A DNA stretch of 64,000 nucleotides, taken from positions 8,036,501 to 8,100,500 of the forward strand of contig JAZGTN010000003.1 in the NCBI GenBank assembly GCA_037783415.1. Direction: 5' to 3'. The DNA comes from Leptasterias polaris. Taxonomy: Eukaryota; Echinodermata; Asteroidea; Forcipulatida; Asteriidae. The notes beneath the pieces are model-generated. The model made no database searches. It worked only from the letters and a program-made list of their open reading frames with translations, and had not been told where the DNA came from. The position numbers and the translations under genes were made by a program. Shown here in pieces: positions 1-64,000 of this stretch (position 1 is the first letter of the stretch; the number at the start of each line of letters is the position of its first letter).

Positions 1-35
1 TATCACTACTTTTTGCATTTTTACAAATTTTGATT

Positions 36-300
36 AAGATGATCCTTAAGATGATCCCCTGTCTGCCGCTTCCGGTTGTATCGTAAACTTGGGTGTGATC
101 CCTGGCTACACGGCGTTTACGGTTGTATGGCTTCCGACTGCCACAAAGATATTGACAAAATAGGGAGACCGCCAATGTAGGGCTCGATAGCTCAGTTGGT
201 AGAGTGCTGGCACATGAATCCAGAGGTTGTTGGTTCAAATCCCGCTCTAGTCAATTTTTCTTCGTTCAACCCCAAATCACAACCAGATTCATTAAGTTCT
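36..300 (+). repeat. SINE-A copy 1 (tRNA-like core with 5' module)
   Basis: A tRNA-like core at about 182-252 has an A-box (TAGCTCAGTTGGTAGAG) and a B-box (GGTTCAAATCCCG). It is preceded by GATATTGACAAAATAGGGAG and an older 5' module (GATCCCCTGTCTGCCGCTTC onward). Copies lie at 5539, 16085 (minus), 36503, 55960 and 57190. In copies with a readable loop the anticodon region is ACGTTAA, as in tRNA-Asn(GTT). The 3' side reads CTAGTCAATTT and CTTTGTTCAACCC in most copies. Confidence 0.75.
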
Positions 301-322
301 TTTTCCCCCTATCTTTTAAAAG

Positions 323-573
323 GGACTACCTGTTCAAGTGTGTTGATAACTCAGACACTGTAACAGCCGATGCATACGGTCAGCGCCATACTGCCTTCCC
401 TCTCAGAGATCCGGACGGTCGTGCTGTAGCACTGATTGATCTCGGCATTGGTGACTTGAAGCAGTTAGCTGGACATGAAAATAAGGAGGTGCAGAGGATG
501 TTGAAACTCCTCCAAGCTGCTCACCGTGAGGTCTCCATGGAGTCCGAGGGTGGAGACAGGACCATTGTACTGG
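323..573 (+). CDS. Exon 1 (visible) of EFCAB5-like gene
   Basis: A strong polypyrimidine tract ends in AAAAG before 323. The exon ends before the donor GGTAAG at 574. It holds the GAF-like stretch with [20 protein letters not shown] and leaves in phase 1. Confidence 0.65.
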
Positions 574-3500
574 GTAAGACTCGCCTCTGTTTACCACACT
601 TTGAATTTTCCACTCCTTTGGTGTTTTTTATACAGGGATGTTTTGGTTCATAACTGACTTTGAAACATGACGTCATTGTAATTCAACAACTAACGGATAT
701 TTGCATTCCAAGGAGGAATTTTTCAACCGTCAAAATCTCATATTCAAGGCTGTTTTGATTGAACTTTATTGAAAGTCAGGAATGAACCAAAACATTCCCA
801 TACAAATATTTTGAGGTCCATTTTTCTCAGAAAAAGTCAAGTTTGATTTCTGCTTTTACCGAATCACTTTAGTCTGCATGAATTAAGGTAATACAAGATG
901 GAGTTAATTTACTGGTGAATGAAGTAGCGTCTCAAACGTCGGGCACGTTCTAAGCAATAAGAATCGTTTCCTTATGGCATACGACCGCAATTCCAAACGA
1001 GGGAACATGCACGTTAGCATTTTGAACTTTCCTGTGCGGCTAGCTCGATCGATCCACTGGATCGGTCCAGGTACACCTGTTTGGACTTTTGAGCCAGAAA
1101 GATTTATACAGGACTTATTATGTGAGGGCCCCAAATGATCAGCTGTGCTGGATGGGTCACCCTCGTTAAATATGGTTTTAAATAAATAAATAAATACATT
1201 TTTGTTCTGTATGGAATCCTGTTTATTGCAAGCAAGTGACCCTTAGTCAGTCTATCAACACATTTCTATGCCATGCCCGATATGTGGCAGAGGGCGTCCC
1301 CCCTAAATGTTCCCATACTTGAACACAATCTTTTTCTCTTGTACAGAAGTACACCCACCCCCTAAAATCCTCTAAGGGATTCCTGAGATTCCCAGAACAC
1401 AATGAATAAACAATAAAGGGGGGGGGGGGTTCAGGGTTGTAGCTAGAACTTTTTGAGTGCCGGCTAATTTACAATCAAAATAGAGCGAAGCTTTTAATTT
1501 TACTGCTTTAAAAATGGATTTGTATGGGTTTTCTGAGACATGATTTTTGTAATGCATTTTAAGGTATGTAAATCTGTTATTTAAAACTTCATTACAGTTT
1601 CAATAGGCTTCAACATTTTTAGGGCAAGGCCACTTTGGTCTTGGAGCAAACAAAATTTTGGAGGGCTCCAAAGCCAGTAGATAGAGCACAAAGGCCAAAC
1701 ATGTTATTTTAACAAAGGCCTGAAGGCTATAAATAAACTATTAGTTGTACTCTGGAAAAAGCAATTTACCAAAAAATACTATTTTGAAAATTGGCCAGGG
1801 GTTTCCCCATGGGTGGTAAACCCGATGGAACAATTTGCATGAATAAAATGTTAATAAATCATATCTTATTCAAAAACAAACATTAAATCTAAAAGCCAGC
1901 AGATGTCAACACACTTTCCAGGTTTAAAAGAACACGAAACCCACTCCGAAGAGTCACAAAACCAGGTCACAACACCACACAGACACCGCGCACGCGGCTC
2001 GCTTTGGAGTAAAGCAAGAGTATTACAAAGTAAAACAATTGTATAACAACTGTAGAGGATTAGCTACAAAGACACCACGCACGCGGCTTGTCTTTTGAGT
2101 GAAGCAAGAGTATTGCAAACTAAAACAATTGTGTAACAAACTGCAGAGGATTATAGATAAGAGTAATTGGGTCTCAATTGGAGGGTCAATCATTCTCCCT
2201 GACATGTCTGGATAGTGTCCAGCTGTCTGGGGCTAACATTAAAGAAAAGGACATCCAACTGTCGGCTTCCTTTGGGTTGAAAATGTGTTTTATTTAATCA
2301 TTGACAACTGGGGAAAAACAAGTTTACCGTTCAAACTGAACAAGCGATCGACTGTGTAAAAGAGGTAGTTCATTTTATTGTAACTTTGTTGCATTTTGTG
2401 CCGGTCGGTAGGATGTTCATCTAGTCTGTGTGGCGGTCGGCAATAGCAAATGCCGGTTACACCCGAACGGCGCCGACCGGCGTGGCTACAACGCTGGGGG
2501 GGTTACAACATGCCACATATTGAGAACCAAATGCATTTTGTTCAGCTTGTCAGTAATTCAACAAAAGGAAAGGAAGATATTTTTGATGTGCTCTCTCTTT
2601 AAAAAAAAACTTCTTTGCATCTCCGACCTTCCCACAGAGGCTGAGAAAGGAAGCGAAGAGTCTCGTATCGACATCATGTTCGACCGCATCATGTTGACCG
2701 ATCTGCGTGAGACTGTCGGCAAGTTAAACACCAGGGCCTTTGCTGAGCTTAAGAGCTACAAGGATCCCCCTAAGGTCATCCATGACATCTTGGTGTCCGT
2801 CTTGACGCTGTTCTTCAAGGATAAATCAGATAAGGGAGAGCTGGAGTCGTGGAACACTTGTAAGCAGGTAGGTAAAAAGAAGTTACACGATAATGTTCAA
2901 AGTTGTTTATCGTCGGCACCAGTTGCAGGTACAATACATGACTGACTCTTCAATGAGACAACAGAGGTAATTGCCTCTCTGACCCCCAGCTGTTGCCTTG
3001 GTGCCACTTGAAATGCTCAAGTAAAAACTGCCTTGCCCTTACGAGAACAAAGTATCAGGCCTGGCCCCAATTTCATAGAGCTGCTTAAGCATGAAAAGAT
3101 GCTAAGCACACCAAAATTATGCTAACCAGAATAAGGTTACCAGCCAACATACCATATTACAAGTACAATTTGTAACTGGTATCCTGCTTATTTGTGCTTA
3201 GCTGAAAAGTTTTAGCCTTATTTTCATGAAATTGGGCCCAGGGCTCAATTTCAGAGAGAGCTAAGATGATCGAGCCCTGGCAGAGAAAGATAGGTGGACA
3301 GGTAGCTGTATCAACTAGGGCCCTAACATAAATAACAATTTATCATCTTCTTCTTCTTCTTAGTATGTAAATCAAGAGCTGATTCGGAAGATTGAGGAAT
3401 TTGACCCAACAGCCTCCGAAGCTGTTGGTGCTGTCAGTAAAATTGCATCCAGGCTCAAAGGTAAGAAATTAACCAAAGCTTTAACCAATAGCCACTGAGA

Positions 3501-4296
3501 ACATTTAAAGAAGGAACCTAAAATATTATTATTCTCAGTTCCCAATTTATATAAGACAGAAAGTTATTTTCTAGGTTTGAAGAAGATTACAGCTTTGGAT
3601 GAGCAGTTCTGATACAAACTGAGTTAAAGGAAAATCATTTTATTTTCCTAATGTCAAAATTGTAGGCGCCTGCATTACAATACTCATGTTGGGATTAGAA
3701 CCCATAACACCGATTTCATAATAGGGATTAGAACCCAGAGACAACATTTTTTATGACTAGGGTATGAACCCATACCTAATTTCATGATTGGGATTAGAAG
3801 CCAAGACACCTGATTTCATGAAGGGGGGTTAGATCCAAAGACACCTGATTTGATGGTTGGGATTAGAACCCAAGACGACTGATTTTATGACTAGTATATA
3901 AACCCAAAACATCTAATTTCATAATGGGTCAGAACCAAGTGATTTCATGATGGAACTATAGAACCCATTACATCTAAATTAGAACCCAAGAAGACATCTG
4001 ATATCATAATGGGGATTAGCACCAAGTTATTTCATGATGGGGACTAGAATCTGTGACACCTGGATTGCAAGACTAAGTTTGAAGTTAAGTGTCTTACTCG
4101 TTGTTTTTATTTGACAGATGTTCCGCATGGAGCCGTAGCGAAGCATGGTTCACTCCCAGCCCAGAACCTTTACAACTGGGCCTTTGTCTGCCTCTCCTTA
4201 CTGGAGCACACGAGCAAGATGCAACAAACACACAAACCAAGCATAGTCACTCCTCCAGCGTCTGCCGAGAAATTCGAAGGAGCTTTGGAAATGTGA
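323..4296 (+). CDS. C-terminal part of an EFCAB5-like protein (4 exons, 5' end outside window)
   Basis: Four exons (323-573, 2638-2867, 3364-3460, 4118-4296) join in frame with phases 1, 0 and 1 and give 251 residues up to a TGA at 4294. The first exon reads like the end of a GAF-type domain ([19 protein letters not shown], then [19 protein letters not shown]). The next exons contain [19 protein letters not shown] and [19 protein letters not shown], a helical pattern also seen in axonemal proteins and dynein heavy chains. From memory of the family this best fits the C-terminus of EF-hand calcium-binding domain protein 5, but no EF-hand is in this part, so the name is tentative. The gene is intact here, with a poly(A) signal 160 bp after the stop. 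The acceptor at 322 lies directly behind a SINE, which supplies part of the upstream intron. Confidence 0.6.
574..2637 (+). other. Intron of EFCAB5-like gene; no gene seen
   Basis: AT-rich intron of 2.06 kb. It holds a poly-G run near 1419-1430 and the 88-bp tandem duplication at 1976-2155. No conserved coding segment was seen. Confidence 0.5.
1976..2155. repeat. Tandem duplication, two ~88-bp copies
   Basis: Both copies share CACGCACGCGGCT or a variant, GTGAAGCAAGAGTATT or a variant, AAAACAATTGT, and a GAGGATTA end. The copies differ by several substitutions, so the duplication is not very recent. Confidence 0.7.
2638..2867 (+). CDS. Exon 2 (visible) of EFCAB5-like gene
   Basis: The acceptor CCCACAG precedes 2638 and the donor GTAGGT follows 2867. 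The exon enters in phase 1 and leaves in phase 0. It encodes a charged, helical segment including [19 protein letters not shown]. Confidence 0.7.
3364..3460 (+). CDS. Exon 3 (visible) of EFCAB5-like gene
   Basis: A (CTT)n tract and TAG precede 3364 and GTAAGA follows 3460. The exon is 97 bp and encodes [20 protein letters not shown] and an amphipathic tail ending in SRLK. It ends in phase 1. Confidence 0.7.
3690..4060. repeat. Degenerate ~40-bp minisatellite in intron
   Basis: About eight diverged copies of a unit built from GGGATTAGAACCCA, ACACC and GATTTCATGAT fill the intron before the last exon of the EFCAB5-like gene. Confidence 0.7.
4118..4296 (+). CDS. Last exon of EFCAB5-like gene
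   Basis: The acceptor TTTGACAG precedes 4118. The exon encodes [20 protein letters not shown] and a hydrophobic helix ([14 protein letters not shown]), a Pro/Thr/Ser tail, and the stop TGA at 4294-4296. Confidence 0.7.
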
Positions 4297-4455
4297 TTTC
4301 CAATACATAAATAAATCAATTAAAATGTAAATAGTTTTTGTTATCCATCATGAATGATGTGACACTGAGAAATGTAATCTGCTTTTTGTAATAACCCTTT
4401 CCCACAAAGTTAAGATAACATTTTCTGTGTGTAAGTGGAGATTTAAGTGTTTTGA

Positions 4456-4461
4456 AATAAA
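4456..4461 (+). promoter_or_regulatory. Poly(A) signal AATAAA of the EFCAB5-like gene
   Basis: AATAAA lies 160 bp after the stop codon in AT-rich 3' UTR. A second possible signal (ATAAATAAA) lies near 4303-4312, only a few bases past the stop. Confidence 0.5.
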
Positions 4462-4966
4462 TTTAAAAAAATTTGATGGTATCTGATACTTTGGAGGGAA
4501 ATGGTTACATGTGGGATATTTGGCACATTTGCCGTCACAGCATATTGCCGTTGTGTTTTATAGCATTCACTTGTTTTTAAAGAAACTGTCTTTTTTGACA
4601 CCTTGTAAAAAAAATTAAACAAAAAGATCCATAGATGTTGATGAAGGCAGATTGTATATTGAAAGCGTGGAGGTTAAAATGTGCTGTCATGTTGGACTTT
4701 ATTTACTTCGAATAGTACAAGAAATCGCCCATGACACTTCATGCCGATGAAACTGTCACATGATGACACTGCGTCACACAATTACAAAATATATTTAGGT
4801 GAACTACATTTGTAAATAGCCTTCCAACATGTACCAAGCCCATTTGTTATTTGATTACTATATGTATATACTAGTTTAAAATTACATCCAACAAAATCAA
4901 GATGAAAATTTTGTTGTTTTTGTTGGCTTTATAATTCTTGTTTATGAGCGGACATTCCAGCGTGTT

Positions 4967-5227
4967 AATGGTATTAAACTTGATGAAACTGGTTAAAGTT
5001 ATAGATTCAACTTGATGAAACTGGTTAAAGTTATGGTATTAAACTTGATGAAACTGGTTAAAATTATAGATTCAACTTGATGAAACTGGTTAAAGTTATG
5101 GTATTAAACTTGATGCAACTGGTTAAAGTTATGGTATTAAACTTGATGAAACTGGTTAAAGTTATGGTATTAAACTTGATGCAACTGGTAAAAGTTATGG
5201 TATCAAACTTGATGTAACGGGTTAAAT
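4967..5227. repeat. 33-bp minisatellite, about 8 copies
   Basis: The unit is AACTTGATGAAACTGGTT, then AAAGTTAT, then GGTATTA; some copies carry AGATTC in place of GGTATTA, making 32 bp. Some units have GATGCAACTGG. It lies 3' of the EFCAB5-like gene. Confidence 0.9.
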
Positions 5228-5538
5228 TTAAAAACTATTTCACCCAAATTTGTTTAAACATTTTCATTAAGAATTAATTTCATATTGTCAAAGGGAAACT
5301 GCAGCGATATTTCTACAAAAGGAAACAAAATAAAATATTGTTGAACTTCCACCTTTTGTATTAATATTAATACATCCGTCTTTAATAAAATCATAAATCA
5401 ATTTGATATACAATCATATTTGAAGAGTTACATTTATTCCATGGAGTACTGTAGGAGTGAAGAGCAGTTTAGAAACATTTTACTTTACTTAGTCAGGGAT
5501 TAGAAACTTCAGACTTGTATCTGAAAACTTGAACAAGG

Positions 5539-5720
5539 ATATTGACAAAATAGGGAGACCGCCATCGTAGGGCTAGATAGCTCAGTTGGTAGAGCGCCGG
5601 CACGTCAATCCGGAGGTCGTTGGTTCAAATCCCGCTCTAGTCAATTCCTTGTTCAACCCAAAATCATTTAAAATTTACCCAGTCATCAGTTTCCCTTGTG
5701 GTTTATTATTTGAAAACTTG
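5539..5720 (+). repeat. SINE-A copy 2
   Basis: Best preserved copy. GATATTGACAAAATAGGGAG leads into a tRNA-like core (GGCTAGATAGCTCAGTTGG, then GGTTCAAATCCCGCTCTAG), and the tail reads CAGTTTCCCTTGTGGTTTA. The acceptor-stem halves GGCTAGA and TCTAGTC can pair with one G-U. Confidence 0.85.
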
Positions 5721-6114
5721 TATCCGAGTTTTTAAAATCTGCCCGGTGAAAAAAATATATATATATTATTTTCTTCTCATTCCTATCGGTCTCCTAATAT
5801 TTAGACTGCAGTTTCAAACATTATTGTGGTAGCCTCGAGTCCGATGCACTAAACCGATCAGCCACAACTTGCCACCCACCCTGATCACTCATGATTCCCA
5901 GTGTTTTTTAGGGGACTTGTGCAGTTAGACGCACTTATGTCAAGCTTATTTCACTGGTTAGCAGGGAATTTTTGCTTGTGCGCTTGCGTAGTCCACATTA
6001 CTAGATAATCTACGCTTACACAGCTAGTGCAGAAATTCAGCACTTGCTCGGTAAGCTGAGAATGGTGATCGCAAGCGCAGAATTCGGTGGTAAGCAGAGC
6101 CATGAAATTGGGCC

Positions 6115-6300
6115 CTGGTCTTTTGCAGTTGGAGTGAACGGATCAGGGTTGTGAAAGCACATGAATGCTTTACACAACACATGGGACCAACAGCTTTATG
6201 TCCCATCCAAAGGACTAAAGTAATAACAGTGAAGTGCCTTGCTTGAGGACACAAGTGTTAAAACCGGGACTCGAACCCCAGAGCTCGAGTCCAGTGCACT
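6115..6300 (-). repeat. SINE-B fragment (minus strand)
   Basis: Read on the minus strand it has a B-box-like GGTTCGAGTCCCGG variant followed by CACTTGTGTCCTcAAGCAAG-like sequence and CTTTGGATGGGACATAAAGC, as in the copies at 12003 and 38866. Confidence 0.65.
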
Positions 6301-6681
6301 TGAAAGTCATTTGGAGAAAGCTGTTAAAGATTTGTTTTCTTCTTACACCCCGAAACTTGCTGAGATGTTTTGTTGTAGTACTTGTGGCCAATTATACTGG
6401 CAGCCAATTATACTAGTGGCCAATTAAATGAGCTCTTGAGTCACAACCATAAATGCCTTGACATACACATGCAATACTGCGATGCCAAAGTTCAAACTTC
6501 ACATGAGTGGCGGTAAAGTAGATTATTTCTGTGAAAAGTATAATGCCATGCTTAATAGTCCATCGTCAAAGCCATGACTTTGAGCCAAATATTTATAATC
6601 AACACTATCAGTACTTTCTAAAATCTAAACCAGAAATTAACACTTGGCAAAGCAAACACTAGACCTATACATACAGTTATC

Positions 6682-6874
6682 CCTATAGACCTTTATCATG
6701 CTGCCACCATCTTGGTCATGTTCCCTGTATCCAGTACTACTAATGAAAGCTAGTGTTCATCACACACAAAACGGAACTAGGCTATTTTTTCTTCCAGCCT
6801 CAGTTTGAGTACAATGATTTGGATTGGAGAAAAATCAAGAGGGCCGCATCATGATAAAAAAAAAGGTCTGTAGG
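6682..6874. mobile_element. MITE, TAGACC family
   Basis: Terminal inverted repeats read CCTATAGACCTTTATCATG on the left and, inverted, CCTACAGACC followed by a T-run and ATCATG on the right. Length is about 190 bp. Relatives at 8257, 56183 and 60817 share the TAGACC ends with a TA target. Confidence 0.65.
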
Positions 6875-8256
6875 TAAAAGGGAGAAATGCTTCTGCTGCA
6901 ATCAAAACAAGACCAGAGACTATAGTGTTGTAGGTCTTGAGACTCGAGTCTGGTCTAAAGACCAATTTTGCTAATCTCAGGTCTCTGTCTCCCCCTCGAA
7001 CTTCAGGTCTCGATCTCGACCTATCGGGCTTCGACTACAACACTACTATCTTTCAATGCTCATAATTATTGTTGGGTGAAGGCAGGTGCTTTCTCTTCAT
7101 ATTTCCACAAAATGAGCGTGAAAACATATTTATCCGCCAAGCAATCTTGATAGCGATATCTTCCGATTTAGAGATGAAATGAATAACCTAACAGGCCCTA
7201 AACCTTAACTTTCACTAATAGGTTCGTTTTCCGCTTAGTTGCAAGAGTCGTTAATGCAAAAGGTTAATATCTCAAACTAAAATCTAGAATGCCGATGACA
7301 GCATCAACTAGACTACAGCTTTAAAGAAATGTTTTCAGCAAGCAGTCATATTTATGCCTTTATACATATATACACCACTATAGATACATGTACCACTATT
7401 AAAAACTCACTTCCAAGGATACAAGTTTGCTACAGGAGAAATCTTAACAATTTTGTTTAATTCATAAAAACATTTATCATGAAAACTTGAGGTGGACTCC
7501 AGGATTATTGACTGTACTTTTATAAAATGACAGATAGACATTACAATCACACAAGTTCCAAGTTCTCAGTGGTGAGGATAGATGTTAAGCTAAATAATTA
7601 TGGTTTAACTAATTGATCCATAGTTTAAATGTCATGATTTTACTCTCACTTTTTGTATGAGTGTACAACGAGTCATAACCAGGGACCACTTTCATGTCCA
7701 TAGAAATGCTAAACACATAAGATTGCTTGACAGAAATAGGATACCAGACACAATTCCACCCCCCTCCCCGTTTAACTATTGAATAACCTAGGAACACAAT
7801 ATCCCCTTTTCCAAGGACTACACAAAGAATGCGATACTTTCATCTTGTACAATTTCCTCAATAAATACATTTCCGAAAATACTAACATATTTTAGCTATC
7901 ATTTTCATATGATTGTTCAAATAAATACAAAAACGCACTGCATGCCATAAAAAGACTGTTAAAGCTAAATGTACACAAATCAAAAAATCGCATCATAATG
8001 CCAAACATAATTTTAAGTTCAACTTGATTTCATATAAGCTGTATAAAACTACTCTACCAACAGTTAACAACAAGAAATTAACAACTTTTCAGTTTGATAT
8101 CAAGATTAAATACATTTACACAAAGGTTAATTGAGACTTGAAAAACCGTTAGATAGTCAAATTTAGCCCTGTACCCTGTAAGCTCAAAACACCAAAATTA
8201 ACAAATTGGTGTCTTGATCGTTAGAACTGCCCATTCTAACTATTTCCAAAAGTAAT

Positions 8257-8433
8257 GTATAGACCTTTCTATTACAACATCACAGCCCGAGTTTTTTTGC
8301 CAACCAAGGTTGGAAAACTATGGAAAGCCATAAATGCAAAGCAAAAACAGATAGCCACAGTTTGTAACAATGTCCTCAAATATTCTAAATTTGTTGGATT
8401 AAAGCAACCAATCATGGGATAAAGGTCTATAGA
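8257..8433. mobile_element. MITE, TAGACC family
   Basis: Ends TATAGACCTTT on the left and AAAGGTCTATA on the right. The inside (ATAAATGCAAAGCAAAAAC, then GCCACAG and TGTAACAATG) recurs at 42450-42530, which marks a second, truncated copy. Confidence 0.6.
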
Positions 8434-9541
8434 ATGCTGTTAGCAATTTCAGGCCGATTTTTCTCCTTTTGGGGTCACATTTTAATGCAGTTGTAATGCT
8501 TTTAAAGGTTGGTTCAAAGATTGGTTTTTGTCAACGCTATGCTGACAACATTATAAAGAAAGATACAGTAAAAGTCACCTGTGAAAGTTTCAGCTGGATA
8601 CTGTGTCTACTTGTTGAGAAAACAGCAAACAAACTCTCACATTATTTTCACAAGAAGGTTGAATCCACCCACGCTTAGTGAGGTGACAGCGGGTACCAAC
8701 CGCATCTCTGGCCGCAGCATTTGCGAACGAGCACCAACCCTCAGAAATCAGAGAAACAATTCATGCAAGAATTGTTTCTCAAATTCAAATGTTTTTGGGT
8801 GCAAAATTATCCAAACCATACTACTTCAAAGGGAATCCTTACTGGAAACAGTTTATACATACTATCAAGTGAGTTTTTATGGTCATTAATTTTTGGAGTA
8901 TTTACCAATCTTTGACCCTACTTTCAAACCCTCACCATGTTTCTTAAGTGCAGTAAACAGACAACTTTTGTAGACATGAGATAACTTTTATGAACTCAGA
9001 TTGGCAAGAACTATTTTAGTTTTTATTAAACACACATCTAATGTTTTTTTGGGGACAAATTACAAAGTAATCCTGAAGTACCTTTTCTCTGCTCTGGTCA
9101 TAATAGATGAAAAAGATTATTGAAGATCAAAGTTGATAAAGACAATGAGCTATTTTTCATTTCTTAACTTTTTGTTTTTTTATTTTTTCAAACCATTACA
9201 ATGACATGTACTTTTAAATTAATTTTGTCTGTGACACTAATCAACTTTTATGTTTATGCACTGACTTTCATTTATCCTTTAAGAACGACTGCTATAGGGT
9301 GAAAACATCAGGCCATCCATAATGTGTGCATTTATACCACAGGTCATTTCGCTCGGAAAGTAACTAACTACAGCAAATTCCCTTTTTTAACATTATTTTT
9401 CTGTTAGTCAATGAACTACTTATTAGTAGTTACTGCAAGAATAATTCATAAATCAATATTAAATTGTCACAACAGCCCCTCCTCTTACAAACGACTAATG
9501 ACAAATTGACCGTACAAAAATGTAAAGTTGAAATACCTTAA

Positions 9542-10294
9542 CCCTATCAATACCGCATTTTTTATAGGGGTCACACTGCTGTGTACCGCATTTTTTCACA
9601 CACACACACGAAAAAAGCAACGTGCAGTGTTCACATTTTTTCAATCTTGATTTTCTGTGTGAAGACATATTTTTGTGATAAAACTTTATGCATACAATTT
9701 GTAGCTTATGAAATTACCTTTTATATGATGTCAAATTTGTATACATTATCTTTATGTCCTTTGTCACCTCGATCAGCGCGAATGGGTCGAGGCCCGCCGG
9801 GTCCACGCCCAAGCACACGGCGTTGAACGGGTGCCGTGCTCGGTCCATCTACCGGTATATCATCAGGATAGTTGTCATAATTGAACGTGCCTGGCGACGA
9901 AACATCACGAGTTTCATCTGGTTCTTCTTCAGATATTTCCGAGTCCAATTCGGAGTCACTTACGACAAATATTTCAACCAAAACCTCCAGGTCACGAACA
10001 GCCATGATGGTGATTTTTTGTCGGGAAAACGGAAGCGTGAAATCTGGAAGTACTGCTGCATGCAATGTAATTTTTCTCGGAATATCGTAATGGCGACCCC
10101 CTATACAATACACACCATTGTGAAGCTCGATAAACAAGCTACCCGTCTATATAAAGGTCAACAGCAGAGGGCGCCAAACAAAATAATTACAGGCTCTCAA
10201 ACGCCGCTGCTTTTTGTGTCGAGTAAACTCGACATTGGTACGGAAGCACTACACGGCGCACTGTCGAGTAAACTCGACAATGGTATTGAAAGGG
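9542..10294 (-). mobile_element. Non-autonomous piggyBac-type element with TTAA duplications
   Basis: TTAA at 9538-9541 and at 10295-10298 flank a 753-bp element. Its ends read CCCTATCAATACC on the left and, inverted, CCCTTTCAATACC on the right, one mismatch in 13. A 16-bp palindrome (GTCGAGTAAACTCGAC) occurs twice inside the right end, at about 10219 and 10263. TTAA duplication and ends starting CCC are the mark of the piggyBac superfamily. The inside keeps only an N-terminal piece of a transposase on the minus strand. Confidence 0.85.
9721..10005 (-). pseudogene. piggyBac transposase N-terminal remnant
   Basis: The frame from the ATG at 10003-10005 runs 94 residues. It begins MAVRDLEVLVEIFVVSDSEL and continues with an acidic stretch (SEISEEEPDE) and a basic Gly/Pro/Arg stretch (GRGPGGPRPIRADRG). 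Acidic N-termini of this kind are common in piggyBac transposases. The catalytic DDD domain is absent, so the element cannot move by itself. The frame is open upstream of the ATG. Confidence 0.5.
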
Positions 10295-10417
10295 TTAAAA
10301 CATAAGTTAAATAACAGAAAATTGAAAAACAAACCTGCAGAACTTAGATTGTTTGCATATCTGATAAAAATGTATTTAACTTAAATAAAAAGGGTTTGGA
10401 ATTTTCCAAACTAACTT

Positions 10418-10656
10418 CTAAGAATTTCTTTCTAAAATTACATCAAGCTTCTCATCAATTCTGTCTAAACTCCTCTCCATGGCGAACGTTTTGTCATGGA
10501 GATCGCTGACCTTATCTTCAAGGTCATAGAGCATGCTCTGTGTGTTACCTCGTCGGCAAAATCCAAAGATGGAGTAGGAGATGTAACATGTGACTACGGT
10601 GATGCTGGTTAGGATCAGGTTGTTTGTGATCTGAGAGATGAAGTACATACACAGAC
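10418..10656 (-). CDS. Exon 4 of BRI3BP-like gene (TM and coiled coil)
   Basis: The acceptor TTTCCAG precedes 10656. Reading gives LCMYFISQITNNLILTSITV, a membrane segment ending at FGFCRRGN, then the heptad-like C-terminal coil and the stop TAG at 10418-10420. Confidence 0.8.
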
Positions 10657-13600
10657 CTGGAAATAAATAGTCGTTGAATAAAAGATTACGTTTTGGTTGT
10701 ATTTGTTTTAGGTTTTTTAAACAGTTTTTTTCTCTTAAGAATGTGTGGTTTTGTAAAACAAATTGTAAATTACTCTTTGTATATTTTAAAATAAATGTTA
10801 TGCTATTTTAAACAAGGTTATTTCGGCCACTTCTGAGGCTGCCAACCACGTGTTATTAAATAAGGGAATAACAGAGTTGCGACGAGGTTTTCAACAGCCG
10901 TTTAAAACAGGCAGGGTCCTGACCGAGTGGTCCTGCAAGGTTTTAATCTTTAATTTTTTTCAATGAGAGATCACCTACATGTACATGTAACATCACAAGG
11001 CCACAGATGACCATTTTGAGGTGAGGGCTACACTTAACTGATTTGGGCTGTTGACGCAAGTCAACTGTCACCCCGGGCACGTTACCACCTACTCCTGGGG
11101 CTGAAACAGGGTTACCCCCTTCACAGTCCTTAAGGATGTAGGCATGTCTGGTAGAGCAGAATATACTACCTTCCCAACTCTTTACTGTTAAGTGCCTTGC
11201 TCAAGGGCACAAGTGTCACGACCAGGTATCAAACCCACACTCAGCTGCTGACAGCACCAGAGCTTAAGTGCCTTGCTCAAGGGCACAAGTGTCATGACCA
11301 GGTATCAAACCCACACTCAGCTGCTGACAGCACCAGAGCTTAAGTGCCTTGCTCAAGGGCACAAGTGTCACGACCAGGTATCAAACCCACACTCAGCTGC
11401 TGACAGCACCAGAGCTTTGGTCCAGTGAACTAGACTGCTCGGCCATGACATTGCCCTTTAAGACTAAGTCACTACTCTTTTATTCCCATTCATACCCTTT
11501 TTGTTAAAAAGCATTTTTTAAAAGAAGCAAAAACTGTAACTGAGCTTGTCTTTTTGTTACATTTTAAAAATTCCTGTCCTCATGATTTTTTCACCAAGGG
11601 TCACATTTCACGCAACATTCAACTAAAGCCAATGACTCTTGGGTGGTTGGGTTTGCATAGTGCTAAATTTCCTTGCCTTATGCCTCTAGGATCCCGGTTC
11701 GAATCACGCCGGGGGCATTACGAGGATTGGGTTTTTAGTCGCCACCAGGTTTTCCCTAGAATATTTATCAGGGGTTTTCCTTAAAACTGAAACTTCCTTC
11801 CTTGTCTTCTCTCCATTGGTTCTTGGCTAGAATAGGTATTAAGTTTGCTTTTCTGAGATTCCTTTGCTTTATAACCAGAATTAATAAATGAAAATGAATG
11901 AAATTATATGGGGGTCCTGATCTTAGCCATAATGCCTGAAATTCTCAGCCTTCTTCCAATAAATAATCCAATTATGCAATCCTTTCCTTGGAAATCAACA
12001 GAGTGTGGGTTCGAATCCCAGTCGTGACACTTGTGTCCTTAAGCAAGACACTTAACCACATGCTTCGTCCTTCGGATGGGACGTAAAGCCGTAGGTCCCG
12101 TGTGTTGTGTGATGCACGTAAAAGAACCCAGTGCACTTATCGTAAAGAGAAGGGGTTCGCCCCGGTGTTCCTGGTTTGATTGGCTGCATATTGCGCCACA
12201 GCACCTTGTAAACCATTACAAGGTGCTATGCAAAGGAATAGGTCTCATACTTCAACACGTAACCCCACATACCTTGTAGGAAAAATACTGAGCGCTTTGA
12301 GACACCCATCGGGAGTATAAAGCGCTACATAAGAACTGCGTATTATTATTATTATTAATGCTTTAATTGCCTCCATTGCCAAATGTTAGTACCTTGGTGC
12401 CTCTTGAAATGTTCCAATAGTAATTTACATATTCCTCATAGAGTGCCCTTTACAAAGGTGCCCTAGGGATTTCAAGAACGAAACAACAAGCCTATTTAAG
12501 GCAGCATGGACGTTCCCTAATTCCAAGTGACATCTCATCTGATGATTGAAAAGAAATATTTCGGCAAGAGCAGGGTTCTTCCCAATGCATAAAAGGCCTT
12601 GCACTAACTTTTTGACTTGACTAGCCCGCCGGGCTAGTCAGCTGTACATTTGACTAGCCTGCACAACTTTTCACTAGCCTGAAATTTGAGAATAAAATTC
12701 CGAGCGCAATCCCCCAAAATACATGAAACACAAAATCAGAAAGAGAAAATCTTACATTATAATACAGTTAAATACTCTTGTTCATCAAGGGTATCCTAAA
12801 TCGGTCATTTTTGTAGAATGAGGCCTGAACGTTCTCTAGTTTTTCGTAAACAAGCTAAAATTTCCACGGAAATGTGCTCCGTTGACCATGCTGTCGATGG
12901 AATATGCGTGAGTACCAGCAACGACAATGCTGATTATATGGTTTGTGCCCACACCAGCGTTATTGCAATGTCAAGGAACAACCGCTTTTCCTGAGCATGC
13001 GCAGACAGGTTCATTTTTTTGTCAAGGCGTTTGTTACTGGTTTTTGTATGCTATGGCACAATTTCGTCATTAGAGGGCAATTACTTACGCGCTATAGCAC
13101 TGTTGTGAAATGCCCTCTAGCGTTCAATGTTTCTTGCATTTGTTGCTGCATGCACAGTAATGAAAATACGAAGACTACAGCCTGTAAATTGGAAACGATA
13201 TGCCTGTGGTCAGCGTTTCGCGGCACCTTTCGAGTGGATTTTTCACATTGCACAGTGGTTTGGGACCCAGACATTTCTTCAAAAAAAAAAATTCCAGTTT
13301 TTGTTATAGCTTTTACCAGACATATCTAATTATATAGTTCAAGTTAAAAAAAAAATATTTTGAGGCCTTTTTCCCATCGAAATTGACATTTCATTACCAA
13401 GCCTCTTTAATCATTGTGGCAAATCTTAATTTGATCGACTTGATATAAAATGAGTCGCTTTGTCTAAAGCCTTGTTAAATTTTTTTCATAATCTGTTTTC
13501 CTTGAAGCCACTTCAATACTCGTTCATTTGATGTATAATTTATTTTGAAACCTTTGGCGAAATGTCAGTTAAAGAACCGTAAAAAGAAATTTTGTACATC

Positions 13601-16600
13601 GCAAATTAAAGAAAAATAAACAAAATCAAAACGTTGGACATTTTGTCAATCGGCCACCAACGGCCAAAATATTTTGTGTATTTTTCTTCATAAATTGATA
13701 GAGAGACTACTTGGCAATAAAATAAAAATAGCGGACAAATCCCACAAGATCGCCTTAATTCTGAAAAATCGATCACTTCTAGCGGCGTAGCCATCGGAAA
13801 ACATCAAAAACCAGAGAGAAAAGGAGCGCCCTCTGTTGACAACCCATGAATAGCGGGATTAGGTTTTCTCAGAATGAAAAGCGTCGTCGCCGGAAAAAAG
13901 AATAATGCAGATTTTTATCCACAAGAGGGCGCACTTTACTTGTTACTTGACTTGCGCCCTCTTTAGAGAAAGGGAGCTTATTTTAAACAAAATTCTCGGA
14001 AAATTCATTTATGTTGACGATAAAACGTTTCCTTTTAGTCTAGAAGAGGTATGTTATCGTGTTTGATAATTTTTATAAACATTCAGACAATTTTTTGAAC
14101 TGAAGTGTGCCGATGTCCGGGTCATGTTTGGTTTTAAACCACTGTGCATTGCACATTGGTGTGTAGCATGGACAAGTGCATTAATAAGTTTATAATTTCT
14201 GACTGGCCCACCGGGCTACCTAGAAGCACGTTTGACTAGCCCGCAGCACTCTTGACTAGTGATTGTCACCGGGCTAGTGACTAAATCGAGCCCTGCACAA
14301 GTTAGCATATCGGGTCGATACCCACGAATTGCGTGCCGATACGTGCCAATTTTGGCCGATGCACAAAAAATTATAGATAATTTCACAAAAAGCCAACAAG
14401 AAAAAAACCATAAAGGCCTATAGAATGCTCCAGATTGCACAGTACGGCTTTTAAAACCAATATAAACACCAAGTACAAAACATTCCAAAGACCTTGTTTC
14501 AATTCAGAGTGCTTCAGCCAAACATCAACAAAATGGGGTTTTGAAAAAATCCTGGGTAGAACCCTGGAGAGCTTTAGATAAAGTGTCTTATATTCACCTA
14601 GGAAGATGACAACTTGTGTGAAGATGACCACGGGTCCAAATATTGCATGTAGGATGACAAGCATCGACATGATGACCATGCATGATGTGAGCGACGTCAG
14701 TTTGAGGGTTATGAAGCCAGCGGCAATCCATAGAGCTAGTAATGCAGGGCTGAGCCAGGTCTGTTGAGCCTTCTTCAACGACTTCTGGAGCTCACTCACT
14801 AAAAAGGAAAAAAAAACACACAAGCGTGTATAAAAGCAACTTCAATCAGGATCTCATATAGACACCTTGCATGTGACGTCACACTCTAAAAAAGTGCCCT
14901 CACTGAGGCCAAAAATCACCCTTACTGAGTCCAAAGGAAGCAGATCATTGGTGGATAGGTTTTCTTTGTGTGCTTGACCTCAGCGTTCCTGTAGTATTCC
15001 CCGTTATGCAAGGGGTCTATTGTCCCTCTTTTTGTTTGAACTTTAACGTTATTGCTTAACAGCTTTCATTAAACATACATGTTGTACACACTTTCTAACT
15101 GGGGATCTTCACCCAACCTTTTGTTATAGGTTTCCCCGGCTTAAATGTGTATACCTACTGTATTACCCAGTAAAACAAACATTGATTCAAATGTTGTGGA
15201 GTGTGTTCCAAAACAAAATACAAATTTATCAAAAACAGCTGGTATTTTCACAAGGTGTTTTTCTCAATGTTTTCATGTTCTTATGTTTGACACTAGGACA
15301 ATAGACCATGTTACATTTGTTTACAGAGTGGTGACCTTGTACATTCTAAAGCGTTTCCTGCCGGGCAAGATACTACACAGGCTATATGGGAAAATTTACA
15401 TTTTGTGTCATAATTTTCACATAAATTCAAAATTTACAAAAGCAACAGCTGTACAGCTTTTGAGATGTCCCCCCTTTCTTCATATAAAAAGTTGAGAAAA
15501 ATCAGACAGTGCAATCTTCACAAAACATAAGATTTGTTGTTTTCTTCCATTGATCTGTGTACAAATGTGCCTGCAGGAAGTCCAGGCTCTGTGGCTCTTT
15601 TGTAAACATGTGATGTCACAGGTCACATCGTCTATAGTGTGATCAAATAGAAAGTTACAATTTCCCAATCATTATAGAAACTGACCTTTACCCGACAAAA
15701 AAATGCACTTCAAGTCATACAAATAAAAACAATAAAACTAGGCTGAGTCATTTCAAATGATCAGGCCAGGTTTCTATAAAATGCCTTTTCCCACGGCATG
15801 AACAAATTACGATGGAGTTATTTTTGGATCAGTTCAAAAATATTCTTTGACAGTAGCAATCTGAAACCAGCTGCAGTCTGGGCTTGATTTCACGATGAGC
15901 TTACTGTAAGATAGATCTTGAGCACAAATCAGTCTTTATTGCTAAGTGAATTGTGATACATGTCATAATACAAATCAGGAAGGTGGTATTAACAACTCAT
16001 CTTTAAAATTAATTTTAGTGGCACTGTGGTTTTGAATGATAGATCCACCATGAATTGATAGGGTTATGATTATACGGTGGTGACTGCATCTATAGCCATA
16101 AAAGGAAACTGACTGGGTAACATTTAGTAAATTTTGGATTGAACAAAGAAAAATTAATTGAAGCAGGATTTGAACCTGTGACCTTCGGATTAGCGTCCCA
16201 GTGCTCCACTAACTGAGCTATGTAGCCCTTTATTGGGAGTCTCCTTATTTTTTCAATCTTTGTGTAGGTGCCATTCAGCAGTGTACATGTAAGTGCCATT
16301 CAGTCTAGGCCTGGGATACTAGTGAAATTTACTACTCGACTAGTCGCAACTCAAATAGTCGCGACTTCGACAGTAGTCGCACAGGCCTACATGTACGCCT
16401 AATTTAGTCACAGGTTCAAATCACACTCCAGTCAGTTTTTCTTTGTCAAACCCCAAATTAAATAAAATTTACCCGATTACAATTTCCCTTGCGGTTTATT
16501 ACTTGGTATTCTATTTTCATAATAATTTGTAACAAATCAGCAAAGCAATTACTAAGTAAACAAACACAAAAAACCTTAGACACTGCTTTGTTTTGTTTGA

Positions 16601-18198
16601 CATTACAATGTACCTCGGATAGTGAAAAACTTCATCAGTGTATTATCTATGTAGGTAGTGATGTCATCGGAGAGTTTGCCGCTTGTAGCTTTACTAACGA
16701 AGCTCTGCGTTTTAACCTTGCTCCGAGCCCATTCCTAAAAAAAGAACATTTCAGTTGAAAATGTTACAAATGATTAAACCACTTCCGGCAATTTCTTGTA
16801 AACCAAAATCAAAAAAATTAAAAAAGGTTGCATCCACACACAAACATTAAACTGTAGGCTTACGTTTCAGTTGAAATTTTAAATAACTTTATTTTGATAG
16901 GCCTTATCCCAGCACATTGTGGTCAGAGACTTAGTTCGGTTGCTCCTAAAGAATGAGTCCTAATCCTAGATCATAGATGAACTTAGAAATTTGCCAGTGA
17001 CATACATGTATGGTGTCCGGTGTCGCGCACTGAGCATTCCAGCGTACTATCCGTTCCGGAAGACCAATATAATAACATTACGTCATGTCATGCCTGCGCG
17101 CAGTACTAAGTAGTCCATTTTGTGCCGCACTGAGTGTTCCTCTACTCTCTAGACTCTCGCTAAGCTGTCATGGCGGCGTCCACCACAAGCTCTATAGCTA
17201 GCATGGCTAGTACAGTGTTGAACATATACATCGTTTTAAAGAAGTGTTCACTATTTGAGCGGCAGCAAGTATATGGAAAGGTTGACAGAGGGGGAGAAGA
17301 AGGTCGTGGGTTCACAATCAAAAAAAGATTTGACAAAGGGGGCGGTATTGTCTGACAATTTAAGGGCATGGGAGGAGACCACGACTACTGAAATGACCGG
17401 CTACGTCACCCACACGGCAGGAACGCATAGTACGGCCACGCATGCGTACATCACCTGGAACGCTCAGTATGCCAGAATGTCGAGGACGTGACACCGGTCG
17501 AGATAATGGTGGAGCAGACACGTTATTTTAAGCGTCGCTGTACAGGATGAAATTATGAATATTTATAGCAATATGTGAACAGATGATGGAGGTATAGTTG
17601 TGATAATCATAACCCTGGCCTCCATCCTCCCGACGGTCGCCTCCAGTCTCTGCGACCCTCGGGAGGATGGAGGGTTACGATTATCGCAACTGCCATGGAG
17701 TAGGCTAGGATGTAGGAGGAAGAAGCAGACAAGGGACAACAAGAATTTATTCTTATTTTTATGTGGGACGAAAAAAGCAGTTATGCTGATAGTTGCGATA
17801 ATCGTAACCCTCCTCCCGACGGGCAAGCCCGTCGGGAGAAGGGTTACGATTATCGCAACTATTATGCTGAAATGTGTTTAAAAAGAATTAACAATAATAT
17901 GAGTAGTACAGTAGTACCAGTACTACAGTAGGCACTTGTTTTTGATAATTTAAACAGAAGAAAAACAAAACAACAAGAAAATAAATTGTGAGTGTGACAA
18001 AGAGAAAGACGTTTTTGCTCATTGCTCATTCTAATTTCTATCTACCTTTTGCACTTGCTGCACGGCATCAGAATTCTTCACATTCTCCCAAGTTTCCGAG
18101 ACAGAGGCATCGGCACTTTGAATAAAGAGTGCAATTGTGAAAAGAAATAAAAAGGAAGCCAATAAAGGCAGTAATAAAGACCGAATCCGGAACTCCAT
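10418..18198 (-). CDS. BRI3BP/TMEM109-like multi-pass membrane protein, complete, 4 exons
   Basis: Exons 18198-18046, 16734-16614, 14798-14598 and 10656-10418 join in frame (phases 0, 1, 1) into 237 residues, close to the ~250 of BRI3BP and TMEM109. The ATG at 18198 opens a signal peptide (MEFRIRSLLLPLLASFLFLF, AxA-like SADAS). Exon 3 holds two hydrophobic segments (LLALWIAAGFITLKL and MSMLVILHAIFGPVVIF) and exon 4 one or two more. The C-terminus is a charged coiled coil (LYDLEDKVSDLHDK, then ERSLDRIDEKLDVILE), placed as in BRI3BP. BRI3BP is an ER/mitochondrial protein tied to apoptosis, and TMEM109 (mitsugumin 23) is a reported ER/nuclear cation channel. Which of the two it is nearer to cannot be settled by eye. 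The upstream side is the 14-kb foldback element, 143 bp from the ATG. Confidence 0.75.
11189..11418 (-). repeat. SINE-B derived 76-bp tandem triplication
   Basis: Three nearly identical 76-bp copies start at 11191, 11267 and 11343 (AGTGCCTTGCTCAAGGGCAC, then CGACCAGGTATCAAACCCAC and CAGCTGCTGACAGCACC). Each copy carries the SINE-B B-box region on the minus strand. They lie in the large intron 3 of the BRI3BP-like gene. Confidence 0.85.
11635..11910 (+). repeat. tRNA-derived SINE (SINE-C)
   Basis: A B-box-like GGTTCGAATCACG at 11697 follows GCCTCTAGGATCCC. The 3' end runs into AATAAATGAAAATGAATGAA, a tail like those of L2/CR1-mobilised SINEs. One copy only in this window. Confidence 0.5.
12003..12360 (+). 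repeat. SINE-B copy, 5' truncated, long 3' body
   Basis: Begins at the B-box (GTGGGTTCGAATCCCAGTCG) and continues CACTTGTGTCCTTAAGCAAG and CGTCCTTCGGATGGGACG, and ends in GAGCGCTTTGAG, TAAAGCGCTACATAAGAAC and (TATTAT)n. It lacks the A-box half. Confidence 0.8.
14598..14798 (-). CDS. Exon 3 of BRI3BP-like gene (transmembrane)
   Basis: Acceptor CCTTTTTAG and donor CTAG/GTGAAT border 201 bp. It encodes SELQKSLKKAQQTWLSPALL followed by two membrane-spanning stretches. Confidence 0.8.
16085..16265 (-). repeat. SINE-A copy 3 (minus strand, full length)
   Basis: Read on the minus strand: CAAAGATTGAAAAAATAAGG, GGGCTACATAGCTCAGTTAG, GGTTCAAATCCTGC, then TTTCTTTGTTCAATCC. It lies in intron 2 of the BRI3BP-like gene. 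It could be mistaken for a tRNA gene, but the flanks match the SINE on both sides. Confidence 0.8.
16309..16386. mobile_element. Deletion derivative of the AGTCGCGACT MITE family
   Basis: Ends AGGCCTGGGATACTAGTG and AGTCGCACAGGCCT flank CGACTAGTCGCAACTC and AGTCGCGACTTCGACAG. The same modules form the longer element at 44410-44739. Confidence 0.6.
16614..16734 (-). CDS. Exon 2 of BRI3BP-like gene
   Basis: Acceptor TTCTTTTTTTAG and donor CGAG/GTACAT border 121 bp encoding EWARSKVKTQSFVSKATSGK, then LSDDITTYIDNTLMKFFTIR. This matches the lumenal helical part before the membrane segments. Confidence 0.75.
17596..17691. mobile_element. Miniature hairpin element, copy 1
   Basis: AGTTGTGATAATCATAACCC on the left pairs with GGGTTACGATTATCGCAACT on the right, and the inner CCATCCTCCCGA pairs with TCGGGAGGATGG. 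About 96 bp, nearly all in the stem. It lies 100 bp from a second copy with the same arm sequence. Confidence 0.7.
17790..17861. mobile_element. Miniature hairpin element, copy 2, with 9-bp target duplication
   Basis: A 72-bp near-perfect palindrome: 34-nt arms (AGTTGCGATAATCGTAACCC, then CTCCCGACGGGC) with one mismatch. TTATGCTGA at 17781-17789 is repeated at 17862-17870, a 9-bp direct repeat at the borders, as left by Mutator-like insertion. Confidence 0.75.
18046..18198 (-). CDS. Exon 1 of BRI3BP-like gene (signal peptide)
   Basis: ATG at 18196-18198 with G at +4 is the first in-frame ATG. The exon encodes 51 residues with a long hydrophobic core and then ETWENVKNSDAVQQVQK. It ends at AAAAG before GTAGAT, phase 0. 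The frame is open for 11 codons upstream but has no further ATG. Confidence 0.75.
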
Positions 18199-18331
18199 AA
18201 TATTCTCTTTACTACTGCTAGCTGGGCACACAATTCAAGATTCTTCTCGCAAATTAATTAATCATCACCATTCATGAAGTAGAGCGCCCTCAATGTTATT
18301 ATTAATAGACAGCTAGGCTGGGACCCAGTCG

Positions 18332-18340
18332 TGTCTGTGT
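18332..18340 (+). other. Left 9-bp target site duplication (TGTCTGTGT)
   Basis: It directly precedes the left terminal repeat and is identical to 32495-32503, which directly follows the right one. Confidence 0.85.
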
Positions 18341-18540
18341 TAGTCTTGATTGGCGACGTTCATTTCGCAACACGAAATACTAACCAGGCTGAAGTGAGCA
18401 CCGAATTTGGGCCCAGCACCGAATCAGGCCCAGCACCGAATTTCTCCTCAGCGCCGAATTTCAAAATTTCCGATAAAGACCGTCACTACATGTCAATAAC
18501 AACACAAAGACGGTGTGTCCTACATGCCTACTTTAAATAA

Positions 18541-21430
18541 GGTTGTGTCACCTTTAATTTATGAAATTTTAATATTTTTCTTCATAGATCTGTTTATTAT
18601 ATCCCTAGCCATAACTCCTAGGCGGAAAAATATTCTCAGGCCACTAATTAGCTCAGCCCAACTAATTAAACATTGCCTCAAATTAGCGCGATAGCCACAC
18701 ACTGTACAAAGTATGTAAAACATACCTAACTTTGACGAAAGTTGTGTCACCTTTAATTTATGAAATTTTAATTTTTATTTTCATAGATCTGTTTAGTACA
18801 TCCTTAGCCATAACTCCTAGGCGGAAAAATATTCTCAGGCCACTAATTAGCTCAGCCCAACTAATTAAACATTGTCTGAAATTAGCGCGATAGCCACACA
18901 ATGTACAAAGTATGTAAAACATACCTAACTTTGACGAAAGTTGTGTCACCTTTAATTTTTGAAAATTTAATATTTTTTTTCATAGATCTGTTTATTATAT
19001 CCCTAGCCATAACTCCTAGGCGGAAAAATATTCTCAGGCCACTACTTAGCTCAGCCCAACTAATTAAACATTGTCCTAAATTAGCGCGTGTATAGCCACA
19101 CAATGTACAAAGTATGTAAAACATACCTAACTTTGACGAAAGTTGTGTTACCTTTAATTTATGAAATTTTAATATTTGTTTTCATAGATCTGTTTAGTAC
19201 ATCCTTAGCCATAACTCCTAGGCGGAAAAATATTCTCAGGCCACTAATTAGCTCAACCCAACTAATTAAACATTGCCTCAAATTAGCACGTGTTTACATT
19301 GCTAGCCACACAATGTACAAAGTATGTAAAACATACCTAACTTTGACGAAAGTTGTGTCACCTTTAATTTATGAAATTTTAATATTTTTTTTCATAGATC
19401 TGTTTAGTACATCCTTAGCCATAACTCCTAGGCGGAAAAATATTCTCAGGCCACTAATTAACTCAGCCCAACTAATTAAACATTGTCTGAAATTAGCGCG
19501 ATAGCCACACAATGTACAAAGTATGTAAAACATACCTAACTTTGACTAAAGTTGTGTCACCTTTAAATTTTGAAAATTTAATATTTTTTTTCATAGATCT
19601 GTTTATTATATCCCTAGCCATAACTCCTAGGCGGAAAAATATTCTCAGGCCACTAATTAGCTCAGCCCAACTAATTAAACATTGTCCTAAATTAGCGCGT
19701 GTATAGCCACACAATGTACAAAGTATGTAAAACATACCTAACTTTGACGAAAGTTGTGTCACCTTTAATTTATGAAATTTTAATTTTTTTTTTCATAGAT
19801 CTGTTTAGTACATCCTTAGCCATAATTCCTAGGCGGAAAAATATTCTCAGGCCACTAATTAGCTCAGCCCAACTAATTAAACATTGCCTCAAATTAGCAC
19901 GTGTTTATATTGCTAGCCACACAATGTACAAAGTATGTAAAACATACCTAACTTTGACGAAAGTTGTGTCACCTTTAATTTATGAAATTTTAATATTTGT
20001 TTTCATAGATCTGTTTAGTACATCCTTAGCCATAACTCCTAGGCGGAAAAATATTCTCAGGCCACTAATTAGCTCAGCCCAACTAATTAAACATTGTCTG
20101 AAATTAGCGCGATAGCCACACAATGTACAAAGTATGTAAAACATACCTAACTTTGACGAAAGTTGTGTCACCTTTAATTTTTGAAAATTTAATATTTGTT
20201 TTCATAGATCTGTTTATTATATCCCTAGCCATAACTCCTAGGCGGAAAAATATTCTCAGGCCACTAATTAGCTCAGCCCAACTAATTAAACATTGCCTCA
20301 AATTAGCACGTGTTTACATTGCTAGCCACACAATGTACAAAGTATGTAAAACATACCTAACTTTGACGAAAGTTGTGTCACTTTTAATTTATGAAATTTT
20401 AATATTTTTTTTCATAGATCTGTTTATTATATCCCTAGCCATAACTCCTAGGCGGAAAAATATTCTCAGGCCACTAATTAGCTCAGCCCAACTAATTAAA
20501 CATTGTCCTAAATTAGCGCGTGTATAGCCACACAATGTACAAAGTATGTAAAACATACCTAACTTTGACGAAAGTTGTGTCACCTTTAATTTATGAAATT
20601 TTAATATTTTTTTTCATAGATCTGTTTAGTACATCCTTAGCCATAACTCCTAGGCGGAAAAATATTCTCAGGCCACTAATTAGCTCAGCCCAACTAATTA
20701 AACATTGTCTGAAATTAGCGCGATAGCCACACAATACAAAGTATGTAAAACATACCTAACTTTGACTAAAGTTGTGTCACCTTTAAATTTTGAAAATTTA
20801 ATATTTTTTTTCATAGATCTGTTTATTATATCCCTAGCCATAACTCCTAGGCGGAAAAATATTCTCAGGCCACTAATTAGCTCAGCCCAACTAATTAAAC
20901 ATTGCCTCAAATTAGCACGTGTTTATATTGCTAGCCACACAATGTACAAAGTATGTAAAACATACCTAACTTTGACGAAAGTTGTGTCACCTTTAATTTA
21001 TGAAATTTTAATATTTTTTTTCATAGATCTGTTTATTATATCCCTAGCCATAACTCCTAGGCGGAAAAATATTCTCAGGCCACTACTTAGCTCAGCCCAA
21101 CTAATTAAACATTGTCCTAAATTAGCGCGTGTATAGCCACACAATGTACAAAGTATGTAAAACATACCTAACTTTGACGAAAGTTGTGTTACCTTTAATT
21201 TATGAAATTTTAATATTTTTTTTCATAGATCTGTTTAGTACATCCTTAGCCATAACTCCTAGGCGGAAAAATATTCTCAGGTTACTAATGAGCTCAGCCC
21301 AACTAATTAAACATTGTCCTAAATTAGCGCGTGTATAGCCACACAATGTACAAAGTATGTAAAACATACCTAACTTTGACGAAAGTTGTGTCACCTTTAA
21401 GTTATGAAATTTTAATATTTTTTTGAGCTT
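18541..21430 (+). repeat. Left arm satellite array, ~14 copies of ~200 bp
   Basis: CACCTTTAA landmarks recur near 18550, 18749, 18948, 19150, 19360 and on to 21391 at steps of 198-211 bp. Each unit has TAACTCCTAGGCGGAAAAAT, TTAGCTCAGCCCAACTAATT and CCACACAATGTACAAAGTAT. Length variants come from two forms of the linker (GCGCGATAGCC, or CACGTGTTTACATTGCTAGC). The last copy breaks off in AATTTTAATATT. Confidence 0.95.
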
Positions 21431-21870
21431 TTCTCTTGAACTTTTCATGGTGCTTTTCTCTTGAACTTTTCACGGTGCTTTTCTCTTTCTCTTGAACTTT
21501 TCATGGTGCTTTTCTCTTTCTCTTAAACTTTTGACGGTGCTTTTCTTTTTCTCTTTCTCTTGAACTTTTCACGGTGCTTTTCTCTTGAGCTTTTCACGGT
21601 GCTTTTCTCTTTCTCTTTCTCTTGAACTTTTTACGGTGCTTTTCTCTTGAGCTTTTCACGGTGATTTTCTCTTGAGCTTTTCACGGTGCTTTTCTCTTTC
21701 TCTTGAACTTTTCATGGTGCTTTTCTCTTTCTCTTAAACTTTTCACGGTGCTTTTCTCTTTCTCTTTCTCTTTCTCTTGAACTTTTGCACGGTGCTTTTC
21801 TCTTGAGCTTTTCACGGTGCTTTTTTCTTTCTCTTTCTCTTGAACTTTTCACAGTGCTTTTCTCTTGAGC
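21430..21870 (-). repeat. Inner array of ~25-bp units, inverted orientation
   Basis: CTTTTCTCTTGA and ACTTTTCACGGTG repeat with (TTTCTC)n expansions. It is the reverse complement of the large array at 22600-28090, so the inverted symmetry of the arms extends into the core, though only over 440 bp on this side. Confidence 0.9.
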
Positions 21871-22005
21871 TTTTTGAAGCGTTTTGAAGCGTTTTGAAGC
21901 GTTTTGAAGCGTTTTGAAGCGTTTTGAAGCGTGTTACTATTTTAGAAAGTTACAATTTTAGAAAGTTACTATTTTAGAAAGTTACTATTTTAGAAAGTTA
22001 CTAAG
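21868..22005. repeat. Two short tandem arrays (10-bp and 16-bp units)
   Basis: About six copies of TTTTGAAGCG at 21870-21930 are followed by about four copies of GTTACTATTTTAGAAA at 21932-22003. They form the border between the inverted inner array and the 12-bp array. Confidence 0.9.
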
Positions 22006-22007
22006 AA

Positions 22008-22598
22008 AACTACCGTGAAAACTACCGTGAAAACTACCGTGAAAACCACCGTGAAAACTACCGTGAAAAGTTGCGTGAAAACTACCGTGAAAAATACCGT
22101 GAAAACTACCGTGAAAACCACCGTGAAAACTACCGTGAAAACTACCGTGAAAACTACCGTGAAAACTACCGTGAAAACTACCGTGAAAACCACCGTGAAA
22201 AGTTGCGTGAAAACTACCGTGAAAACCACCGTGAAAACTACCGTGAAAACTACCGTGAAATCTACCGTGAAAAGTTGCGTGAAAACTACCGTGAAAACCA
22301 CCGTGAAAACCACCGTGAAAACTACCGTGAAAACTACTGTGAAAACCACCGTGAAAAGTTGCGTGAAAACTACCGTGAAAACCACCGTGAAAACTACCGT
22401 GAAAACCACCGTGAAAACTACCGTGAAAAGTTGCGTGAAAACCACCGTGAAAACTACCGTGAAAACTACCGTGAAAACTACCGTGAAAACCACCGTGAAA
22501 ACTACCGTGAAAACTACCGTGAAAACTACCGTGAAAAGTTGCGTGAAAACTACCGTGAAAAGTTGCGTGAAAACTACCGTGAAAAATACCGTGAAAAG
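22008..22598 (+). repeat. 12-bp satellite array, ~49 units
   Basis: The unit GTGAAAACTACC alternates with GTGAAAACCACC, and about every 5-8 units with GTGAAAAGTTGC. Because 12 is a multiple of three and the unit lacks stops, open frames run through it on both strands, giving KTTV, YREN and FTVV peptide repeats. These are by-products. Confidence 0.95.
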
Positions 22599-25500
22599 CT
22601 CAAGAGAAAAGCACCCTGTAAGAGAAAGCTCAAGAGAAAAGCAACGTTAAAAGTTCAAGAAAAAGAGAAAAGCACCGTGAAAAGAGAAAGAGAAAAGCAA
22701 CGTGAAAAGTTTAAGAGAAAGAGAAAAGCACCATGAAAAGTTCAAGAGAAAGAGAAAAGCACCGTGAAAACCTCAAGAGAAAAGCACCGTGAAAATCTCA
22801 AGAGAAAAGCACCGTGAAAAGTTCAAGAGAGAGAAAAGCACCATGAAAAGTTCAAGAGAAAGAGAAAAGCACTGTGAAAAGCTCAAGAGAAAAGCACCGT
22901 GAAAAGCTCAAGAGAAAAGCACCGTGAAAAGTTCAAGAGAAAAGCTCAAAAAAAAAGCACCGTGAAAAGTTCAAGAGAAAAGCTCAAGGGAAAAGCAACG
23001 TGAAAAGCTCAAGAGAAAAGCACCGTGAAAAGTTCAAGAAAAAGAGAAAAGCACCGTGAAAAGTTCAAGAGAAAAGCACCATGAAAAGTTCAAGAGAAAA
23101 GCTCAAAAAAAAAGCACCGTGAAAAGTTCAAGAGAAAAGCTCAAGGGAAAAGCAACGTGAAAAGCTCAAGAGAAAAGCACCGTGAAAAGTTCAAGAGAAA
23201 GAGAAAAGCACCGTGAAAAGTTTAAGAAAAAGAGAAAAGCACCGTGAAAAGTTCAAGAGAAAAGCACCATGAAAAGTTCAAGAGAAAGAGAAAAGCACCG
23301 TGAAAAGTTCAAGAGAAAAGCTCAAGAGAAAAGCACTGTGAAAAGCTCAAGAGAAAAGCACCGTGAAAAGCTCAAGAGAAAAGCACCGTGAAAAGCTCAA
23401 GAAAAAAGCACCGTGAAAAGTTCAAGAGAAAAGCTCAAGAGAAAAGCACCGTGAAAAGTTCAAGAGAAAAGCTCAAGGGAAAAGCAACATGAAAAGCTCA
23501 AGAGAAAAGCACCGTGAAAAGTTCAAGAGAAAAGCACCGTGAAAAGTTCAAGAGAAAGAAAAAAGCACCGTGAAAAGTTCAAGAGAAAGAGAAAGAGAAA
23601 GAGAAAAGCAACGTGAAAAGTTTAAGAGATAGAGAAAAGCACCATGAAAAGTTCAAGAGAAAGAGAAAAGCACCATGAAAAGTTCAAGAGAAAGAGAAAA
23701 GCACCGTGAAAACCTCAAGAGAAAAGCACCGTGAAAATCTCAAGAGAAAAGCACCGTGAAAAGAGAAAGAGAAAAGCAACGTGAAAAGTTTAAGAAAAAG
23801 AAAAAAGCACCGTGAAAAGTTCAAGAGAAAGAGAAAGAGAAAGAGAAAAGCAACGTGAAAAGTTTAAGAGATAGAGAAAAGCACCATGAAAAGTTCAAGA
23901 GAAAGAGAAAAGCACCATGAAAAGTTCAAGAGAAAGAGAAAAGCACCATGAAAAGTTCAAGAGAAAGAGAAAAGCACTGTGAAAAGCTCAAGAGAAAAGC
24001 ACCGTGAAAAGTTTAAGAGAAAAGCACCGTGAAAAGTTCTAGAGAAAAGCTCAAGAGAAAAGCATCGTAAAAAAAGCTCAAGAGAAAAGCACCGTGAAAA
24101 GTTCAAGAGAAAAGCTCAAAAAAAAGCACCGTGAAAAGTTCAAGAGAAAAGCTCAAAGGAAAAGCAACGTGAAAAGCTCAAGAGAAAAGCACCGTGAAAA
24201 GTTCAAGAGAAAGAGAAAAGCACCGTGAAAAGTTTAAGAAAAAGAGAAAAGCACCGTGAAAAGTTCAAGAGAAAAGCTCAAGAGAAAAGCACTGTGAAAA
24301 GCTCAAGAGAAAAGCACCGTGAAAAGCTCAAGAGAAAAGCAACGTTAAAAGCACAAGAGAAAAGCACCGTGAAAAGTTCAAGAGAAAGAGAAAGAGAAAG
24401 AGAAAAGCACCGTGAAAAGTTTAAGAAAAAGAGAAAAGCCCCGTGAAAAGAGAAAGAGAAAAGCAACGTGAAAAGTTTAAGAGAAAGAGAAAAGCACCAT
24501 GAAAAGTTCAAGAGAAAGAGAAAAGCACCGTGAAAACCTCAAGAGAAAAGCACCGTGAAAATCTCAAGAGAAAAGCACCGTGAAAAGTTCAAGAGAGAGA
24601 AAAGCACCATGAAAAGTTCAAGAGAAAGAGAAAAGCACTGTGAAAAGCTCAAGAGAAAAGCACCGTGAAAAGCTCAAGAGAAAAGCACCGTGAAAAGTTC
24701 AAGAGAAAAGCTCAAAAAAAAAGCACCGTGAAAAGTTCAAGAGAAAAGCTCAAGGGAAAAGCAACGTGAAAAGCTCAAGAGAAAAGCACCGTGAAAAGTT
24801 CAAGAGAAAGAGAAAAGCACCGTGAACAGTTTAAGAAAAAGAGAAAAGCCCCGTGAAAAGTTCAAGAGAAAAGCACCATGAAAAGTTCAAGAGAAAGAGA
24901 AAAGCACCGTGAAAAGTTCAAGAGAAAAGCTCAAGAGAAAAGCACTGTGAAAAGCTCAAGAGAAAAGCACCGTGAAAAGCTCAAGAGAAAAGCACCGTGA
25001 AAAGCTCAAGAGAAAAGCACCGTGAAAAGTTCAAGAGAAAAGCTCAAAAAAAAAGCACCGTGAAAAGTTCAAGAGAAAAGCTCAAGGGAAAAGCAACGTG
25101 AAAAGCTCAAGAGAAAAGCACCGTGAAAAGTTCAAGAGAAAGAGAAAAGCACCGTGAAAAGTTTAAGAAAAAGAGAAACGCACCGTGAAAAGTTCAAGAG
25201 AAAAGCACCATGAAAAGTTCAAGAGAAAGAGAAAAGCACCGTGAAAAGTTCAAGAGAAAAGCTCAAGAGAAAAGCACTGTGAAAAGCTCAAGAGAAAAGC
25301 ACCGTGAAAAGCTCAAGAGAAAAGCACCGTGAAAAGCTCAAGGAAAAAGCACCGTGAAAAGTTCAAGAGAAAAGCTCAAGAGAAAAGCACCGTGAAAAGC
25401 TCAAGAAAAAAGCACCGTGAAAAGTTCAAGAGAAAAGCTCAAGAGAAAAGCACCGTGAAAAGTTCAAGAGAAAAGCTCAAGGGAAAAGCAACGTGAAAAG

Positions 25501-28090
25501 CTCAAAAGAAAAGCACCGTGAAAAGTTCAAGAGAAAAGCACCGTGAAAAGTTCAAGAGAAAGAAAAAAGCACCGTGAAAAGTTTAAGAAAAAGAGAAAAA
25601 GCACCGTGAAAAGTTAAAGAGAAAGAGAAAGAGAAAGAGAAAAGCAACGTGAAAAGTTTAAGAGAAAGAGAAAAGCACCATGAAAAGTACAAAGAGAAAG
25701 AGAAAAGCACAATGAAAAGTTCAAGAGAAAGAGAAAAGCACCATGAAAACCTCAAGAGAAAAGCACCGTGAAAATCTCAAGAGAAAAGCACCGTGAAAAG
25801 AGAAAGAGAAAAGCAACGTGAAAAGTTTAAGAGAAAGAGAAAAGCACCATGAAAAGTTCAAGAGAAAGAGAAAAGCACTGTGAAAACCTCAAGAGAAAAG
25901 CACCGTGAAAATCTCAAGAGAAAAGCACCGTGAAAAGTTCAAGAGAGAGAAAAGCACCATGAAAAGTTCAAGAGAAAGAGAAAAGCACTGTGAAAAGCTC
26001 AAGAGAAAAGCACCGTGAAAAGTTTAAGAGAAAAGCACCGTGAAAAGTTCAAGAGAAAAGCACCGTGAAAAGTTCAAGAGAAAGAGAAAAGCACCATGAA
26101 AAGTTCAAGAGAAAGAGAAAAGCACCGTGAAAAGTTCAAGAGAAAAGCTCTAGAGAAAAGCACTGTGAAAAGCTCAAGAGAAAAGCACCGTGAAAAGCTC
26201 AAGAGAAAAGCACCGTGAAAAGCTCAAGAGAAAAGCACCGTGAAAAGTTCAAGAGAAAAGCTCAAGAAAAAAGCACCGTGAAAAGTTCAAGAGAAAAGCT
26301 CAAGAGAAAAGTACTGTGAAAAGCTCAAGAGAAAAGCACCGTGAAAAGCTCAAGAGAAAAGCACCGTGAAAAGCTCAAGAAAAAAGCACCGTGAAAAGTT
26401 CAAGAGAAAAGCTCAAGAGAAAAGCACCGTGAAAAGTTCAAGAGAAAAGCTCAAGAAAAAAGCACCGTGAAAAGTTCAAGAGAAAGAAAAAAGCACCGTG
26501 AAAAGTTTAAGAAAAAGAGAAAAAGCACCGTGAAAAGTTCAAGAGAAAGAGAAAGAGAAAGAGAAAAGCAACGTGAAAAGTTTAAGAGAAAGAGAAAAGC
26601 ACCATGAAAAGTACAAAGAGAAAGAGAAAAGCACAATGAAAAGTTCAAGAGAAAGAGAAAAGCACCGTGAAAACCTCAAGAGAAAAGCACCGTGAAAATC
26701 TCAAGAGAAAAGCACCGTGAAAAGAGAAAGAGAAAAGCAACGTGAAAAGTTTAAGAGAAAGAGAAAAGCACCATGAAAAGTTTAAGAAAAAGAGAAAAAG
26801 CACCGTGAAAAGTTCAAGAGAAAGAGAAAGAGAAAGAGAAAAGCAACGTGAAAAGTTTAAGAGAAAGAGAAAAGCACCATGAAAAGTACAAAGAGAAAGA
26901 GAAAAGCACAATGAAAAGTTCAAGAGAAAGAGAAAAGCACCGTGAAAACCTCAAGAGAAAAGCACCGTGAAAATCTCAAGAGAAAAGCACCGTGAAAAGA
27001 GAAAGAGAAAAGCAACGTGAAAAGTTTAAGAGAAAGAGAAAAGCACCATGAAAAGTTCAAGAGAAAGAGAAAAGCACTGTGAAAATCTCAAGAGAAAAGC
27101 ACCGTGAAAAGTTCAAGAGAGAGAAAAGCACCATGAAAAGTTCAAGAGAAAGAGAAAAGCACTGTGAAAAGCTCAAGAGAAAAGCACCGTGAAAAGTTTA
27201 AGAGAAAAGCACCGTGAAAAGTTCAAGAGAAAAGCACCGTGAAAAGTTCAAGAGAAAGAGAAAAGCACCATGAAAAGTTCAAGAGAAAGAGAAAAGCACC
27301 GTGAAAAGTTCAAGAGAAAAGCTCTAGAGAAAAGCACTGTGAAAAGCTCAAGAGAAAAGCACCGTGAAAAGCTCAAGAGAAAAGCACCGTGAAAAGCTCA
27401 AGAGAAAAGCACCGTGAAAAGTTCAAGAGAAAAGCTCAAGAAAAAAGCACCGTGAAAAGTTCAAGAGAAAAGCTCAAGAGAAAAGTACTGTGAAAAGCTC
27501 AAGAGAAAAGCACCGTGAAAAGCTCAAGAGAAAAGCACCGTGAAAAGCTCAAGAAAAAAGCACCGTGAAAAGTTCAAGAGAAAAGCTCAAGAGAAAAGCA
27601 CCGTGAAAAGTTCAAGAGAAAAGCTCAAGAAAAAAGCACCGTGAAAAGTTCAAGAGAAAAGCTCAAGAGAAAAGCACTGTGAAAAGCTCAAGAGAAAAGC
27701 ACCGTGAAAAGCTCAAGAGAAAAGCACCGTGAAAAGCTCAAGAAAAAAGCACCGTGAAAAGTTCAAGAGAAAAGCTCAAGAGAAAAGCACCGTGAAAAGT
27801 TCAAGAGAAAAGCTCAAGGGAAAAGCAACGTGAAAAGCTCAAGAGAAAAGCACCGTGAAAAGTTCAAGAGAAAAGCACCGTGAAAAGTTCAAGAGAAAGA
27901 AAAAAGCACCGTGAAAAGTTTAAGAAAAAGAGAAAAGCACCGTGAAAAGTTCAAGAGAAAGAGAAAGAGAAAGAGAAAAGCAACATGAAAAGTTCAAGAG
28001 AAAGAGAAAAGCACCATGAAAAGTTCAAGAGAAAGAGAAAAGCACCATGAAAACCTCAAGAGAAAAGCACCGTGAAAATCTCAAGAGAAA
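22598..28090 (+). repeat. Long array of ~25-bp GA-rich units, 5.5 kb
   Basis: Units combine CACCGTGAAAAG with TTCAAGAGAAAAG or CTCAAGAGAAAAG and (AGAGAA)n expansions. Larger blocks recur: a block of about 310-510 bp at 26451-26760 is repeated after it, and 22740-23600 resembles 24480-25550. This shows higher-order duplication. A strong purine bias (A and G on this strand) holds for the whole array. Confidence 0.95.
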
Positions 28091-28557
28091 ATTAGTAAAT
28101 TGGACTTTGAAATTTTAAGTTTGAAAAACTTGCGGAATAAAAGTACCGCCAACTTATATTCTTTCCCCGTTAAATTTACTCAATTATATCGAGGCAACAA
28201 ACTTGCCTTAATAAAATTAAGCTGATTGAACAAAACACTTGTTGAGCTTAATTTACTTCCAATTAAAAGTAGTGCCTACTTCGAGCCTTAAGTTAATTCA
28301 ACTTGCCGTATATTCGAGTAATAGTAATTGCATCGAAATATGTCATCCCAACTTATTTCAAATCAGTAAAGTTAACTTGACAAAGAGAGGAACACATACT
28401 GTATAAGTAAATTGGACTTTGAGATTTTAAGTTCAAAGAACTTGGGATTAAAAGTACCGCCAACTTGTATTCCTTCCCCATTCAATTTACTCAATTATAT
28501 CGAGGCAACAAACTTGCCTTAATAAAATTAAGTTAATTGAACAAAACATTTTTTTGA
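28090..28557. repeat. ~155-bp direct repeat pair inside foldback element
   Basis: 28094-28250 and 28405-28557 share AGTAAATTGGACTTTGA, AAAAGTACCGCCAACTT, AATTATATCGAGGCAACAAA and CTTGCCTTAATAAAATTAAG at about 85-90% by eye. The stretch between is AT-rich with related motifs. Confidence 0.8.
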
Positions 28558-29480
28558 GTGTGGGGGTCTCTGGTGACCTTCCTACGGCCCTTGCGACCGA
28601 GTTACCGGCTCTGCGGGTGGATCGCGCCGCTTCCACCGGTGGTCGCCCTCCGGTCCACGGTGACTCCTGGCGACTACGGGAAGTCCCACTCCTAGGAAGG
28701 GAAAACCAGCGGGCACGGAGGCGATCTTCCCGTGGCCCACGGCGCATTTCCTCCCAGACCCGCTTCGGCGGCGTTGATCCTCGGTCTATCTGGCTGGGCC
28801 TTTCTCGGAGAAAATAACCACCGGGCGGAGAGAAAACCACGCCGTGGCAGACGGCTGAAAATCGCCTGCACGCGCTCCCGGAGAAAATCCGAAAAGTCCT
28901 CGGACTTTGACCAAATCTGGCCCAGTAAACGGACAAATAAGCTAGTTCTCCGAGCTTCGGGAAAATGGCTCGAGTTCAGAGGCAAAAAGTCCTCAAGAGA
29001 TACGTAAGGCTGTCGCCGGCACCCGCTGCGTTCCGAGAACGCCTCCTCTTCGGAGCAGAGGCATTCGTGGGACTCTAGACCAACGAGGGCCTTCGTGACC
29101 TAGTCAAAGGGCCGATTTTGGCCCATAGTCCCGCGGAAGTGTAGGGGTAAGAGGTCGCCCCCAACCCTAGGGATGTTGGGGCTACTATAGGGGGTAGGGT
29201 CCTCTCGGCTCCGCTGAAACATAAAAAAGGGAAAACCTCATAGCAACGTGCACGAATCGGTCCTCTCGGCTCCGCTGAAACATAAAATAAAATAAAAAAT
29301 TAAAAAAACCTATAGAATCGTACACGAATTGGCTTTCCATGACGGGCGAGAGCGGAGCCGGCGGTCTCACGGAGCGCAAACCTACCCCAGGGGCGGCGAT
29401 CGAGGGAACTAGAGTTGGGTTTTATACCTACGGGAGCGGTCCGGGCCGGCGGTTCACCGGGACCGGAGACGCTTCCCCTT
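28555..29480. other. GC-rich block of unknown origin inside the foldback element
   Basis: About 0.9 kb, far richer in G+C and CpG than anything around it, with sharp borders. It contains a short tandem repeat: GGTCCTCTCGGCTCCGCTGA followed by AACATAAAA occurs at 29209 and 29258. Possible overlapping frames of up to 149 residues have no family features. It may be host DNA captured by the element, for example ribosomal spacer, but I do not recognise it. Confidence 0.5.
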
Positions 29481-30340
29481 TTTAATCCTGAAGTAATAAA
29501 TGGTCATATACACAGGAAGACGGTATCAAACTCAAATTACGGATTGCTTTGTATCGTTGGGAAATGCATCCCCATTGTTTTAAACCACATACCTGACAGT
29601 TTTCAGATGTGTGGCCACCTATTTTTTTGAAAAGTTTCACAGGATGGTTTTGCTTTATGTCTGTGTTGATAACACTGATTTGGAATGACATGGATTCGTT
29701 ACAAAACAATATTCAACCATCTTTTATAGTGCATACTGAGTTGATTAACATATGAAAATGCGTATGATTGGATGCTTCCAGACGGCACATTGAATACCAA
29801 AGCATTGAGGTGTCGGGTATAACTATAAGTATGAAATAACATAAAAGAAAGGTTTAACCTTCCAATACTACACAATGTTTCAAATTTACAAAAGATTAAT
29901 GTAAAACGTAAATCACAAGAAACCTAAATCAATGCTGTATTATTTTGTTAATGTCTTTACATGGTTTTCTCATGTTGAGTGTCGATAGAGCCTCTATGGA
30001 AAAGAAAGGAAATATCCAAACATTGTGTTTAATTTTCAATTAAAAGTGTTGTCCGTTAGTGCTGTCTTTTTTCATTAAGCAATACGATCAAATTGACATT
30101 GATGGATATGAGATTACAGCTATACGAAATGTTAAATACTCATCACAAGGTGAAAAACAGAATGTCATAAACACCACTAACGTTATGTAAATGGCGATAT
30201 ACGATAATGACAGATAAATTAAAGGTTGTGAAAGCGAACACAATTTATATATTGGTGCACACTTATTGTAATAAAGGGAAACAAATCATCTGTGCTGTGG
30301 TGATTAACTGACATTTGATAAAAAGCATTTCCAAAATATT
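29480..30340. other. AT-rich unique block inside foldback element; no gene seen
   Basis: About 860 bp with no repeat structure, no long frame and no similarity I can recognise. It separates the GC-rich block from the right satellite arm. Confidence 0.5.
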
Positions 30341-32160
30341 AAAATTTCATAATTTAAAGGTGACACACTTGCTAAAATGAGAAAATCTTTAATTAGTTGG
30401 GCTGAGCTAAAATAGTGGCTTGAAAATATTTTTCCGCCTAGGAGTTATGGCTAGGGATGTACTAAACAGATCTATGAAGAAAAATATTAAAATTTCATAA
30501 ATTAAAGGTGACACAAATTTCGTCAAAGTTAGGTATGTTTTACATACTTTGTACATTGTGTGGCTATACACGCGCTAATTTAGGACAATGTTTAATTAGT
30601 TGGGCTGAGCTCATTAGTGACATGAGAATATTTTTCCGCCTAGGAGTTATGGCTAGGGATGTACTAAACAGATCTATGAAGAAAAATATTAAAATTTCAT
30701 AAATTAAAGGAGACACAAAATTCGTCAAAGTTAGGTATGTTTTACATACTTTGTACATTGTGTGGCTATAAATACACGCGCTAATTTAGGACAATGTTTA
30801 ATTAGTTGGGCTGAGCTCATTAGTGACCTGAGAATATTTTTCCGCCTAGGAGTTATGGCTAGGGATGTACTAAGCAGATCTATGAAGAAAAATATTAAAA
30901 TTTCATAACTTAAAGGTGACACAAATTTCGTCAAAGTTAGGTATGTTTTACATACTTTGTACATTGTGTGGCTATACACGCGCTAATTTAGGACAATGTT
31001 TAATTAGTTGGGCTGAGCTCATTAGTATCCTGAGAATATTTTTCCGCCTAGGAGTTATGGCTAGGAATATAATAAACAGATCTATGAAGAAAAATATTAA
31101 AATTTCATAAATTAAAGGTGACACAACTTTCGTCAAAGTTAGGTATGTTTTACATACTTTGTACATTGTGTGGCTATACACGCGCTAATTTAGGACAATG
31201 TTTAATTAGTTGGACTGAGCTAATTAGTAGTCTGAGAATATTTTTCCGCCTAGGAGTTATGGCTAGGGATGTACTAAACAGATCTATGAAAAAAAATATT
31301 AAAATTTCGTAACTTAAAGGTGACACAACTTTTGTCAAAGTTAGGTATGTTTTACATACTTTGTACATTGTGTGGCTAGCAATGTAAACACGTGCTAATT
31401 TGAGGCAATGTTTAATTAGTTGGGCTGAGCTAATTAGTAGCCTGAGAATATTTTTCCGCCTAGGAGTTTTGGCTAGGGATATAATAAACAGATCTATGAA
31501 AAAAAATATTAAAATTTCATAAATTAAAGATGACACAATTTTCGTCAAAGTTAGGTATGTTTTACATACCTTTTTGTGTGTGGCTATACACGCGCTAATT
31601 TAGGACAATGTTTAATTAGTTGGGCTGAGCTCATTAGTGACCTGAGAATATTTTTCCACCTAGGAGTTATGGCTAGGGATGTACTAAACAGATCTATGAA
31701 GAAAAATATTAAAATTTCATAAATTAAAGGTGACACAAATTTCGTCAAAGTTATGTATGTTTTACATACTTTGTACATTGTGTGGCTCTACACGCGCTAA
31801 TTTAGGACAATGTTTAATTAGTTGGGCTGAGCTCATTAGTAAACTGAGAATATTTTTCCGCCTAGGAGTTATGGCTAGGGATGTACTAAACAGATCTATG
31901 AAAAAAAATATTAAAATTTCATAAATTAAAGGTGACACAAATTTCGTCAAAGTTAGGTATGTTTTACATACTTTGTACATTGTGTGGCTAGCGGCTAGCA
32001 ATGTAAACACGTGCTAATTTGAGGCAATGTTTAATTAGTTGGGCTGAGCTAATTAGTTGCCTGAGAATATTTTCCGCTTAGGAGATATAGCCAGGGATGT
32101 ACCAAACAGATCTATGAAGAAAAATATGAAAATTTCATAAATTAAAGGTGACACAACCTT
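30340..32160 (-). repeat. Right arm satellite array, ~9 inverted copies of ~200 bp
   Basis: The same unit in opposite orientation, with GGTGACAC landmarks near 30355, 30503, 30704, 30912 and on to 32140. The innermost copy breaks off at the same internal point (AATATTAAAATT) as in the left arm. One partial unit (30355-30503) is internally deleted. Confidence 0.95.
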
Positions 32161-32494
32161 ATTTAAAGTAGGCATGTAGGACACACCGTCTTTGTGTTGT
32201 TATTGACATGAGTGACGGTCTTTATCGGAATTTTTGAAATTCGGTGCTGAGGAGAACTTCGGTGCTGGGCCTGATTCGGTGCTGGGCCCAAATTCGGTGC
32301 TCACTTCAGCCTGGTAAATAACCACTGTCCGCAACACGAATTACTGGAGAAGAGATATCTGTATTACACGAACATCTGTTTTTGATCCAGATTTATAGAC
32401 TTGCCCAGTCCTTCTGAGTCAGCCCGACCAACCAGTCAATGTAGCGCCCTCTACCGGTGGCTAAAACAAAAAACAGCGTCGCCAATCAAGACTA
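32160..32494 (-). repeat. Right terminal domain of the foldback element
   Basis: 32160-32318 is the inverted copy of 18382-18540 with only a handful of differences. 32343-32476 has no counterpart on the left, where the same place is about 20 bp, so the left end carries a ~130-bp deletion or the right an insertion. Confidence 0.8.
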
Positions 32495-32503
32495 TGTCTG
32501 TGT
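32495..32503 (+). other. Right 9-bp target site duplication (TGTCTGTGT)
   Basis: Identical to 18332-18340. The flank continues as a short (GT)n run, so the border could slip by a base or two, but the full nine bases match. Confidence 0.85.
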
Positions 32504-32580
32504 GTGTGTGTGGACGCACCAGTCTATTCTGCCATTCTCCGATTTTTTTGATTGTGTAAATTCATCGATTTGCACACAAG

Positions 32581-32586
32581 ATGACT
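32581..32586 (+). CDS. Candidate two-codon first exon of rhodanese gene
   Basis: ATG ACT is followed directly by GTGAGT and has A at -3. Joining it in phase 0 to the acceptor at 33348 keeps the frame (M-T-A-S-P-G-I-G-M-R). It is inferred; the ATG at 33367 is the alternative start. Confidence 0.3.
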
Positions 32587-33348
32587 GTGAGTACAATCAT
32601 AGAGAAAGGACCTTTCTCTATGGTACAATTAAATGCCTGATCAGCCTCCGGTAGAACGAACCTCATAGTCATATAGTTCTAGGTCTAGTTCTGCTGGGTC
32701 TCCCCCCCCCCCCCCCCGCCCACACTCCTGATCCTTCGGATTCCTATTTGTTTTGCTTTATAAACATGTTTTTGTGTAATTCTACCTCCAGGACCATGCA
32801 CATGATGATGCATGGAGGTTTAACTTTATGTATGATAATGAATGGGACGACGCCAAGAAACAAAAACAAAAGTCCAAACAATTGGAGAACAAAGGCCAAG
32901 GGAAATCCTCGTTTAGCATGTCTTTGTGGGGTGTGTTCTTATTCCTCCATGGTTTAACAATAACATGCTGTATTACTATTTGTTGTTTTATAGATTGATG
33001 ACTATCATTATCACTATCAGTATCACTCACAACTAACATTAGGACCTCATTTATTTTTTAGTCATTAGTACATGCTGGGACTCTACCCCCCCCCCCCCCC
33101 CCCACCCCCACCCCACCCCCACCCCCACCCCCCACCCCCAAACAAAAAAAACCCAGAAAGAATTCAACTTGTTGAGTATCCTTGCAATGATCGCAGTTAG
33201 CTTTAGACAAAAATGTATTATTTTCCCTTGATAAAATGTTTTCATTATTGAAAACAGCTAGATGTAAAAGTCACTACAATTTACAAATTAACTTATTTAA
33301 AGTACACAATTTTATTTTTATCCAATCCTTCATCTGCGCTGCATGTAG

Positions 33349-33519
33349 GCTTCACCAGGCATCGGAATGAGGGCCGTAACTAGTGGGATTCGATTGAAAT
33401 TTCCATCAGTTAAGAACATTACAACAGGGAGTCTTCAGAAATTGCTTGATGGGGAGGATGAACCGTCACTCCTTAAAGGGGTTGATCATGAACAGAAGAA
33501 AAGAAAGTTATTTCTGATT
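33349..33519 (+). CDS. Rhodanese gene, exon with N-terminal part
   Basis: Acceptor GCATGTAG and donor ATT/GTAAGT. It encodes ASPGIGMRAVTSGIRLKFPS and onward to KKRKLFLI, phase 0 at both ends. ATG at 33367 could start translation. Confidence 0.7.
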
Positions 33520-36500
33520 GTAAGTATCCAGTATATATGGTATACAAGAACAAAGGAGATGGAGGGAGGAAAGCAGCAAGTTTGTTTGTTTGTTTAGATG
33601 TCTTTCCGTCAGCCAACCCCTCTCTCATACAAACATTGGTTTACGGTCTACTGATTGTGGTTCAGTAACTAGACAACAACACTTATTTAAGTCATTGTGA
33701 AATCAGAGGTTAGCTTGGTAGGATTCGAACCCACAACCTTGTGGTTGCAAGTCCTGCTGTCTAGCCACTACACCAAGGTGACACTTTGTAACAGAAACAA
33801 ACAAACAAACAAACAAACGAACAATTTGTTTTTTCTGGGGACAATTTCACAAAGCAATTGGATTCATCTTCAAGATGAGTTGTCAGTGTTGTCATATAAA
33901 TTTGCAATGTGACATAACACTTTGCTTAGCAACTAAAGATCAATACATAGTTAAGATCACTGTTATCTCTGTGTGATATTGAGCCCAGGATTATCAGAAG
34001 GTCGTTCCTCTGTAGGCCCAGCTTCCTTCCTCCATGGTAGGCCTAAGTTAGCTGACTGCTTAAAGGAAAGCATTGTTAACTTCTGATTGTAGGTAGCACG
34101 GTCAGATAAAAATAGTATGATACAAACATTTGTAAAGTGCCATCAATCTATGACCAAACATATTCTGAGGCGCTGGGAAAAAAAAATTAAGCAAAGCATT
34201 TTGAACAAGTTACTTTAATTATCAAAGTATGCAGGGGAAGTTATTAACCCTCCTACTGTTCGCAACATTTTCAAGTGAGTTGACCAACCATTTCATTCAT
34301 TCATTCATTAAAGGTTTATTAAAAAATCACATGGCAACCAAAGGCTGAATTGAGTGATACAGGGGAACATTCCACATACAATGTAAAAACTTTAAAACAA
34401 AACAATTATTAAAAAGAAACATTCTATAAATTACATGTGCAATGGGGAATTGCACACATACACAAATATTTATATACATCATAATACGTTATTGAAAATT
34501 TACAATAACAAAATTACCTGAGGGGGGAACCAATACAAAGTTGCTAAGAAGAAAAGAGTTATGATTCGGCATTGATCAATTTTACATAAAAAGGAATAGG
34601 GCTGTTGAGGTATCTCTTCGTTAGCCATTTAGGGGTCGTAAGTTTACTTGAGTTCCTCAGAACCCGGTTGTGTTGTTCCTCTCTGGTTGGTGGAAGCCAT
34701 TGACGGAATTTCTCTGATTTCAAGAGTGAATTGGCAAATGTGTGGCATAACTTGTCTCTACGAGACTGGAGGGTTGGTATATTGCACTTTTCTAGAGCGT
34801 CTTGATAGCTGGAATGGTTTTTACCTAGAATAATCTTAAATGCACGTTTTTGGATTCTCTCTAACGAGACAGACTGCTTATCATTGAGACCCGGGTGCCA
34901 GACAGGTGCTGCATATTCTGCTAGCGGGCGTATGTACCCGACATAAACTGTGACAAGGTCCTCCTCCGAAAGACCAAACTTTTTTAGCACTTTCAACATG
35001 TAAAGTCGTCCATTGGGTCGTTTCAACATGTCGTTCACTTGAAAATCCCATTTTAGGTCAGAACTGATGTGTACACCCAGGATTTTGACACAGTCTGTCT
35101 CGCGGAGAGGTTCATTACACAAGGATAATGGTTCCATATGAGGTTTAGATTTCATGAAGGAAACATTCATAACCATGCACTTTGTAGGATTTAACTGCAT
35201 GTGATTATTGTTTGTCCACCTTTCGAGTTCAATTAGTTCCTGTTGCATATTGGTATTAGCATTATCCTTGTTTGTCCTTTCAATAAGGGTCATGTCATCC
35301 ACATATTTCAATGTGACTATGTTGTTAGAGATGGCTACATCATTACTCATGCCCAAGAAACCTATGGGACCAAATTTTGTTCCCTGTGGGACCCCTGCTT
35401 TCAGAAGTTTAGAGTCTGAGAGCGTACCTCTATATTTGACACTTTGTACCCGGTTTGTTAAAAAGCTGCAAAGCCAGGGGATTAGGCAAGATGTTGCTCC
35501 CATTAACAGTAGTTTGTTTATGACTATGTTGTGATCAACTCGATCAAATGCTTTGCTGTAATCGGTGATCACAACAGTAGATACACTTCCTGACTTTTCA
35601 GCATGCTTGCACAAGGTATCTACCAAGTGAACGAGATAGTGGTTAGTAGACCTGCCGGGGCGGTTTCCATATTGATTTGAGTCCAGGTTGAGTTCAATGT
35701 CATCGAATAACCACCTCACGATGTAACCTTCAGCAAGCTTGGCGAAATGGTCTGTCAATGAGACCGGGCGCAACTTTTGCCAAGTTGCCGGTTTCGTCTT
35801 GGGCAGAGGAATTACTGTGGCGCGTTTCCATTGATCTGGTACAGAGCCCTGCTGGTACGAAGCATTAAGTCTTGCTGGCACACTATCTGGACCCCCTGCT
35901 TTATTTGGTTTCACTTTCTGAAGATCTCTGTAAACTTCCCACGGATGCAATGTAGGGCATGGAGCTGGTGCAGGTAAATATGCAGGCAGATTTGTTGTGT
36001 ATTTGTTGTGTATGGTGGCACAACTGTGCACAGAACTAACTGTGTACTGTGTACATGCATTCCCTCATGGTATCATATTGCAAGGCTGGCATACATGTAG
36101 CTTATCTATCATTCAAAACCACAGTGAATGGTATTGAATGGTCAGACAGCAAGAGGGTTAAAGAGCACATTAAAGTGTGATTTGCAAATTGCACCTTTAA
36201 AAAACAAGTGATTCTGTAGCTCAGATAGGCCCACATAATGGAAATAAGTTCCATAGTTTGGGAGCAGATACTGAACAGGCAAGATTGCCAGAACGAGTCT
36301 GTTTGTAGATCGAAGATTGCGACTTGGAGTTAGGCCCTATAGGGTGAGAGAAGTTCCTGGATGTACAGTGGTGCCTTGTTATTCATGGCTTCCCCATGGG
36401 AGCAATATAATTTGGAAATCAATTCGTTAACGGACTGGAAGCCAGATGTGTCCCTTTTAAAAACACTCAAATAATAAACCACAAGGGGCACCCCCCGAAC

Positions 36501-39500
36501 AAAGATATTGACAAAATAGGGAGACCGCTAACATAGGGCTAGATAGCTCAGTTGGTAGAGCGCCGGCACGTTAAACCGGAGGTCGTTGGTTCAAATCCCG
36601 CTCTAGTCAATTTATCTTTGTTCAACCCAAAATCTTTTAAAAACACTGATGGGTGATTAAGGTGGAGTCCTTGGAGGAGGAGTCTAGCAGAGGGATTGAA
36701 CCCCGGAACTAAAACTCATACACTCATGAGCTCGATTGCATTGTAATCCTGTAGGATTCAAGGCCTATAGAGGAGTTTGCTGTTAGTCACATTGCAAATT
36801 GCATCAGAGTGGATCATGAACTGGACAACATGAATGTACTCAAGAACCTTCTGTGTCAAGATGAACAATGTAAGTTTTTTTAAATGAAAAAATTAAGTTA
36901 GTGGCCTGACGTTTCGACCCTAGCAGAGTCTTTCTCGAAGGCTAAATGACAACACAACACACAACACACAACATACATGCATACAGGAGTAACACGAGCA
37001 TGCAAGTGGAAATACATGAATAGAGAGAGTGGAGAGAGAAGCAGAAAGCATTCAGAAAAAAAGAATATGATTATTTATTTCATCAACTGAAGTGTCAATT
37101 TTATGCTAAAGGCAGGGTTTTTGGTCTGGTAATTTTTTAAAGACCAGTATCCTCACCTGGTGTATTCGAACATATGCATAAAATAACGAACGTTTGAAAA
37201 TTTGGACTCAATTTGTCATCAAAGTTACAAGAAAATAATGAAAGAAACAAGATCCTTGTTGCATAGAATTAATTGCGTTCAGATGCCTGAGAAAGTCTTC
37301 AAGCCTGAAAACTTCCTCAGATTCAAATTTGTGTGTGAAAAACTACCACTTTCTCTAAAACAACATTACTTATCAACAGCTCTTTAGTGCTCCTTACCAT
37401 GTAAGTTTTTATCGCCATTAACTTGTGGAGTATTAACGAAAAATATACACTGTATCCCAGTAAAAATGTATGCAAAAATGAGAGATTCAAAAGAAAACTT
37501 TTCCAATCAAGGATCACTGACCAGAAATATGTACATTTTCTGTTAAATTAACTGCTTTCAACATGGTTACTGTCTTTTGCTTTTAGTGTTATTTAAATAC
37601 TCCCATTTTTACAGTAAACTGTACCTTATACTCCTCAAAACGCACCTTTTTAAACACCCAACTGGAAAGTAATCAAAATAATTTTTTAGGTTTATATAAA
37701 GAATTTATATGTTTATATAAAGAATTTATTAAAAAAAAATCTTTCTTAAAGGCACTGTACACGTTTGGTAGTTACTCAAAACAAATATTAGCTTAAAAAC
37801 TTACTTGGTAACGAGCAACGGAGAGCTGTTGATAGTATAAATCATTGTGAGAAACGACTCCCTCTGAAATAACCTAGTTTTTGAGAAAGAGGTAATTTCT
37901 CACTAAAATAATAAAAGACTTCTGGCCAGAAGCCTTTTATTCCTATCTGAAAGCACACTAATTTGTACAACAAGGGTGTTTTTTCTTTCATCATTTTCTT
38001 GCAACTTCGATGACCAATTGAGCCCAAATTTTCACAGGTTTGTTATTTTATGCATATGTTGGGATACACCAAGTGAGAATGCTGGTCTTTGACAATTACC
38101 AAACGTGTTCAGTGCCTTTAACTTTGTGATTGTTATCTTTTTATAAAAATGTCCCCGTGTATTGATTTCTTGTGTTTTTATGCGTTTGAATTCTGGTATT
38201 GTTATTTTTTTGGGGGGTGGGGGTAACCGTTCTTTTAAAAACATGTAAAGCGCTCAAAGGCCTTCGGGCATTGGGAGCTATATTAAGTGTTTTAGTAATA
38301 TTATTATTATTGTTATTATTATTATTGTTCTTATTATTATTGTTATTGTTGCATTACTATTTCAGGTGATGTGCCTGAAGAGATTGCCGGTATCGTTGTT
38401 TTGTATTGCTCCGTGGGTTTCAGGTCATCCATACTGGCAGAAAAACTGCAGAAAGCGATCAAATCTGATCCACCATACAAGGGTAAGTCCTGTAAAGTCA
38501 CACATGAAAACAATCATTTTCACATCAGGGGAGAAAACCTTGTACGTGTTTTTGTCATGACGTTGTATCACCTCGGAACGAGGCCCCAAAATGTTTTGTT
38601 TGTCCTCTGCATTGCCTGTCCCTTTTTAGTCCTGCAGAGTTACAGGAAAGACTTTTACCCAACCTGTTCTCTTGTCTGAATTTTTCTTGTCTATACTTTC
38701 CAGTGGGTTTTAATAATGTGTTTGTAGAAATGATTAAAAAAAAAATATATATCTTGACACAATAGGGTTTATGTAAACACCTGTTATACATAGCAAGATA
38801 CTAAGTTTGTGCAATTTTAGTGTTCAGTGCTCCTTAATATTCAATTTTTATATTTGTAGTAATCGTGTCGTGGCCGAGCGGATAAGAGCACTGGATCCAA
38901 GCTCTGGTGTTTCTGTGTGGGTTCGAGTCCCGGTCGTGACACTTGTGTCCTTGAGCAAGACACTTAACTATAATTGCTTCTCATCACCCAGGGGTAAAAT
39001 GGGTACCTGTGAGGGCAGAGATGGTTCTTGTGATTGATTTAGCTTGATGCGCTACATATTTGGCAGCACAGGCTGTATACTCCCAAGGGAGCTGAGATGG
39101 TTTAAGGAATGAAATAAAATGGCCCAGTGACCAGGGGTAATAATGTTGAAGCGCCATGAGCGTCACTGAGTGACGGACCTGAGCGCTATATAAGAAGCCA
39201 CTATTATTATTATTATTATTAACAGCCTTAAAATTTAAAAAGGCGATGAATTATGAGTAGTGAAACTTAACCCTGCTTTTTACACTGTTTTCTTTCTACT
39301 TCTAAAAAAACTGAGAATAAAGTTAAAGGTTTTTTTTTCAAAGGAGATTTTACAATTCCCTCTACAAAACCAAGGTCTTTAGAAAGTATTGGAAGAAAAA
39401 AATGGTTAAAGAAATATATATATATATATATAATGCAAATAGAAGTAATGGCTTCACATTTCAACCCAAGCAGCGTCTCTTCTGGAGTCGGAGAGAAGTC

Positions 39501-39771
39501 TGAAAACGTTTTGTATTTTACTTTATATAGTTAAAAGATATCATTGTACAGATCATTGTACAGAAAGTTTATGTGTGAATTCTAATTTCACTCATTTTTT
39601 ACTTATTGTTAAGATTGGCAAGTGTTCAACTTAGAGGGCAGCATTTTCAAATGGGCCAATGAGAACAGGGCGATTGTGGACCAGCAGGGCAAGCCGACCA
39701 ACTACATTCATCCCTTCAACAGCTTTTGGGGAAGGTTGATCGACAGAGAAAGGTGGAAGTCGATGCCTTGA
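33349..39771 (+). CDS. Rhodanese-domain protein (single domain, 4 exons)
   Basis: Exons 33349-33519, 36755-36869, 38366-38482 and 39614-39771 join with phases 0, 1 and 1. From the ATG at 33367 they give 180 residues. The order of rhodanese landmarks is complete: FPSVKNITTGSLQKLL at the start, LFLIDSRPIEEFAVSHIANC across the first junction, the active-site strand and loop VVLYCSVGFRSSILAEKL with catalytic Cys in a six-residue CSVGFR loop, then NLEGSIFKWANENRAIVDQQ and the C-terminal FWGRLIDRERW. The loop has the size and Arg of sulfurtransferase-active members (CxxGxR). The C-terminal extension after the loop is as in bacterial-type rhodaneses of unknown substrate. A possible start exon lies at 32581. 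Introns carry a LINE, SINEs and MITEs. Confidence 0.8.
33712..33786 (-). repeat. tRNA-like sequence (SINE head), minus strand
   Basis: On the minus strand an A-box-like TGTAGTGGCTAGACAGCAGG, an anticodon-loop-like CTTGCAA (TGC, Ala type) and a B-box TGGGTTCGAATCC are followed by CTACCAAGCT. The T-stem pairs, but the D-arm is poor, so this is more likely a tRNA-derived SINE than a tRNA gene. Confidence 0.45.
34290..36050 (-). mobile_element. 5'-truncated LINE (L2/CR1-like), minus strand
   Basis: The reverse-transcriptase frame (34559-36031) is followed by a ~250-bp 3' UTR that ends at a short (AATG)n repeat near 34290-34312. Microsatellite-like 3' ends rather than poly(A) are typical of L2 and CR1 type LINEs. 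No endonuclease domain remains, so it is a 5'-truncated copy. It lies antisense in an intron of the rhodanese gene. Confidence 0.8.
34559..36031 (-). CDS. Reverse transcriptase of a non-LTR retrotransposon
   Basis: 490 open residues without a stop. RT motifs are in order: IPLPKTKPATWQKLRPVSLT near residue 74, NQYGNRPGRST near 119, TDYSKAFDRVDH with the first catalytic Asp near 157, AGVPQGTKFGP near 212, and YVDD (usual YADD) at 243-246, then thumb and C-terminal parts (KILGVHISSDLKW, YIRPLAEYAAPVWHPGL, LERIQKRAFKIILG). Between GGPDSVPARL and NASYQQGSVPDQW about 20-25 residues of the usual fingers region seem to be missing in frame, so the copy is probably inactive although it is open. Confidence 0.85.
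   Translation of the reverse strand: MHSCATIHNKYTTNLPAYLPAPAPCPTLHPWEVYRDLQKVKPNKAGGPDSVPARLNASYQQGSVPDQWKRATVIPLPKTKPATWQKLRPVSLTDHFAKLAEGYIVRWLFDDIELNLDSNQYGNRPGRSTNHYLVHLVDTLCKHAEKSGSVSTVVITDYSKAFDRVDHNIVINKLLLMGATSCLIPWLCSFLTNRVQSVKYRGTLSDSKLLKAGVPQGTKFGPIGFLGMSNDVAISNNIVTLKYVDDMTLIERTNKDNANTNMQQELIELERWTNNNHMQLNPTKCMVMNVSFMKSKPHMEPLSLCNEPLRETDCVKILGVHISSDLKWDFQVNDMLKRPNGRLYMLKVLKKFGLSEEDLVTVYVGYIRPLAEYAAPVWHPGLNDKQSVSLERIQKRAFKIILGKNHSSYQDALEKCNIPTLQSRRDKLCHTFANSLLKSEKFRQWLPPTREEQHNRVLRNSSKLTTPKWLTKRYLNSPIPFYVKLINAES
36503..36640 (+). repeat. SINE-A copy 4
   Basis: AAAGATATTGACAAAATAGG, GGCTAGATAGCTCAGTTGGT, a loop with ACGTTAAA, GGTTCAAATCCCGC and TTATCTTTGTTCAACCC. Just upstream (about 36475) lies AATAAACCACAAGGGGC, the inverse of the 3' tail motif of other copies. 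It lies 115 bp before an exon of the rhodanese gene. Confidence 0.85.
36755..36869 (+). CDS. Rhodanese gene, exon with DSRPIEEFAVSHI
   Basis: Acceptor CCTGTAG and donor AAT/GTAAGT. It encodes DSRPIEEFAVSHIANCIRVD and ends in phase 1. D-x-R followed by EEFAVSHI is the CH2A-type motif of rhodaneses. Confidence 0.8.
37120..37440 (+). mobile_element. Degenerate TTAA-MITE of the AAAGGCACTG family
   Basis: TGGTAATTTTTTAAAGACCA, CATATGCATAAAATAACGAA and ATCAAAGTTACAAGAAAATA match the copy at 58913-59280 in order, but the outer ends are lost. Confidence 0.6.
37750..38117 (-). mobile_element. TTAA-flanked MITE (AGGCACTG ends)
   Basis: TTAA at 37746-37749 and 38118-38121. Ends AGGCACTGTACACGTTTGGT and, inverted, AGGCACTGAACACGTTTGGT. 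A central palindrome AGACTTCTGGCCAGAAGCCT lies near 37917. It is inverted relative to the copy at 58913. Confidence 0.85.
38235..38352 (+). repeat. SINE-B 3' end with (TTATTA)n
   Basis: ACATGTAAAGCGCTCAAAGG, CTTCGGGCATTGGGAGC and a long ATT-type microsatellite match the 3' end of the SINE-B copies. It ends 13 bp before the active-site exon of the rhodanese gene, so the repeat forms part of the branch region. Confidence 0.7.
38366..38482 (+). CDS. Rhodanese gene, active-site exon
   Basis: Acceptor CTATTTCAG and donor AAGG/GTAAGT. It encodes DVPEEIAGIVVLYCSVGFRS and SILAEKLQKAIKSDPPYK. The Cys of CSVGFR is the expected persulfide-forming residue. Confidence 0.85.
38866..39215 (+). repeat. SINE-B copy (tRNA-Ser/Leu-like head)
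   Basis: GTCGTGGCCGAGCGGATAAG (A-box), TGGGTTCGAGTCCCGGTCGT (B-box), CTTGTGTCCTTGAGCAAGAC, CCCAGGGGTAAAATGGGTAC, GAGCGCTATATAAGAAGCC and (TTA)n. The head resembles class II tRNA genes, and the body and tail recur at 12003 and 40150. Confidence 0.9.
39614..39771 (+). CDS. Rhodanese gene, last exon
   Basis: Acceptor TTGTTAAG. It encodes WQVFNLEGSIFKWANENRAI, then VDQQGKPTNYIHPFNSFWGR and LIDRERWKSMP, with stop TGA at 39769-39771. Confidence 0.85.
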
Positions 39772-40149
39772 CACCAATAGGAGAATAATTGGTCAGGAAG
39801 AAACAAAACAGTTGTGTAACTAAGGGGGGGGGGGGGGGTGGCATGTGCCCACCAATTGATATCAATGCCGCCCCCCCCCCCCCCCCCCAATCCAATTTAA
39901 AATCTTGACTTTTGAGATTAAAAATGACCAGAGTAAAATGTTACATTTTATAAGATTTAATGTGATGATTTCAATTTTTTTACAACCATTTTTCCCATTA
40001 ACACACAGACAAATGAGACAAAGTATTTGGTTTTACACTCACATCAGACTGTCTTAGAAAAATAGTAAATGGGATATCAGGAGTGCTGAAAAGGGGATTT
40101 AAGCACTGGGAAGAATTGGGAATATCTTTATATATAATGTTAAGAAATA

Positions 40150-40465
40150 GAGTGTCATGGCCGAGTGGTTAAGAGCATCGGATTCAAGTTCTGGTGGTTT
40201 AATCATCAGGGTGTGGGTTCGAGTCCCGGTCATGACGCTTGTGTCCTTGAGCAAGACACTTTGCTATAATTGCTTCTCTTCACCCAGGGGTATAAATGGG
40301 TACCTGCATTGGGTAGAGGTTGATATTGTGTTTGAAAAAGCCTTCGGAGCGCCATCACGGCAGCCCGGGCTGTATACTCCCCAGGGAGCTGAGAAAGATT
40401 AAAGGAATGTTATTGGCGCATTGGTGTGTTATAGTGAAATGCGCTAATAGAGGTATATTATTATT
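40150..40465 (+). repeat. SINE-B copy
   Basis: GTGTCATGGCCGAGTGGTTA, GGGTTCGAGTCCCGGTCATG, CTTGTGTCCTTGAGCAAGAC, CCCAGGGGTATAAATGGGTA, GCGCTAATAGAGGTATATTA and (TTA)n. Its tail runs directly into an inverted LINE 3' end. Confidence 0.9.
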
Positions 40466-40745
40466 ATTATTATTATTTCATTTCATCACAGCCTACAAAA
40501 GAAAGATCACATTTTCTTTTGTGCCGGTAACTCCTTGAGTCGGGCTACGTCCCGTAGCCTTAGATCTCAAGGGTCTTTCTCAGGATTCTCGCTGTTCCCA
40601 AAAGTGCTGCCTTCTGTAACAGATCTACCCTCACAGTTGTACCTATTTCATCTAGATGTTTCCCGAGTGCTTTCGGAATGGTGCCAAGTGCTCCAACCAC
40701 CACAGGGACTACTTTCACTTTCATCTGCCAAATCTTACGAATTAT
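40466..40745 (-). pseudogene. LINE 3' end with last 59 codons of its ORF
   Basis: On the minus strand 40739-40560 reads RKIWQMKVKVVPVVVGALGT, IPKALGKHLDEIGTTVRVDL and LQKAALLGTARILRKTLEI then stop. This C-terminus (VVxGALGTxPK, TARILRKxLE) is one I recognise from LINE-type retrotransposon proteins of marine invertebrates. The 3' UTR ends in (AAT)n. Confidence 0.65.
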
Positions 40746-40803
40746 CAGACAGATAATCAGAAAATCAGAAATTAATTATCAGAAATCTTACAGATTATTA
40801 TTA

Positions 40804-41007
40804 TTATTATTATTTCATTTCATCACAGCCTACAAAAGAAAGATCACATTTTCTTTTGTGCCGGTAACTCCTTGAGTCGGGCTACGTCCCGTAGCCTTAG
40901 ATCTCAAGGGTCTTTCTCAGGATTCTCGCTGTTCCCAAAAGTGCTGCCTTCTGTAACAGATCTACCCTCACAGTTGTACCTATTTCATCTAGATGTTTCC
41001 CCAGTGC
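40804..41007 (-). pseudogene. Second copy of the LINE 3' end
   Basis: About 200 bp nearly identical to 40466-40667, again bordered by (TTA)n. The frame is cut at GKHLDEIG, before VVVGALGT. The two copies lie in the same orientation about 340 bp apart, so they are a local duplication or two insertions. Confidence 0.7.
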
Positions 41008-41196
41008 TTATTTAAAAAGATTAAGTTTAAGCTTTAGTTAAATCAGTAACATTTGGAAACAATTCTACCTCTACAAATCTGAAAAGTATTTTGTTGTTTT
41101 GTTGTAAATATAATTAAAAACTGTCCATTGGAGATGCCATGAGAGGATTGTGGTTGTTGTGTGATTAGATTGAGTTTGGAAAAATTTGCATTTTCA

Positions 41197-41880
41197 ATAA
41201 TTCGTCGGCGTTTTCACGAAGTGGCGAATCCGTGCATTTTGTTTTTTTGCATTTTAAAAAATGTATTTGGTGTCCTTAACAATTCTGCAAAGTTTTAAGT
41301 CTTAAAAGCGTATACATTTTTAAATACGCTTATTGCATAAACGGCGAATCAGTCAACTTTACGGATTTGCGTTTTCACGAACCGGCGAATAACCTTTTCC
41401 CCAGGGTTAATTTGTAATGCTACCGCTTAACGCGCTTGTCAACGTCGTCACCGGCGAATCCGCGCCCTGTGTGTGGCGAATCCGGTGTTTACAGCATTTT
41501 GCGTTTTCACGAACCGGCGAATCAGACCACTCCCCTGCGGGTTTTCACGAACCGGCGAATCCGCGCCCTGTGTGTGGTGAATACGCGCTCTGTGTGTGGC
41601 GAATCCGGGGTGCTCGTTAATTTGCGTTTTCACGAACCGGCGAATAAGTTTTGAACCAAACAGCATTCTAACAAAGCATCACAATAAAGAAATAAGTATT
41701 TATTCATGTTATTTAACTTATACACTACCGTATCACTAACAAATATTAAACACTTTCATTTAAAAGACCGGCGAAAACACATTTTTAAAATGTGATCAAC
41801 TTCAAAAGCGTTTTTCTCAAAACGCTGTTTTTCAGCTGCGTGGGCGGATTCGCCGGTTCGTGAAAACGCCGACGAATTAT
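41197..41880. mobile_element. Inverted-repeat element with repeated CACGAACCGGCGAAT motif
   Basis: ATAATTCGTCGGCGTTTTCA opens the left end and is repeated inverted at the right end. The motif TTTTCACGAACCGGCGAAT occurs at about 41216 (variant), 41373, 41504, 41541 and 41628, and inverted at 41846. CGCGCCCTGTGTGTGGCGAA is repeated in between. No frame of note. The target duplication is not clear. Confidence 0.75.
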
Positions 41881-43175
41881 GTTAGTCTGTCGCTTACAGT
41901 CTTATAAAACAAAAAGTCAAACAGATCAAATAAAGCAAAATCCGAAGGTACTTTCTCTCAAATTGCCATTGATGGATTTGTTGATGTTAATGCTGTTCAA
42001 TCATTTATTTAAAGATGAACAAAATAAAATTTATTTTTCTATAAAAAAATTGCAATGAGTGAGATTGAACTATTTCTTGTTGAGAATTGCACTTTTCCTG
42101 TTCCCCCACCAAAACATTACCACTTCTTATTATATTGAATAATGAGGCGAACAATGGCGTTACAAAACAGTAAGGCTCGTCCGAATACGGCAGATACAGC
42201 TATGGCTAGATTTCCTCATCGTCATGCGTCGAAGTACATTATGACATTATTAGCGAACGTTTTAGCTACACTGCTGTAGCTATACGGCCTTAGGGATGAT
42301 TTGTAGTCTGAGATCGCGGTTATTTCTCTCCATCAGCCACACAAAACTGCTCGCAGATTGGCTATATCACACTATAACTTGCGATGGTCAATGTCAGGAA
42401 TAATTCACAAGAGGGCGCTATCTCAGGCTATGCTGTTTAGAGCTTCCTATGGAAAGCGATAAATGCAAAGCAAAAACAAATGGCCACAGTATGTAACAAT
42501 GTTACACAAATATTTTAAAATAGTGTTAAATTTGATGGAAACGAACTGCAATACAAAGGTTTGTAGTTTGTGTTTCATCGCAGTCTACCTGCACCAAACC
42601 TTCGAATTACTAGGCGTTAACAGTTAAAAATAATTGGTCCCATGACGTAGAACACTAAGGACAAGGTCGGTTGTTTTTTCATTAAGATACTTTGATTGTA
42701 TATATGGGCTATATAAACAAACAGCTCTTGTTTTTGTTTTGTTTATTTATTTAAAAGTAGGCTACTGTTGTTTTATTTTAACAACAGGGTAATAAATTAA
42801 AGATGGGCTGTTTGGTTGGTTGTCGTCATGCGAGACTGAAATTAGAGTAATTAAAAAGGCTGTCAGAGAATTAATTATACTGTTTAATTAGAGTAGAGAC
42901 AAAAGCCTTTGTTATTTTTCCGGGGAATATGCCATTGTTATAATAGAACAATAATTAGCTTACAAAAATAAAAAAATAAAACAACAGTAGTAATAAGAAC
43001 ACCGAAAATCTTTATACAAATAAAAATCTTTGCATCAGATGAAGTAGTTAATGCTACTGTAGCGGACGACGGACAATCATTTCCATGTACCGGACCGAGT
43101 ACCGTGATTATTTATTTCACAAAGACGACTATAAACTGATATTGTCAAGTTCTTAGTTCAAGGAAGACCCCTTAA

Positions 43176-43548
43176 AGGGTCTGTATATACGTTTGGTAAC
43201 GACTATGAAAATTAATGGCAATAAAAATTTACTTGGTAGGCCTAAGAGTACAGCAGCTTTGGGTAGTATAATGAATTTTGAGAAACTTTTAACTTCGAAG
43301 TACTACGGTTATGGAAAAATATATCACTTTTTATTCCCTCAAATTTGAATCTGAGAAGCATTATGGCCATAATGCTTCTCAGATTGTGTATTCTTATGGG
43401 GAATATTTTTCCTGCGTGGAAATATATCAAAAACGCGACCACCTTTTGAAGTGAAATTTTCACAGGCTAGTTTTATTGTATAGGCCTATACTTACATTTA
43501 TATAGGATTAACATATTCAGTAGGCCAATTACCACGTATACAGCAACT
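43176..43548 (+). mobile_element. TTAA-flanked MITE with central palindrome
   Basis: TTAA at 43172-43175 and 43549-43552. Ends AGGGTCTGTATATACGTTTG and, inverted, AGTTGCTGTATACGTGGTAA. The centre GAGAAGCATTATGGCCATAA then TGCTTCTC is a perfect palindrome near 43352-43379. Confidence 0.75.
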
Positions 43549-43746
43549 TTAAGTCGTCTTGGCAAATAAGGTAGGTCTTCCCTACGAGACTTGTTCAACT
43601 TGGTGGGATACAAATATTTATCTCGTTTTGTGGCAAAAAGTATTTTTCTGGTATGGGATTCTTATCTTCAAAAGGAAAAGTATATTCTGATTTGGGAAGT
43701 ATTTTCTAAATCGGGGGACTCTTTTGTATCTCCAATCGAAGTAATA

Positions 43747-44330
43747 GAGAGGTTTCGCAAGGCTACGGATACGGATACGTCGACACTTTGTGTGTTCACG
43801 TGACGCGTAACCGTGGCTTCCGTGTTTTGCGTGCGCGTTGACAACGGATACGGGAGCTCATACACGTACGTTAAAAACGGATACCGTTTTGCTGATTTTA
43901 GTTGTATTTTTGCCCTAAATTACAAACATTTCCCCCGGTATTGCTTTTAAAGATGTCATTCGTGACATAGATAGAAATGTGTTCATCATTTCTAAGCAAA
44001 ATATTGGGAAAATGCAGTACAAACAGTCGTCTCTATTTCGACATGCTTGCCGGAAACTTTCTTTACACGCGTTTAACGTGGGGGTCCGAAAACGATCAGT
44101 TAAACAAAAATACTATTCAATCAAATTCTCCAATGTAACAAGAACATACACAAAATGTTTTTGGATTTGTTTTGCTCGCAAAACATATGCCAATGTGTGT
44201 CTATACTTTGGCCCAGGCCTGACACATAACTCTATGATTGCGAAACAAAATCTGACGCGCATCTAACGTGAACGGATACGGATATCGTATCTGTATCTGT
44301 ATCCGTATCCGTACGCTTGCGAAACCTCTC
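43747..44330. mobile_element. DNA transposon with GAGAGGTTTCGCAAG ends
   Basis: Ends GAGAGGTTTCGCAAG followed by GCTACGGATACGGATACG on the left and, inverted, GAGAGGTTTCGCAAG then CGTACGGATACGGATAC on the right. TAATA at 43742-43746 recurs at 44331-44335, so the duplication is TA or TAATA. The right end has extra GGATAC units. A 95-codon frame inside (43979-44266) has no family features. Confidence 0.85.
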
Positions 44331-44409
44331 TAATATTAATATCGTAACTACTAGACTGCTCTGAGAGTGTCTGTATACGACAGGCCAGTTCGAATCGTTC
44401 ACAGGGGAT

Positions 44410-44739
44410 CAGCCTGGGCGACTAGTGACATTTGTTTTTGACCCTAGTCGCGACTAATTTTTAATTCACATGATGCATATTGCGGTATAGCTGGCGCAGT
44501 AATAGTAAAATTCACGCTGCAAGGATTGAAGGATTGTGTCACTGATGTCTGATTGTGTTTCGTAAGTAAATTATGTTGTCGTGAATAGTTCACCAAGCAA
44601 GTAGTAGCGACTATTTTTGTAGTAGTCGTGGCGGCGCGATTAACCGAGTGGTTGAAAACTTACCGGTAGTCGCAACTCGACTAAGCAATCAATAGTCGCG
44701 ACTTCGACAGACACTAGTCGCACTAATCGCCCAGGCTTA
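44410..44739. mobile_element. hAT-like MITE with 9-bp ACAGGGGAT duplication
   Basis: ACAGGGGAT at 44401-44409 and 44740-44748 flank 330 bp. Ends CAGCCTGGGCGACTAGTG and, inverted, AAGCCTGGGCGATTAGTG. AGTCGCGACT-type motifs recur inside. An 8-bp reading (CAGGGGAT) also fits, as in hAT elements. A deletion copy lies at 16309. Confidence 0.8.
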
Positions 44740-44763
44740 ACAGGGGATACCACGACTGTTTAA

Positions 44764-45071
44764 AGGGTGTGTACAACGTTTGTATTTTTGTCAAACCAGC
44801 GTCCATACTAACTTGACGTGACCCAACATATACATGAAATGGCAGTTTAAATTAAACATTTTATGTTTCTACTGTTTTCAAACATCGGATTTTATCACCA
44901 TGTGATAAAGACTAATTGTTTTACTCATTTCCTAAAAACTATAGCATTTCAAGTAAAACTATTTCAAGGGAAGTTTTCCACCATGATGTCCATCTTTATA
45001 CCATGTAAGCTATGTGCAAATCTGTGAACAATTATATTTTCAATCTTGCCAATGTTGTAGGCCTACACCCT
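44764..45071 (+). mobile_element. TTAA-flanked MITE (AGGGTGTG ends)
   Basis: TTAA at 44760-44763 and 45072-45075. Ends AGGGTGTGTACAACGTTTG and, inverted, AGGGTGTAGGCCTACAACAT. The inside matches 47996-48339 in opposite orientation (GTTTTCCACCATGATG, TTTATACCATGTAAG). Confidence 0.85.
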
Positions 45072-45693
45072 TTAATATTGTAATAGACATATCGGGGAAA
45101 GTCTGAAGTTTGTAAAATACGAAACAAAACATATACCATTATGCTGAGTCTAAATTAATCTTTTATTCCTTTCACGTTTTTGAGAAAACGGTGTTCTGAT
45201 ACTGAACCGCAGGGTTTTTAATACATTTAGTAGTGTGCAACTGATTTTTTTTGAGCTATGAAGTTGTTGATAACCATGTGAATTAGATTTAAATTATGAT
45301 ATTTTTGTAATTGTGGAAAGGGCATTTTAGGGCCTAATAGTGTGAAAGACAAGCAGCGCTAATGTTATAAGTCTTGAAACACTAAATCATAGAACACAAC
45401 TCTTTTTACTTCTACATGGGACTGAACTCAACAGCAGCCGACAAAGCAACCAAGATTATAAACAAAGGCACCCATAGGCTTAGTTTGCAAGTTACTACAA
45501 CTAACTAGTGACAACAGTCTACTGTGATAGTTGTTGCTTTTATACTCATATTTACCATGATTTCTTCTATATGCTCCCAATTCTTTTGGACAAGACTGTC
45601 ATTATAACATCATTGTTAGTAGTTACATATATCACTTAATAATACTTTACTTAAATTGACAACTTCTTATAGTGAGAGAAACAACGATATACA

Positions 45694-45873
45694 TTAGTTT
45701 GGTGTTTTTGATACAAGCCAGTCAATGTAGTGTGCCACATTGGCGTAAACGCCAGGAAGGTTGACTTGAGCACAGCCTACACCCCAGCTGGTAACGCCTA
45801 CAAGGTACCAACGAGTCACTGGGGGGTTGCTGTCATCTGGTGCAGTGCATACAAGAGGACCACCAGAGTCGCC
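45694..45873 (-). CDS. Protease exon 17, catalytic Ser and stop
   Basis: Acceptor CTTTTACAG. 180 bp: [20 protein letters not shown], then [20 protein letters not shown] and [19 protein letters not shown], then stop. SWG at 214-216 and Cys220 are present. Confidence 0.95.
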
Positions 45874-48800
45874 CTGTAAAAGGAGCAGGATCATTAAAGT
45901 GAAATTAAGTTGCCGTGGACACTTCGTTCACCTGGCACCATGGTGCTAGAAAAATGTAAATTTAAAAACACTGTCGGTCTTTGACGTTCCATTCTCAATG
46001 AGTTAAGTTATTTTATAGTAATTTTAACTGACCATAATATTGACTTTTGAAAGTAATGTATTTTTTTTCTGTACATGAAAATTGCCACATGACCCTATCT
46101 CAGCCAATCACGCGCAATATGCTGACGTCGACTACTTCATACATATTTGTACCATGCCTCTCTTTATATACTGGAGAATTCTTTGAATGATTTGCACTGC
46201 CAATATGGTTAGAATTGTAACCTATCGACACTGTACAATACGACCCCTCGTAAGCTTCGTACATGAGGCAACTGTGAGCCAGTGGAATAGACTGTGCAAA
46301 TCTCGCGCGTATCCGAACGAGAAAACACGTCAAACGAAGAACATTTTTATTTCTGAAATCAAATCTTTGTTTTAAATTTTATCTCATGACAAAATCTGAA
46401 CATCAAAAAATAAATCATAACAAATTTTTTAAAATTTAGTTTTAGCTTTTGAAAAAAATACACAAAAGTGTGTTAATTATTATTGAAAATAAATTAAAAC
46501 TCTGGGACAAGGATGCTTTTTCGATGTTAACTTTTTAGAAACCCCTTACTCGGATTCGTCATGGTCAAACGGGTTTAAAAGTGACCCGTATCGCAGTTTA
46601 AAGACGATGCTGACGCCTCAACAACCATAGACTGCAATGAAAAGGGTTCGCTTTGCAATTACAGCATCTGGCGATTATAATCGTGCATTCAAAACAAGAA
46701 TTTACATAAGTTTTATGATCGGAGGCGAGCACAAAATTCTTAATTTTTTGCAATAACTGGAAGCTGATGTTAAGTTTAATTCTCGGGTTTTCTTCGTTAT
46801 ATTGTTGAATTGGTTTTACTTTTATATTTTGTTATCACTTAGTGTTACATTCCCAACAACATGTATAATTTTATAGGTTATAAACTACGTAAAACTACAA
46901 TAATTGACGAAACAAATCTAGCCCACGTAAAACTCCATATTATGGTTGGGACCTATGTTCCCGGAAGTTCGAATGCGCGCGAGACTTGCACAGTCTATTG
47001 TGATAACGTACTTTGGCCGCGCGGGCGAGGCATGGTAAATAAACGTTGTGCGTGATTAGCTGAGAGTGTGCGCTATGTGACAATTTTGGTGTACAGATAA
47101 TTCAAAGTACGTTTTTTCAGTATCAAAAGAAAAGACTGTAACAGTTAAATGGCTCCCGACAAAAAGAAATATGGCATTTCAAACTGTTGTTGACAGAATT
47201 ACCCCAAAGAGATTCGCGCCCCGGAGGCAGACAATGTAGACTGTTTACCCCAATGCGCCATTCATACACATAGACACGAACTAACAAAATTATCTGACCC
47301 GACCGTGAACATTAAACAAAAAATCCTGTTATTAGGTTTACCTGGCAGGCATCGGTGCCACCGATACCGGGATAACCAGCACAGATCATGTTGTTTTCTG
47401 TGATGTCATAAGTTGTGTAGGCTGTATTTATGCATTCCTCCCTTGTGAGAAACGGCACAGCAGCCTCCTGAAGGCTGCTAGCCACCTGTCCATTTTCTAC
47501 ATAGTGTTGTTGTTTTTCGGGAAAAGAAGTACAAAACAAGTTAAGAATAACCGTAGAAGTATACCAATTCAATTAAACAAGTACCGTTAAAATTTCTTCG
47601 CAGCCCTCCCTTGACCCCAGGAAGGGGTGGTGGTGGTGGGGGGGGGGGGGGGGGGGGGGTGTCCATGCAGGTGTCTTGTTTTCAAGTTTTTTGTTTTAAC
47701 ACTGCGCTAATATTATGGAGCCCCCAAAGGGACGGTATTTTTTCAAGGAAACGAAATAATTTTGATTTATATTTTGTTTAACCTTTCAATTTGTGTTTTT
47801 ACCTGTCCCTTTAAGGGCTCCTAGATTAGGCAATTACAACAGATTGGACAGCTCCATAATCAAAACGTGTACAAACGGCTATCGCAATACGGTAACACCA
47901 TAATAATAAAAAGAAGTGTACAAAATCAACAGTCGTTTAAAATAAAATAACTAAATTAAACACCACTCTGAAGAGCAATTTCATTGTTTGTTTAAAGGGT
48001 GTGTACAACATCGGTAAGATTGAAAATATAAATGTTCACAGATTTGCACTTAACTTACATGGTATAAAGATGGTCATGGTGGAAAACTTCCCTTGAAATA
48101 GTTTTGCTTGAAATGCCATAGTTTTTTAGGAAATGAGTAAAATAATAGTATTTATCCTGCTGGATAAATTCCGATGTTTGAAAAGAAGTTAAAACACATA
48201 AGGTTTTTTACACTGTTTTCTCATGACTCCGACGACCGATTTAGCTTAAACTTTCACAGGTTTGTTATTTCATGTATATGTTGGGTCCCATCAAGTTTGG
48301 ATACAGGTCTTTGGCAATTACCAATGGTGTACACACCCTTTAAATACGACGTATAGTCTCGTGTCTTCTATACCTTCAGTAAGGCCAAAGCCAGTGATGA
48401 AACAGTTCGAATTTGCGCCGAATGTCTTTTTCTTGGCTACATCCAAACAAATATTGTTGACAAAACCGTCTGTCTCATATAGGGGTGTGCCTAGTACCAG
48501 GACCACGATGTCATTGTCAAAGGTTCTATCATTATAGTTGTTGAAGAAAATAGTCGTGACGCCACTCGTGTGTATTGCGTCACCATATGTGTCCTGTTTG
48601 CCAAGATGTACATCCCAATCTGATGGGTTTTCACGCCTATGCACATTAAAAATAAAACGTATGCAACGAAATTAACGTTTTGCTATAGCAACTGACATAA
48701 AGGGTAATGGTTTTTTTATTGGCTTTATTTTCTACAGTATTTGTGGTCGACAGAAACATGTATGAAAACAATCCTGATTCATGTATGTTTAACAGGATAG

Positions 48801-51800
48801 TGTACTGGGTCAGTTTGAACGTTCTTATGGTCGTAGTGTCTTGCATGTTTTTAATCTTGCAATGCCATTACTACGGAAGCGTATAATGACCATCTACGTT
48901 ACTGTGTTAATGAGATAATTTATCATGGAAACAAGGGGAAAAAAATGTACAAAACACAGAATTCAAAGATATGACATTTTGGAAAGACGGGTTTCAAAAA
49001 TACACTCACGATTATACACGGAATGCAAAGATACAGCAACTCGGAACAACACGTATGGTCATTCTTGCGTACATTACTATGCCTTAGGGTAAAGCAGTGT
49101 GCTGCACGCTAGGAAAACGCGCGCACCTCATTTGCAAATGTTTATTTCATACTTTCTTTCAAAGATAATAAACTTTCCTGACGTTGTAGAGATAGTTTAT
49201 AGCAAAAAGGGGGGATAAGAATAACTTACAATGATTTTGGGGGTTAATACTATGTTTTGACAGTGTGAAACCGCAAAATTGTTGTACACTATACCCGATA
49301 TACAAAGTTACTGTTTTATAACTGGAGATTCGAAATTCATGAGTCATACTGCTGAAAGGGTCACATACCATGTCAAAGGTCTGTCTGAGGATAGAACTTA
49401 AAGGGTTTCACAAGTTTTTGCTAAAAAATAAACGATCGTAATAGGCTGCAGACAGACCTGTAGGCCATCGGAGCTAAGCATTAATTGATTCTCGCTTGAG
49501 CAATGACTGTCATTAACAGGCTTCCAGCACAACAAACACCAGGAGCTCCGGGAGGGGGTGGGGGGGGGGGGGCAACCCAGCTAGGAAGTCAATTAACACT
49601 CATGTTTATATTATGTAGTGTCCATGTACATGCCCACACAGGGAAATTGACATTAATTTTGTCTGGTGGGTGTAGTCGGGGGGGCCACAAAACAGTACCC
49701 TAAAAATGGACTAGATCGATCAGCTTGCGAGTAAATCTGATGAAACGTATTGGAAAATGTTCGGCACACAGTCCAAGGTAATAGTGAATGGCCACTGCCT
49801 GGCATTTTCAAAGGTGGGGTTTGTAATGATAATGTGCTGATGGGGATCCTGCCAGACTTACGTAACCGGTACCCCCAAATTGAGCTCAATCAGTTTGTGA
49901 GTTTACCTGATGAAACCTATTGGAAAATGTTCGGCAACCACTTTTTTTCCAAGCTGAAAAGAAATAGCTTTCAAGGATTTATTGTGTTGGATTGGATACG
50001 AGGTCTGCCTGATCTTTAACTTGTTCTCCTATAGGTCTCAACTACCACCAAAACTTTAAAATGCTTAATAAAAAAAAAAGACAAAAGACACACAAACAGA
50101 TAAACAAACAGACAAACAAACATACAGAAAAAAAGATAAGGTCATCTCACCCCGGTGTAAAGCAGTGAGCTGCAGAAATGACGTATCTGTTGTTGTACAA
50201 CGTGCCACCACAGAAGAATGAACCCTTGTAGAAGAGCTGAGCCTGCCAGGGCCAATCAGTCTGTTTCGCATTATCACCTCCCACAATCTTCGCCCTGCCA
50301 GATTGTCGGGTACCACACCCCTCCTCTTAAAAAAAAACCACCCCAAAAACAAAACAAGGAACATTGTAGGCCTAGATGATAACACTTATAGCTTTATACG
50401 AACGGTTGTATCTCTTTACTTCTTTTAAATTTTAGGTTGAACAAAGAATAATTTACCCGCTTTAGTAAATTGTCTTTGTTCCCCGCTTTATAGTCAATTG
50501 TCTTTGTTCCCCGCTCTAGTCAATTTGTCTTTGTTCCCTGCTCAAGTCAATTTGTCTTTGTTAAACCCCAAATCATTTAAGATTTGCCCCGCTCTTTTCA
50601 ATTTGTATTTGTTCAACCCATAATCATCAAAATTTACCCCGTCAGTTTCCCTTGTGGCTTAGTATTTGATATCTTTATTTTTTTGTCAAAGAAACTGTGA
50701 ACTTCGTGGTTTGTAAACGATTCATTATGAAAACTATAGTCAATCTATTTATTCTTTATTTGTTGCTGTCATTAGCGCATTATTCACAAAAATCAATAAC
50801 AATTATACAAATACACCACTAAGTTCTATTTGTTTTGTTGAGCTTCGTGGTTTGTATAAGATTCATTATATTTTATTTGTATGATTGTGAAATAGACAAT
50901 AAACTACTATCCCTGGGATAGAAAAATAAAAAATAAATAAAAATAAAAATCTTTATGAAAACTACAGAGAATTGAAATAAACATGTAAATTTTGATGAAA
51001 TCTAGTCAATCTATTTATTCTTTACTTGTTGGTAAAGCGCATTATGTGCAAAAATCACTCATAAAGTTGCATTTGTTTTGTTGGTGTCCTCATGCAAGGT
51101 TCTAACTGTATGGCACTGCACCTGTTCTATAAATCATAACTGACTGACTGTTTTATTCCAAATTCAGAAACGTACCTCCATAACCCCAGGGCAACCAAGA
51201 GATAGTTCGAGTGTGCACCATGGTAAACCAATTGTCGACTATTTTGACTCGAACCCAGGCTGGTCGACCATTGGTTGACTATACGGTGTGGTCGACCGAT
51301 TGTAACCAGCCTTAGGACCATGGTTTCTTATCGTGGTCCCGTCCCGATTGCTTCGTTTCATACAAAAATTTGTAAAGCGCAGAAGGGAACAGTGACACTA
51401 TAGCAAAAAGGCGGAAGAAGGCAGTGGACATGTTGAAAACCGTACCGATGGTTCCGACTTCCGAACGAGTCGTTCGAGTGAGTACTTCACTGCGCATGTA
51501 CGTTGCTAGTCAGTGGTCAATCATGCATGGTCGACTAATTAATGTGCGCACTCGAACTTGCTCCTACCTCCATGCTCCAAGTAACAATCGGAATCATTCA
51601 TGGTAGTAACGTGAAAACATTGATGAATAACACACATTATACTCTAAACATTTTGCCTTTCTTTCGGCATGGAAATAAGGTTATAAATGTATTATAGGTT
51701 TTCTTGGTCAAATTCGGCAAATGAGCAGCCGATTTAATTTTCGTGCGTTCGAATTAAAGCTATTTTGCCTCTCCAGTTTTTACTGCGTTTCAAATTCAGA

Positions 51801-54800
51801 ATTTGGACATTCAATTTCGTTTTGAGGCATTCAAATTCCTTTAGCACTGTGTTCAATTTAGCATATCTTCATTCTATTTCGTGACGCAAAATCATCATTC
51901 AATTTAGCAAAGCTTGTTCGACTGGAGATTTTTACTGGTTTAATTTTTTTCAATTTCGTGAAGAGGCAATCAATTTCGCTAAATGATAATTCAAATAAGT
52001 ACGATAAAGAAATGCGACTAAACAGATAAACTGTACTAGGCAACTGTTTCGTATCTTCACTTTAGTTTAGGCAAACCTAATTTTTCTTTTTATGTTTACA
52101 GTAGATTTAACATGGGGTCCATTAGGCCTTTTCTTCTTCTTTGTTTTCTTCTTTATTCTTTTCTTTATTTCTGTTTTATTTTTATAATTTCTTTTCTCTT
52201 TTGGGGGGATCTTTATGAGAATTCAAATTAAAAGAAATACGAATAAACAGATAAACTGTATTAGGCAACTGTTTCGTATCTTCATTTAATTCAGGCAAAC
52301 ATTATATTTTCGTTATTTATGTTTCCAGTAGATTTTACATGGGGCCCGTTAGGTTTTTTCTTCTTTTTTGTTTTCTTCTTTATTCTTTTCTTGATTTTTT
52401 TTTTAGGGGGGGGGATCTTTATTGGTAAACTGACCAAGACCTAATTTTGTATTGTGTTTGAATGGGATGTTTTTTATGTTTTTCCTGCTTTCTCATTGTT
52501 TATGTTGTTTCTTCCTCAACCATCAATCTGTTGGCAAACTCAAGGTAGTCTTGCTCGTTTCCCTCGAATGCCTCAATCAACCCTTCTCGATCTACCTTGG
52601 ATACTCTATAGCGTAGCGACCACGAGCATGCCATTTCTAGAAAAATGCGTGGAAAACTATAGCGAAAGCTCAGTGACTCAAGTGCCAATAAGTGAACCGT
52701 ATTTATACCCTTAACATTCGAAAGGAAACAAAAGTTTAACATAGCGTTTTTTAGATTGCACAAATTACAAAAATGACTGCCCAAAAATGAATTTGAATGA
52801 CTAAACACACGCCTCAAAAAGCTCCTGCGAATTTGAATGCTGCTTTGATGAATCGTTAAATTGAATGATTATTTTGTTAAATCGAATGACGCAACAGTAC
52901 ATTTGACTAGTCATAAAACGAAATCGAATGACCCTTTATAGTAGCATTCGATTTCGCGCGAAATAGAATGGCGTGGTGGTTAAATTGGCTGCTCATTTGC
53001 CGAAATTGACCGAGAAAACCTATAATAAATGGCAAGCCCATACCTGCTTCAGCTGCACAACCGCTTTTTTCATGACAAGCCTTTACCTCACTACTATCAC
53101 GTCCGCAGTCACCATCGCTACCTGAGAATTCTCGCTCTCTGAATGTCTTCCCAGCACCGCAGTTGGTAGTGCAGCTGGACCACTCGCCCCAAGCCTTCCA
53201 ATTGCAATCGCCTACGATTGGGTGCAAAAAAACGAGTTTTGAAAGCGTACGTACGTAGTAGACATAGGCGTAAAGCCCAGGAATGTACGGGGGGTTCCTA
53301 CCCCCCTGAGCTCCACTGCTGGTACGCCGGATAATGTCCGTATCCTGCAACCACTTAATAAAGGATTTATCCCTTCTTGTAATATTCCTCGTGGGAAATT
53401 GGTAGCAAAAACGCTAAATGTTGACCTTTAAAAAGGAACGTTCAAGCACGCATTTCATTCATCGCTCAGTCGGAATTCTCGCGCACTCATGCCAGAAGAA
53501 ACTTAAATTGAATGTAGCAAGCAGCGCTGTCAAGACCACCATAGACGCAATTTTTTCCCTTCATGATTTTGACACTTTGTAATAGTTCAAAGTGCCTGTG
53601 CCTCTCTGTGTACATTCCGTCAACTCTTCTGGACAGGTGTAAAGGATGATAATTTAAGCTAAAATAAGTCAGATAAAGTGGTGGCAGGATACGGAATTTT
53701 AGCCGTTGCGCCACTAAAATGGTTACGACTGAAGCCTGAAATCATAATGGAAGTAGCAATATTGCCCACATGGCAAAACATGCACTACTTTTAAGTCTTT
53801 AGTCTTGTAAGTGATTTCTCTTCCCACAACTCCACCCATCCTTCTTCACCGCAATCACAATCATTCATGGACATGGGCAAACTGCAAGATTTTACTCTTG
53901 TAACATTTGAGATTGAACATGATTGACTTGGTTTGGTTACTTTGAGGGCGCTATCAGAAGCAGATTGTACCCAGTTCGCCGTATTGAGACAGAATCTCCA
54001 GCCACACTGGCATATTAATCCGAAGGTCTTTGGCTCAACTCCCACTTTAGTCGATTTTCCCTCTTTTTCTAAGTGTTCTAACTTTTCTACGCAGGCAAAT
54101 GATTCACCGACTAATCATGCAAGAAATTTTATAAAACTCCTGCGTGCCGCTGGCAGTATATATTTACGCGTCACGCACAAACGTGCCAGCGGCGTAACTA
54201 AGGTAAATTTTTAGGGGGGGGGGGGGCACAAGGGGGGCACCATTTTATCTAGGGGCACTGCTGGCAAATAATCTATAGATTCCTTTGCCACTCAGTTTTA
54301 TCCAAAACATTTGATTTCAGCTTTAAATCTTCCAAAAAATCAGAATTAAGATTTAATTTTTTTTAATTTTGTTTTTCTTCTGAAAATATAGTAAATAGTA
54401 CAAAAAAAAAGGATGCGGCGGCCAAAAAGGAGGCGGGCGGAAACGAGAAACTCTTTAGTTTTTTTACTTGGCCTTACACACTTCGGGCCATGCAGGGGAG
54501 GCCTAATCAATGTTAAAAACTTTGATATTTTTTCGAAATTGTTTTGATCCATCCGCCTCCCCCTATTTCGATTTTTACATATTGACAAACTATTTAATAT
54601 ACACTATACACTGAAGAACAAAGTAATGAAGCAGATATTTTAGATCAATGCTTTCACAGCTCAAGAGGTTTCAATGGTTTTTCCTCATGTACTTACGACA
54701 TATGCAACGCCGGCACCCAGCACGTCGTGCAGCTTCATGTGACACTACCGTACCGTATTTAACGTGGCAGACTGTGGCAGAATGGGGCGCACGCGGGCGA

Positions 54801-57800
54801 TGAGGTATATCATACAATTTACTATGAAGACGTTGGTAAAATAAATAACAACTCCCTTGCAAAGGTACAACGAATATGTGTAAATAGAAAACTAGTTTGA
54901 AATATTGAGTTATACGCCACCAGTGGGGGGCACCAGAGGAGAGGGGCACGGTGCCCCCGTGCCCCCTTAGTTATACGCCACAGAATCGTAGTTAAAAAAA
55001 GAAGATTGATTTGCACGCTATTAAGATGTTCACGTGTGAACTGTACATACCATTAGCTGCTGAAGAGCCGTCGCATTGAGGCCCCTCGTCGCTGTGATCT
55101 GCACAGTCGGAATGGCCATTACAAACCCAATCAGAGCTGATCTCGTCAGAACCGTCTGAACACCGAAAACCTGCAAATATAAATTAATGGGGCAAAATAA
55201 AAAGCCCTTCTTGTAAACTTGAGGAAGATTGCATGTACCAGTACCAGTTTCTTGCGAGAAACAAAAAGGGCCCCAGTCCCGTGGTACGATCACAACGCCA
55301 AAGGAAACTGTTGTCATTTGATATAGTTAAAGTAGGGAGGCAGGATACCGAAGTGTTAGCCGTTGCGCCACTAAAATGGTTACGACTGTGACCGAAATCA
55401 TAATAGAAATAGCAATATTGCACATGACAAAACATGCACTACTTTTGGGTTTTTAGTCCTGTAGTGTAAGTGATTTCTCTGCCCACAACTCCACCCATCC
55501 TTCTTCACCGCCATCACAATCATTCATGGACATGGGCAGACTGCAAGATTTTATGCTTGTAACATTTGAGATTGAACATGATTGACTTGGTTTGGTTACT
55601 TTGTTTTGGAAGAGTGCCGGTGTCATGGGTAAATCTGTCCCCTGGAGATTCTGTCCCCTAATATACGGGAAACTAACTAAAGGACTTGAGAAGGAGGATT
55701 CAAAAGAGGGCGCTTTCAGAAGAAGTTTATCCACAGTTCGCCGTATGGAAACAGAATCAGCGGGGGTGGGGTGGGGGGGGGGGGGGGGCGGGGGTTGCAG
55801 AATCTCCTGTCACACCGGCACGTTAATCCGAAGTTCGTTGATTAAAATCCCACTCTATTCGATTTGTCTTTGTTCAACCCAATTTGTATAAAAAGGTACA
55901 AGTCAGTATCCCTTGGATTGTTACCTTGATATTTCAAATAAGAAAAGTCGCATCCCGAGCCCTGAAGGTGATCCCCTCACTGCCGCTTCCCATGTTGTAT
56001 GGTAAACTTGGGTGTGATCCCTGGCTACACGGTTGCATGGCTTCTGACTGCCACGCCCGTACAAAGTTGTTAAAAATATAGGGAGACTGCCAACATAATG
56101 CTTGATAGCTCAGTTGGCAGAGCGTCAGTGTCATATATAGGGAAATCTTTCCCCCCGGAGATTCTGTCCCCTATGGGTAATAGACCGATCCATTAAGCCC
56201 CGCCTCCTTACGAGTTGACCAATCACAGCCCCGAAACCCGATCACCATTAGTGCAAAGATCACCAAACGGCTCAAATGGTGATCAGATTTCGCGGTTGTG
56301 ATTGGTCAAAGAGAAATGGGCGTGGCTTAATGGATCGGTGTATTAACTTGGGCTGAAGAATTCAAAAGATGGCGCTATCAGAAGAACACAGTTTGCCGTA
56401 TGGCGACAGAATCTCCTTCTACACTGGCATAATAATCTGGAGGTCGTTGCTTCAATTCCCGCTCTAGTCGATTTTATTGGGTTTCGTCTAAGCATTGTCT
56501 ACGGAGCCAATGGTTGAACGACCAATGGTGAAAAAAGGGATAAAACTCCCGCGTGGCGCAGGCAGTATTTATGTGCCACGCTCAATATTGTGGGTTTAAA
56601 CAAATTAATTGATTTGCCCGTAAAGATGATGGATCTCAACACACACTGTGTGACGTCACGTGTGAACTACATACCAATAGCTTCTGATGAGCCGCCGTTG
56701 CAATTAGGAGGCAGCTCGTCGCTATCATCTGCACAGTCGGCCTCGCCATCACAAACCCAATCAGAGAGGATCATGTAAGAACCGTCTGAACACTGAAAAC
56801 CTGCAAATGTAAATTAATGAGGCAAAACAAATAGCCTTTACTTGTAAACTTTAGAAAGATAAATTGCATGTACAAGTTTTCTTGTGATAAATAAAAATGG
56901 CCATAGTCCCGTGGTACGATCACAAGGAAACTGTGGTCATTAGAGAGTTTGATATTATTAACTACTTTATTTATAATCCTCTTCTTTTTATTGTCAAGTA
57001 ATAAACCAAACGGAAGACTGGCTAGGTAAATACCCCCCCCCCCCCCCCCCAAATTTAAAAAAATAAAAAATAAAAAATAAATAAAAAATAAATAAATAAA
57101 ATAAAAGAAAAATAACTATTGTAGGCCTAATAATAATTACCCGGCTAGTTTTCCTTCATGGTATAATACTAGATATTTTAAACACCAGAAAGTCGCATCC
57201 CCTTAAGGTGATCCCCTGACTGTCGCTTCAGTATAAGGCGAGATCCCTGTTTATACGGCAGTTAATTAAGGTTGAATGGCGTCTGCTGACTGCCACTCCC
57301 GAGCAAAGATATTGACATTAATACGAAGACCGCCAACATAGAGCTATAAAGGTCAGTTGGCAGAGCGCCATGTTTATCTGGAGGTTGCAGGATCAAATCA
57401 AATTTCTTTATTGTCAAATATCTTTACTAAACACAATTGTTTTAATTATTTTTAATTAATCTTGATGTCATGGAATGCAAAAGAAATATAACGTGTTCCT
57501 TTATCCACGCAATCAGGTCGGGGCGGAATAACGGGGTTGTAGCCGGGGTTCACAGAAGGACACTCGGCGAAGACACCAAAAGCCAGCCTCGCTGCCATGG
57601 GCAGCGCGCCGTAACGCCCGCTAACTCCGCGTACGTCTCTAACCCCTGGAAGGGAAACACTGATAATCAACGCTGATTGGCTCACCCAAAGCGACTGCTA
57701 TGCGTGTACGCTTGTTAAAAACTTTCGATACGCGCGTGTTAAAATGCACGTATTTCGACGCAATACATTTCAAATGAATCATGTTTTTATATGGGCATCA

Positions 57801-60800
57801 TATAACGCAAATTAGTTAAACGCATACAGTTAAACGTATCACAAGTATGAACAAAGAATGCGAGGGGGACCAGTTGCTCTATTACTTGTGCTTCCTTTGA
57901 CAGCGCGCTCTGCGTAGTCTCTAACAAAGAATGGATCAACCACAGAACTAATTAAAATATCCAATATATTATTTGGATATTTCGAAGTCGCACTTCCAGG
58001 GGGATATGATCGAGCGATGCATTCTGGGAAGGAAAACAACACGGCGGCGAGATCGTACACCACTGGGAACGAGGTTGACCAAAAGCCAACCTAAATGGCA
58101 CATTAACTTACAGGAGGTCTCCTCCTCGTTGTTCCAGCAATCGGTGTTACCATCACATGTTCTGTCAATATCGATGTTAAAATAGCAGCTTTTATCCTCT
58201 GCACAGTCATGGACGTGTCGGCTGTCGCAATCTGTGGAGAAAGGGGAAAATACAAATCAAATAAAACGTCATACTTTGCATTTGCAAAATATCCAACAAG
58301 GGAAGAGACATAGGCCTATTAAGACATTAAGCATTAAACAAAGACTCATGGACCTTCTTGCCTTCAGTAACTTTTTGAGACTGTAAGGATGTAATCATGT
58401 TTGATGAAGAATGCAGTGAGAATATTTCTTTACAAATTAGTAGCTTTAATAGATAGATCGATGCATAGATCCAACTTTGTTTTCCCCTCTAAGAGAAATT
58501 GTTGTGGCCTTAATGTAAATACTAGCAAAAAAACAAACAAAAAACCCATAACGAGTTTATTTACTTGGACTCAAATGGAATCATGATGACTCGGACTCTC
58601 ACTCGACATTGATGACTCGGACTCGATGATTGAGAAGTCGACTAAAACAATAGAGGATAATTAAGGTGGCCCCTAGGGACACCCAACATATATATTTACA
58701 TCAATATTAATTAGCGTCAGTGTCCCTCCAGGGCCACCGTCAATTATGACACACCTCTTTGATGATAGTGTTTTATTTAACTTTTGTCTTTCTCCTAGGC
58801 AGCCCATCTTTTGTTTTGTCTGTTGCTTTCTGGTTTTGTTGTCCAATTCTCATTTCCTTGTGTTTTCCTCGTTTTGTGGCAATTGTTGTGTGTTTTGTCT
58901 TTGCCTAGTTAAAGGCACTGAACATGTTTGGTAATTATCAAAGACCAGTATTGTCACTCGGTGTATCCCAACATATGCATAAAATAACAAACCTGTGAAA
59001 ATTTGGGCTGAATCGGTCATCGAAGTTGCAAGAAAATAAAGAAAGAAAAAACACCCTTGTTGCACAATTTTGTGTGCTTTCAGATGCTAATAAAAGGCTT
59101 CATGCATGAAGTCTTTTATTATTTTAGTGAGAAGTTACCTCTTTCTCAAAAACTACGTTACTTCAGAGGGAGTGGTTTCTCACAATGTTTTATACTATCA
59201 ACAGCTCTCCGTTGCTGGTTACCAAGTAAGTTTTTATGCTAATATATATTTTGAATAATTACCAAACGTGTCCAGTGCCTTTAATCTTTGTTATCGTAAA
59301 TGTTATTATTTATCTATATGTCATGCTGTATATGGGGGTGGTATATATATTTCCACATTTGTATATATAGGCCTATACATTTTCCTTTTGTTTTACTAAT
59401 TTGTATATTTTTGTATGTTCTGTAATATTCCTGAATAAAGTATTATTGATACTTGCCAAAGCAAAACTCATCGGATCCGTCGTCGCAGTCTTCTTTGTTA
59501 TCGCAAACGTAGTCGTGATAAACGCCCTCTCCCTGATACGATGGATCAAAACACTCTAATAGAGAACAATTTAAAATCGGATGCTCTTTAGTCCCGAGCT
59601 TCGGCCGTGTCTGACGTCATAAGCCATACCCTTAGAAACAGGCAGTTTGGGTGGTTATTGTCATAAAATGGTTAAAGATAATTTATTAATAAAACATAAC
59701 ACTATATAACACAAAAAAAGCATTTTCCATTTGGAGGTAAATCTACTTACTAAAACAACCTGGATTGATGAAAGTGTTGCATTTACCTATCAAAGAAGAG
59801 AGAGATTAATAATTTGTGACAGTTGAAGTAATATTTCTTCCAGCTGAAATCAATAAATACGAGCAAAATAACAATAAATAAAATAATGAGATTTGGAAAG
59901 AAGACTACCGATCGCTTAGGGATCGATTGTCAACGCTACTTGTATTTGCACTGGAATGCCACTCGGCACTGATTTCCGTTCGAGTCAGCGAAACTAGAAG
60001 TAGCTAAAAACTGTACAGACTGGAGATCAAGTCTACGTTTTATGGTGACATTAGCCTCTAGTGTTATATCATGTCACGTGTCAAAATTCAAATCCAATCG
60101 CAGCTGGTAGTGAGCTAAAACGACTCTTTTTCTTTAATTAAAAAAAAAAAAAATCTTTCACTTCACTATGCCGATTTTTATTTTGAGAAAAAAGTTAAAT
60201 TTTCAAAAAACAATTTTGGCACGTGATTTTCTAATGTGCCAGGCACACCTTCTGTTCATCACTCTGCCGGGCTTGCAATTTATGACATGCTTACGTTCGC
60301 ATCTTTCATCGGATCCATCTCCGCAATCGACAAAATTGTTGCAGGTAAACTTCCTTAACACTCCTTCTCCCGGTGTGGCGGGGACGAAGCAGGCTGTAGA
60401 GAGGCAAACATTTTATTATCATTCTGAAAAACTTAAACTAATAGAACACTTGTACAAACTCAATGTAGACAAAACACGAAGGCTTAAAGTGAGGACTGCT
60501 CCGGTATGTCATTTTTCTTGATCTCTTTTGTCTAAAGTCTATAGATGATCTTTTGACGTGCACTTTTGCAATATAAAAAAAAATAAATAAAATGAATGGC
60601 CGCGCGGAAATATAAATCACTAACTAAATATATAAAATAAAATAAAATACAAATTTTAACAAGATCCAAAAAACAACAACACCACACACAACACACACAC
60701 AATTTCAAACGTGGGAGAGGCCAAAGAAGACCAAAGCAATGCAACACCATTCATACTTCTCGTTATTTTGTTGTTGTATTTTGACAGAGTAGCCTTCTCT

Positions 60801-61573
60801 GTAACGAGCTGCTTTCCAATAGACCTTATGCATATGACGTCATTTGAGTAGGGCGCCCTCGCCTAGAGGTCAAAAGGAAGATGTTCATTGGCCAGTCCTG
60901 TGCGCCGCGCGTACAAATCAGCGCGTTTCCATCGTTTCATCATCAGTTTACCTCTAAGATGGCGGCTTGGTGACGTCAATGCATAAGGTCTATTGAAAAC
61001 AAACACCCCAAAATGCAAACAAATTTAAACAAGTTTAAATGAAGAATACAAATCAGTATTGTAAAAATGACAGCTCCATCAAACGCATCCATTTAAAAGG
61101 ATTAAAAGGAAGAACCTACCGAAACATTCTTTGTCGTCTGCTGATGTCGGAGTACATGCCTCTGTTATACAAAATATACAAGATTATTAAACAAGCAAAC
61201 AAAACAATAAATCAGCGGCACTATTTTAAAAAAGGCTCGGTTTGGTGACATTGATTCTTAACTGAATTGAATATAATACGTATGATGGGACTTACTTTGT
61301 TCTTCATCTGAACCATCTAGGCAGTCTTTGATGCCATCATCGACGAAATAAGTGAATGCGCCCTCCCCAGCGTAACCCTGACGAGCACACCCTATTGTGC
61401 AAAGAAATAACCACAAAAGTTACTCATAAGCTGTGTTTTAATCTTGAACAAGATGCCAACATAGCTCGAAATCAGATTCAAAACTCATAGTTTACCCACT
61501 TTGACCCAAGCAAGTTACTAGGTATCTTGCCAGTTGATGGTTCGGCTCACCAAAACCCCCGATCCGATCGAAT

Positions 61574-61613
<40 letters not shown>

Positions 61614-63181
61614 GAAGACAGGGCGTTCAGGAGGTTAAACAAATTATTTGTTACAGTTAAGTGAACAAAGTTGTACTTACGAAAACATGAGGGAGAGGCC
61701 CTAGGGTCGCAGGCAAAAACTGAAGATAAAACAATAAGACAAAAGAAGGTTAAGACAAACAAATATTATGTGACTTGTTACTAAAATACACTAATAGCGC
61801 CCTCTTCTGATAACAAAAAAACACCATACATATTCCCAACTTTGTGAATAACTAACATTAAAAGTCGTTTGTAGTCAGTACTGACCCTTGGTTTGAGTGT
61901 AATCAGGAAGCTCACTTTCAAAACGAATCGGTGATATCAAATAAACACCTACATTTTAATTGAGGAATAATATCAAGGCCTAATAACATTGATGCTCATG
62001 CACGGTTAGCGACAACTAAAACGCTCGATCATCTGAATGAAGACATTCCAAGTTGCAATAATTACTTGTTTTAAGCCCAGTATTCCCCGTGAGTTTGGCT
62101 TCTCCCCCAGTAGACATGTCCTTTCCATTTTTTCCACTCGGATTCTTCACTGGCCTTGGTCTTGAGGAGGCATCGAACTGGTCCTACGAATCGAAACACA
62201 ATCATGAGAATGGGCAATGAATTCATGTTAACGAATCCAGGGAAAAGGGATTCTAAAACAGATTAACATCTTAGCACTCGGCGAAAATAAGTTAATTGCG
62301 ACTGGAGTTCGCAAAATTGTGCTGTGCAACGTTTTCCATCCAAAGAACAACAAATTGGCATTTGTTTTCTTGACCGTCCTATAATTCGTCTAATTCAGAT
62401 TGAATTAAATGTACTCTACGGTGAAGTAACTGTTTCCGCAACTGTTATAGTATATTAAAATCTTGGAGAGCATTTCAATAGTTGAGATCCTTCAGGGGGA
62501 GTTGGCGAGGCCGTTATTTTCTTTATTTTTTTTTACATAAATGTTGGTTAACTTTTTGTTCGTACATATTTTGTAGTATTCCTTTTGTGCAATTCATGCA
62601 ATTAAAATTGACAAATTTATATGATATTCTTTTATGTAACTGTGAAATTGATAGACAAAAAATGAGAGACGAAAACAAGGTTCCCATTTGAGTTGCTTTC
62701 AATAAAAATCTATAGCCGGCACTGGTATATTAGGCTAGAAGAGATGATGATACAGTGGTCTTATTTATTAGTTAAAGTTTGCAAATTATAACAACAATTA
62801 ATCGTGATGCATAGGCCTACATCATGAAAAACGATTAAAAATGAAACTTAAAATAAAAAAATGGTTTGGACAAAATTAGTAAAAGGTTTTAATGCCAAGT
62901 TTGAATTAAATAAATGTTTGTTGTTAAAAAGGGGACCCAAACCTGCCTACGGAAAAGGTCTCTACTTGGCCACTAACCCCAGTTCAATTCTTGCTCAACC
63001 GTAACCGACAGCAGGAGATTTGTAGTGAAAATAAGAGGTTCAGGATGTTGAGACCATTGTGATCAAGTGGAGGCAAGGCAAGGACTTGTGCGAAGTTTAA
63101 TTTCCAAGTTAGGTTGAATAATTTTTGTTACCTCCGTACACGCAAGTAACACAGCAGGATCGATCCCCTGACTGGGGCAAA
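45694..63181 (-). CDS. Mosaic LDLRA/TSP1/trypsin serine protease (5' end not found)
   Basis: Seventeen exons keep one frame for 639 residues and a stop. From the N-terminus: a Cys-containing segment and a Ser/Gly/Lys-rich stalk (63181, 62183), three pairs of a 36-42-bp mini-exon plus an LDLRA-like exon (61719/61391, 61161/60393, 59786/59555), three more LDLRA exons (58231, 56800, 55170), a weak mini-exon (54732), a TSP type 1 repeat (53211), and a trypsin domain on four exons (50325, 48636, 47496, 45873). LDLRA exons carry the calcium-cage ending (DC-x-D-x-SDE). The protease has the activation site R-AKIVGG, His in AAHC, Asp in FDNDIVVL, Ser in GDSGGP and Asp189 in TDACQGDSGG, so trypsin-like specificity and activity are expected. 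Cys of EEGCGT and NNICLD would tie the heavy and light chains. Architecture suggests a secreted or membrane-tethered regulated protease, for example of immunity or coagulation type. Signal peptide or anchor was not seen. Confidence 0.8.
47342..47496 (-). CDS. Protease exon 16, with Asp189
   Basis: Acceptor ACTATGTAG, donor CCAG/GTAAAC. 155 bp, phase 1 to 0: [20 protein letters not shown], then [20 protein letters not shown] and [12 protein letters not shown]. Confidence 0.9.
47620..47665. repeat. Poly-G tract
   Basis: (GGT)n runs into about 22 G. One of roughly a dozen G or C runs longer than 11 bp in the window (also 1419, 32702, 33086, 39825, 39870, 49555, 54215, 55766, 57035, 61576, 63388). 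Confidence 0.9.
47996..48339 (-). mobile_element. TTAA-flanked MITE next to exon 15 donor
   Basis: TTAA at 47992-47995 and 48340-48343. Ends AGGGTGTGTACAACATCGGT and, inverted, AGGGTGTGTACACCATTGG. Inverted relative to the copy at 44764. Confidence 0.85.
48374..48636 (-). CDS. Protease exon 15, catalytic Asp
   Basis: Acceptor GCATAG, donor GAAG/GTATAG. 263 bp, phase 2 to 1: includes [34 protein letters not shown] with the catalytic Asp, and [22 protein letters not shown] ends about 34 bp past the donor. Confidence 0.9.
50151..50325 (-). CDS. Protease exon 14, activation site and catalytic His
   Basis: Acceptor TTTTTTTTAAG, donor CCGGG/GTGAGA. 175 bp, phase 1 to 2: [20 protein letters not shown], then [20 protein letters not shown] and [11 protein letters not shown]. 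Confidence 0.9.
50430..50680 (+). repeat. SINE-A tail with tandem expansion
   Basis: Five diverged copies of a ~34-bp unit (CCGCTCTAGTCAATTTGTCT then TTGTTC) are followed by the usual tail (CAACCCATAATCATC, GTCAGTTTCCCTTGTGGC). The tRNA-like head is missing. Confidence 0.75.
51690..53027. mobile_element. 1.34-kb inverted-repeat element with AATG flanks
   Basis: TATTATAGGTTTTCTTGGTC then AAATTCGGCAAATGAGCAGC opens the left end and the same sequence, with a few changes, closes the right end inverted. AATG lies at both borders (51686-51689, 53028-53031). The inside is AT-rich with recurring CATTCAATTTCG motifs and no transposase. Confidence 0.75.
52024..52410. repeat. ~222-bp tandem duplication inside the element
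   Basis: CAGATAAACTGTAYTAGGCA, ACTGTTTCGTATCTTCA, TTTACATGGGGCCCGTTAGG (or a variant) and TTGTTTTCTTCTTTATTCTT occur in the same order at 52024 and 52246. Confidence 0.85.
53044..53211 (-). CDS. Protease exon 13, thrombospondin type 1 repeat
   Basis: Acceptor ATCGTAG, donor GCAG/GTATGG. 168 bp, phase 1 to 1: [20 protein letters not shown], then [20 protein letters not shown] and [12 protein letters not shown]-x2-W-x2-W spacing, CTTNCG and six Cys fit TSP1. An inverted-repeat element ends 16 bp past this donor. Confidence 0.9.
53676..54060 (-). repeat. Intron duplication unit, copy 1
   Basis: Shares GTTGCGCCACTAAAATGGTT, CCCACAACTCCACCCATCCT, AATCATTCATGGACATGGGC and GATTGACTTGGTTTGGTTAC with 55335-55605, at high identity. 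A worn SINE-A head follows in both. Confidence 0.8.
54178..54985. mobile_element. Possible MITE with GGCGTAACTAAGG-type ends
   Basis: GCGGCGTAACTAAGG with a G-rich stretch on the left faces CCCCCTTAGTTATACGCCAC on the right, and the latter motif also occurs near 54908. The ends are worn and no duplication is seen. Confidence 0.35.
54697..54732 (-). CDS. Protease exon 12, possible mini-exon
   Basis: Donor TGTC/GTAAGT is good and the acceptor (ACATGAAG) is weak. 36 bp in phase 1 to 1, reading [11 protein letters not shown]. It can be skipped without loss of frame. Confidence 0.35.
55051..55170 (-). CDS. Protease exon 11, LDLRA
   Basis: Acceptor TTTGCAG, donor AATG/GTATGT. 120 bp, phase 1 to 1: [20 protein letters not shown] then [15 protein letters not shown] close duplicate of exon 10, two codons shorter. 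Confidence 0.85.
55171..55870 (-). repeat. Intron duplication unit, copy 2
   Basis: 55171-55320 matches 56801-56945 (CCTGCAAAT, AAATTAATG, GGCAAAA, GTCCCGTGGTACGATCACAA), and 55335-55605 matches 53676-53950. GAATTCAAAAG-type sequence and the SINE-A remnant also recur near 56350-56480. Confidence 0.75.
55960..56165 (+). repeat. SINE-A copy with 5' module
   Basis: GGTGATCCCCTCACTGCCGC, GTAAACTTGGGTGTGATCCC, TGGCTACACGG and TATAGGGAGACTGCCAACAT match the 5' half of copy 1, followed by TGATAGCTCAGTTGGCAGAG. Confidence 0.75.
56183..56340. mobile_element. MITE, TAGACC family
   Basis: TA at 56181 and 56341. Ends GACCGATCCATTAAGCC and, inverted, CACCGATCCATTAAGCC, both with GCCCC or CGCCC next. About 158 bp, strongly foldback (GGTGATC inner pairs). 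Confidence 0.75.
56675..56800 (-). CDS. Protease exon 10, LDLRA
   Basis: Acceptor TTTGCAG, donor ATTG/GTATGT. 126 bp, phase 1 to 1: [20 protein letters not shown] then [14 protein letters not shown] close duplicate of exon 11. Confidence 0.85.
57190..57410 (+). repeat. SINE-A copy, worn
   Basis: AAGGTGATCCCCTGACTGTC, GACTGCCACTCCCGAGCAAA, GATATTGACATTAATACGAA and GTCAGTTGGCAGAGCGCC. The B-box is damaged. Confidence 0.7.
57452..57700 (-). other. GC-rich intronic segment with open frame, unknown
   Basis: A minus-strand frame of 77 codons reads [20 protein letters not shown] and [19 protein letters not shown]+C is above the surroundings. It has no matching phases with the protease exons. It could be a repeat-derived or captured segment; I do not recognise it. 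Confidence 0.25.
58112..58231 (-). CDS. Protease exon 9, LDLRA-like
   Basis: Acceptor CTCCACAG, donor TCCT/GTAAGT. 120 bp, phase 1 to 1: [20 protein letters not shown] then [19 protein letters not shown]. Confidence 0.8.
58913..59280 (+). mobile_element. TTAA-flanked MITE (AGGCACTG ends)
   Basis: TTAA at 58909-58912 and 59281-59284. Ends AGGCACTGAACATGTTTGGT and, inverted, AGGCACTGGACACGTTTGGT. Central palindrome AAGGCTTCATGCATGAAGTC near 59092. It lies in the intron between protease exons 9 and 8. Confidence 0.85.
59457..59555 (-). CDS. Protease exon 8, LDLRA, with GC splice donor
   Basis: Acceptor CTATTAG. 99 bp, phase 1 to 1: [20 protein letters not shown] then [12 protein letters not shown]. 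The donor that keeps the frame is TTTG/GCAAGT, a GC-AG intron. The nearby GT at 59452-59451 would break the frame. Confidence 0.8.
59751..59786 (-). CDS. Protease exon 7, mini-exon
   Basis: Acceptor TTTGATAG, donor TTTA/GTAAGT. 36 bp, phase 1 to 1: [11 protein letters not shown]. Confidence 0.65.
60295..60393 (-). CDS. Protease exon 6, LDLRA
   Basis: Acceptor CTCTACAG, donor GAAC/GTAAGC. 99 bp, phase 1 to 1: [20 protein letters not shown] then [12 protein letters not shown]. Confidence 0.8.
60817..60995. mobile_element. MITE, TAGACC family, nearly perfect ends
   Basis: CAATAGACCTTATGCATATG on the left faces an inverted CAATAGACCTTATGCATTG on the right, each followed by ACGTCA. About 179 bp with CpG-rich inside. 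The sharp ends suggest a recent insertion. Confidence 0.85.
61120..61161 (-). CDS. Protease exon 5, mini-exon
   Basis: Acceptor ATAACAG, donor TTCG/GTAGGT. 42 bp, phase 1 to 1: [13 protein letters not shown]. Confidence 0.65.
61296..61391 (-). CDS. Protease exon 4, LDLRA-like
   Basis: Acceptor CACAATAG, donor CAAA/GTAAGT. 96 bp, phase 1 to 1: [20 protein letters not shown] then [11 protein letters not shown]. One Cys of a normal LDLRA is replaced (FTYFVDD for a C-x-D type turn). Confidence 0.75.
61574..61613. repeat. Longest poly-G run (~35 bp)
   Basis: An almost unbroken G run in the intron between protease exons 3 and 4. Confidence 0.9.
61681..61719 (-). CDS. Protease exon 3, mini-exon
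   Basis: Acceptor TCTTCAG, donor TTTC/GTAAGT. 39 bp, phase 1 to 1: [12 protein letters not shown]. First of the Cys-x8-Cys mini-exons that precede an LDLRA exon. Confidence 0.6.
62066..62183 (-). CDS. Protease exon 2, stalk
   Basis: Acceptor TCGTAG, donor ACAA/GTAATT. 118 bp, phase 0 to 1: [20 protein letters not shown], then [19 protein letters not shown]. Low complexity and polar, as expected for a linker. Support is phase agreement on both sides. Confidence 0.45.
63132..63181 (-). CDS. Protease exon 1 (visible)
   Basis: Acceptor ACTATAG, donor GGAG/GTAACA. 50 bp, phase 1 to 0: [17 protein letters not shown] second reading ([16 protein letters not shown]) also splices but leads to a stop in the next exon, so the first is preferred. 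Confidence 0.45.
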
Positions 63182-64000
63182 CTATAGAAGACATAACATC
63201 TGTCAAGAATAGATAATTTCCGGGAGATCAGGGGCTTCCTTCTACCCCCGTATTAAACTTCCATAGTGATAACACTAGAAATAAATTTAAGGCTTCATTT
63301 GCCTCCGCAACAAAGATAACAAACTAACATTTTTTTATATACAAACAGAACGCTATATAAATCAGGGTTAAGGGTTAACGTATAGGTGGGGGGGGGGGGG
63401 GGGGGGGGGGGGTAACAACACATGTAAAAAGAAAAAAATATATATTTTTGTATTTATACTTTTTAGAGTGAACTATTTGATCAATAGTTCACGGGAATTA
63501 TTTTCCGTCAAATCATAAGTCAATAGCTTTAAAGCAAGTGTGCAAACATTGGAAACTGTTAAAGACCAGCATTCGTACATTATGTTACAAAAGCAGTTCT
63601 TGACTTGTCCAAATATAATGCTTTCAAAAAATAAGAATTGCTAAATATATACTTCCAAAAAACAAGACTCGCCAAATAATTATATACTTCCAAAACACAA
63701 GAATTGCTAAATATAGACATCCAAAAAACAAGACTCTCCAAATATTTACTTGTCAAAAATACTTGCAAAAAACAAGATACGTCAAACACTAGCAGAAACG
63801 CAATTTATACTTGAGATCAAATTGTTTTACTCATTTCTGATTTCAGGCAAAATTTCCATTTTGATCATGTATCACCCTACAAGTAATGTGCAATTCTGTG
63901 AAAGTATAAACGACAGTTACTAAAATTTCAGGTTGCCGAGACTTGTGGGGAACATCCTTATAGACTTTGTTTGTTATAGGTACGATATTTATTTTGTAGA
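63182..64000. other. Upstream of visible protease exons; no exon seen
   Basis: AT-rich, with a poly-G run at 63388-63412 and a worn tandem repeat at about 63610-63790 (TCCAAAAAACAAGA, TTGCTAAATATA). No signal peptide exon could be supported, so the gene's 5' end is probably beyond the window. Confidence 0.5.

Follow-up and report, generated by a model that had tools for sequence, protein, structure and literature searches.

The 14-kb structure described here, which lies within a 64-kb stretch of DNA analysed as a whole (the window), is, as judged from its sequence, two nested mobile elements, namely a short and common MITE that was split by a larger, palindromic foldback with satellite arms. 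Relatives of this foldback seem to transport entire satellite arrays to other chromosomal locations. The complete proposal, with the MITE arriving first, the foldback entering it later and composite array-bearing units occurring elsewhere in the genome, is regarded as highly probable. How long satellite arrays come to occupy new chromosomal sites has been asked for a long time, and circles, rolling replication and short arrays inside Helitrons have been proposed so far. With units of up to 157 kb lying between transposon ends and showing matching or near-matching outer 9-mers, a direct cut-and-paste route becomes testable. The 14-kb locus holds a lesson of its own, that is, a perfect terminal repeat and the duplication beside it can stem from another and older element that surrounds an insertion.

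Structure of the nested locus

The preliminary description of this DNA reported 18-bp terminal repeats and a perfect 9-bp duplication, and both are present: TAGTCTTGATTGGCGACG lies inverted at 18341 and 32494, with all 18 bp identical, and TGTCTGTGT stands outside each repeat (18332..18340 and 32495..32503). A second inverted match, of 23 bp, occurs further outside, at distances of 2.4 and 3.8 kb from the arms, so that the 18-bp match is not decisive by itself; the 18-bp ends are considered real because the 9-bp duplication adjoins them and copies exist elsewhere. Both the repeats and the duplication are assigned to the MITE from the ends and duplications of its other copies. One end of the split MITE covers 42 bp (18341..18382, minus strand), with the 18-bp repeat outermost, and aligns with the AAATGAACGTCGCCAATCAAGACTA end of other copies, and the other part covers 179 bp (32316..32494, minus strand) and is a high-copy repeat elsewhere in the genome.

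The foldback occupies 18383-32315, with termini ACCAGG...CCTGGT. Its left terminal module (18383..18541, plus strand), delimited by end alignments across the genome, starts with ACCAGGCTGAAGTGAGCACC and precedes the left satellite arm (18542..21424, plus strand), in which repeat analysis found 14.2 units of ~202 bp. The right arm (30384..32156, minus strand) contains 8.7 units in inverted orientation and leads to the right terminal module (32157..32315, minus strand), which ends in CCTGGT. The inverted ~200-bp arrays noticed beforehand are therefore genuine, as are the simple arrays of the core, found between about 21427 and 28065: a CT-rich array of 25-31 bp followed by short arrays of 10 bp and 16 bp (21427..22003), a 12-bp array with 49 copies of GAAAACTACCGT (22005..22597), and a GA-rich array of ~5.4 kb with mixed periods of 25-63 bp (22632..28065). 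Next come a core segment that copy comparison did not detect in the 9 other complete copies (28066..28561) and the family core (28562..30383), recognized by its matches in other copies (97-98% in 9 other complete copies), whose scanned ORFs gave no Pfam domain.

The MITE and foldback families

The MITE is ~207-238 bp long and is represented here by 18341-18382 and 32316-32494. Its outer right 180 bp form a separate high-copy repeat with 1152 candidate matches in the genome; 40 loci were scored, the present one included, making the count a lower bound, and the 39 other loci are 89-97% identical. Complete MITEs without any foldback were found at all 8 of the loci read among these 39. Their target duplications match at 9/9 positions in L058 and L060, 8/9 in L057 and L059, and, for longer sites, 9/10 in L061 and 8/10 in L055, with only 6/9 in L054 and L056 (2 of the 8 copies read). 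A TATA-like stretch had suggested an LTR or LINE origin for the outer right segment, which was rejected on finding that the 8 copies read are complete MITEs.

The 18-bp repeats and their duplication had been taken as the ends of the satellite-armed element, a claim contradicted by the 39 other scored foldback ends, which start further inward. With a query from 18341, 39/39 match only from base 39-45 inward (40 of 125 candidates scored), and with a query from 18383, 39 of 40 ends align from base 1 onward and the remaining one from base 3, own locus included (40 of 117 candidates scored). The other ends are 99% identical to the left terminal module (among the 40 scored), and the module is 97.5-100% identical in 10 copies. 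Further copies with the same ends, suggested earlier as a check, do exist, but for the inner ends.

Ten complete foldback copies, drawn from end pairs among the best 40 of 125 candidate ends, were read, and in 10/10 a variable core lies between long inverted terminal repeats that are built mostly from tandem repeats. A 401-bp core piece gave 31-33 near full-length matches out of 40, at 98-100% (all 40 candidates scored), and it is because most core matches are of this kind that the family, which is real on these sequence comparisons, is called young. The earlier proposal of a foldback family holds in that it is multi-copy, has no recognisable transposase in the copies read and shows 8-9-bp duplications at some copies. 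Counts from the genome searches are lower bounds, 40 matches having been scored of 125, 1152, 582, 122, 131 or 117 candidates, with 40/40 in the core search.

The arms are satellite arrays that would lengthen and shorten through unequal exchange. Their variability, already claimed, is borne out by a range of 3-27 units per arm across the copies read, and arm units are equally alike within and between elements genome-wide (0.935 in both cases). In the left arm, the nearest units are often 611 bp (three units) apart, a pattern that points to local amplification. A fixed architecture with GA-rich and 12-bp arrays is not sustained: the 12-bp-array probe matches 0/9 other complete copies, although 1/4 samples of a 24-kb foldback copy resembles the GA array.

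Target duplications of the foldback

The foldback family, with its ACCAGG...CCTGGT termini, makes 8-9-bp target duplications, as seen at other loci. Perfect duplications are CCATCCTCT at C92 (9 bp) and TTTATCAG at the 24-kb copy in C45 (8 bp), both foldbacks ending at ACCAGG/CCTGGT, and at C257 the flanks CTGCAGATT/CTGCAAGATT form a duplication with one indel. The 10 foldback end pairs scored comprise 3 perfect cases (C92, C45 24 kb, C6 40 kb), 4 imperfect and 3 with none; no duplication was found at C49 (score 1) or at the 1.0-kb C45 copy (score 3). None was present across any of the 8 complete foldbacks touching the macrosatellite array, as is expected on the composite reading developed below, which leaves the direct proof of single moves to three single copies, C92, C45 and C257.

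Array-bearing units as proposed composite transposons

Beyond the 64-kb window, a 1.8/2.1-kb macrosatellite forms arrays with foldback ends on either side. At C6:6933052-6973093, 40 kb consist of a foldback, a 22.5-kb array and another foldback, with the perfect 9-bp outer duplication TTGACAAGT. Both foldbacks are complete and 4/4 inner samples are array; two foldbacks frame other DNA, and the target duplication spans the whole unit, with neither foldback having one of its own. Three larger units, of 43 kb (C153:4772171-4815189), 109 kb (C6:9747852-9857218) and 157 kb (C22:820095-977611), have array in 4/4, 3/3 and 8/8 inner samples, respectively. Their outer flanks show imperfect but close duplications with a score of 7, reached by 3/279 mismatched pairs (in the 109-kb unit, a repeated 8-bp terminus was hand-trimmed ahead of flank scoring). 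The 43- and 109-kb units contain no core match and the 157-kb unit contains one, and two complete foldbacks are therefore shown for the 40-kb unit only. In the arrays examined, the interiors read GGCTCTATATGCATGTG, and foldbacks end exactly at CTCTATATG at no fewer than 9 ends, which is what a 9-bp duplication made in the array (a founder junction) would give.

Any two outward-facing ends may be used together, and foldbacks within a macrosatellite array may for this reason leave together with the intervening array, in a single composite unit 40-157 kb long. The foldback at 18383-32315 is itself not part of such a unit. The case for composite movement is strong at C6:6933052-6973093, and we infer it at the three further loci. 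That such units (foldback end, array, foldback end) are excised from one satellite locus and inserted at another site by cut-and-paste, duplicating 9 bp and founding a new satellite locus in a single event, is a view towards which we lean slightly. Independent foldback insertions into arrays, with later rearrangement or misassembly beside unique DNA, are a possible but rather doubtful explanation of the same units. It would account for the other boundary at which the macrosatellite also occurs, between CCACC and TCTCTATATG (5/6 small reads), for the imperfect duplications at three of the four large units, and for the two units without a foldback core and the one with a single core; array-rich regions may indeed be misassembled. 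It does not readily explain the perfect duplication across 40 kb at C6, a score at three more units that so few mismatched pairs reach, or the identical junction at 9 ends.

Entry of the foldback into the MITE

In the proposed sequence of events, the MITE, with its 18-bp terminal repeats, would have entered TGTCTGTGT and given rise to the 9-bp duplication, as its other copies show (step 1), and the non-autonomous foldback would later have inserted within it (step 2). The claim of an intact, recently moved element does not stand, since the 18-bp repeats and the duplication belong to the MITE and the foldback flanks score only 5; the perfect duplication therefore dates the MITE and gives no proof of an intact or recent foldback. 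No clear duplication was found at the 18383-32315 foldback, whose flanks AAATACTA / AAATAACCA have a score reached by 24/279 mismatched flank pairs. The near-repeat CGCAACACGAAWTACT beside both foldback ends was rejected as a target duplication, being an internal MITE near-repeat, as in L054, L059 and L060.

Entry through recombination or a repair process, for instance a template switch or gene conversion between the arms, in place of cut-and-paste is judged unlikely. It would leave no clean flank duplication, for want of a cut-and-paste transposition, and agrees with the poorly matching flanks, with four extra bases between GGACAGT and ATTT relative to L054 and L059, and with the loss of ~20 bases, found in all 8 MITE copies, inward of the other, 42-bp MITE part; the genome-wide likeness of the arms would also make exchange easy. 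However, the break points lie a few bases apart around the MITE AGTATTT (judged from L054 and L059), as insertion would give, and the foldback family transposes at other loci. A single intact 14.15-kb element, with the outer 42 and 179 bp as unique terminal domains, moved whole and making TGTCTGTGT, fits the 18-bp ends and perfect duplication that bound the structure, but is very improbable here and, on the sequences compared, already refuted as a family structure, given outer segments that are complete MITEs without foldback at 8 loci read (most with their own duplications), 39 other foldback ends without those segments, and the perfectly duplicated C92 and C45 foldbacks that end at the inner termini.

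Superfamily and comparison with known systems

No transposase was found in the foldback copies read, the longest open frame (262 aa) being satellite read-through, and 0 of 7 core-region ORFs, drawn from two copies, gave a Pfam match (E <= 0.01). There was no Rfam match in the foldback 18383-32315, nor in L011, L020 and L023, and ARAGORN found no tRNA in these last three. A transposase would act in trans and would probably be of Mutator/FB type. Galileo and the P superfamily make 7-bp target duplications and were discarded, the perfect foldback duplications being of 8-9 bp. TU elements of sea urchins, which have an outer arm domain of ~15-bp repeats, were also set aside: the arms here are ~202-bp units, and in the terminal module an 18-bp repeat reaches no more than 3.7 copies. 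Helentrons are not known to have inverted arms or a target duplication and carry short internal arrays; the present family, with its inverted arms and duplications of 8-9 bp, does not match a Helitron/Helentron. Target duplications of 8-11 bp are described as a MULE trait (PMC6446971), and those found, of 9 bp (CCATCCTCT, TTGACAAGT) and 8 bp (TTTATCAG), lie in this range; we infer membership of the Mutator superfamily.

The architecture had been presented as previously undescribed, but satellite-armed foldbacks with 8-10-bp duplications are known, namely Tetris (PMC4079207) and Tm1 (PMC3169594). Tetris, a Drosophila virilis foldback, has a ~220-bp AT-rich tandem repeat in its arms and 8-10-bp duplications, with no transposase found, and is by description like the present family in these three respects; its arm repeats expand to satellite arrays (PMC4079207), whereas the present family carries a second, 1.8/2.1-kb macrosatellite between foldback ends. 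Tm1, a Mutator/foldback element of root-knot nematodes, has composite terminal repeats with tandem motifs and duplications mostly of 9 bp (8-10 bp in 45/53 complete elements), crossovers being invoked for copies without duplications (PMC3169594). It resembles the present family in its tandem motifs, ~9-bp duplications and copies lacking one, and differs in that its arm motifs measure 13-15 bp, its 7-bp outer motifs are asymmetric and some members encode a transposase (PMC3169594).

FB4 of Drosophila, placed with MULEs on the ground of its 9-10-bp duplications, is likewise non-autonomous, with long terminal repeats, similar duplications and other DNA (Ssk) as cargo (PMC8277862), that cargo being a gene-sized piece and the present one a satellite array. 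In the Drosophila TE of Ising, the DNA enclosed by foldback elements moves as one unit (PMC6431247), so that large foldback-framed segments move together, as the present units appear to do; Ising's TE moved genes, whereas the present cargo is a satellite array, seen at four places of the same genome. Rehavkus shares 9-bp duplications and has a minisatellite near one terminal repeat, with satellites in both arms here, and it encodes a PHD-finger transposase, unlike the foldback copies read (PMC6446971). Oyster satellites carried by Helentrons (PMC7492417) are also satellite-like repeats dispersed by a mobile element. That element is of another class than the present family with its bracketed macrosatellite. 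No description of foldback-framed satellite arrays with target duplications was found in the literature searched, mostly without subscription papers.

Elsewhere in the window, the LINE protein at 34562-36064 had 450 matches; among the 120 listed, the best is at 72%, and the best that carry an organism name, from Branchiostoma, are at 47% or less.

A foldback nested in a MITE

The genome searched comprises 630 Mb in 334 contigs, the window occupying C3:8036501-8100500. In the preliminary description, window 18341-32494 was treated as one 14.15-kb foldback transposon bounded by 18-bp inverted termini and a perfect 9-bp target duplication, TGTCTGTGT. Both features are present in the window, as are two satellite arrays in inverted orientation (unit ~202 bp; 14.2 and 8.7 copies), the GA-rich array and the 12-bp array, but they do not delimit a single element. 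A 200-base query from 18341, with 40 of 125 candidates scored, retrieved 39 other ends, none of which aligned before query base 39-45. With a query from 18383, alignment started at base 1 in 39 of 40 rows and at base 3 in the remaining one (window included; 40 of 117 candidates scored), the 39 other ends being 99% identical. Outside the ACCAGG terminus the sequence differs among copies, except at array junctions and in two duplicated flanks. Since ends elsewhere align only inward of ACCAGG, the foldback is delimited by sequence comparison to 18383-32315 (13,933 bp). The expectation that copies elsewhere would share the ends therefore held for the inner ACCAGG termini and failed for the 18-bp outer ends, which belong to a MITE (window 18341-18382 and 32316-32494).

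The outer right segment alone matched at least 39 other loci at 89-97% identity (best of 1152 candidates; 41 rows, one locus contributing two). Eight of the 39 scored were read with flanks, and all eight are complete MITEs of 207-238 bp terminated by CGTCGCCAATCAAGACTA; seven carry the full TAGTCTTGATTGGCGACG end, the outer end of L056 being altered. Their target duplications match at 9/9 positions in L058 and L060, 8/9 in L057 and L059, 9/10 in L061, 8/10 in L055 and only 6/9 in L054 and L056. Because complete MITEs with the same ends have their own duplications elsewhere, the perfect TGTCTGTGT dates from the insertion of the MITE and is not the scar of a foldback move. The window MITE is broken near GGACAGTATTTCGTG, a stretch present in L054 and L059, almost present in L060 and missing in the other five copies; about 20 bases common to all eight are missing from the window part beyond the break. 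A short way to the right of the MITE lies a C-rich tract with CCCCCA-like repeats (33086-33140).

The foldback family

Ten complete copies were read, selected for having both ends among the best 40 of 125 end matches. Their length ranges from 6.9 to 13.9 kb and their arms from 3 to 27 satellite units, with terminal modules 97.5-100% identical to the window's left one. The common core is 97-98% identical in the nine other complete copies, and a 401-base core query gave 33 near-full matches (40 candidates, all scored), 31 at 98-100% (window included) and two at 92-93%. None of the seven core-region ORFs scanned yielded a Pfam domain. The GA-rich and 12-bp arrays had been proposed as part of the architecture; a probe search placed the 12-bp array in none of the nine other complete copies, and tandem-repeat scans of two other copies (L015 covering part of its copy) revealed no GA array. 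Four 61-base samples of a 24-kb copy on contig C45 comprised one GA-array-like (74%), two core and one without match. Satellite-unit similarity is 0.935 within arms, between arms and between elements alike (221 units); same-arm pairs in the window copy reach a slightly higher 0.953, and the closest units of its left arm are often spaced 611 bp, or three units.

The 8-10-bp duplications anticipated at other copies were found on C92 (9.3 kb; CCATCCTCT, 9/9) and at the 24-kb C45 copy (TTTATCAG, 8 bp), with one indel on C257 (9.2 kb), and were absent from the compared flanks of a 1.0-kb C45 copy and of C49. The window foldback is flanked by AAATACTA before and AAATAACCA after, a poor duplication with a flank-matching score of 5, which 24 of the 279 mismatched pairs also attained. 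Given duplications at the same termini elsewhere, the window copy either lost its own or arrived by repair.

Macrosatellite arrays and composite units

A macrosatellite array with a unit of 1,786 or 2,143 bp adjoins eight of the ten complete foldbacks, at one end or both; taken singly, these eight show no duplication across the element. A 401-base array piece had 582 candidates genome-wide (40 scored). The longer unit (array unit of L020) seems to differ from the shorter by a palindromic, MITE-like insert of ~357 bp, so that the insert was multiplied along with the array. Array interiors show GGCTCTATATGCATGTG (34 cases among arrays read), and CTCTATATG is the exact seat of foldback ends, with seven full-length junctions on one side and two on the other. 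These junction sequences are consistent with one 9-bp-duplicating insertion in an array, followed by copying. Arrays are not all framed by foldbacks: another boundary, CCACC|TCTCTATATG, occurs in five of six small reads (L090 and L092-L095, on C179 and C181), away from foldback ends, one C181 case being near a contig end.

Flanks of 24 left and 19 right ends were compared all against all. A 22.5 kb array on C6, detected in 4/4 samples, separates a complete foldback at 6933052-6943684 from another at 6966191-6973093; the inner flanks of both foldbacks are CTCTATATG, and TTGACAAGT stands on both outer sides, so that the composite unit as a whole has a perfect duplication. Every one of the seven remaining perfect matches is a CTCTATATG/CATATAGAG array junction. 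Array lengths may be misassembled; the matching flank sequences speak for a correct C6 linkage.

Three larger units contain array in every sample: 43 kb on C153 (4/4), 109 kb at C6:9747852-9857218 (3/3) and 157 kb at C22:820095-977611 (8/8). Each has an outer-flank score of 7, which 3 of the 279 mismatched pairs also attained; the 109-kb unit was scored after removal of a repeated 8-bp terminus. Among the 40 core matches scored genome-wide, a single one lies within the 157-kb unit and none within the other two; what frames these units is thus foldback ends or arms rather than a pair of complete foldbacks. Both arms of the 109-kb unit share an identical satellite-array junction in inverted orientation, so one arm is probably a copy of the other.

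A further composite unit is possible at C78:1318496-1411486, where a foldback end, a core, an array match (1348879) and a second core lie on one stretch. On C179, L017 (943000-952250) and L019 (605000-612991) share ~8 kb of left flank at 99.7% identity, reflecting either a segmental duplication or two haplotypes within one contig; the adjoining foldback structures differ. Foldback ends L045 (C6:10187120) and L046 (C6:10035712), 151 kb apart, have a common outer flank (99.8% over 459 bases).

Mechanism and known systems

The putative mechanism would comprise a Mutator/FB-type transposase acting in trans, unequal exchange in the satellite arms and pairing of two foldbacks by their outer ends. 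Galileo is a poor fit, its target duplication being 7 bp against the 8-9 bp of this family. A length of 8-9 bp falls within the 8-11 bp of Mutator (PMC6446971), a length with which Tetris (8-10 bp; PMC4079207), Tm1 (mostly 9 bp; PMC3169594) and FB4 (9-10 bp; PMC8277862) are likewise compatible. Satellite-armed foldbacks are already known from Tetris and Tm1 (PMC4079207, PMC3169594), and large DNA between foldbacks transposes as one unit in Ising's TE (PMC6431247). No description of satellite arrays as foldback-framed cargo was found in the literature searched.

Other features of the window

Near the foldback, a 501-codon open frame (34562-36064, minus strand) encodes a reverse transcriptase domain, probably of LINE type; its best organism-named relatives among the matches listed are from Branchiostoma, at no more than 47%. 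Four Rfam tRNA family matches (181-253, 5571-5643 and 36537-36609, plus strand; 16155-16227, minus strand), may represent either genes or SINEs derived from tRNA; one of them barely clears the threshold. An exon-like frame at 52907-53413 (minus strand) carries a thrombospondin type 1 domain.
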